Origin: Bacteroidota bacterium
GTDB taxonomy: Bacteria > Bacteroidota > Rhodothermia > Rhodothermales > Salinibacteraceae
DNA: 40,560 nt
NCBI GenBank assembly: GCA_009908415.1
Contig: JAAAPH010000002.1
Span: 1-40,560 of the forward strand
Reading direction: 5' to 3'
Both the position numbers and the translations under genes were made by a program. The notes beneath the pieces are model-generated. The model was not told the DNA's origin and searched no databases. It saw only the letters and a list, made by a program, of their open reading frames with translations. Of the stretch, positions 1 through 40,560 are shown piece after piece. Positions within the stretch are counted from its first letter, which is position 1; every line of letters begins with the position of its first letter.

Positions 1-407
1 GCTCGACGGGCCACGCCATAGGCGAAAGCGGCCAGCAGCACGCTTGCCACCGTGAACAGTGCGGTCATCTGAATAAGGCCGTTCAGATCACCTGCGGCCC
101 AGCCTGTCGCCCACACGAGTAGCATCGTGATCAAGATCGCCGACCACAGGACCACCAGTGCCAGCAGGCCATGTTGCCGCGGCGTAAGCGTCCCGGCCGC
201 TCCCGATGGATGCTTCGCAACCCAAGAGGTCACGCCACCGCCCAAGACGGCGCTGAACAGCAAACTAGCCAGCCGGGCAGCATCCAGAAAGAGTCCGGTT
301 GTCAGCCATGAGCCAAGACCATACACGATTAAGCCAGCGCCGATGACGGCCGCAAACGTGACAGATCCTTTGAGCAACGGCGTCTGATTTCGAAACCATG
401 TCAACAT
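1..407 (-). CDS. small multi-TM membrane protein, partial (runs off left edge); tandem paralogue of the next gene
   Basis: Open minus frame from an ATG at 407 (MLTWFRNQTPLLKGSVTFAAVIGAGLIVYGLGSWLTT...) to the window edge. Strongly similar to the 451-987 ORF in DNA and protein. Absent from the ORF track because the stop lies outside the window. Confidence 0.75.
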   Translation of the reverse strand, partial: MLTWFRNQTPLLKGSVTFAAVIGAGLIVYGLGSWLTTGLFLDAARLASLLFSAVLGGGVTSWVAKHPSGAAGTLTPRQHGLLALVVLWSAILITMLLVWATGWAAGDLNGLIQMTALFTVASVLLAAFAYGVARR

Positions 408-450
408 AGACGCGGTGGGGTTACTATAGGCAGGTAGCACGTGCAGGAAG

Positions 451-987
451 TTAGCCCGATGGGGCGTTGCCTGTTTCAGGGTTGCGCTCGTCACGCTGCT
501 GCGTTTTCGCCCGACGGGCCACGCCATAGGCAAAAGCGGCCAGCAGCACGCTTGCCACCGTGAACAGTGCGGTCATCTGAATAAGGCCGTTCAGATCACC
601 TGCGGCCCAGCCCATCGCCCACACGAGTAGCATCGTAAGCAGGATCCCCGACCACAGGACCACCAGTGCCAATAGCCCATTTTGCAGTGGAGTGAGCGTC
701 GCAGCAACTTCCGATGGGTGTTTGGCTGCAAAATAGTTTGCTATACCCGCCATGATAGATAGTATCAACAGGTTGAACAAGCCATCCTGAAAAGAGATTG
801 AAGTCAGCCAAACACCTAGGCTGTGCAGTATTAAGCCTGCGCACAGCGCAGCTATGAAGCTGAACCCTGCCTTAAAAAGAGGCGTCTGATTTCGAAACCA
901 CGTCAACATGGTGGTATACCCTCCTACGATGGATGAGAGTGTGACATTAGAGTTCGTTGCATCCGTCATTTGTTGGGCAGTCGCCAC
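451..987 (-). CDS. small multi-TM hypothetical membrane protein (start may be the internal ATG at 909)
   Basis: 178 aa ORF with about four hydrophobic segments. The paralogous copy begins at the equivalent MLTWFRNQTPL, so the start is uncertain. Confidence 0.75.
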   Translation of the reverse strand: MATAQQMTDATNSNVTLSSIVGGYTTMLTWFRNQTPLFKAGFSFIAALCAGLILHSLGVWLTSISFQDGLFNLLILSIMAGIANYFAAKHPSEVAATLTPLQNGLLALVVLWSGILLTMLLVWAMGWAAGDLNGLIQMTALFTVASVLLAAFAYGVARRAKTQQRDERNPETGNAPSG

Positions 988-2059
988 CGCCAGGATTCCA
1001 CTCGTCGATCGTCATGGGGCCCAGAATAATAACGCCTTCGCTACCGCCTCCACCAACATCTGGATCATACCACCAATCCGGAACCCAACTTGATCCGGCA
1101 CTGTGCGAAGGGTATGCTCCCGGAGAGAAGTACGGCCCACTTCCTGTCCCGCTTGTTCCACTACCTCCAGTGCCTCCAGCAGCAGCATTCGCCAACTTAC
1201 AGCCTACACCGGCAACCCAATCATTCTCAACTGCACAATCACACCCGTGATTGCCGAACTGATTTTGGCAATAATTAACGCCAATGCTCCACTTCCAATA
1301 GGCCCCCAATTCACTTAATCCATACAAGACAGCAAAAAAACCTCCACATGCTGGTGTGGCTGTTCCACCTGAGTTTACTACGCAATTGGCGAACGTAGTT
1401 GTCGCTATTCCAAAGCCAATGACCTCTTGGGCCTTTCGGAGTTGAGTCTGGGTGAAGTAACACTCGTTGTAAGAATCGACCTTATCTCGATCGCAACTGC
1501 CATATGTCGTCATTGGATCTGCCGTGAAGCCGAGTAATGTTCCGTCGTCTCCTCCCCCCCCTACATCCAACTCATTAGGGTCTTCGTACGCGGGCAGAGA
1601 GACCTCATCCCAGGCCTCGACGAACAAGTTGCTTTTCTGCTGTTCGGACAAATTTTGAACTTGCGGATACTCATCAATGATGTATTCGCCGCCGTCCATG
1701 AGGGACGTATTGTTCTGTAACTCGTCGGCCCATGTCATGTCTTCCAGCATCTGAAGCGTGTCCGCTGGAATCTCAAGCTGGGCCCAATCATTCGCGCCGT
1801 AGTTTTCATAAAAGGATTGATAGAAAGCGCGAATGTCATTGATTTCGCTCGCCGTCAGGTCCTTCTCGCGATCGCTGATCCAGTCATACGTGTCCGATAG
1901 CCATTGCACAACTTGAGGGTCGTTGGCTAAGTCTTGCTGAAGGTCGGCGAAGTCACTCGCTGATACAGATTGCGTAGCGTAGGCGGCATCAGGAGCTTTC
2001 GAGGCATTCGATGGCTCGTTGACTGTTGGCGATTGAAGATCGCATCGAGCCAAGAGCAA
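947..2059 (-). CDS. hypothetical Cys/Gly-rich, probably exported protein (start uncertain)
   Basis: 370 aa ORF starting at TTG. C-terminal half is rich in Cys and Gly (YGSCDRDKVDSYNECYF..., NYCQNQFGNHGCDCAVENDW..., GGGDCPTNDGCNEL). No family recognised. Confidence 0.6.
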   Translation of the reverse strand: MLLARCDLQSPTVNEPSNASKAPDAAYATQSVSASDFADLQQDLANDPQVVQWLSDTYDWISDREKDLTASEINDIRAFYQSFYENYGANDWAQLEIPADTLQMLEDMTWADELQNNTSLMDGGEYIIDEYPQVQNLSEQQKSNLFVEAWDEVSLPAYEDPNELDVGGGGDDGTLLGFTADPMTTYGSCDRDKVDSYNECYFTQTQLRKAQEVIGFGIATTTFANCVVNSGGTATPACGGFFAVLYGLSELGAYWKWSIGVNYCQNQFGNHGCDCAVENDWVAGVGCKLANAAAGGTGGSGTSGTGSGPYFSPGAYPSHSAGSSWVPDWWYDPDVGGGGSEGVIILGPMTIDEWNPGGGDCPTNDGCNEL

Positions 2060-2265
2060 TACACGGCTGAGAAGATGACTACGTGAAGAGCATGCTTGAG
2101 AAGCGCTTTGCCAAACATGACATTCATTTGGGTTGACTCAAGATCTAATATGGGAGGGGGGGGTAGGCAACATGCAAGTGTTATGCACGGTGGGCGGGCT
2201 GAAAAGGGGCGTTGACCGCCAAAACGCCTACCTGTCTCCATCGACGTGGATGCGGTGGGGCTGTT

Positions 2266-2341
2266 GTAGGGTGAGGCGTGAAACGTAAAACGTAAGGGTG
2301 CCGCAACTCTACGCTTTGCGTTTTACGCTTTACGCCCTACG
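2266..2341. repeat. imperfect inverted repeat built of degenerate ACGYTT-like units (possible terminator/hairpin at 3' end of the aldo/keto reductase gene)
   Basis: Left arm GTAGGGTGAGGCGTGAAACGTAAAACGTAAGG and right arm CTACGCTTTGCGTTTTACGCTTTACGCCCTACG are largely complementary. Confidence 0.6.
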
Positions 2342-3333
2342 TCCACGCCAGCTCGTCGCGGGTTTGCCAGTAGGCGGCGGGCGCCTCGGCGAGGGCCGCG
2401 AGGGCATCGGCGGCTTCGTCATCGAAGTCCACGTCGAGGGCAGCCACGTTAGCGTGCAGGTGCTCAATGCGGGCGGCGCCGCTCAACACCACGTCGGCCC
2501 AAGGTTGGTGCAACACTGCCGCGAGGGCGAGCGCATCGACGGTCGTATCCAGGCGCCGTGCCTGGTCATGAAGCAGGGCGTGTTGGTCGGCGAACGCAGG
2601 CTCGTCGTTGCGTGGCGTCAGGCGGCCGTTCGCGAGCGCCTCCTTCACGATGACGCCCCGCCCGTCGTCGTGCGCGGCGGCCAGCGCGGGGCCGGCGGAG
2701 CGCTCCAGCACGTTCCAGGTGGCCTGCACGGCGTCGAAGAGCGGCGTGCCGTCGACGGTCACGTCCAGCGCCTGCTCCAGCGTCACGGCCTGGCGCGGGC
2801 CACTGAGCGTGAGCCCGACGGCGACGCCGTCCGCCTTGAGATCCGCGAGGGCCGCGTGCACATCGGCATCGTCGAGGACGCCGGTTTCCAGCGTGGCCGA
2901 GTGGATCTGATAGAGGTCGAGTTGGTCGCCCAACGCCGCGCGGGTCGCAGGCCACTGCCGCTCGAAGGTCGCTCGCGCGTGGTCCTTCACCTCGTGCACG
3001 TCAGCGTCCACCTGCCAGTCGGCCGTGTACGTGTAGCCCCACTTCGAGCCAACGACCACGGCCTCGGGGTCGATGGCGCGGCGCCGGAGCCAGCGGCCGA
3101 GGAACGCCTCGCCGCGCCCGTACGAGCGGGCGACGTCGAAGTAGCGAAGGCCGGCATCCCACGCGGCGTCGAGCACGCGGTGGGCGTGGTCCTCCAGCTG
3201 CTCGACGGACCGCCGGCCCGCCAGGTCGTCGCCATGGCCGAGGTTGATGTAACCGGGGCGCCCGAGCGCGGCGAGCCCGAGCCCCATGGGCGTCACGCGA
3301 AGGCCAGTGCGTCCGAACGGGCGGTGATCCATA
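2337..3333 (-). CDS. aldo/keto reductase family protein
   Basis: MDHRPFGRTGLRVTPMGLGLAALG..., DAGLRYFDVARSYGRGE, KWGYTYTADW; AKR-type motifs. ATG at 3333 preferred over the longer ORF start. Confidence 0.9.
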
Positions 3334-3488
3334 GCAGGCGGGCAAGGAGAGGACAAAGAGCATTCATCGCAGCAATATACCGTCCTGCGGGGCGTCATAC
3401 AACGCGGGCAGGGCGCGCGGATCGCCCCGAAGCGGCGGCGGTACCATTTTTATCCGCACGTCTCTCCCATCAACCGCGGAGACCGGTC

Positions 3489-3986
3489 ATGGCAACGAAA
3501 ACGGCTTCTCTCTGGCGCCGGGCACTGCACGACCCGCAGCTGCAGGATCTGCCGTTCAAGATCGAGACGAACGAGCACGGTCAACTTGTTTTGAGCCCGC
3601 ACAACCCCTACCACAGTCGTCAGCAGAGTCAACTTCTTCGATTGCTCGATCGCCACGCGCCAGGCACAGGCGAAGTCATCATCGAGTTTTCCGTCGAAAC
3701 GTCGAAGGGCATCAAAGTCCCCGACGTGGTCTGGATCTCCAAGGAGCGGTGGGCACAAATCCCGGAGGAGGCCGAGGCGAGTCCCGTGATGCCCGAGCTG
3801 TGCGTCGAAGTGCGCTCCAATAGCAACACCGACGACGAGATGACGAAGAAACGCCAGCTCTATTTCGAGAGCGGGGCCGATGAGGTCTGGACGTGCGCCC
3901 CGGACGGCCGCGTTCGTTTCTTCGATGCCGAGCACGAGCGGCCGGACTCCACGCTCGCGCCGTCGTTTCCGGCGTCCATTGCGTGA
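3489..3986 (+). CDS. Uma2 family endonuclease (DUF820)
   Basis: VIIEFSVETSKGIKVPDVVWIS...PELCVEVRSNSNTDDEMTKKRQLYFESGADEVWTC is the typical Uma2/DUF820 core. Confidence 0.85.
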   Translation: MATKTASLWRRALHDPQLQDLPFKIETNEHGQLVLSPHNPYHSRQQSQLLRLLDRHAPGTGEVIIEFSVETSKGIKVPDVVWISKERWAQIPEEAEASPVMPELCVEVRSNSNTDDEMTKKRQLYFESGADEVWTCAPDGRVRFFDAEHERPDSTLAPSFPASIA

Positions 3987-3994
3987 GCCCCACG

Positions 3995-4183
3995 TCAGTC
4001 GCCGGTCGCGTCCAGCTTTGCTTCGAGGCGATCGAGGCGGCGCTCCAGCGCCATCAGCTTGTGCAGGATGAGCACGTGCGCCTTCTTCGCGTCGATGCCC
4101 ACGGGGCTGTCGCTGCTTTCGATCTCGCGGGCGATCCGGTCGTATTCGTCAGCGGTCAGGTCGGTGGCGAGTTCGTTGGACAT
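3995..4183 (-). CDS. small hypothetical protein with C-terminal coiled coil
   Basis: MSNELATDLTADEYDRIAREIESSDSPVGIDAKKAHVLILHKLMALERRLDRLEAKLDATGD. Confidence 0.65.
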   Translation of the reverse strand: MSNELATDLTADEYDRIAREIESSDSPVGIDAKKAHVLILHKLMALERRLDRLEAKLDATGD

Positions 4184-4369
4184 GGCGGTCGGGCCGTTTT
4201 TTGAGTAACGCGCGGATGACCGTTTCACCGCGATGGGCGCCGATCGGTTCGCACTTTGTATAAAATCGATGGAGCACCGGGAGCGATCGGGTGCGCGCGG
4301 AACCTGCGATCGCAGCCGTCTTACAAGACCGTCCAGAGATTTTGCAGAGCCACAGGCTCTGCGCCGAGT

Positions 4370-4470
4370 AAGGGCAAGTCCCGCACGGCCAGCTCCCTCT
4401 GAACTCCGTCAGGGCCGGAAGGCAGCAGCGGTAGGAGGTCGCAGCGGCGCGATGCGGGTCGCTTGCCCTT
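4370..4470 (+). ncRNA. ffs: signal recognition particle RNA, small bacterial (4.5S) type
   Basis: Conserved S-domain core GTCAGGGCCGGAAGGCAGCAGCGGTAGG. Ends AAGGGCAAG / CTTGCCCTT pair, and a T-tract (TCTTTTTT) follows. Confidence 0.93.
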
Positions 4471-4480
4471 TCTTTTTTAA
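4471..4480 (+). terminator. T-tract terminator of the SRP RNA
   Basis: TCTTTTTTAA directly after the closing GC-rich SRP stem. Confidence 0.6.
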
Positions 4481-4606
4481 TGGGTGATGCGCCCACCACC
4501 GGCGCGGAATCTGCCGGCGGACCGGTGCGTACACATGCTCGCATCCGCGCCGCGCTGATGTCGCCGCGCTCCCAACGCCTCTACTCATAAGCTTCCCCTC
4601 CCGCTC

Positions 4607-4945
4607 ATGCTCACCGTGAATGTGCTCGCGGCGCTTCAACCGTTCCTCCTCATGGGCCAAGCCCCCGAGGGCGGATCAGGCGGACTGGTCAGCCTCCTGC
4701 TGCCGCTGGTGCTGATCGCCGCCGTCTTCTACTTCCTGATTATGCGCCCGCAGAAGAAGCGCGAGCAAGAGCACCAGGATATGATCGAGTCGCTGAAAAA
4801 GGGCGACCAGATTGTCACGATCGGCGGGATTCACGGCACGATTCGCCAGATTGATGAGGACAGCGTGCTGGCGCAGGTGGACAGCAACGGCGTCAAGTTG
4901 CGCTTCGACAAGCAGGCCATCGCCAGCGCGGGCAAGGGCGACTGA
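4607..4945 (+). CDS. yajC: preprotein translocase subunit YajC
   Basis: Single TM followed by FYFLIMRPQKKREQEHQDMIESLKKGDQIVTIGGIHGTI, the YajC signature. Confidence 0.95.
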   Translation: MLTVNVLAALQPFLLMGQAPEGGSGGLVSLLLPLVLIAAVFYFLIMRPQKKREQEHQDMIESLKKGDQIVTIGGIHGTIRQIDEDSVLAQVDSNGVKLRFDKQAIASAGKGD

Positions 4946-4978
4946 TTCGGTTCCCGCGTATCGCATGGCCGATCCTCG

Positions 4979-5005
4979 GGGCGTCTCTTCCAGGACGCCC
5001 TTTTT
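4979..5005 (+). terminator. rho-independent terminator downstream of yajC
   Basis: GGGCGTC-TCTTCCAG-GACGCCC followed by TTTTT. Confidence 0.85.
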
Positions 5006-5104
5006 CATGTCGGCGGCGTTCGCGCCGAGGACGGGGGCGCTGAACCCTGACGCCGCCGCGCTGTTCGATATCCGACCGTGTATCATGCAGAAGCACTTGG
5101 TTTC

Positions 5105-6382
5105 ATGACGGAACGCCGGAACGCGACGCGGGAACGCGCAGGCTTCGACGCCATCGCGGACGCCATCGCGGACATCCGGGCCGGACGGCTCGTGATTGTG
5201 GTAGACGATGAGGATCGCGAGAACGAGGGCGACTTCGTTGGCGCGGCGGAGCAGATCACACCCGAACTCGTCAACTTCATGATCACGGAGGGCCGCGGGC
5301 TCCTTTGCGCCGCCATCACGCCGGAGCGCGCCGAGGCGCTGGACCTCGACCTGATGGTCGAGTCGAACTCGGCCCTCTACAACACGCCGTTCACCGTCTC
5401 CGTCGACTACAAGCCGGGCACGACGACCGGCATCTCTGCACCCGACCGCGCCAAGACCATCCGCGCGCTCGCCGACCCGGACGCCAACGCCTTCGACTTC
5501 GCGCGGCCCGGTCACATCTTCCCGCTTCGCGCCCGGGCGGGCGGTGTACTGCGCCGAGCCGGCCACACCGAAGCCGCCGTCGACCTCGCACGGATGGCGG
5601 GGCTCCAGCCGGCGGGCGTGCTCGTCGAGATCATGAGTGACGACGGCACCATGGCCCGCGTGCCCGAGCTGCAGGCACTGGCCGAGCAGCTTGACTGCCG
5701 CATCATCACCATCAAGGACCTCATCGCGTACCGGATGCGCCACGAGCGGCTCATCGACCGGGCCGTGGCGGTCGACCTGCCGACCACGTACGGCACCTTC
5801 CGCCTCATCGGCTACAAAGAGCAGCTCACCGGCGACGTGCACCTCGCCCTCGTGAAAGGCACGTGGCGCGAGGATGAACCGGTGCTCGTGCGCGTCCACT
5901 CGCAGAGCGTCACCGGCGACGTCTTCGCCGCCAAGCGCGACGACAGCGGCGACCAACTCGTACAGGCCCTGCTCCAGATCGAGGAGGAAGGCCAGGGCGT
6001 CTTCCTGTACATGATGCAGGAAGGCCGCGGCATCGGGCTGCTCAACAAGCTGAAGGCGTACCAGCTGCAGGACGAGAAAGGCCTCGACACGGTGGAGGCC
6101 AACCGGGCGCTCGGGTTCGACATGGACCCGCGCGACTATGGCATCGGCTGCCAGATTCTGCGCGATCTCGGGATCCGCCAGCTGCGCCTGATGACGAACA
6201 ACCCGAAGAAGCGCATCGGCCTCTCCGGCTACGGGTTGGAGATCGTTGAGCGCGTGCCGCTGGAGGCCCCGCTCAACGAAGACAATGCCGACTACCTCAA
6301 GACGAAGCGCGACCGAATGGGGCATCTCATCCTCGACAACCTGGACGATGCCGACCGTGCAGCCCTCCGCAACCTGACCTGA
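5105..6382 (+). CDS. ribBA: bifunctional 3,4-dihydroxy-2-butanone-4-phosphate synthase / GTP cyclohydrolase II-like protein
   Basis: N-terminal RibB motif [13 protein letters not shown]-terminal RibA motifs [29 protein letters not shown] and LMTNNPKK. Zinc cysteines are absent (see findings). Confidence 0.93.
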
Positions 6383-6395
6383 CCCTCCTCCCCCC

Positions 6396-6575
6396 ATGAG
6401 CCAAAACGTCTTGCTCGCCATCTACGCCATCATCGGGACCATTGCCCTCTACCTCACCGTCCAGCGCGTACTCGGTGGGGCGTGGATGGGCGCACTCTTC
6501 TCCGGTGGTATTACGGCCTTTTGCGCCTACCGACTGTACACGATTCTAGATACACCCTCTTCCGATTCATCCTGA
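6396..6575 (+). CDS. small membrane protein (59 aa)
   Basis: ATG at 6396 to TGA at 6575: MSQNVLLAIYAIIGTIALYLTVQRVLGGAWMGALFSGGITAFCAYRLYTILDTPSSDSS. Two hydrophobic segments; short gap after ribBA; below the ORF-track length cut-off. Confidence 0.6.
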   Translation: MSQNVLLAIYAIIGTIALYLTVQRVLGGAWMGALFSGGITAFCAYRLYTILDTPSSDSS

Positions 6576-6594
6576 CGCCCACGGTGATCGCATC

Positions 6595-7134
6595 ATGCAC
6601 ATGACGCAGGCCGGCGTAACGCTTGAACTCCTCCAAGGTGACATCGCCGCGCAGGAGGACATGACCGCCGTCGTCAACGCGGCGAATGCGCAGCTGCGGA
6701 CGGGCGGCGGCGTGGCCGGTGCGCTTCACCGAGCGGCGGGCCCCGGGCTCGCACAGGAGGCACGGCCGATGGCGCCCATCACGCCGGGCGAAGCGGTAAT
6801 CACGGGCGGCCACGACCTGCCCAATGACTACGTCATTCACGCCCTCGGCCCCGTGTACGGCCGCGACGAGCCGGCCGACGAGCTCCTGCAGGCCTGCTAC
6901 GCAAACGCGCTCCACCTCGCCGAGGAGCATGCCCTAGACTCGGTCGCCTTTCCCGCCCTCTCAACCGGCGCGTTCGGCTATCCGGTGGAGGAGGCCGCCG
7001 CGATCGCGCTATCGACCGTGCTCGACGCGATGCGCGAGCTGGAATCCGTCCGGCATATCCGCTTCGTGCTCTACGACGCCGCCACCTTGCGCGTCCACGA
7101 AGAGGCCCTGAGACGATTGACCGAAAGCGGCTGA
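6595..7134 (+). CDS. macro domain protein (ADP-ribose binding / O-acetyl-ADP-ribose deacetylase-like)
   Basis: LLQGDIAAQEDMTAVVNAANAQLRTGGGVAGALHRAAGP ... FPALSTGAFGYPVEEAA. Confidence 0.9.
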   Translation: MHMTQAGVTLELLQGDIAAQEDMTAVVNAANAQLRTGGGVAGALHRAAGPGLAQEARPMAPITPGEAVITGGHDLPNDYVIHALGPVYGRDEPADELLQACYANALHLAEEHALDSVAFPALSTGAFGYPVEEAAAIALSTVLDAMRELESVRHIRFVLYDAATLRVHEEALRRLTESG

Positions 7135-7224
7135 CCGCCGGATGGCGGGTGTGAGGGCGTAGGGGTGCATGCTGATCCTTCACGCCGTACGCTCCCACTT
7201 CCAACCACCCAAACGCCCAACCCC

Positions 7225-8469
7225 GTGTCCTCCTATGTCACGCACCTTGAAAGCGCGCTCGACGGGACCAACCTGGCGGCGCACACGCTGCAAACCACGC
7301 ATCGCGACCGTCCCCTCTGGGTGCGCTACGACCTGGAGGCGGTGGGCGACGCACTGACCAAGGACCGGCTCCGCGACCGCCCGCCCACGATGTGGCGCTA
7401 CCGCGAGCTGCTGCCGCCCGAATCGGACGATGCCATCGTCACGCTGGGCGAGGGGATGTCGCCGCTGCTGCCATGTCCCCGTCTCGGTGCGCAGGTGAAC
7501 GTGGGCGACCTGTGGATCAAGGACGAGGCGCAGCTGCCCACCGGCTCGTTCAAGAGCCGGGGCCTATCTGCTGCGATCACGATGGCGAAGGAGCTCGGCG
7601 TCGAGCGCGTGGCCATCCCCACGGCCGGCAATGCCGGAGGCGCCACGGCGGCCTACGCGGCGCGGGCCGGACTGGCGGCGTACGTCTTTATGCCCGAGGA
7701 CGCCCCCGCCGTCAATAAGTACGAGGCGGCACTGGCGGGCGCGCACGTCTTCCTCGTCAACGGCCTCATCACCGACTGCGGGCGCATCGTGCAGGACGGC
7801 AAGGAGCGCATGGGGTGGTTCGAGGTATCGACGCTCAAAGAGCCCTACCGCATCGAAGGCAAGAAGACGATGGGCCTGGAGCTTGCCGAGCAGTTCGATT
7901 GGGATCTACCAGACGTCATCTTGTACCCGACGGGCGGCGGCACGGGCCTCATCGGCATGTGGAAGGCGTTCAACGAGCTCGTCGAACTCGGTTGGGTGGA
8001 CCCGGATGATCTTCCGCAGATGGTCGCTGTGCAGTCGACGGGTTGCTGCCCTATCGTGCGGGCGTTCGAGGCGGGCGCGCGGTTTGCCGAGCCGTTCGAA
8101 GATCCCGCGACGATCGCGAGTGGCATCCGCGTCCCCTCCGCGCTGGGCGACTTCATGATTCTCGACGCGCTGCGCGAGAGCGGCGGCCGCGCGGTGGCCG
8201 TAGACGAGGCCCGGATCCGTGACTGGATGCAGCGCGCCGCCTCCACCGAAGGCGTGTCCGTGGGGCCGGAGGCAGCCGTGTGCGTCGGTGCCGCCGAGCG
8301 GGGCGCCGCCGAGGGCTGGATTGGCCCGGGCGACCGCGTCGTGATCTACAACTGCGGGGCGGCGCAGAAGTACCCGGACGTCATGGCGCGCGACCTGCCC
8401 CGCGTCGACAAAGACGCACCCGACTGGGACCGCATCGCGGCGGGCAGGGCGCCAACCACCGAGCGGTGA
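7225..8469 (+). CDS. thrC: threonine synthase
   Basis: PLP-lysine motif IKDEAQLPTGSFKSRGLSAAITMAKELG, PTAGNAGGATAAYAARAG, YPTGGGTGLIGMWKAF. Probable GTG start at 7225. Confidence 0.88.
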   Translation: MSSYVTHLESALDGTNLAAHTLQTTHRDRPLWVRYDLEAVGDALTKDRLRDRPPTMWRYRELLPPESDDAIVTLGEGMSPLLPCPRLGAQVNVGDLWIKDEAQLPTGSFKSRGLSAAITMAKELGVERVAIPTAGNAGGATAAYAARAGLAAYVFMPEDAPAVNKYEAALAGAHVFLVNGLITDCGRIVQDGKERMGWFEVSTLKEPYRIEGKKTMGLELAEQFDWDLPDVILYPTGGGTGLIGMWKAFNELVELGWVDPDDLPQMVAVQSTGCCPIVRAFEAGARFAEPFEDPATIASGIRVPSALGDFMILDALRESGGRAVAVDEARIRDWMQRAASTEGVSVGPEAAVCVGAAERGAAEGWIGPGDRVVIYNCGAAQKYPDVMARDLPRVDKDAPDWDRIAAGRAPTTER

Positions 8470-8489
8470 GTACGGCCTTGCGGCCTTGT

Positions 8490-11297
8490 TCAGTAACGGA
8501 GTCCGAGGAGCACGAAGAGATGCCGGCCGGGCAGCGTGCGAGCGACGCGCGTCAGCTCTGCGCCGGTTGTGTCGAGGCTCCAGTCGAAAGGGTTTGCTCG
8601 GTCGAGCACATTGACGACGTTAAGCTGCGCCTCCACGGTGACGCCACGGACGCGCTGTTGGGCGTGCAGCCCGAGATCCAACCGCGCGAACGGCGCCAGC
8701 ACCTGATCGCCCGGGCGGTCCAGGTCGATCCCGTCCAGCGCGTCGGCGTTGGCGGTCAGTGCCGTGTAGTCGTAGTAGGCGCGGCGCAGGGCCCACGGCC
8801 GTCTCCACATGCCCTGCCAGCTTCCGCGCGCATGCAGGCCGTCGACGACCTTCAGGTCGAGATTGGTCGAGAGGCGGACCGGTTGGTTCCATGGGGCGGG
8901 AACGAAGCGCTCGCCGAACCGCCCCGGATAGCGCCGTTCGGCGCGCCCTACCTCGACGGTCGCATCGCCGGAGATCCGTGCGCCTTCTCGCTGCACGCGC
9001 AGCGCGGCGCCGTACGCATACCCTTCGCCTGCGGCCATGAACTCGGCCTGCCGGTCGAAGGTGGTAAGGGCAGCGTCGCGCGCATCGGGTAGCGGCGTGG
9101 TGTGAACCAGTCGGGCGTAATCGATCTGCAGCGTGCGGGGGTTCCACTTGTAATGGGTCTCCAGCCGTACGGTCCACGCCGCGGAGGGCATGACGAGAAC
9201 GTCCGCCGCGGCGTGATAGGCCCGGGAGGGCGACAGCGATCCATCCACCGGCAGCCAGAATTGCATCGAGGGCACGACGGCCATCGGTCCGGCGCTGCTC
9301 ACCTCCGACTGCATTGCATACTGCCGATAGAGTCCTCCTGCAAGGCGCACAGCGAGCCCTCCAAGCGGGCTCGACGGGCGGTCGTAGCGGAAGGCAAGCC
9401 GCGGCTCGGCGTACATGGTCTGCCGGGCCGGCAGGTAGGTCAGCCGCGTGCCCGCTGTCACCGTGGTCCCCACGCCGAGTGACGCCTCGGCTTCCACGTG
9501 ACTGCCCACTTGCCACGTGTTCACGCGATAGTCCAGTGCACCGAGAAATCGGTTGCGGACCGCTACGTGCCCTTGCAGGTACTGCGGCGCGACGGCGGCG
9601 TGCAGGCGATACCGTGGCGACAGGCTGATCTCTGCCGCGACACGGCCGCCCCACTCGCGGAATCGGTTGCCCTCTGCCGTATGATCCAGCGCCTCGATGT
9701 CGGGCAGGCTTGCCAGGTCGCCCGGACGCGCCGGACGCGCTGCATGCAACAGGGAATCGCGCATGCCGAAGAGCGAGTGCGAGTCATGCTGGCTGCCGTA
9801 CAGTTGGGCGCTCCCCATCAGACGGGCGCCCGCCAGCCACTTGTAATGCGCCTGGACCACCGTGTTGTCCCACCCGGTGCGGCCTCGGGACGTAATCAGG
9901 CGCGGCTGATCGTGTCCAGCGAGAATGCTCGACGCGTCGGTACCCATCCGGTTGGTGCCGTGGTAGGCGGACACGTTCACGTAGTGGAAGGGCGAAAGCG
10001 CTTGCTGGACCGCACCGTGCACGTCCGCGAACTGCACGTGCGGCACCGGGTGCTGCGTGAGGAGCGGACCGGGTGAGGCGTCTGGATCGATCCACCACGC
10101 CGTCAGCGTTGGATCGGGGTGCGTCCAGCTCGCGAGCCGATGGTGAAGCGCCGGCGACTGATAGGCGTCCCAGACGCTCGTGCGCGCCGCAACCATGGCA
10201 TGCCCCGTTGTGGCGCCACGACGGGGCCAATTCGTTTGAGCGCGGCCGTTCACGCTTACGAGGTCAGCGCTGGCCGTAGCGTAGCGGCTGTTGGATCGCG
10301 ACAAGTCATGATCTGCCGTGATGACGCCCGCCGTGTAGCTCCCATGGCGGGCCGGGAAGCCGGCCTTGTGCGTGGTGATGCGACCGAGCGCCTCGGAACT
10401 GAACGCAGAGAGCAGCCCGCCGAGCGAGACCGGCTCCCGGACGGGCACCCCATCGAGCAGGGTCACGTGCTCGCCGGCGTCACTGCCCTGCACGTGAAGC
10501 TCGGCCCGCGGGCGGTTGAGCGATACCCCGACCTGCCGACTCATGCTGCGGATGACATCCGGCGTGCCGATGCTCGCCGCGTGCTTCAGGGCGCCGGGCG
10601 CATGTTCGCTCTGCCCGAGCGTCGACGACGGGAGGCGCTGCTGCAGTCCGTCGATGACGAGCGGCTCGGCGATGAGCGGTTTCGGCGTCAGCGATACACG
10701 CACCGACTGCCGGCCGGCCGGTGGGACCCATACGCTGTCTACCGCCGGCGCGTAGCCCACGTAGGTGATGACGAGCCGGTGGGGCCCTGCCAGCACGTCG
10801 GCAAAGTTGAACTGCCCGGCCTGGTTGGTCGCCATGCCCGTCGAGGCCTCGGCGAGCAGCACGTTCGCCTGCGGCAGCGGCTCGCCCGTGGCGGCATCGA
10901 CGACGGTCCCAACGATGCGGCCCACCGCAGCGGGCGCACGAAACGTTTCGACCAGCAGGTAGGTCCCGCTCGACGTCAGGAGGTAGTCGACACCGGTGCC
11001 CGCCAGGATACAACGCAGCAGCGCCTCGGCCGTGGCGTCGCGCCGCTGGCAGTACACGCTGCGGCCTCCGACCAGCTCATTCGAATAGGCGATGTCGGTA
11101 CCCGTTCGCCGGACAAACTGCTGGAGGGCCTCGTCAAGGGGCACATCGCGCAGGGCCATGGTATATCGCACCGCAGCGGCTCCTTCGTCGGCCCGTTGCG
11201 CCTGTGCGGGGACGGCGATCAGCCACAGCCCGACCGCCATGGCCCCGAGCACACGCAACGGCGTCCACGAAAAAGAGGGGACTAGCACATTCAACAT
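8490..11297 (-). CDS. TonB-dependent receptor with N-terminal STN (secretin/TonB short N-terminus) signalling domain and carboxypeptidase-regulatory-like domain
   Basis: Signal peptide; STN-like MALRDVPLDEALQQFVRRTGTDIAYSNELVGGRSV...LTSSGTYLL; GTVVDAATGEPLPQANVLLAEASTGMATNQAGQF; plug-like TPDVIRSMSRQVGVSLNRPRAELHVQGSDAGEHVTLLDGVPV. Confidence 0.9.
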   Translation of the reverse strand: MLNVLVPSFSWTPLRVLGAMAVGLWLIAVPAQAQRADEGAAAVRYTMALRDVPLDEALQQFVRRTGTDIAYSNELVGGRSVYCQRRDATAEALLRCILAGTGVDYLLTSSGTYLLVETFRAPAAVGRIVGTVVDAATGEPLPQANVLLAEASTGMATNQAGQFNFADVLAGPHRLVITYVGYAPAVDSVWVPPAGRQSVRVSLTPKPLIAEPLVIDGLQQRLPSSTLGQSEHAPGALKHAASIGTPDVIRSMSRQVGVSLNRPRAELHVQGSDAGEHVTLLDGVPVREPVSLGGLLSAFSSEALGRITTHKAGFPARHGSYTAGVITADHDLSRSNSRYATASADLVSVNGRAQTNWPRRGATTGHAMVAARTSVWDAYQSPALHHRLASWTHPDPTLTAWWIDPDASPGPLLTQHPVPHVQFADVHGAVQQALSPFHYVNVSAYHGTNRMGTDASSILAGHDQPRLITSRGRTGWDNTVVQAHYKWLAGARLMGSAQLYGSQHDSHSLFGMRDSLLHAARPARPGDLASLPDIEALDHTAEGNRFREWGGRVAAEISLSPRYRLHAAVAPQYLQGHVAVRNRFLGALDYRVNTWQVGSHVEAEASLGVGTTVTAGTRLTYLPARQTMYAEPRLAFRYDRPSSPLGGLAVRLAGGLYRQYAMQSEVSSAGPMAVVPSMQFWLPVDGSLSPSRAYHAAADVLVMPSAAWTVRLETHYKWNPRTLQIDYARLVHTTPLPDARDAALTTFDRQAEFMAAGEGYAYGAALRVQREGARISGDATVEVGRAERRYPGRFGERFVPAPWNQPVRLSTNLDLKVVDGLHARGSWQGMWRRPWALRRAYYDYTALTANADALDGIDLDRPGDQVLAPFARLDLGLHAQQRVRGVTVEAQLNVVNVLDRANPFDWSLDTTGAELTRVARTLPGRHLFVLLGLRY

Positions 11298-11372
11298 CGG
11301 GGCGTTGGGCGTCGAGAGGCAGGAAACACAAAGGCGCGGTCCACCCTGCGAGGCGCCTGCAGCAGGTCGGCG

Positions 11373-12437
11373 CTATGGGACGAGGGCGTAGCCGTCGTTC
11401 ATCTGCTGGTAACGCAGGCCCTGGATGACGGCAATGTCGCGCAGAATATCTTCGAGGCGTACGGTGCGACCGTAATGCAGTGTCATGGTTTCCGTCTGCG
11501 CAGCGGGCACGCCGAGGCGGATGGCTGCTCCGAACTGGATTTCGAGCTCGTGGAGAATGGTCGGCAAGGCGGCGTTCCGTATGGCAAACCCGCCTTCTCG
11601 CCACGCGGCCAGGTACTTCGGATCGAGCGGCGCCGGCGCCGTGGGAGCGGCGTCCTGTCCGGCAAGGCGGCTCTGCTGGCCCGCCTCATCAAGGATGACG
11701 CCCGATGCCACACGGTCGGCAGCCGCTCGCGTAATGAATCGCACACGGCCTGAGCGAAGGGCGACGTCGGTAACGGGCGTCTCCCCCTGCAAGCGCGCCC
11801 GCACGTTGAACGTGGTGCCCAGCACCTCCACGGCCGCGTTGGACGTCTCGACGCGGAAGGGGCGCGCCGCCGGCTGCACCGAGAAGAACGCCTCGCCGCG
11901 CAGCGTCACCTGGCGCGCAGCAGCGTCCAGGCCGGGCAGCGACGAAAAGCCGCGCGCGTAGGTCAGCGTCGTCGCCCCGTTCAGCTCGGCCGTCGATCCG
12001 TCTGGCAGCGTAACGGTGGCCTGTTCGCCCGCGGCCGTCTGGACTGTAACGGGCTGGCGCCACCATAGCACCGCGCCGAGCGCCACGCAGAGCACCACGG
12101 CGGCTGCCACCCCGAGCCGGCGCGTCCAGGAGCGACGCGCCCGTGCGCGTGCCGACGGGCGCGGGGGCCGGTCGGACGAGCGTCGTGCCGGCGGGGGCTC
12201 CGCCGGGCCGATGTCGTCTGTCGATTCAGGCGACTCAGCCGGGGCATCCAGGCCGTCAGCCAGGTCGTCCCATGCCGCATCGACAGAGAACGCTGCATCG
12301 GTGGCCGTGTCAGCCCGGCGGAGGAGCCGCCAGAGGGCGGCATAGTCCTGTCGTGCGTCCTCACTCTCGGCGAGGTCGCTCAGCTCGTCGGGCAGGCCAT
12401 GCGCGTCCGAATGGGGAGGCCGTCCATCCTTGTCCAT
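11373..12437 (-). CDS. FecR family anti-sigma factor / sensor
   Basis: Single TM (RRLGVAAAVVLCVALGAVLWW), FecR core VTLPDGSTAELNGATTLTYARGF...VTLRGEAFFSVQPAARPFRVETSNAAVEVLGTTFNVRA, and a C-terminal STN-like segment. Confidence 0.92.
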   Translation of the reverse strand: MDKDGRPPHSDAHGLPDELSDLAESEDARQDYAALWRLLRRADTATDAAFSVDAAWDDLADGLDAPAESPESTDDIGPAEPPPARRSSDRPPRPSARARARRSWTRRLGVAAAVVLCVALGAVLWWRQPVTVQTAAGEQATVTLPDGSTAELNGATTLTYARGFSSLPGLDAAARQVTLRGEAFFSVQPAARPFRVETSNAAVEVLGTTFNVRARLQGETPVTDVALRSGRVRFITRAAADRVASGVILDEAGQQSRLAGQDAAPTAPAPLDPKYLAAWREGGFAIRNAALPTILHELEIQFGAAIRLGVPAAQTETMTLHYGRTVRLEDILRDIAVIQGLRYQQMNDGYALVP

Positions 12438-12528
12438 GAGGCATCCAGGCAGGCGTCGTGCGGGGAAAAGCGAGGGGGTAAATCGGTCGGGGCGTTTCGC
12501 TCCAATGATCAGGAGAGATACGGTCGCA

Positions 12529-13230
12529 TCAAGTCAGCAGGTCCGGGCGGTGCGTCCGCAACCGCTCGCGCAACCGCTCCATGGCCCGTACGATATGATT
12601 GTTGACCGTGTGCGGCGAGATGTTCATAAGGTCCGCAATCGCTTCGTGGCTCAGCCCGTCGATGCGCCGCAGGGTCAGCGCCTCGCGCTGGCGGGGGGGG
12701 AGATCACTGATCCAGCGATCGAGCAGGTCGCGCAGTTGCTCCGCGTCGAGGGCGTCATCCGGCGCGGGCGGCGCGGTGTCGAAGTCGCCGGGCTGGAGCA
12801 GTTCCTCGTTGCTCCGCCGGACGCGCTCGTCGCGCAGCGTGTTGTACACGCGATGACGCGCCATCTGAAAGATGTACCCTCGGAGCGAATCCACCTCGGA
12901 GAGGGTTTCGCGGGCGGCCCAGAGCTTTGCAAACGTGTCCTGCGTGATGTCGTACGCAACGGCATCGGACGATACCATACCGCGCACGAACCGGAAGACG
13001 CGCTTGGAAAGGCGACGAAACACCTGTTCGAACGCGTCTCGGTCGGACCGGCCCAGTCGCTGCCGCAGCCGCCCAAGAGACGCCTCCGGGTGGGGCGAGG
13101 TGGAGACCACATCGTCCGGCTCGTCCGGGTCGGTGCGCTCGTCCGGGTCGGTACGTTCGACAGACCCTTCAGCCATGAACGCTGGCATCGTCGAATGGGC
13201 GGGAATGGCGAGCGGGGTACACTCACGCAT
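12529..13230 (-). CDS. ECF-type RNA polymerase sigma factor (FecI-like)
   Basis: ITQDTFAKLWAARETLSEVDSLRGYIFQMARHRVYNTLRDERVRR (region 2) and LPPRQREALTLRRIDGLSHEAIADLMNISPHTVNNHIVRAMERLRERL (region 4). ATG at 13230 or 13188. Confidence 0.93.
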   Translation of the reverse strand: MRECTPLAIPAHSTMPAFMAEGSVERTDPDERTDPDEPDDVVSTSPHPEASLGRLRQRLGRSDRDAFEQVFRRLSKRVFRFVRGMVSSDAVAYDITQDTFAKLWAARETLSEVDSLRGYIFQMARHRVYNTLRDERVRRSNEELLQPGDFDTAPPAPDDALDAEQLRDLLDRWISDLPPRQREALTLRRIDGLSHEAIADLMNISPHTVNNHIVRAMERLRERLRTHRPDLLT

Positions 13231-13273
13231 GGCAGGCGTATCTCTATGCAGGGGGCGAGATCCCGTTCCGCAC

Positions 13274-13318
13274 CGCGCGCCGAGCCGCTCCCGATGAACG
13301 GGAGCCGACCCGGCGCGT
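13274..13318. promoter_or_regulatory. intergenic stem-loop between the fasciclin gene and the sigma gene
   Basis: Perfect 7-bp stem GCTCCCG-ATGAA-CGGGAGC (13287-13305) flanked by further partially complementary GC-rich arms (GCGCGCCG / CGGCGCG); no T-tract. Confidence 0.55.
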
Positions 13319-13360
13319 GGCACAGGGAACATACCCAACACGGGGTGTCCGCCCCGCCGA

Positions 13361-15193
13361 TCAGTTGCTCGGCGGGATGAGTACCGTGTCGATGCCATGG
13401 ATCACACCATTCGACGCCTCCACGTCCGGTGCGACGACGCTGGCATCGTCCGCGTTCGGGTTGATGGTCACCTCCGACCCACTGCGCACGACGGTCACGT
13501 CAGCCCCTTCCAGCGTAGGAAGCGCGGTTTCCGACGTCGGCACATCCGCAGCGAAGAAGACGTCATCGAGCACGTGATACTGGAGGATATCCGCTGCATT
13601 GCTCGGAATCTCGCTGCTATCGATTGTGCCATTGTCATTCGCATCGAGGGCAGCCAGGAACGCTGCATTCGTCGGGGCAAAGACCGTGATGCCGTCCTCC
13701 CCGTCCGGGCCCGGGCCGCTCAGCGCGTCGGCCAGGCCGGCTTCGCCGACGAGGTCCGCCAGGATGCTGAAGTCCGAGGTCACCGTCGCCCGCTCCACGA
13801 CCGTGCGGTTGGTGAGTAGCACATCATCGATGAGGTGCGCCACCCCGTTGGAGGCTGCGACATCGGGGGTCGTCACCTGGGCGCCATCGACGAAGACGTT
13901 GCCGTCGCTGATGGAGATTGTGATGTCGTCGCCCTGGACGGTGGTAAAGGTGTCCCCGTCGCTCAGATCGCCCGAGAAGACGGCCGCGCCCTGCACGACG
14001 TGAAAGCCCAACACCTCTTCCAGCACCATCGGATTATCGAGGAGGTACTCTACATCGTACGGCGCGAAGGACGCGTCTTCGGGCGCGAACACCGTAAAGG
14101 TGGCGGCGTCATCGGCCAGCGTGGCGTCGAGGCCTACCGCGCCCAACGCTGCATTCAGCGTGCTGAGCGACGACGTCTCGCTCACGAGGCCAGCCAGCGA
14201 AGGCGGCTGGAGGGTCGGCGGCACGAGGACGCCGTCAATCTGGTGGATGATGCCATTGCTGGCCCGCTGGTCCAGGTTCTCCAGGTCGAGCGTGGCCTGC
14301 CCACCGTTCAACGAGATGGAGCCGTCTGCCTCTTCGCGAAACGTGATCTCTTCGCCTTGATTCGTCGCCACGCTTACCTCGCCCCCATTGTCGGCCAGCA
14401 GTTGGAGCAGAGCGGCGGAGTCGGTGATGCCGTCGAGCGTGTGATACTGCAGAATGGCCTGAACCTCCGTGTCGCTGAAGCCGCTCAGGTCGGCCGCCCC
14501 AAACGCCGCATTGTTGGGCGCAAACGTCGTCCACTCGTTGTTCGGGTCGTTGAACGCGTCGGCGAGGCCGGCTTGGTCGATCGCGTTGTAGAGTGACTCG
14601 GTGGCGTTCGTCACCAGCAGTCGCTCGCCCGCGGTGCGGTTGGTAAGCAAGACGTCGTCGATGATGTGGACGACGCCGTTGGAGGCTTCGACGTCGGCGG
14701 TCGTCACCTGGGCGCCATTGACGAAAACGCTGCCGTCGCGAATGGAGACCGTGATGTCGTCGCCCTGGACGGTGGTAAAGGTGTCCCCGTCACTCAGGTC
14801 GCCTGCCAGTGCGGCCGCCCCCTGCACGACGTGAAACTGGAGCACTTCGCTGAGCAGATCGGTATTGCCGACCAGGAAGTCCACGTCGTAGGCGTCGAAC
14901 GCGGCATTGGCCGGGGCAAAGACGGTGAACGTGGCGTTTTCGTCGGCCAGCGTGGCGTCGAGGCCCGCGGCTTCCAAGGCAGCGACCAGCGTGGTGAGGT
15001 TGTCTTGGTCGGCGGCCAGTTCAGCGATGGAGGCGGGATCCGTCGTGGGAGGAGTCACCATACCATCGTCATCATCGCCGTCACAGCCTGCGGTGACGAG
15101 GGCCATCGTAAGCAGAACCGCAAGCAGTCCGGTCCACCGTCCGACGCGAGCAGATACCGAGGAGTTGGAAAATATATTACGGAGAGGGTCCAT
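13361..15193 (-). CDS. fasciclin (FAS1)-domain lipoprotein, four FAS1 repeats
   Basis: Lipobox-like VTAGCDGDDDD; four repeats of FTVFAPANAAFDAYD...LQFHVV...IIDDVLL type. Start ATG at 15193 (MDPLRNIF). Confidence 0.92.
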   Translation of the reverse strand: MDPLRNIFSNSSVSARVGRWTGLLAVLLTMALVTAGCDGDDDDGMVTPPTTDPASIAELAADQDNLTTLVAALEAAGLDATLADENATFTVFAPANAAFDAYDVDFLVGNTDLLSEVLQFHVVQGAAALAGDLSDGDTFTTVQGDDITVSIRDGSVFVNGAQVTTADVEASNGVVHIIDDVLLTNRTAGERLLVTNATESLYNAIDQAGLADAFNDPNNEWTTFAPNNAAFGAADLSGFSDTEVQAILQYHTLDGITDSAALLQLLADNGGEVSVATNQGEEITFREEADGSISLNGGQATLDLENLDQRASNGIIHQIDGVLVPPTLQPPSLAGLVSETSSLSTLNAALGAVGLDATLADDAATFTVFAPEDASFAPYDVEYLLDNPMVLEEVLGFHVVQGAAVFSGDLSDGDTFTTVQGDDITISISDGNVFVDGAQVTTPDVAASNGVAHLIDDVLLTNRTVVERATVTSDFSILADLVGEAGLADALSGPGPDGEDGITVFAPTNAAFLAALDANDNGTIDSSEIPSNAADILQYHVLDDVFFAADVPTSETALPTLEGADVTVVRSGSEVTINPNADDASVVAPDVEASNGVIHGIDTVLIPPSN

Positions 15194-15270
15194 GGGAGCA
15201 TGGGGTTGATTCAGGGAAGGTGTATGAAGAGACCGCATTGGCGTTCGGTCTCAGCGCATGTGCACGTTGT

Positions 15271-15327
15271 CGACACGAGCGCCCCCCTACGACAACCAGT
15301 GCCCGCATGAAACAAACCCGTAACGCC
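15271..15327 (-). promoter_or_regulatory. conserved upstream box of fasciclin gene 1 (shared with gene 2)
   Basis: CGACACGAGCGCCCCCCTACGACAACCAGTGCCCGCATGAAACAAACCCGTAACGCC; 49/57 identical by hand alignment to 18628-18684 and at nearly the same distance from the ATG. Confidence 0.6.
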
Positions 15328-15421
15328 CAGCGCTCCTCTGCGCCGTGTCGACGCCCTTGTTGCCGCTTTACGCCCGTCTCACGGGGACAAGGAAGCACAC
15401 ATATTCCCCGATTCTCTTCTG

Positions 15422-15520
15422 GAAGGCGTCCTTGGAAAGGCGACGAGACACCCGCTCGAACGCGTCTTGGTCGGACCGGCACAGTCGCTGGTGCAAGAGG
15501 TCAAGTGCCCCCTCAGGCTG
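15422..15520 (-). pseudogene. truncated remnant of an ECF sigma factor gene
   Basis: Minus-strand PEGALDLLHQRLCRSDQDAFERVSRRLSKDAF aligns with PEASLGRLRQRLGRSDRDAFEQVFRRLSKRVF of the sigma gene at 12529-13230; DNA also clearly similar (13004-13065 vs 15431-15490). Confidence 0.75.
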
Positions 15521-15580
15521 GAGGCGGACAACCTCCCCCCTCTCCCGTTTGGCTCGCCAAGGCAGGGCCGCTCGGAGGGC

Positions 15581-15620
15581 CAGTCAGGCGCAGGAGAATC
15601 CAGTCAGGCGCAGGAGAATA
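15581..15620. repeat. 20-bp perfect tandem repeat (two units, last base differs)
   Basis: CAGTCAGGCGCAGGAGAATC CAGTCAGGCGCAGGAGAATA. Confidence 0.85.
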
Positions 15621-15706
15621 CATCACCGAGCGGTGAGCCGGCGTACGCCGAGGCCGATCTGCGGCAATAGCGCCCTGCTACCAGGCCACCAACCCCGTTC
15701 AACGGC

Positions 15707-15747
15707 GCGTGCCGAGCCCCCGTGATGAGCAGGGCGGCTCGGCACGC
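15707..15747. promoter_or_regulatory. perfect 12-bp inverted repeat downstream of fasciclin gene 2
   Basis: GCGTGCCGAGCC - 17 nt - GGCTCGGCACGC; no T-tract; resembles the GCGCGCCGAGCC arm next to the other fasciclin gene. Confidence 0.75.
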
Positions 15748-15810
15748 GGCACGGAGGATCGATGACAGCGCGGCGATTCGACGTAGGCGCATGCCGCCGA
15801 GTTGGTCCAA

Positions 15811-18549
15811 TCAATGTGGCAGCGTAAGCACGGTGTTGATGCCGTGAATCACTCCGTTCGACACCTCCCTATCGGGAGCGATGACGGCCGCATGATCCGT
15901 GTCCGGGTTGACCGCAACATGGGACCCGTTGCGTACGACGGTCACGTGAGCCCCTTGCAGGGTGGGAAGAGCCGTCTTGGTGGTCGGCACCTCCGCGGCA
16001 AAGAAGACGTCATCGAGCACGTGGTACTGGAGGATGTCTCCGACGTTACTTGGGATCTCATGGTTATCGATCAGGCCGTTGTGGTTGGCGTCGAGCGCAC
16101 CCAGGAAGGCCTCATTGGTCGGTGCGAACACGGTGATTCCGTCTTTCCCGTCCGGGCCCGGCCCGCTTAGCACCTCAGCCAGATGGGCGTGGCCCACGAG
16201 GTCGACCAGGATGCTGAAGGCCTCCGTGACCGTTGCCCGTTCCACGGCGGTGCGGTTGGTCAAGAGTACGTCGTCAACGACGTGTACCACGCCGTTCGAC
16301 GCTTCGATATCGGCGGTCTTCACCTGGGCCCCTTCGACAAAGATGTCGCCGTTATGGATCGCGACTTCGATTTCATCACCCTGGACGGTAGTGAATGTGT
16401 CTCCATCGCTCAGGTCCACGGCGAATACGGCCGCCCCCTGCACCACGTGGTAGCCCAGCACCTCTTCAAGCAGCATCGGGTTGTCGAGCAAGTAGTCCAC
16501 GTCGTACGGAGCGAAGGAGGCATTCGCCGGGGCGAAAACGGTGAACGTTTCGTTCTCGTCACCCAGTGTGACGTCAAGCCCCACCGCACCGAGCGCCGTC
16601 GCTAGCGTGGAGAAGTCGCTGCTCTCCGATACGATCTCGGTAATCGACGGTTGCTGCAGGCTTGGCGGCAGCAAGAGGCCATCGATCACGTGCAGGATCC
16701 CATTGGAGGCGGCGTAGTCGAGGTTGTCGATGTCAAGGGTCGCCTGCCCGTCGTTGAACACGACCTGGTCGCCGTCCAGGGCAATCGTTAGCTCCTCGCC
16801 CTGCAGCGTCGGCACGCTCACCGCATCGCCGCCGCCCTCCGCGCTCTTCATCTGCGCGCTCTTTATCTTCGTGCCGCCTCCGGTGCCGCCGAGCAGCTCC
16901 AGCAGCGCCTCGGAATCGATCACCTCCTCGGCAATCACGTGGTACTTCAGAATCTGCTCCACCTCGTGGCTCGTGAAGCCGCTCAGGTCCGCTCCCGCAA
17001 ACGTGTCGTTGTTCGGGCCGAACACCGTCCAGCCGTGCGCGTCGGCAAACGCGCTGGCCAGCCCGAAGTCGGACACCGCGCCGAAGAGGCGCTCGGTCTC
17101 CGCCACCAACCGCGCCGCGCCGGCCAGGTCCTGGTTGCCCAGCAGCGTCCGGTCGAGCACGTGCACCACGCCGTTGTCCGCCTCGATGTCGGTCTGGATC
17201 ACCTGTGAGCCCTCGATGAAGATGTCGCCGCCGTCGACGGTGACGGTGAGCTCATCGCCAGCAAGCGTGGTCACGGTATTGTCGCCCTCCGCCAGATCGC
17301 CGGCAAAGAGCGCCTGGTCGGGAACCACGTGGTAGCCCAGCACATCGGTGAGCGCCATGTTGTCGGCGAGCAGGTGGTCTGTGTTGATCGGCGTAAAGCC
17401 GTCATTATTGGGCGCAAAGACGGTCAGCGAGGCGTCCTCGTCAGCCAGCGCACTGGTCAGGCCCGCCGCATCCACGGCTGTCCCCAGCGTCGAGAAGTCG
17501 TCGTTCTCAGCAACGATGTCAGCGATGGTGGGCTCGGGCATTGCGCCCATGCTCGACGGCATGAGGATGCCGTCGATGACGTGGAGAATGCCGTTGCTGG
17601 CGCGCTGGTCCACCTGGTCCAGGTCGAGCGTCGCCTGCGGTCCCTCGTCCAGATCGTTGTTGAAGATGATTGTCGAGGCGTCCTGCTGCGTGATGATCAA
17701 CTCCTCCCCCTGCAGCGTCGGGATCGTCACCGCACCGCCGTTTTCATCCAAAAGCTCTAGCAGCGCCTCGGAATCGATCACCTCCTCGGCAATCACGTGG
17801 TACTTCAGAATCTGCTCGATCTCGGGGGCGGTGAAGTCGCCCAATTTGGCATTCACGAACGCCTCATTATGAGGCACAAACGTGGTCCACGTGTTGGTGG
17901 AGTCGTTGAACGCCTCGGTCAAGCCAGCAGCGTCCACGGCGTTGACAAGCGACGCGGTAGCCTTGGTGGCCTGCAACCGCTCGCCCGCGGTGCGGTTGCT
18001 AAGGAGCACATCATCGATGACGTGGACGACGCCGTTCAACGCCTCCACATCGGCCGTCGTCACCTGGGCCCCCTCGACGAAGACGTTGCCGTCGCGGAGC
18101 GAGACGGTGATCTCGTCGCCCTGGACGGTGGTGAACGTGTCGCCATTACTCAGGTCACGCGATCCGACCGCCTCGCCTTGCACGACGTGAAAACCGAGCA
18201 CGTCGCTGAGCAGATCGGCGTTGCTGGTCAGGAAGTCGACGTCGTAGGCGTCAAATGCGGCATCCGACGGGGCGAAGACCGTAAACGTGCTCGACTGATC
18301 ATCCAGCGTGCCATCCAAGCCGGCGACGCCAAGCGCCGTGGTCAAGGTGGTAAGGTCATCTTGATCACCCGCTAGGGCCGTAATGGTCGGCGCGGATGTC
18401 GGCGGGGTCACGATGCCCCCTCCTCCGTCGGTACTGTCACAACCGGCGAGGATGAAGGTCAGCGCAAAGAGGCCGGCAAGCAGAGTGACGCACCGACTGG
18501 GAACGATAGGTAAGAGCGAATTAGACGGGAGACGGCGAAAGAGATTCAT
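15811..18549 (-). CDS. fasciclin (FAS1)-domain lipoprotein, six FAS1 repeats
   Basis: Lipobox LAGCDSTDGGGG; six FAS1 repeats (TFTVFAPSDAAFDAYD ... VIDDVLL etc.), paralogous to 13361-15193. Confidence 0.92.
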   Translation of the reverse strand: MNLFRRLPSNSLLPIVPSRCVTLLAGLFALTFILAGCDSTDGGGGIVTPPTSAPTITALAGDQDDLTTLTTALGVAGLDGTLDDQSSTFTVFAPSDAAFDAYDVDFLTSNADLLSDVLGFHVVQGEAVGSRDLSNGDTFTTVQGDEITVSLRDGNVFVEGAQVTTADVEALNGVVHVIDDVLLSNRTAGERLQATKATASLVNAVDAAGLTEAFNDSTNTWTTFVPHNEAFVNAKLGDFTAPEIEQILKYHVIAEEVIDSEALLELLDENGGAVTIPTLQGEELIITQQDASTIIFNNDLDEGPQATLDLDQVDQRASNGILHVIDGILMPSSMGAMPEPTIADIVAENDDFSTLGTAVDAAGLTSALADEDASLTVFAPNNDGFTPINTDHLLADNMALTDVLGYHVVPDQALFAGDLAEGDNTVTTLAGDELTVTVDGGDIFIEGSQVIQTDIEADNGVVHVLDRTLLGNQDLAGAARLVAETERLFGAVSDFGLASAFADAHGWTVFGPNNDTFAGADLSGFTSHEVEQILKYHVIAEEVIDSEALLELLGGTGGGTKIKSAQMKSAEGGGDAVSVPTLQGEELTIALDGDQVVFNDGQATLDIDNLDYAASNGILHVIDGLLLPPSLQQPSITEIVSESSDFSTLATALGAVGLDVTLGDENETFTVFAPANASFAPYDVDYLLDNPMLLEEVLGYHVVQGAAVFAVDLSDGDTFTTVQGDEIEVAIHNGDIFVEGAQVKTADIEASNGVVHVVDDVLLTNRTAVERATVTEAFSILVDLVGHAHLAEVLSGPGPDGKDGITVFAPTNEAFLGALDANHNGLIDNHEIPSNVGDILQYHVLDDVFFAAEVPTTKTALPTLQGAHVTVVRNGSHVAVNPDTDHAAVIAPDREVSNGVIHGINTVLTLPH
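16901..16959 (-). repeat. 59-bp exact repeat inside fasciclin gene 2 (copy A; copy B at 17759-17817)
   Basis: AGCAGCGCCTCGGAATCGATCACCTCCTCGGCAATCACGTGGTACTTCAGAATCTGCTC in both places. Confidence 0.85.
17759..17817 (-). repeat. 59-bp exact repeat inside fasciclin gene 2 (copy B)
   Basis: Identical to 16901-16959; encodes EQILKYHVIAEEVIDSEALL. Confidence 0.85.
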
Positions 18550-18627
18550 GGAAGGGGAGACATTGGTTCAGGGAGGGGTCGGTGTGGAACACCCGGTCGG
18601 TTGGGTGTTTTCGATCAGGCATTCATG

Positions 18628-18684
18628 CGACACGAGCGCCCCCCTACAACGACCAGCACCCCAATGCAACAAATCCGTAACGCC
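18628..18684 (-). promoter_or_regulatory. conserved upstream box of fasciclin gene 2
   Basis: CGACACGAGCGCCCCCCTACAACGACCAGCACCCCAATGCAACAAATCCGTAACGCC; see 15271-15327. Confidence 0.6.
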
Positions 18685-19259
18685 TGCACGGCATCATGCC
18701 CGTGGCGCGGAATGATTACCCGCTGGTCGAGCCGGCAGCGGACCGTTTGAACCAAGCCAACGCGCAACGCTTCGGAGGCCCAGCAGACGGACGTGCCTTC
18801 GGCACAGGATCCGATGAGGAGCCGGTGAAGGGGCGGCGAAAGCTCGTAGAAGGGACCGCTTCCACGATGTGGAGGGCTTCCGTCGCGTATGCTCTTGGCC
18901 TCCGATTTGCCAAGGCAGGAGCGTGAACATCCATCCTTTCACGCTTCCACTCAGTCCCCGACATGAAACCGTTCTTCCGCAAGCCATCCCGCCGCGCCCG
19001 CTCCGAGAGCCGGCCGACGGCTCTTCGTCTCGCCCTCACCACGACGTTGCGCAAAAAAGAGGATCCGGCGATCCGCCGCAGAGATCTTTCCCAGTCCGCC
19101 GATCGAGCGGATGCGGAGCGCGCGTAACACCAACCGGCCCGACGGGATGGGGGAGCACGGCGCCGCTGCCCGAAACCGCACCGTCGCCTGAACCGGCTCC
19201 GCGGCTGGACGTTGAATCGATCGCATGCTGCACTTCATTGTCTGCTGTCCTCGACGCGA

Positions 19260-19499
19260 ATGTTCTACTCCCGGAATCAGAACAGCCCGCCGCTGCTTCG
19301 ACACCTCGTGATGTTCCTCATCGCGTTCGGGCTCTCGATCTTCTTCCTGGCGACCGACGCGAGCTATGACCGAGCCGGCGTCATGTTCGCCGCCGCCCTG
19401 CTGACCGGTGGCTTTTTTCTATGGCAGGCGCTGCAGCTCGACGGTCCGCGCGCAGTGAAAGAAAATATGCTGCAGAGTCTGCGTGACGTGTGGAGCTAA
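19260..19499 (+). CDS. small membrane protein, two predicted TM segments
   Basis: MFYSRNQNSPPLLRHLVMFLIAFGLSIFFLATDASYDRAGVMFAAALLTGGFFLWQALQLDGPRAVKENMLQSLRDVWS. Confidence 0.65.
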   Translation: MFYSRNQNSPPLLRHLVMFLIAFGLSIFFLATDASYDRAGVMFAAALLTGGFFLWQALQLDGPRAVKENMLQSLRDVWS

Positions 19500-19565
19500 G
19501 CACCCCGCCCGCCAGACGCATGCATCTGCCCCTTTCATCAGTACGCCGCAGCGCCCCGCTCTCTC

Positions 19566-20231
19566 ATGGCTCCTGTCCTGGTCTTCGATGTCAACGAGAC
19601 GCTGCTCGACCTGAGCGCGCTCGACGCGCCGTTTCAGCAGATCTTTGGGCACCCCGAAGCGCGGACGGAATGGTTCACCCAGCTTCTCCAATCAGCCCTC
19701 GTCACGACGGTCACGGGCCCGTACGCTGACTTCAGCACAATCGGTCGGACCGCCCTGGCGATGGTGGCGGCGCGGCGCGGAGTGCACCTGACGAACAACG
19801 ACCGCGCGGCCATCTTCGACGCCATGCGCCGACTTCCCCCACACCCGGATGTCACGGACAGCCTGGAGCAACTGCAGGAAGCCGGGTTCCGCATGGCCGC
19901 GCTCAGCAACGGGGCCCCCGACGTGCTCCACGGCCAGATGAACCATGCCGAACTTGCCCCCTTTTTCGAGGAGGTGCTGTCGGCCGACGCCGTACAGCGC
20001 CTCAAGCCGTCGCCGGAGCCGTATCACTTGGCGGCGCAAACGCTTGGCGTCGACATCGAGGCGGTCTGCATGGTGGCGGCGCACGCGTGGGACGTGGGCG
20101 GTGCGATGCGAGCCGGCGCCGATGCGGCCTTCGTGGCGCGCCCCGGCAAGGTACTCGACCCCCTCCTGCCCGCCCCCAACCTCGTAGGGCCGAACCTGAA
20201 GCAGGTGGCCCATCAGTTGATCGACGCGTAG
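19566..20231 (+). CDS. haloacid dehalogenase type II (HAD superfamily)
   Basis: VLVFDVNETLLDLSALDAPF..., ALSNGAPDVLHGQM, VQRLKPSPEPYHLAAQTLGVD, MVAAHAWDVGGAMRAG. Confidence 0.92.
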   Translation: MAPVLVFDVNETLLDLSALDAPFQQIFGHPEARTEWFTQLLQSALVTTVTGPYADFSTIGRTALAMVAARRGVHLTNNDRAAIFDAMRRLPPHPDVTDSLEQLQEAGFRMAALSNGAPDVLHGQMNHAELAPFFEEVLSADAVQRLKPSPEPYHLAAQTLGVDIEAVCMVAAHAWDVGGAMRAGADAAFVARPGKVLDPLLPAPNLVGPNLKQVAHQLIDA

Positions 20232-20259
20232 CGCGCGGCCTGGAAAGGCGTGCCCCGCT

Positions 20260-22050
20260 CTACGGCGAGGCTGTCGCTGCAGCGAGCGGCGGGTCGCTTC
20301 GCACGCCCTCGCCCTCCACCACGTACACGGCCTGGTTCGCCGCCACGTCGCGGATCCGGTCCGTTTGGCCGCTCGGCCAGTGGACCGTGAGCCGATCGAC
20401 CTGGGCGGTGGCGCCGAGCCCAAACGTGACGGCCAGTTCAGAGGCTGCAAGGTAGCTCGACCCCGAGCGCACGAGGCGCTCCTGCACCTCGCCATCGGCT
20501 TCGAGCTCGACGCGCGCCCCGATGCCGTCGCGGTTGCTCTCGGTGCCCGTCAGGTGCACCCGGAGGTAGTGCGGCCGCTCCACGGCAGCCGTCGGGCGGA
20601 CGTCGTTGCGCCAGAGAAACGCCTTCCCGTCGTTTTCTGTGATGAGCAGGTCCACGTCGCCGTCCCGGTCGTAATCGCCGTACGCTGCGCCCCGAGCGGC
20701 AAGCGGGAGGGCGAACGGTCCGCTTCGGGCCGGCATCTCCTCGAAGCGTCCGGTGCCGTCGTTCAAAAAGAGTTGAGCAGGCTGCCGGTAACGGATCACG
20801 CTACTGACCTCCTCGATATCGGCCTGGACGTGACCGTTGGCCGCGAAGAGGTCGAGGTCGCCATCCAGTTCTGCATCGACCAGAAAGAGGCCAAAGGTGA
20901 GTGAGAGCAGGCTGGACCGGCCCACCTGCGATACCGTGGCCCGATCGGTGAACAACCCGTTCCGGAGGTGCCGATACACCCCGATCATCTCGCGCGAAAA
21001 GTTGCCCACGAAGACGGACGTTTCGCCCGTGGTGTCTACCACGCCGGCGTCGATGCCCATCCCCGCCCGCGCTACGCCATCCTCGCTGTATGCGATGCCG
21101 CTCGCCACGCCGCGCTCGGTGAACGTGCCGTCGCCATTATTTTCGTAGAGCAGATCGCGCTCCTGATCGTTCGCGACGGCGAGATCGATCCACCCGTCTT
21201 CGTTATAATCCAGCATGGACACGCCGAGCGTTTTGCCGGGCGTGGGCAGGAAACCCGCCGCCTCGGTCCGGTCCGTGAACGTGCCGTCGCCGTTGTTGAG
21301 GTAAAACCGCGCGTCCGCGCCCTCATACTGCTCCGGCGTGCAGTACCCCTTCGTCGTGCCATCGACCGAGCAGAAAAGATCCGTGTCCTTGCTCCACAGG
21401 ACGTAGTTGCCGACGTACAGGTCGAGAAACCCATCCCGGTTGGCGTCGAAGAAGACGGCGGAACTGCTCCAGCGGGGTGGGGCGTTGAGCCCAGCCGCGC
21501 GGCCTACTTCGGTGAACGTACCATCGCCCTCGTTGCGGAAGAGCAGGTTGCGATTGAGCGTGGTGAACAGGAAGTCTTGGTCTCCGTCGTTGTCATAATC
21601 GGCGGCGACGACGCCGAAGCCGTACGCGTCGACAGCGCCCAAGCCGGCCTCCTCGGTCGCCAGGGTAAACGTGCCGTCGCCGTTGTTGCGATAGAGCCAC
21701 AGGGCACGGTCGAGGGGCGTGTCGCTCTCGGCCCACACGCCGCCGCCCACGAGCAGCACGTCGAGGTGGCCGTCCCCGTTGTAGTCGATGAATCCGCCTC
21801 CGCTGCCCATCGTCTCCGGAAACCATTTTTCGCCGAAGGCTCCGGTCTGATGGTGAAAATCGGCCAGGCCGGCCGTCTGCGTTACATCCTCGAAGGGCAC
21901 AGTGCGGCGTCCGTCCGCCTGCTGCGACGCCGTCGACGAAGAGGGCGAGTTGGTGCAGGCAGTCAGCGCACCGCTCAGCAGCAGCATCGGCACCCAGGCC
22001 CACGACCACAGCGAGCCGTTCCAACGACGGAAATACGTGTGTCGGCACAT
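20260..22050 (-). CDS. CRTAC1 family protein (FG-GAP/VCBS repeats plus ASPIC/UnbV domain), lipoprotein
   Basis: Repeated DYNGDGHLDVLLVGGG / DYDNDGDQDFLFTT / DANRDGFLDLYVGNY motifs; C-terminal LRVHLTGTESNRDGIGARVEL...VHWPSGQTDRIRDV; signal ALTAC. Confidence 0.92.
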   Translation of the reverse strand: MCRHTYFRRWNGSLWSWAWVPMLLLSGALTACTNSPSSSTASQQADGRRTVPFEDVTQTAGLADFHHQTGAFGEKWFPETMGSGGGFIDYNGDGHLDVLLVGGGVWAESDTPLDRALWLYRNNGDGTFTLATEEAGLGAVDAYGFGVVAADYDNDGDQDFLFTTLNRNLLFRNEGDGTFTEVGRAAGLNAPPRWSSSAVFFDANRDGFLDLYVGNYVLWSKDTDLFCSVDGTTKGYCTPEQYEGADARFYLNNGDGTFTDRTEAAGFLPTPGKTLGVSMLDYNEDGWIDLAVANDQERDLLYENNGDGTFTERGVASGIAYSEDGVARAGMGIDAGVVDTTGETSVFVGNFSREMIGVYRHLRNGLFTDRATVSQVGRSSLLSLTFGLFLVDAELDGDLDLFAANGHVQADIEEVSSVIRYRQPAQLFLNDGTGRFEEMPARSGPFALPLAARGAAYGDYDRDGDVDLLITENDGKAFLWRNDVRPTAAVERPHYLRVHLTGTESNRDGIGARVELEADGEVQERLVRSGSSYLAASELAVTFGLGATAQVDRLTVHWPSGQTDRIRDVAANQAVYVVEGEGVRSDPPLAAATASP

Positions 22051-22333
22051 ACAGAGTAGAGCGAAAAAGCGTTCACCGGGCGGTCACTGCGAAATCCCAT
22101 CGCGGCTTCGGGCTCGGAGCCATCTCTTTCACCGAGCCGTGCGGGTGGGATATGATCCATCCCCGCGGGGGCCTGAAGCTCACGTCACCGTCTGAGATCG
22201 GTTCCACGCGTGGTCACGCAACGCATGCGATCTTGACCTAGCCGATGGGCAGGCATTGGGGCCCAACAGGTGGATTTGAACCCGGAGTTCCCGGTGCCCA
22301 CCCTTCACGTCGACCTGCGAGACCTCCCCATGC

Positions 22334-23599
22334 TTACGACCCGCCGGACGAGATTTGGGACAAGTAATCCCTGGCCCGCTGGTGATTGGGGTCCCGGCGA
22401 AGCACCTCTTGCCATGCCCGCTGGGCCTGCCGTTCGTTCCCAACGCGTGCGTATACAACGCCCAGGTTGAACCAGGCTTCCACATTTGAGGGGTACTGAG
22501 AAAGCAACGCGCGATAGTGGCCCAGCGCGGCTTGCGGATTGCCAAGCTCGGCCGTGAGCATGGCCAGTTCATTGCGCAGATCGGGATCCCCGGGACTCCG
22601 GTAGAGCGCGACGCTTAGGGCCTGACGCGCCTCCTCGTCGCGTCCGATTTCACGCAGCTTGTCGCCGAGCCGCTTCCAGACAGCCGGATTCTCGGCGTTG
22701 CTCCGGGCGACGCCCTGCAGGCGTTTGATTTCGCTTTGGGCCTGCTCCAGGGAATCGGCCTGGGCCAGGTAGCGTTCGGCCTCTTGCTCGCGACCGAGGC
22801 GCATGAGCGCCTGTCCCAAGCTGAAGTGCGCACCCTGGTGCCATGGCCGCTCGACGGTCGCGCGGCGAAGATGCCGGGCAGCGGGATCGGGCCGGTCGAG
22901 GCGGAGCAGCTGCGAGCCCACCGCATACCGGTACCGTCCATTGCTGGGCTCAAGCTCCAAGGCTTTGCGCGAATACGTCAGTGCCTTCTGCAGGTCGCCC
23001 TGGTCTTCGTACAGCTGGCCGAGCCGAGCATACGCCAGGGCATACGAGCTGTCGCGGGCCATCGCGTCCTGATAGGCATCGCGGGCGCGCACGATCTCGT
23101 CCTGCGCTACGTAGGTCCATCCCAGCGAAACGAGCGTTTCGGCAGAGGGATGCAACGCGTGAGCGCGACGGAAGAACGTAACGGCATCCTCGTACGCCTG
23201 CTGCCGGTACGCATTATTGCCAAGGTTGTACCATGCGCCTCGGTAGTCCGGGTTGAGCGCGAGGGTCTCCCGGTAAGCGGCCTCGGCGTCTTCGAAGCGT
23301 TTCAGCTCCGACAGCACACGGCCCTGTTGAAAGTGGGCATCGGGCAGGCGCGGCGCACGCGCCACGACGCTGTCGGCCAGAATGCGAGCGGCGCGGAGGT
23401 CGCCCTGCTTGAGCGCGCGTTGCGACTGGATAAGCAGGCGGGCGGTTTCTTTATCGACCGAGCGACGCGACTGGGCCTCTTGGCCCGAATCGGACCGGCA
23501 CCCGGCGAAGAGCAACACGCCGCACGCGATGGGAATGAGGGCGGTGCGGCAGAGCATGCGAAAGGAAACGGTAGGAACGATACGTCTAAACCTCGCCAT
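22334..23599 (-). CDS. tetratricopeptide repeat lipoprotein
   Basis: MARFRRIVPTVSFRMLCRTALIPIACGVLLFAGC signal; many TPR units (AWYNLGNNAYRQQAYEDAVTFFRRAHAL..., AYARLGQLYEDQGDLQKALTYSRKAL). Confidence 0.9.
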   Translation of the reverse strand: MARFRRIVPTVSFRMLCRTALIPIACGVLLFAGCRSDSGQEAQSRRSVDKETARLLIQSQRALKQGDLRAARILADSVVARAPRLPDAHFQQGRVLSELKRFEDAEAAYRETLALNPDYRGAWYNLGNNAYRQQAYEDAVTFFRRAHALHPSAETLVSLGWTYVAQDEIVRARDAYQDAMARDSSYALAYARLGQLYEDQGDLQKALTYSRKALELEPSNGRYRYAVGSQLLRLDRPDPAARHLRRATVERPWHQGAHFSLGQALMRLGREQEAERYLAQADSLEQAQSEIKRLQGVARSNAENPAVWKRLGDKLREIGRDEEARQALSVALYRSPGDPDLRNELAMLTAELGNPQAALGHYRALLSQYPSNVEAWFNLGVVYARVGNERQAQRAWQEVLRRDPNHQRARDYLSQISSGGS

Positions 23600-23658
23600 G
23601 GATGAGGAGCGTGAGGAGCTCAGCGGATACAGCAGATGGACGGTAGGGGGAGACGCAA

Positions 23659-23704
23659 ATCCCCACACAGTTACGGACGCTGCGCCCGAATACTGTGTGG
23701 GGAT
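23659..23704. promoter_or_regulatory. perfect 13-bp inverted repeat (stem-loop) between the PorV-like and TPR genes
   Basis: ATCCCCACACAGT - 20 nt - ACTGTGTGGGGAT; no T-tract. Confidence 0.8.
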
Positions 23705-23784
23705 GCGCTATGTCATGGAATGAAACGCGCACGGCCTCGGGATGCTCCCAGCACGCGTTTGGGGCCCAATGGGGCCGCCGCACC

Positions 23785-24804
23785 TCAGAACCCGATGTCG
23801 ATCGCGACCCGGTTCACACCGTCGAAGATGTCGTAGGTGGTGTAGGCGTAGTCGGCGCCCAGTTGCAGGTCCCCCACGCTTACGTTCAGGCCGCCGCCGA
23901 GGCTCAAGCCTTCGGCGAAGTCACCGCGAGGCACCGAGTATCCGGCCCGGAGCGAGAAGGTGTCCATGAACGTGTACTCACCCCCCACGCGGACCTGCTC
24001 GGAAAAGTCACGCGGCGTCTGGCCGTCTACCGTCACGAGAAAGGAGTGGTTTTCCGAGAACGCCGCCTGCGAGTTGAGCAGGTTGATCACGTCGGCCGAC
24101 AGGCCAATCGTGAGCGTCAGCGGAAGCTCAAAGCTCTCCTCTTCGTAGGTCACTTCCGAGGAGAAGTTGCGCGCGCTGAACGCGAACGTCACGCCGCGGA
24201 ATCCGGTGTCGTAGATGACGCCGAAGTCGAAGGCCGGTGTCGACACCGTGTTGGACTGCGTGGCGCCGGCACGCGTCATCACGCTTTCCCCCAGATCCTG
24301 GCGGACAAACTTGGCCCCACCGCCAATCGAGACGCGGTCGGTGATGGGAATCGCGTAGCCGATGCCAACAGCGTATGCGGAGGGTCCGAAGGTCCCGGTT
24401 TCTTCGAAGCCCTGGTCGTTGTCTGCGCGGATGGTGCCTTCCAGGTCGCCGTAGTCGACGAATGTCGCCGAGACGCCAAACACGCCATATTTCCCATCGC
24501 TGGGTGCAAAGGCGAGGCTCCCCTGGTTGTAGTTGATGTCGGCAATCCACTGCATGACGCCCGCCCCGAAATGGCCGGTCGTGTTCATGCGGGCCATGCC
24601 GGCCGGGTTGTAGAACATAGACGCCGATCCGAGCTCAAAGGTGGTCACGGCATTGCCAACCGCTGCCGCACGCGGGTTGGTGGAGGCGCTGAGGAACTTC
24701 ATCCCAGTCTGTGCCGCCTTCTGGTTGTCTTGGGCTGCTGCATCAGGGGGCTGGAGCACCAGCAGCATGCAGAGCACGGTAAGGAATGGTAAAAGAGATC
24801 TCAT
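23785..24804 (-). CDS. PorV/PorQ family outer-membrane protein
   Basis: GMKFLSASTNPRAAAVGNAVTTFELGSASMFYNPAGMARM...; beta-barrel pattern ending GVNRVAIDIGF. Confidence 0.88.
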   Translation of the reverse strand: MRSLLPFLTVLCMLLVLQPPDAAAQDNQKAAQTGMKFLSASTNPRAAAVGNAVTTFELGSASMFYNPAGMARMNTTGHFGAGVMQWIADINYNQGSLAFAPSDGKYGVFGVSATFVDYGDLEGTIRADNDQGFEETGTFGPSAYAVGIGYAIPITDRVSIGGGAKFVRQDLGESVMTRAGATQSNTVSTPAFDFGVIYDTGFRGVTFAFSARNFSSEVTYEEESFELPLTLTIGLSADVINLLNSQAAFSENHSFLVTVDGQTPRDFSEQVRVGGEYTFMDTFSLRAGYSVPRGDFAEGLSLGGGLNVSVGDLQLGADYAYTTYDIFDGVNRVAIDIGF

Positions 24805-24854
24805 GACGTATCGGCTGGGGAATGAATGCGAAAGTACGTTGGGGCGGGGGCGCG

Positions 24855-24881
24855 CCGAGGATGCCGGGAGGCATCGCTCGG
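24855..24881. promoter_or_regulatory. stem-loop between the FN3-protein and PorV-like genes
   Basis: CCGAG-GATGCC-GGGA-GGCATC-G-CTCGG: 11 bp with one bulged G. Confidence 0.65.
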
Positions 24882-24915
24882 CGGTCCGCCGGATGTCACC
24901 GTTGCTGTGCATGGG

Positions 24916-27093
24916 CTATCGGATGATGACGAACTTCTTCGTGCTCTGATCGCCCGTTTCCAGATCCTCGACGACGGCAATGTAGACGCCGCTCACCACG
25001 AGTTGGCGATCGTCGGTGGCGAGGTTCCAGAACTCGTCACCGCTACCGTCATCGTGGCGGATCGTTTGAACGAGCTCGCCGAGCTCGGTGTAGATCCGGA
25101 TGACGGAGTTGCCCGGGATATCGAGGAAGCCCAGCTTCTCGTCGTCGTCGGGGAAGCGAATCTCCGGGTCGGAGCCGAGGTTGTACGGGTTCGGCACGAT
25201 CTTGAAGTCCGAGACCGCGTCGCCCGGGGGACGGGCCAGCGAGGCCGGATTGTAGGTTTGCGTCCAGTAGCGGCTGCTCCGGAGCGGCTTGCCCGTCGGT
25301 GTCAGGCCCGTGCCGTCATTGTTGACATCGCCAACGGACAGGATGTAGTAGTAATAATTGATCCCGCGCTGCGCGGTGTTGTCCGTGAACGACCGGGCGC
25401 TGCCGTCAAGCTCAGCGATGCGCTCGTACTGATACGCGCCGAAGTTCACGCCCCCCTCAGACTGGTTCACCGATCGCCAGTCGCCGCGCACGTCGTTCGC
25501 GGAGCGATAGATCTCGAAGCCGCCGGCCGGGTCGCTGTCTGCGGTCCATTCGAGGCTGATCTCCCCCACGCCGGACGTGACAGAGAAGCTCGTTGGCGGC
25601 GGGGGCGGCAGCGGGATGTTGTAACCCGACTCATAGTTGGCGATCGCCCGCTCGAACGTAGCAAACAGCGAGTCCCGTGTAGCCGTTACGGCCCAGTCGT
25701 TCTTGCCCTGTTGCACGTCGGGGTTGATGCGCTCGCCGCGCGCGTTGATGTAATCGATTTCGATGTTGGCCTCCGGGTCGAAGTCACTGGCCTTGAAGGC
25801 GCGGCCTACCTCAACCTGCTCCTGCTGATTGAGCCCGTCGGCGGCCATGGCAATCACAACCGTGGCACTTTCACCAATGTCGAGGTCGTACGGCCCGTAG
25901 CTGAAGGCCGAGGTCCATCCACCGGGCTTCTCCAGCATCGGCGAGCCGTCGGCCGTCGTGAAGTCGCCGTCCTGGTCGACCACATCCGCGTGATGCGGGA
26001 ACATGTGCGGGCCGTCGTTCTCGCGGGCCTGCGACATGAACCGGTACTCGTCCTGCATCTGCGTCTCATTGAAGGGGCTGTTGGTCGACGTAAGCGGATC
26101 ATCCGCGTCGATGTAGCCCGTCATGGACGGTTGGAAGGGCGGGACGGGGTCGCCATCCGTATCGTCGGCCGTGCTCGGCGTCGCGTCCAGGGTCACCGTG
26201 CCGACCGTCACACCGAGCGTGAGCTCGCCTTCATCCTGACCCTCAGGGATGAAGAAGGGGCCCGAGTCGCGAGCCGGTCCGCCGAGGGGGTCGATGTCGA
26301 AGCCGGGCGAGTTGCCGATCCACGTGTACGCGGCCCTGAAGTCGACGTCATAGTCGTCCATGCCGTCGCCGACGATGTCATTCATGACGTTGGCGCCCCA
26401 CTCCTGGCCCGGGATGGACGCGCGGTCGGACATCGTCCAGCGGCGTTGGAAGTGGAGGTACACGTCTTCGAGCGGCTGGTCCAGCTCGGCCTCACCGTCG
26501 CTATCGACGTTCCCGGTGTTAGTCAGGGTGTACTCGTGGATGTGGTAGTTGCCATGATGCTCCTGGCCCCAGCCCAGGATCCGCTTCTCCAGGGTCACCC
26601 CCAGGAGCGTGTTCACCTGCGCGCGGATGATGCGATGCGCCGGAATGTTGGGATCCACTTGGTCGACGTCCGCCGCGCGATCGAGCGTCTCCAGGCCGTC
26701 CACCGTGACCGACGGATCCTCGAACTGCTGGATGGTTTCGAACTCCTGCGGGAGGAACACGCCAGCGCCCGTGACACGGGGGCCTACGTGCACCACACGG
26801 GCCGGATACTCGCGGCCGTTTTCGTCGGTGACGTTCTCGGCGCCGATCCAGAGCGCGCCGGCGCGGAAGTAGCCGCGCTGGTAGATGCCGGGCCAATCGA
26901 AGTCGTTGCCGCTGGCCCAGAACTCCTGGTTGCCACCGGATTCATTGTACACCTGGTGAAGTTCGCCCACGTCCATCGACTTCTGTTCGAACTGGGCGGT
27001 AGCGTCTTGAATGCCAATCCCCAGAAGCAACAGCACGGCGACGAAAACGCCGGTGGCGTGCTGTGCGAGGGGACGAATTGCAAAGCGTTTCAT
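24916..27093 (-). CDS. secreted protein with fibronectin type III-like domain and C-terminal sorting-like domain
   Basis: Signal peptide MKRFAIRPLAQHATGVFVAVLLLLGIGIQDATAQ; FN3-like PTSFSVTSGVGEISLEWTADSDPAGGFEIYRS; C-terminal IRIYTELGELVQTIRHDDGSG...VSGVYIAVVEDLETGDQSTKKFVIIR. Confidence 0.85.
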   Translation of the reverse strand: MKRFAIRPLAQHATGVFVAVLLLLGIGIQDATAQFEQKSMDVGELHQVYNESGGNQEFWASGNDFDWPGIYQRGYFRAGALWIGAENVTDENGREYPARVVHVGPRVTGAGVFLPQEFETIQQFEDPSVTVDGLETLDRAADVDQVDPNIPAHRIIRAQVNTLLGVTLEKRILGWGQEHHGNYHIHEYTLTNTGNVDSDGEAELDQPLEDVYLHFQRRWTMSDRASIPGQEWGANVMNDIVGDGMDDYDVDFRAAYTWIGNSPGFDIDPLGGPARDSGPFFIPEGQDEGELTLGVTVGTVTLDATPSTADDTDGDPVPPFQPSMTGYIDADDPLTSTNSPFNETQMQDEYRFMSQARENDGPHMFPHHADVVDQDGDFTTADGSPMLEKPGGWTSAFSYGPYDLDIGESATVVIAMAADGLNQQEQVEVGRAFKASDFDPEANIEIDYINARGERINPDVQQGKNDWAVTATRDSLFATFERAIANYESGYNIPLPPPPPTSFSVTSGVGEISLEWTADSDPAGGFEIYRSANDVRGDWRSVNQSEGGVNFGAYQYERIAELDGSARSFTDNTAQRGINYYYYILSVGDVNNDGTGLTPTGKPLRSSRYWTQTYNPASLARPPGDAVSDFKIVPNPYNLGSDPEIRFPDDDEKLGFLDIPGNSVIRIYTELGELVQTIRHDDGSGDEFWNLATDDRQLVVSGVYIAVVEDLETGDQSTKKFVIIR

Positions 27094-27153
27094 TGTACGT
27101 AAGGGGGTAGCCATGAGAAATACGGGTCTCGGTGTCACGAGGGCGTTCGGAGC

Positions 27154-27181
27154 GGATCCCCGCGTTCACGTGCGGGGATCC
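27154..27181. promoter_or_regulatory. perfect 10-bp inverted repeat between the TonB receptor and FN3-protein genes
   Basis: GGATCCCCGC-GTTCACGT-GCGGGGATCC. Confidence 0.8.
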
Positions 27182-27195
27182 CTCCTCACGCTGCA

Positions 27196-30100
27196 TTAGA
27201 AGGAGAGGCGCAAGCCCAGATTGACGCTCCGGGGGAACAGGAAGCGGAAGGAGCTTGCGTTCGGCGGATTGATGTGGTCCCCATCGAGGTCGCCCGGCTT
27301 ATCGTCGCCGTAGATGGGATTGCCGTTGTCATCCTTCGGCACGTAGTTCTCCACCCAGCTCTCGCTCTCGTTTTCACCCTCGACCACTTCGCGGGGCAGG
27401 TGCAACGAGTTCATGTAGTCTCTAAAGTCGTTCGGACCGACAAAGGCCGAGCGGTTGAAGTTCTTGATGTTGAAGACGTTGTCGATGTCCGCGAAGAACT
27501 GCGCATCAAACCCTTGAACGTTGAAGTTCTTGCTGAGGCGCATGTCCACCATCCGGAATGCCTTCCACTGGACGTTGTCCTCCACGCCTTGAAGCGGCGT
27601 GCGGTTGGTCCACGTCTGGTAGTCGCCGGCCTGCCACTGCCCCAGCAGGTTGACGCGCCAGTCGCCCAGCACCTGAATGCCACCCACCTCGGGCCCGAAG
27701 TCATTGGGCGTCAGGAAGGTCAGGCTGAGGCGCCCGAAGGGACGGGGGAGCGCTTTGTCCTGGAAGTTCACGGACGTCCGCTCGAACTCGGCCTGCTGCA
27801 CCTGATTCTCAAAGAACTGGCCCAAGCCAAAGTCGCCCTGCGAGCGCACATCGAACGTGTAGTTCACGAAGCCCTGGAACCACTCGCCGACGTTCTTGAA
27901 GAGGCTGAACTCGACGCCACGGATGTCCTCGTAGTTCTCCGCCCGGTTCGTGGAGTAGTTGATCAGGCCATCGCGGCTCTGGAAGCCGACCCAGCGCGGC
28001 TGGTTCTGGACGTCCTTGTAGTAACCCGCGACGCGGACCAGGTAGGTGTCGAAGAAGCTCTGCTCGTAGCCCACCTCGTACGCAATGGTTTTGGGACGCG
28101 GGACGTCCGGATTGGCCAACTGCGTGACCTCGTTGGTCCGCTGCTGACGCTCGACCATGTAGAGGAAGTTGGGCGACAGATCCTGATAGAAGTGCCCGTA
28201 GTTGAAGTACAGCTTGCTGCCTTCCCGAACGGGGAACGACACGCCGAGCCGCGGGCTCAGGTTAATTTGCGCCTCGGCGTCGCGCCGCTCCACGAGATCG
28301 TCGAAGTTGTCGGCGTTCTTGCCGAGGATGGCGTCATCAAACGGGTCGACGACGATGCGGTCCGTGTTGGCATTGAAGTAATCCAGCCGCAGGCCCACGT
28401 TGGCGATCATGCCACGGAATTCCAGCTTATCCTGGGCGTACACGGCGCCGTAGATCGGGTTGGCCTGCCAGGCGGCCCGCACGTCACTCGGCTGCAGGAG
28501 GACGTCTTGGAATTGATAATCCACGTCCTGGTCCTCGATCTCAAACTCGAACCCGAACTGCGCCTCGTTGTACTGGCCCAGCTGGCTGGTCAGGTCGAAG
28601 TTGACGCTCCAGGTCGACACGTCGCTCGTGTCGCGCATCTGGCTGTGCTGCTCGGCAATCCGCAAGGACGCCACGCGGGTTTCCACCAGTGGGTCGCTCG
28701 CAAACTGGAAGCCGATCGGGCCTTCCGTTACACCGAGCGGCTCGAAGTTAAGATCGGGAAACTGGCTCGCCACGTCGTCCCCAAAGGTGCGGACGATCGT
28801 CGGATCGCGCTCCTCGGCCGGGAACGTGCGGTACTGCGTTTCATACCGCTGAATCTGAAACTCGTAGAACGTGTTGTCGCTGAGCGTGTGGTTCAGCTTG
28901 GCCGACAACAAGTTATGCCGGATGTCGCTGCGAGACCACTTGCCCGTGCCAAAGATGCCATCGCCGCCATCGCCGAAGCCGGGATTGTAAAAGGCGTTCC
29001 GCCCAAACCCGAACACCCGGTCGCGATCGCCGTCGCGCCGAATCTGCGTGATGCCGTCGCGGCTTTCGAGGTTCGAGCCCTGCTCCAACCCGCGCATGCC
29101 CTGCAACGTCAGCTTCATGGTGGGCGCGATGTCCGAGGTGACCTTCAGACGCGCGTTGTAGGCGTCGTATCCGTCGCGGGAGAGCGGCACGATGTACTGG
29201 TTCTGCTCCTGGCGGTAGGAGGCCATGAACCGGAGGTCGCCCAGGAAGTCGCTGACCACCGGCACCGGGCCGCCGATCGAGCCATCCACGACGTAGTCCG
29301 GGCTCTGGATGGAGAGATCCCGGCGATGGCGGTACCGGAAGAGCTCCTGCAGGTCGTCCGCCAGCATGCTTACCGCCTCCGGCGGCGCATCGCTACCGAG
29401 CTGCTCCTGAGCGAGCTGCGTGTACCCACGGAAGGTGGGGTACTGGTTCTGCGTGAAGCCGTCCCATGCGCCGTTGTCCGTTCCTTCGAACGCCACGTCG
29501 GAGTCTAGGTAGGGCCGCATCCAGTACGACTCGGGGGCATTGGCGGCCGGACCGAAGTGCTTCGACGAAGCGGGGGCGTAGCGAAGCAGCACGTCCGCCT
29601 CATAGCTGTCACGCGGGCCTTCCTTCGTGACGACGTTGACGACCCCCGACCGGATGTCGCCGTACTCGGCGTTGAAACCGCCCGACTGGACCTGCACTTC
29701 CTCGACCGAGGTGTAGCTGAAGCCCGTGTAGGGGTTATTGCTGCGGCCGCTGCTTGTGCTTGCGCCATCAATGCGCACGTCGGCCTCACCGGCTTCGCTG
29801 CCGCGAATCGAGAGGCCCTGCACACCGGCCTGCAAGCCGACCGCCGAAGAGAGGTCGGTGACCGGAAGGTTCTCCAGGTCGTCCGCGCTGATATCAACGC
29901 GGCTGGCCGAGAGGTCCTCTTTTACGACGCGGTCTTCAGCCGTCACCGTGACCCCTTCGAGCCCTACCGTTTCTTCGGGCAGCTCAAAGTTCACGGTGGT
30001 GGTTAAGTTGATGCTGACCTGCACGCCCTGGACGGTCTGCGCCTCAAACCCCACAAACGTGGCGCGCAGATCGTACGTGCCGGGCGAGACGTTCAGGATG

Positions 30101-30309
30101 GTGTACTGCCCATTGGGGTTTGTACTGGTCCCCTGCTGGGTACCCACAATAACCACGTTGGCACCCGGGATGGGCTCACCGGATTCGGCACTGATTACCT
30201 GCCCGTTGATTTTGCCGGTTTGTGCAAAAGCGGGCGTTGCATTAAAGAGGAAAGCGGTAAATAGAAAAAGGACGAACGCAGAGACAAGGAGCTGTATCTC
30301 TTTTCTCAT
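27196..30309 (-). CDS. TonB-dependent receptor (carboxypeptidase-regulatory-like domain and plug)
   Basis: GKINGQVISAESGEPIPGANVVIVGTQQGTSTNPNGQYTILNVSPGTYDLRATFVGFE; plug LSIRGSEAGEADVRIDGAS; barrel end RSVNLGLRLSF. Confidence 0.93.
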   Translation of the reverse strand: MRKEIQLLVSAFVLFLFTAFLFNATPAFAQTGKINGQVISAESGEPIPGANVVIVGTQQGTSTNPNGQYTILNVSPGTYDLRATFVGFEAQTVQGVQVSINLTTTVNFELPEETVGLEGVTVTAEDRVVKEDLSASRVDISADDLENLPVTDLSSAVGLQAGVQGLSIRGSEAGEADVRIDGASTSSGRSNNPYTGFSYTSVEEVQVQSGGFNAEYGDIRSGVVNVVTKEGPRDSYEADVLLRYAPASSKHFGPAANAPESYWMRPYLDSDVAFEGTDNGAWDGFTQNQYPTFRGYTQLAQEQLGSDAPPEAVSMLADDLQELFRYRHRRDLSIQSPDYVVDGSIGGPVPVVSDFLGDLRFMASYRQEQNQYIVPLSRDGYDAYNARLKVTSDIAPTMKLTLQGMRGLEQGSNLESRDGITQIRRDGDRDRVFGFGRNAFYNPGFGDGGDGIFGTGKWSRSDIRHNLLSAKLNHTLSDNTFYEFQIQRYETQYRTFPAEERDPTIVRTFGDDVASQFPDLNFEPLGVTEGPIGFQFASDPLVETRVASLRIAEQHSQMRDTSDVSTWSVNFDLTSQLGQYNEAQFGFEFEIEDQDVDYQFQDVLLQPSDVRAAWQANPIYGAVYAQDKLEFRGMIANVGLRLDYFNANTDRIVVDPFDDAILGKNADNFDDLVERRDAEAQINLSPRLGVSFPVREGSKLYFNYGHFYQDLSPNFLYMVERQQRTNEVTQLANPDVPRPKTIAYEVGYEQSFFDTYLVRVAGYYKDVQNQPRWVGFQSRDGLINYSTNRAENYEDIRGVEFSLFKNVGEWFQGFVNYTFDVRSQGDFGLGQFFENQVQQAEFERTSVNFQDKALPRPFGRLSLTFLTPNDFGPEVGGIQVLGDWRVNLLGQWQAGDYQTWTNRTPLQGVEDNVQWKAFRMVDMRLSKNFNVQGFDAQFFADIDNVFNIKNFNRSAFVGPNDFRDYMNSLHLPREVVEGENESESWVENYVPKDDNGNPIYGDDKPGDLDGDHINPPNASSFRFLFPRSVNLGLRLSF

Positions 30310-30648
30310 GATAAGAATACTGGTGTAAGCTCGCGGGGAATTCGGTCGGACACACACGGGCGCACAGAGCGGTGGAGCCCGTAAGCGCTTTCGCGCAACC
30401 TGATTATATGGAGTTTTTTATAGAATGCCAAATGCAAATTCATTTTATCTTTCGCGCCAAGTTACACAGCTTAAATTTGATGCCTCCCCGATATAGGGCT
30501 GAGTTGGCGACTTCTTTGGCGGTCCGCTCCGCCCGGCGCCTCCGCCGAACAGGGGATAGGAGGCCGTGCGGGTCGCATCGAACGGACGGTAACGATCGCA
30601 CGTGCAAGCGGCTCCTCCCTCGTCTTAGAACAAATCCGGCCCCACCTC

Positions 30649-31401
30649 ATGCCTCCACGTGCCCAGCCCTGGACCGAGTCGTTCGCGGTTCGCTCGTACG
30701 AAATCACGCCGCACGGCCGCGCGTCGTTACAGACCCTCTGCAAGTATTGTCAAGAGGCGGCCGGAAACCACGCGCAGGCGCTCGGCCTCTCTCGCGACGC
30801 AATGCTCGATCGCGGCCTGGCGTGGGTGCTGATGCGCCTGCGCCTGCAGATCCAGCGCTACCCCGAATGGGGGCACACCGTTCGCGTGGAAACGTGGCCG
30901 TCTGGCGTCGACAGCCTCTACGCGACCCGCGCGTTTCTCCTGCGCGATGGCAACGCCGCCCCGCTGGCGCGCGGGACGAGCGCCTGGGCCGTGATCGACG
31001 TGGAGCGGCGGCGGCCCGTCCGCATCCCGGACGACGTCTACGCCATCGAGCCGCCCGATCGCCCGCGTCCGCTGGATTTTGCCACCCGCCGTGTGCATGC
31101 GATGGAGCAGGTAGACCGCGCGCGGCGCTTCGACGTGCGCTTCAGCGACCTCGATGTGAACCAGCACGTCAATAACGTGCGCTACGTGGAGTGGGCCCTG
31201 GAGGCCGCGCCGCGCGAGATGCTCCTCACCCAGCAGCCGACCGAGATCGATATTCAGTTCCGCGCCGAAACAGGGCTCGGGGAGACCGTCGCCGCGCAAC
31301 TGCAGCAGGGCGCGGACCGGCTCCTCCACCGCCTCCAGCGCACCCGCGACGACAAGACGGTAGCTCAAGCCACAACACAGTGGGCTGAACTCGACGGGTA
31401 A
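30649..31401 (+). CDS. acyl-ACP thioesterase family protein
   Basis: Hotdog-type: SYEITPHGRASLQTLCKYCQEAAGNHA..., VRIETWPSG-like VRVETWPSG, RFSDLDVNQHVNNVRYVEWALE. Confidence 0.88.
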   Translation: MPPRAQPWTESFAVRSYEITPHGRASLQTLCKYCQEAAGNHAQALGLSRDAMLDRGLAWVLMRLRLQIQRYPEWGHTVRVETWPSGVDSLYATRAFLLRDGNAAPLARGTSAWAVIDVERRRPVRIPDDVYAIEPPDRPRPLDFATRRVHAMEQVDRARRFDVRFSDLDVNQHVNNVRYVEWALEAAPREMLLTQQPTEIDIQFRAETGLGETVAAQLQQGADRLLHRLQRTRDDKTVAQATTQWAELDG

Positions 31402-31403
31402 GC

Positions 31404-31973
31404 CTATTCAGGAAGCCGAGCGGGCCGGACGCCGTCCGCCTCGACGCGCGGGCGCCTCGGTTTCTTCCAGCGCACCCAGTAGGGGAGGACGAACAGGTAG
31501 AGGCCGGTGCCCCAAAGCGCGAATACGAGCAGTGCCGACGGGAGGAAGATCCACAGCTTGGCCCGCTCGTGAAACCACGATCCGTCGTGCAGGGACTCGA
31601 TGAGGCCGGAGCGCCGCTTCGCTACGTGCAACACCGCGCCGGTCTGCGTGTCGATCTGCACCTCCCAGTGGTTCGTGCCGCGCACCTTCACGATGCCCTT
31701 GTCGGGGCGCACGTCGAGCCGGTCAATGTCGGACCAGTGGGTGATGCCCGCGTGCTCGGCGCGCCGGGTGATGGTCAGAATCTCCTCGAATGAGAGTTGC
31801 GGTACGCCGCCTACGCCCTGCTGGGTGGGCGGTTGGATCCAGTCGAACTCCTTCTTCACCTGGAGCAGCACGCCGCTGACGAGCACGACCAGGAAGGGGA
31901 GCGCAATAAAGACGGTGGCCCAGCGGTGCCACCGCCGCATCTGAATCGCGGGCTTCCACTGCATCAGGTCCAC
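31404..31973 (-). CDS. PepSY-associated TM helix / PepSY domain protein
   Basis: RRWHRWATVFIALPFLVVLVSGVLLQVKKEFDWIQPP...WEVQIDTQTGAVLHVAKRRSGLIESLHDGSWF...LPSALLVFALWGTGLYLF. Confidence 0.85.
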   Translation of the reverse strand: MDLMQWKPAIQMRRWHRWATVFIALPFLVVLVSGVLLQVKKEFDWIQPPTQQGVGGVPQLSFEEILTITRRAEHAGITHWSDIDRLDVRPDKGIVKVRGTNHWEVQIDTQTGAVLHVAKRRSGLIESLHDGSWFHERAKLWIFLPSALLVFALWGTGLYLFVLPYWVRWKKPRRPRVEADGVRPARLPE

Positions 31974-32025
31974 TGCATGAGAACGACGGTCGTCGGCAAA
32001 ACACCTGGTGGTATGCGCGAGGCAA

Positions 32026-35000
32026 TTACCGGTTCAACTGAAGCGGTTCGTAGTCCTCAAAAATAGAGAGGTCCGCTTCTTCGACGGCGCTCCGATAGGC
32101 CGGCCACTCATCGGCGAAGAGTGCATTGACATCGTCGAGGGCTTCCTGCAGCCGCACCTCGGCGTGCTGCAGGGCGCGCTGCTCGGGCTGCTCCGGTGCG
32201 TCGTAGGCCGACTGCAGGTAGCGCGACACCGTGAAGAGGTGGGCCGTCACGATGGACGGGTCGCGGCGGATCCCTTGCACGTCGTCCCGGCCGATCAGGC
32301 CTTCCATCACCGCCTCGATCGAGTCGCGCAACGCCTGCCCCTGCTCGCGCAGGTCCTGCGCCGTCGAGTCGCTCCGGTCTGTCAACTGATCGTTGACGAG
32401 CCCGATCGTCTCCCGGGCGTCGCGGAGTCGGTCGGCCGCCGCCGTGGCGTCCTCGACGAGGTTCATGAAGCGGTCCATCAGCTCCTGCCGGGCCTGCAGG
32501 TCAGCCCTGTCGATGGGGATGCGCGGGTCCATCCGCACGCGCACGTCGCTCGACGCCGTGTGCTCGCCGTGGCGTAGCACGACGGTGTACGTCCCGGGCA
32601 TCACCGGCGGGCCGGTCGGCTCCTCGGTGTCTTCCTCTTCGGGCTCCGGCTCCATGGGATAGCGCACGCCCTTACGGCGGAGGTTCCAGGTCGTCCGGTT
32701 GAGGCCGGGCTGGAGCTCGTCCTCCCGGACCGTGCGGATCGTGTCGCCCGCGGCGTTGACGACCTGCAGGGTGACTTCGCCGGGCATCTCGCCGTCCGAC
32801 TCAGACGGGTTCACGACGAACGAGAGCATCGCGCCGTACGGACGGTTCTCGCCCACGAACTCCGCGTCGCCGATAAAGCGCGTGCCGGGGGCTTCGTTGT
32901 ACTCGGCGAGGTACGCGTCGGGGATGTCGAAGAGGTGGAGCGGCGCGTCGAGCACGTCGGTGCCCTCGCGGGCCATCGCGCGGAGCGGGCGGATGTCATC
33001 GAGGATGTAGGCCGAGCGCCCAAACGTGCCAATGATGAGATCGTGCTCGCGCGGGTGGATCTGCAGGTCCATCACGGACGCCGTCGGGAAGTCGGCCGTC
33101 CACTTCTGCCACGTGTCGCCGCCATTCAGGCTGACGTAGAGCCCGAACTCGGTCCCGACGAACATGAGGTCCGGCTCGACGGGGTCCTGCACGAAGGAGA
33201 GCGCGTACCCCCACACGTCGTCCGCGTCGACGAGGCGCGTCCAGTCTTCGCCGTAGTTCGTGGTGCGATAGACGTACGGCGTCCAGTCGTTGCGGCGGTG
33301 GTTGTCGAAGACGACGAACGCCTCGCCGGGGGTGCGGCGCGACGTGCGGATCTGCGCGACCCACGTGTGCTCGGGCACGCCGTCGACGTTGCCGATCACG
33401 TTCGTCCACGTGTCCCCGCCGTCGCGGGTGACCTGCAGGTTGCCGTCGTCCGTGCCGGCCCAGAGCACGCCCTCCTGCGCGGGGCTCGGGGCAATGGCGG
33501 TGATGGTCGTGTAGTTCTCGGCGTTGGTGACGTCGTAGGTGAGCCCGCCGCTTTCGAGCTGGCGCTGCCACGCGGGGTTGTTCGTCGTCAGGTCCGGCGA
33601 GAGGATGGTCCACGTGTGCCCGCGGTCGGTGCTTTTGTGCACGAACTGGCTGCCGTAGTAGACCGTCGCCGGGTCGTGCGGGCTCTGGGCAATGGCGGCG
33701 TCCCAGTTGAAGCGCAGATCCGTGTCCGGGTCGGGGGGCGTGGGCTTGCTGAAGCGCTGGTGGCCCGTCTCGCTGTCGTAGTAGACCAGGTTGCCCCCCT
33801 GCGACATCGCGTAGCCTTTCGTGGCGTCCTGCGGGTCGGGCACGACGTCGAAGCCGTCGCCGAAGGCCACCTCCTGCCAGTACGAATTGCGGATGCCGCC
33901 GTTGCGCCACACGGCGCTCGGCCCGCGCCACGAGCCGTTGTCCTGCATCCCGCCGTACACGTGATAGGGCGTCGCCATGTCGACGTTGATATGGTAGAAC
34001 TGCGCGAGCGGCAGGTTCTCCACGAAGCGCCAGTTTGCGCCCCGATCGCGCGAGATGTAGAAGCCGCCGTCGTTGCCCTCATAGATCAGGCTCGGGTCGT
34101 CCGGGTGGATCCACCAGGCGTGATGGTCGGGGTGCACGCCGGCGTAGGGCACGAGCGTCTCGAACGATTCGCCACCGTCCTCGCTGACCGTCACGATGGA
34201 GTGGAGGCTGTAGAGCCGGTTCTCGTTGGCCGGGTCCACGCGCAGATCCGCGTAGTAGAACGGGCGCCCGCCGATCTCGTCCATGTCGCTGTTGACTTGC
34301 TGCCACGAATGGCCGCCGTCGTCCGAGCGGTAGAGCGCGTTGTCCTCGGATTCGACGTAGGCGTAGACGCGGCTCGGGTCGCTCGGCGCGATGGCCAGAC
34401 CGATGCGGCCCCACGGCTTCGGCGGCAGGCCGTCGTCGGGCGTCAGTTCGTCCCACGATTCGCCCCCGTCGTACGTCATGTACAGCCCCGAGCCGGGACC
34501 GCCCGACTCGAAGTAGTACGGCCAGCGCTGATACTGCCACATCGCCGCGATCAGCTTGTTCGGGTTCTGCGGATCCATCACCAGGTCCGCCACGCCCGTC
34601 GTGTCGTTCACGAACAGGATCTGCTCCCAGTTGGCGCCGCCGTCGGTCGTCTTGTAGACGCCCCGCTCGGGCGTCGGGCCCCACGTGGCGCCCTGCGCGC
34701 CGGCGTACGCGACGTTGGCATCGTCCGGGTGGATGAGCAGGCGGTGGATGCTGCGCGTACCGCGGAGGCCGACGCGCGTCCACGTGCGCCCGCCATTCAT
34801 ACTGCGGAAGACGCCGTCGCCGGCGTTCTGGCTGTTGCGCGGATTGCCCTCGCCGGTGCCCACCCAGATCACGTCCGGGTTGTCCTGGTCGATGGCGATC
34901 GAGCCGATCGAGTGAACGGGCTGGTCGTCGAAGATGGGCGTCCACGTCGTCCCGCCGTCGGTCGACTTCCAGAGGCCGCCGGAGGCCGTGCCGGCGTATA

Positions 35001-35187
35001 CGATGTCGGGGTTGCTGACGACGGCTTCGATGGCCGTGACGCGGCCGCTCATGCCGGCTGGACCGATGGCCCGCGGCGCCATGGCTTCGAGCTTGGTGCT
35101 GTCGACCGACTGGGCGGCCGTCGGCGCCGCGAAGCCGATCAGCATAAAGCTAAGGAGGAGCGTTCGGAGCGTAGTCATCCGTTGCAT
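32026..35187 (-). CDS. exported BNR/sortilin-like (VPS10-type beta-propeller) repeat protein
   Basis: Many Asp-box/BNR repeats (GGLWKSTDGGTTWTPIF, GVFRSMNGGRTWTRVG, GVYKTTDGGANWEQI, ALYRSDDGGHSWQQV); signal peptide LLLSFMLIGFAAPTAAQ. Confidence 0.9.
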   Translation of the reverse strand: MQRMTTLRTLLLSFMLIGFAAPTAAQSVDSTKLEAMAPRAIGPAGMSGRVTAIEAVVSNPDIVYAGTASGGLWKSTDGGTTWTPIFDDQPVHSIGSIAIDQDNPDVIWVGTGEGNPRNSQNAGDGVFRSMNGGRTWTRVGLRGTRSIHRLLIHPDDANVAYAGAQGATWGPTPERGVYKTTDGGANWEQILFVNDTTGVADLVMDPQNPNKLIAAMWQYQRWPYYFESGGPGSGLYMTYDGGESWDELTPDDGLPPKPWGRIGLAIAPSDPSRVYAYVESEDNALYRSDDGGHSWQQVNSDMDEIGGRPFYYADLRVDPANENRLYSLHSIVTVSEDGGESFETLVPYAGVHPDHHAWWIHPDDPSLIYEGNDGGFYISRDRGANWRFVENLPLAQFYHINVDMATPYHVYGGMQDNGSWRGPSAVWRNGGIRNSYWQEVAFGDGFDVVPDPQDATKGYAMSQGGNLVYYDSETGHQRFSKPTPPDPDTDLRFNWDAAIAQSPHDPATVYYGSQFVHKSTDRGHTWTILSPDLTTNNPAWQRQLESGGLTYDVTNAENYTTITAIAPSPAQEGVLWAGTDDGNLQVTRDGGDTWTNVIGNVDGVPEHTWVAQIRTSRRTPGEAFVVFDNHRRNDWTPYVYRTTNYGEDWTRLVDADDVWGYALSFVQDPVEPDLMFVGTEFGLYVSLNGGDTWQKWTADFPTASVMDLQIHPREHDLIIGTFGRSAYILDDIRPLRAMAREGTDVLDAPLHLFDIPDAYLAEYNEAPGTRFIGDAEFVGENRPYGAMLSFVVNPSESDGEMPGEVTLQVVNAAGDTIRTVREDELQPGLNRTTWNLRRKGVRYPMEPEPEEEDTEEPTGPPVMPGTYTVVLRHGEHTASSDVRVRMDPRIPIDRADLQARQELMDRFMNLVEDATAAADRLRDARETIGLVNDQLTDRSDSTAQDLREQGQALRDSIEAVMEGLIGRDDVQGIRRDPSIVTAHLFTVSRYLQSAYDAPEQPEQRALQHAEVRLQEALDDVNALFADEWPAYRSAVEEADLSIFEDYEPLQLNR

Positions 35188-35286
35188 AGGCAGGGAACCG
35201 AGACAAAACGAGGGCGAGCGGCGCCACGTCACAGCGCCGACGCATAACCTAACGGCTTCACGCCGCGATGTCCAGATGCCGGCCGA

Positions 35287-36291
35287 CTACGACGCGACGG
35301 CGTCGCGGGTGGGCGGCTCCATAAACTCGGGACCCACCGGGTCGTCGATCGCGTCGTCGAGGATGCGATCGATCTCGGCCTTCGCATCGGCGTCGAGCGT
35401 CCAGCCGTCGATGGCTGACACGGGGTCGAGCTGGTCCGGCGTGCGGGCGCCCCACAGCGCCACATCGACCCCCTGGTCCAGGATCCACCGGATGGCGAGG
35501 TGGATCACGCGCTTGCCGTAGTGCTCTTGCGCAAACGCATCGAGCCGGTTCACCGCGTCGATGTACTGCTCGAAGCGGGGCGACTGGAACTTCGGGTCGG
35601 CCGTGTTGCGGAGGTCGTCCTCGTCGAACGTGTAGTCCGGCGTCATCTTGCCGGTGAGCAGCCCCCGGCAGAGCGCGCTGTACGTGATGAGCTTGATGTC
35701 GTGCTGCTGGCAGTAGGGCATCACGTCGTCCTCGATGCCGCGCTCGAACAGGTTGTACGGCGGCTGATCGGTGTGCAACGGCGCCACCGATTGGAACGCG
35801 TCCATCTGCTCGGGCGAGAAGTTGCTCACCCCGATCGCGCGGATCAAGCCGTCCTCCTGGAGCGCCTTCATCGCCCGGGCCGTCTCCTCGACGGGCACGA
35901 GCGGATCGGGCCAGTGCACCTGGTACAGGTCGATGTAGTCCGTCTGGAGCCGCTCCAGCGAGTCGGCCACCTCGGTCCGGATGCGTTCGGGCGTGGCGTT
36001 GCTGAACACCTCGGCGTCCTCGTTCCAATCGAGCGCGGCCTTCGTGGCGAGGACGACCTCCTCGCGCCGGCCGTACGCCTGGAGCGCCTTGCCGACGATC
36101 TCTTCGGAGACGCCGTGCCCGTAGATGGGCGCCGTGTCGATGAGCGTGATGCCCCGGTCGAGGGCCGACAGGATGGTGTCGATGGACTGGCGCTCGTCGG
36201 TGCCGCCCCACTCCCAGCCGCCGATGGCCCAGGTGCCAAGTCCCACGCGGGAAGCCGGCGGGAGGTCGGGGTGTATCGTCGTGTGTTCCAT
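35287..36291 (-). CDS. aldo/keto reductase
   Basis: VGLGTWAIGGWEWGGTDERQSIDTILSALDRGITLIDTAPIYGHGVSEEIVGKAL..., DYIDLYQVHWPDP, IGVSNFSPEQMDAF. Confidence 0.95.
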   Translation of the reverse strand: MEHTTIHPDLPPASRVGLGTWAIGGWEWGGTDERQSIDTILSALDRGITLIDTAPIYGHGVSEEIVGKALQAYGRREEVVLATKAALDWNEDAEVFSNATPERIRTEVADSLERLQTDYIDLYQVHWPDPLVPVEETARAMKALQEDGLIRAIGVSNFSPEQMDAFQSVAPLHTDQPPYNLFERGIEDDVMPYCQQHDIKLITYSALCRGLLTGKMTPDYTFDEDDLRNTADPKFQSPRFEQYIDAVNRLDAFAQEHYGKRVIHLAIRWILDQGVDVALWGARTPDQLDPVSAIDGWTLDADAKAEIDRILDDAIDDPVGPEFMEPPTRDAVAS

Positions 36292-36432
36292 GCGATAGGG
36301 GGTTCGTGAGCAAGAATCCGATGCCGTGGTGCAGGCTGACCGCCCGCACCGCCCGGAATCAACAAAGACCCAGGCGCGGACGCAACGCCGTTACAGCATC
36401 CTTGCACGCGGCGGGAGGCTTGACGGACCCGG

Positions 36433-37956
36433 CTACTCGTACGCGTCGAGCGTTTCCGGGCCGGGCCAGCTTGGGATCCCGCCGTAGTACGGCCCTTGGT
36501 CGAGCGGCGCGGCGGGCTCCATGGCGCGCGGGTCGTCCGTGGCGGCCAGCGCTTGCATCAGCTGCTCGCGGAGGCGCGTTTTGGTGGCGGCGTGGTCCGG
36601 GTCGTCGGCCACGTTGCGCATCTGATGTGGGTCGTCGCGCAGAACGTACAGCTCTTCGGCCGGACGCTTGGCAAAGGACAGGTCGTACAACGGCGCGACG
36701 TCCGGGTCGTCGCGGTGGGCCCAGAGGTAGAACTTGGTCGGCCCATTGTCGCAGTCGCCGAGCCAGGCCTCGTCAACGTACGCGTTCCGCCAATCCGGCG
36801 TCCCGGACGGCCATCGGTCCGGGGTGAAGTTGCGGATGTAGAGGAAATCGTCGGTGCGGATCGCGCGCATCGGGTAGCCACCGCTCTGGGGCGCAGTCTG
36901 GGCCGGCGTGTGGCGCTCCCGGCCGAACACGATGGCCTCGCGCGCCGCCGCCATGCGGGTGCGGTCGCTCGTGAGGAGCGGAAGGAGCGAGCGCCCGGTC
37001 ATCACCGCGGGGACGGCCACGCCAGCGGCCTCCAGGAAGGTCGGGGCGAGGTCGGTCAGGCTCACCAAGTCGTGCACGACGCGGCCCGGCGCCACGCGGG
37101 CGGGCCACTGGATGGCGAGGGGCACGTGCGTGCCGGCGTCGTAGAGCTGCGTCTTCCCGCGCGGGAACGGCCACCCGTGGTCCCCGCTGATGACGACGAT
37201 CGTGTTGTCCAGCTCGCCCATCGCGCGGAGCCGGTCCAGCAGGCCGCCCACCTCCTGGTCGAAGCGCTGCACCTCCGCGTAGTAGTCGGCGATGTCGCGC
37301 CGCACGGCGGGCACGTCGGGGTAGTACGGCGGCACGGTCACGTCGGCCGGGTCGACGTTCATCGCTTCGCGCAGGCTGTCGGCGTACGCGCGATGCGGAT
37401 CCGTGCTGCCAAACCAGAAGACGAACGGCGCGTCGTCGGGGCGGGCCTCCAGGAACGCATCGAAGCTCTCAAAGCCAGGGCCGGCGGGGCGCTCCGACCG
37501 ACCGCCCGGTTCGAGGCGGCCGGGGCCCCACCCTTTGCGCGTGTGGCCCACGAAGTAGCCGGCCTCGTCCTGCAACTGATGCGTGTACACCGGATGCTCG
37601 GCGGGAAGGGTCGACCACAGGTTGGCGCCGGGCCCGAGCCGCCAGATGTCCTGGCCCGTCAGCACCGCACCGCGCGAGGGCGTGCAGCTGGGCGACGACA
37701 CGAAGGCGCGATCGAACAGCACGCCTTGCGCGGCCACCCGGTCGAAGGTCGGCGTCTGGAGCCCTTCAGTGCCGAACACGCCGGCGTGCGCGCCCCAGTC
37801 ATCCGCGAAGGCGAAGAGGATGTTGGGCGGATCGGCTTGCGCGTGCGCCGCAGGGACCGAGGCCCCGAGCCCCATCAGGGCAAAGAGCGTGACGATGAGC
37901 GCGCGCAGCGCTGCGGCTGGCAGGAAACGGCAGCGGGGAGGCATCAGGCAACTCAT
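36433..37956 (-). CDS. sulfatase (heparan N-sulfatase-like), exported
   Basis: PNILFAFADDWGAHAGVFG; formylglycine motif SPSCTPSRGAVLTG; VVISGDHGWPFPRGKTQLYDAGTHVPLAIQWPA. Confidence 0.93.
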   Translation of the reverse strand: MSCLMPPRCRFLPAAALRALIVTLFALMGLGASVPAAHAQADPPNILFAFADDWGAHAGVFGTEGLQTPTFDRVAAQGVLFDRAFVSSPSCTPSRGAVLTGQDIWRLGPGANLWSTLPAEHPVYTHQLQDEAGYFVGHTRKGWGPGRLEPGGRSERPAGPGFESFDAFLEARPDDAPFVFWFGSTDPHRAYADSLREAMNVDPADVTVPPYYPDVPAVRRDIADYYAEVQRFDQEVGGLLDRLRAMGELDNTIVVISGDHGWPFPRGKTQLYDAGTHVPLAIQWPARVAPGRVVHDLVSLTDLAPTFLEAAGVAVPAVMTGRSLLPLLTSDRTRMAAAREAIVFGRERHTPAQTAPQSGGYPMRAIRTDDFLYIRNFTPDRWPSGTPDWRNAYVDEAWLGDCDNGPTKFYLWAHRDDPDVAPLYDLSFAKRPAEELYVLRDDPHQMRNVADDPDHAATKTRLREQLMQALAATDDPRAMEPAAPLDQGPYYGGIPSWPGPETLDAYE

Positions 37957-38067
37957 AATCCTGGAGGTCGAATGTGGGCGTGCGGGCGGTTCGGAAGGAC
38001 GATTGAGCGCGGCTCGTGGAGATCCTTTGATGCCACGTATTCGTGGTTGGCTCGAGACGCCTTCGGC

Positions 38068-39495
38068 TCAGTCGTACCCCTCGATGGCGTCGGTGACCAC
38101 AACGTCGTCGGCAATCTCGGTGCCGACCTCCGCGGCGAACTGCTCCATCTGCTGGCGCATCCGCTCGACGATCTCGGGATGCTCGCTGGCACGGTTGAAC
38201 CGCTCGCCGATGTCGAGTTGCAGATTGAAGAGCTCCGGCGCTCCGCTGGCGAGGCGTAGCTTCCACGGGCCCTCGCGCATGGCCTCCAGCTCGCCGCGGA
38301 AGTAGAAATAGCGCTCGCGCGGCGTGGTGTCGACCGCGCCGGTGAGCCATGGCATGAGGTCGTGGCCGTCGAGCGCGTGATCGGGCTCGTCGGCCCCGGC
38401 AGCATTGAGGAGCGTGCGGTAGACGTCGGGCGCGGCCGCGAGGCCGTCGGTATTAACGCCAGCGGGAATCCGGCCGGGCCAGCGGAGCATGGCCGGGACG
38501 CGCGGGCCGCCCTCGTAGCTCGTCGCCTTGTAGCCGCGCAGCGGGCCGGGCGAGCCGGCGTGCCACGGCTTGTTGCCCTCCTGCCGCATCCGGTCGGGCA
38601 GACCGAGCCACGGTCCGTTGTCGGAGGCGAAGAACACGATCGTGTTATCGGCGACGCCCTGGGCCTCCAGCGCCCCGAGCACCTCGCCCACGCTCCAGTC
38701 GATCGCCTCGATCACGTCGCCGTACAGCCCGGCGCTCGACCGGCCGCGGAAGCGCTCGGCCGTGCGGACGGGCAGGTGCGGCATGTTGTAGGCCAGATAC
38801 AACAAGAACGGCTCCTCGGTCTGGCTCTCCACCTCGATGCGCTCGACGGCGCGCTCCGTGTAGCCGGTGGTGAGCCGGTTCTGGTTGATGGGATGCTCGA
38901 CGATCTCGGTGCCCTCAAACAGCGCGAGCGGCTCCTCGGTCTGCACCCACGGCTTGCGGTAGTCGTTCGAGTAGGGCGTCCCGTACCACGTGTCGAACCC
39001 CTGATTCGGCGGCAGAAAGCGGTCTTCCATGTAGCCCAGATGCCATTTCCCGAGCATGTGGGTGCTGTAGCCCACGTTGTTGAGCGCCTCGGCCAGCGTG
39101 AGCTCGCGGTCGGGCAGTCCGCCTGTGCCGTCCGAGCCCGTCCCCCCGCCGAAGTCGACGCGCGGCATGTAGCGGCCGGTCAGCAGCTGCGTCCGGGACG
39201 GCACGCACCACGAGCCCGTCACGAACGAGGTAAAGCGCACGCCCTGATCGGCGAGCCGGTCGAGGTGCGGCGTCTGGATGGAGGGATGGCCGTAGCTGCT
39301 CAGATCGCCGTAGCCCATGTCGTCGGCAAACAGGATGACGATGTTGGGCGGCCCCTTGGCCTCGGCCGGCGCGCCGGCGTCGGACAGCGTCTCTGCGCTG
39401 CCTCCGCACCCGCTCAGGAGAAACGCCCCCAAAAGCAGTAAGGCAGCAATCGGCGTGGTACGTCGAACATTAAGCATAGCGCGTAGCATGGGCAT
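38068..39495 (-). CDS. sulfatase (arylsulfatase-like), lipoprotein
   Basis: Lipobox LLSGC; PNIVILFADDMGYGDLSSYGHPSIQTPHLDRLADQG; formylglycine motif WCVPSRTQLLTGRY. Confidence 0.94.
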   Translation of the reverse strand: MPMLRAMLNVRRTTPIAALLLLGAFLLSGCGGSAETLSDAGAPAEAKGPPNIVILFADDMGYGDLSSYGHPSIQTPHLDRLADQGVRFTSFVTGSWCVPSRTQLLTGRYMPRVDFGGGTGSDGTGGLPDRELTLAEALNNVGYSTHMLGKWHLGYMEDRFLPPNQGFDTWYGTPYSNDYRKPWVQTEEPLALFEGTEIVEHPINQNRLTTGYTERAVERIEVESQTEEPFLLYLAYNMPHLPVRTAERFRGRSSAGLYGDVIEAIDWSVGEVLGALEAQGVADNTIVFFASDNGPWLGLPDRMRQEGNKPWHAGSPGPLRGYKATSYEGGPRVPAMLRWPGRIPAGVNTDGLAAAPDVYRTLLNAAGADEPDHALDGHDLMPWLTGAVDTTPRERYFYFRGELEAMREGPWKLRLASGAPELFNLQLDIGERFNRASEHPEIVERMRQQMEQFAAEVGTEIADDVVVTDAIEGYD

Positions 39496-39521
39496 GGGGA
39501 TGTCGTTGGAGAAGAGGACCG

Positions 39522-40560
39522 TTACCAGTGCGTGCGGCGGCGCTCCATGAGCGTCGGATACGTGTCGTCGGTGTCGCCGAGGTCCTGCTTGAGGCGGAGC
39601 AGTGTCTCTTTCAGGCGGGCGACGGTGTCGGCGTAAACGGGGTCGTCGTAGACGTTGTCAAGCTCGTGCGGGTCTTTCTGGAGGTCGTAGAGCTCCCAGC
39701 CGGGCGGCGTCGGTTCGTTGTCGGTCTGGTCGAGCGGCAGCCCGTAGAAGAAGATGAGCTTGAAGCGGTCGGTGCGGAGGCCGTAGTGGGCCGGGCGGCG
39801 CGCGCCGTTCCCGTGCATCCAGTACCGATAGTAGATGGCGTCGCGCCAGTCCGCGGGTGGATCGCCGCGCAGGTTCGCCCGAAAGCTGCGGCCCTGCATG
39901 GCGTCTGCGGGGTCCGCGCCCGCGTAGTCGAGCAGGAGCGGCGCGAAGTCCACGTTCGTGATGAGGTCATCGACGACGGTACCTGGGTCGATCTCGCCGG
40001 GGTGACGGATCAGGAACGGCATCCGGATCGACTCCTCGTACATCCACCGCTTGTCGATGTAGTTGTGCTCGCCGAGGAAGTACCCCTGGTCGGACGTGTA
40101 GATGACGACCGTATTCCGCCGCAGGCCCGTTTCGTCGAGGTAGTCCAGCAGCCGGCCGACGTTGTCGTCGATGGCGGCGACGGAGCGGAGGTACTGCTTC
40201 ACCACGGCCTGGTGGCTGCGCCGGCGGCGCTCGCGGGGCGCCATCGCGTCCAGCATCCGATAGCCGGGGGCCCACTGGTCGCGCTCCACGAAGCGGCGGC
40301 CCATGGTTTCGATGGTGAAGCCGAAGGGCCGCGACCCGGGCGAGCGGTGGCTCTTGTCCTCCCACAGGCTCGGCGGCTCGGGCAGCGTCACATCGGTGTA
40401 CAGCGAGTCGAACCGCGCGGGCGCTTCGAACGGCTCGTGGGAGGCCTTGAAGTGCGTCATCAGCATGAAGGGCCGGTCGCCGTCGCGCCCGTCGCGGAGC
40501 CACTGCAGCGACAGGTCGCCGATCACGTCGGCCGAGAAGCCGTCGTAGGTCACCCGGCCG
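39522..40560 (-). CDS. sulfatase, C-terminal part (runs off right edge)
   Basis: NTVVIYTSDQGYFLGEHNYIDKRWMYEESIRMPFLIRHPGEI...LYDLQKDPHELDNVYDDP; N-terminal active site outside window. Confidence 0.9.
   Translation of the reverse strand, partial: GRVTYDGFSADVIGDLSLQWLRDGRDGDRPFMLMTHFKASHEPFEAPARFDSLYTDVTLPEPPSLWEDKSHRSPGSRPFGFTIETMGRRFVERDQWAPGYRMLDAMAPRERRRRSHQAVVKQYLRSVAAIDDNVGRLLDYLDETGLRRNTVVIYTSDQGYFLGEHNYIDKRWMYEESIRMPFLIRHPGEIDPGTVVDDLITNVDFAPLLLDYAGADPADAMQGRSFRANLRGDPPADWRDAIYYRYWMHGNGARRPAHYGLRTDRFKLIFFYGLPLDQTDNEPTPPGWELYDLQKDPHELDNVYDDPVYADTVARLKETLLRLKQDLGDTDDTYPTLMERRRTHW

Follow-up and report, generated by a model that had tools for sequence, protein, structure and literature searches.

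The known cases of FecI-type cell-surface signalling mostly concern iron carriers and, within Bacteroidota, glycans, and pairs of a TonB-dependent transporter and a surface lipoprotein are frequently under ECF/FecR-type control in this phylum. In the FecI-FecR-FecA system (PMC9249621), an ECF sigma factor, a FecR anti-sigma factor with one transmembrane (TM) segment and a TonB-dependent receptor with an N-terminal STN domain are encoded together and autoregulated. In the SigK-RskA system of mycobacteria (PMC7509140), an ECF sigma factor has been shown by experiment to control the secreted FAS1 proteins MPT70 and MPT83, homologues of which carry a fasciclin annotation (PMC9861118). In SusCD and BtuB-BtuG (PDB 8blw, 8bmx), a receptor gene lies beside the gene for a surface lipoprotein.

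The locus described here, located in a window of 40,560 nucleotides (the whole stretch of DNA analysed) from a salt-loving bacterium, resembles FecI-FecR-FecA in its jointly encoded sigma factor, anti-sigma factor and receptor, and perhaps in an autoregulation implied by a promoter motif, but its predicted target includes FAS1/CHRD lipoproteins, its operon begins with FAS1 and iron/citrate transport genes are missing at the window locus. As for SigK-RskA, an ECF sigma factor is predicted to control secreted FAS1 proteins; unlike in that system (ECF19), the anti-sigma factor is FecR and not RskA, an outer-membrane receptor is present, and the regulon is predicted rather than shown by experiment, MPT70 and MPT83 being small proteins. 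The receptor gene accompanies a surface lipoprotein gene as in SusCD and BtuB-BtuG, but the window lipoprotein is of the FAS1 type, not SusD or BtuG. A literature search with subscription journals largely outside its scope returned no paper bringing fasciclin, a TonB-dependent receptor and FecR together, nor did fasciclin combined with either Salinibacter or Bacteroidetes SusC yield anything relevant. Judging from the sequence, we consider, with a probability of roughly three in four, that the locus encodes cell-surface signalling of the FecI/FecR/FecA type, as an operon with FAS1 (sometimes CHRD) surface lipoproteins as its main predicted output. A promoter signature and a linkage that is conserved tie FecI-type machinery here to FAS1 surface proteins; from the signature, the sigma regulon can be predicted directly and put to the test in the cultured Salinibacter altiplanensis and Longimonas halophila. 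The locus also raises the question of the role of bacterial multi-FAS1 lipoproteins.

Genes of the locus

The preliminary description had listed five minus-strand genes, for two FAS1 lipoproteins, an ECF sigma factor, FecR and an STN receptor, and this set was borne out by Pfam matches and coordinates. The first gene 3' of the upstream promoter copy encodes a 912-aa lipoprotein with six FAS1 domains (15811..18549; Pfam Fasciclin E=2e-152, six stretches), whose lipobox LAGC is followed by the acidic DSTD, while the second FAS1 gene encodes a 625-aa lipoprotein with four (13361..15238; Fasciclin E=2.6e-114), whose lipobox TAGC is followed by the acidic DGDDDD. The four domains of the shorter protein are counterparts of domains 1, 2, 5 and 6 of the longer one, with identities of 75% for d1-d1, 72% for d3-d5 and 75% for d4-d6. 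SusD was absent from both proteins in Pfam searches, which gave Fasciclin matches and one sub-domain-level DUF4097 match. The sigma factor contains regions 2 and 4 (Sigma70_r2, 5e-12; r4_2, 1e-17). Its listed open reading frame (12529-13398, minus strand) starts within the preceding gene, so the true start is probably near 13191, giving a probable extent of 12529..13191; relatives are about 200 aa long. The FecR-type anti-sigma factor (11373..12437, minus strand; Pfam FecR E=5e-17, with a weak FecR_C match) has one TM, a hydrophobic segment read from the sequence at about residues 105-126.

The TonB-dependent receptor (8490..11297, minus strand) comprises a signal peptide, STN, CarboxypepD_reg, plug and barrel. 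Its STN signalling domain (10947..11165, residues 45-117) misses the Pfam cut-off when the window receptor alone is considered (E=0.13), but the earlier assignment is backed by 7 of 11 aligned family members that match Pfam STN (best 1.7e-5). The receptor structure prediction proposed in the preliminary description was run with AlphaFold2 and yielded an STN-like beta-alpha-beta domain at these residues, with pLDDT mostly 75-88 and low confidence for the plug. Foldseek matched the receptor to PfeA, FpvA and BtuB-BtuG, the first two adding to the case for STN. Two Cys are invariant in the STN domain. The receptor tree groups the receptors of FAS1-first loci with that of L053 in a single clade of 8 members (SH-aLRT 99).

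Conserved linkage and a shared promoter motif

Relatives of the locus were found by a contig search with an alignment as query. The order FAS1-ECF-FecR-receptor occurs in 8 Salinibacteraceae-type genomes from 6 genera, including S. altiplanensis and L. halophila, and a second order, ECF-FecR-receptor-FAS1, at 8 loci from Balneolales (including Balneolaceae) and other Rhodothermales. The preliminary description had made its proposal depend on the FAS1-sigma association being conserved in related genomes, and conserved it is, in two gene orders. ECF genes also lie near FAS1 at L279, L281 and L283; these loci were left out of the linkage count because the ECF there is a different one and a TPR-like protein and ruvB intervene. 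In one genome (G017), about 400 kb separate the receptor trio from its FAS1 gene; the FAS1 gene still has the promoter element, the core of which is also present at the sigma gene.

This 57-nt element, absent from the preliminary description, lies upstream of both window FAS1 genes in copies that are 86% identical. On the minus strand, copy 1 (18628..18684; repeat D9) reads TTAC..GTTGCATT..TGGTCGT-N15-GTGTC and copy 2 (15271..15327) reads TTAC..GTTTCATG..TGGTTGT-N15-GTGTC. Both were the only matches when the genome itself was scanned with the element pattern, and both scored above all 836 background genes in a leave-one-out test. Across the window family, for which the motif register was set by hand before leave-one-out testing, all 10 of the FAS1/CHRD promoters outscored every one of the 836 background genes. 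An initial search for a two-block motif in FAS1-first promoters was discarded, having settled on an upstream GTTTCAT box and not on the -35/-10 pair.

In the ECF-FecR-receptor-FAS1 group, sigma and FAS1 genes alike are preceded by one bipartite motif, TAGTCAY-N14-GKGTW, and the window clade carries a diverged form upstream of its FAS1-first operon. Seven linked FAS1 genes were scored with a matrix built from sigma-gene promoters, with FAS1 promoters excluded from training; six of them outranked all 243 background genes, against 1 of 17 unlinked FAS1 genes in the same-matrix control. The motif is present by inspection at an eighth linked locus (L180), and was not found at the FAS1 gene of L175 by inspection or matrix scoring. 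When the matrix was derived instead from sigma promoters of sister trios without FAS1, the match was weak: the better window-clade sites reached only p 0.01-0.06 and the remaining ones gave no signal. Genome-wide scans located the motif before FAS1 genes on contigs separate from the sigma locus, and off-locus FAS1 genes with the motif occur in eight genomes (G130, G148, G218, G073, G033, G066, G065 and G032); in G116, the motif occurs just twice, once at the sigma gene and once at FAS1. Genes for extracellular proteins of the CHRD and DUF4397 types are motif-bearing companions of FAS1. The total genome count of this short motif was not above that of a reversed-pattern control, so only its placement is informative, and this placement was noticed after inspection of these loci.

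The two-order linkage, the motif shared by sigma and FAS1 genes, and the off-locus FAS1 sites lend good support to the earlier proposal that the sigma factor would drive FAS1 expression. Recurrence of the promoter signature before fasciclin genes in two bacterial groups points to a predicted circuit with a surface-protein output in place of the usual iron-uptake genes, and suggests that the sigma factor may positively autoregulate the genes of its own system. The earlier proposal's further steps, to a receptor that senses a surface or matrix ligand and to adhesion instead of nutrition, do not follow. By analogy with the family, a ligand at the receptor barrel would act through the STN domain on the periplasmic part of FecR, which would then release the ECF sigma factor. 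Motif co-occurrence suggests that the latter recognizes the bipartite promoter before FAS1. The FAS1 proteins would be the effector, probably exposed at the outer membrane, as a receptor partner or an adhesin/matrix protein.

Possible roles of the FAS1 lipoproteins

With regulation unchanged, it is quite plausible, if somewhat short of even, that the FAS1 lipoprotein captures ligand at the surface as a partner of the receptor, like SusD or BtuG, in a substrate-induced uptake of a nutrient or cofactor. FAS1 genes adjoin TonB-dependent receptors in three arrangements, one of which is a receptor-2xFAS1 pair without any sigma/FecR, found at ten loci in Salinibacteraceae-type genomes (no motif was evident by eye upstream of the receptor), and a receptor-partner role fits this pairing with other receptors equally well. 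In Foldseek, both siderophore receptors and BtuB-BtuG complexes come out close to the receptor, and FAS1 domains are capable of binding small hydrophobic molecules, as in AstaP (PMC10147662); PDB 8c18 was among the FAS1 matches. Uptake accounts less readily for motif-bearing FAS1 genes distant from any trio, and the best matches of the multi-FAS1 proteins are the matrix proteins TGFBIp and periostin. These closest solved relatives, together with the repeats of four to six FAS1 domains and a CHRD and DUF4397 accessory set that seems to serve structure and not transport, would suit adhesins or matrix components, as the preliminary description proposed, with the receptor sensing a surface, matrix or neighbour signal; we hold this view tentatively, and the receptor fold, that of nutrient transporters, speaks against it.

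As an unlikely, speculative extension, a class of such systems in Rhodothermota and Balneolota might have FAS1 (or CHRD) lipoproteins that are the product under control and also pair with the STN receptor in the outer membrane; the receptor would then sense its own FAS1 coat, through the state or the ligand of that coat, and adjust coat production by positive feedback. A light or singlet-oxygen response with carotenoid-binding FAS1 proteins is improbable: in Mycobacterium kansasii, light induces the FAS1 genes mpk70 and mpk83 along with phrB and crtI (PMC9861118), and the motif precedes a phytoene desaturase-like (crtI-like) gene in G065 and a photolyase-like gene in G066 (identities read from sequence), but these sites are not kept at the orthologous genes of related genomes, and a photo-oxidative regulon was not supported. 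A coincidental neighbourhood or hitch-hiking, with FAS1 expressed independently, would suit the trios that lack an adjacent FAS1 gene (the sister trios L051 and L055 and many order-level trios), several sister trios being flanked by other genes such as hydantoinase genes, but is very hard to credit given two gene orders in distant families, a common promoter motif and off-locus FAS1 motif sites.

Duplication relic and hairpins in the window

Within the proposed signalling operon, a decayed 5' part of a sigma gene lies between the two FAS1 genes (15421..15526, minus strand) and matches the intact gene at 80% identity across 106 nt (E=4e-23, with E=1e-8 in tblastn); it was missing from the preliminary description. 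Its presence there shows that the arrangement arose by FAS1-sigma duplication: a promoter-FAS1-sigma unit was duplicated, and decay of one sigma copy left two FAS1 genes under matching promoters.

In the window clade, gene anatomy suggests that the FAS1 promoter may also drive sigma, FecR and receptor genes by read-through past a hairpin, which would keep FAS1 high and the regulators lower with positive feedback. Hairpins downstream of each window FAS1 gene are a further feature absent from the earlier account. One lies between the stop of the four-domain gene and the sigma gene (13270..13318, minus strand; no U tract; fold z=-4.3 for 13245-13366), and the other 3' of the six-domain gene (15706..15748, minus strand; fold z=-2.0 for 15690-15815). 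A hairpin was predicted in 8 of 8 folded gaps downstream of FAS1.

Architecture of the FAS1-sigma locus

The preliminary description had placed a signalling cassette coupled to multi-FAS1 lipoproteins at positions 8490-18684, and all five of its minus-strand genes (6xFAS1, 4xFAS1, ECF sigma, FecR and TonB-dependent receptor) were recovered there. The STN domain of the receptor fell under the Pfam cut-off in the window protein, while 7 of 11 aligned relatives gave a Pfam STN match and residues 45-117 adopted an STN-like fold in an AlphaFold2 model (mean pLDDT 62). Foldseek matched this model to PfeA, FpvA and BtuB-BtuG, with TM-scores of just 0.28-0.36 by query length. In both FAS1 proteins, a lipobox is followed by acidic residues, suggesting surface export.

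A 57-nt element lies upstream of each FAS1 gene (18628..18684 before 6xFAS1 and 15271..15327 before 4xFAS1, minus strand), the two copies being 86% identical. Between the two genes, we found a decayed piece of a sigma gene (15421..15526; 80% identity over 106 nt, E=4e-23), and the four domains of the 4xFAS1 protein correspond to domains 1, 2, 5 and 6 of the 6xFAS1 protein. We thus read the locus as a probable duplication of a promoter-FAS1-sigma unit, after which one sigma copy was lost. Folding covered eight gaps 3' of FAS1, two from the window and six from relatives, and predicted a hairpin in every one (z -2.0 to -4.5). Since a clear U tract followed it only in L045, a locus of a relative, rather than a terminator, the window hairpin is better described as a putative attenuator or stabiliser of the 3' end.

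Conserved linkage and a common promoter element

The association of FAS1 with the sigma gene was kept in related genomes, in two gene orders. The window and seven genomes of its family (G001, G002, G005, G007, G010, G012 and G015), among them Salinibacter altiplanensis AN15 and Longimonas halophila KCTC 42399, have FAS1 directly before ECF-FecR-receptor; in G005 the contig stops within FecR and the receptor lies on a separate contig. At L045 and L046, a CHRD-type protein gene comes before the FAS1 gene. Other families place FAS1 last, as ECF-FecR-receptor-FAS1 (Balneolaceae locus L199; also L267, L269, L273, L274, L278, L180 and L175). As linked loci were found through receptor- or FAS1-based searches, their number is no estimate of frequency. 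In a quick receptor tree, seven FAS1-first loci and L053 formed one clade (SH-aLRT 99), with FAS1-last receptors and the flagged long branches outside it. In the L053 genome (G017), a FAS1 gene of the window group lies ~400 kb from the trio of sigma, FecR and receptor genes and retains the promoter element.

The motif TAGTCAY-N14-GKGTW precedes sigma and FAS1 genes alike at 7 of 8 FAS1-last loci; at L278, the gap at FAS1 is 13 nt. With a matrix trained on sigma-gene promoters alone, six of the seven linked FAS1 genes scored outranked all 243 background genes (L175 failed; the L180 gene, missed by the gene caller, was outside the scoring), and one of 17 unlinked FAS1 genes scored high (L284). 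The window family carries a diverged form, TTAC..GTTTCATT..TGGKTRT-N13..15-GTGTC, and all ten of its promoters outscored every one of 836 background genes in leave-one-out tests. This element has diverged so far that it scored only weakly with a matrix built from FAS1-lacking sister trios. In the window's own genome, the diverged pattern, derived from these same loci, occurs at the two FAS1 promoters only.

Placement of the motif across genomes

In exact searches of 45 genomes, motif totals did not exceed reversed-pattern controls, so most matches arise by chance; their placement does not. About 20 fell at sigma genes of the trio type, eight at linked FAS1 genes and eight at FAS1 genes that lie outside the trio locus (G130, G148, G218, G073, G033, G066, G065 and G032), against a rough chance expectation of about 0.01-0.03 for these off-locus placements, assuming 6-12 FAS1 genes per genome with a 165-nt upstream target each. 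The trio or its sigma gene was found on another contig in seven of these eight genomes; in G130, the trio was not located. G116 holds just two matches, at the sigma gene and at FAS1. Other motif-bearing genes encode CHRD- and DUF4397-type extracellular proteins (DUF4397 in L336 and L340 as read from sequence). The window's genome has a second trio (L058, contig C138, 6958-11278), and the only two exact sites of its motif fall at its sigma gene and at an LTD lipoprotein gene (5352-6827). Pfam gave LTD alone for this lipoprotein, under cut-off, and its repeats resemble the CHRD-type repeats of L045. Separately, TAGTCATATTTGAAATTACATGGGTA is present nine times in identical form on five G181 contigs (C9, C13, C14, C17 and C18) and probably represents a dispersed repeat.

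Proposed signalling and role of FAS1

Gene content, the duplication relic, the common promoter element and conserved linkage are established at the sequence level. By its structural features, known here from sequence and models, the machinery is of the FecI/FecR/FecA type, and by analogy with that family (PMC9249621) a signal would pass from receptor through STN to FecR and the sigma factor, which would recognise the bipartite motif. Transcription may read through past the hairpin, providing positive feedback, and the FAS1 lipoproteins would be exposed at the cell surface. An ECF factor also controls FAS1 proteins in SigK-RskA (PMC7509140), but that system has another anti-sigma and no receptor; what is new here is that receptor-based surface signalling is predicted to be coupled to FAS1/CHRD lipoproteins, and that the regulon can be predicted.

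FAS1 proteins may serve in adhesion, yet a role as receptor partner is at least as likely, because FAS1 is also paired with receptors lacking sigma and FecR: at ten loci in Salinibacteraceae-type genomes, a 2xFAS1 gene directly follows such a TonB-dependent receptor (L068, L072, L073, L074, L076, L077, L083, L118, L119 and L120). A part in a light response, suggested by exact sites before a photolyase-like gene (L337/L379, G066:C82) and a phytoene desaturase-like, crtI-like gene (L318/L393, G065:C135) and by the light induction of FAS1 genes in Mycobacterium kansasii (PMC9861118), was not supported, since the motif at these genes is not conserved in relatives. A single-FAS1 gene lies ~1 kb upstream of a photolyase-like gene in three related genomes (L379, L380 and L381).

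Elsewhere in the window, 23785-30357 encodes in a row a CarboxypepD_reg receptor, a protein of 740 aa whose CHU_C (type IX secretion) match is very weak, and a weak PorV/FadL-like protein. Two adjoining sulfatases (36433-39495) alongside a Sortilin/BNR-type protein (32026-35232) possibly form a sulfated-glycan locus.
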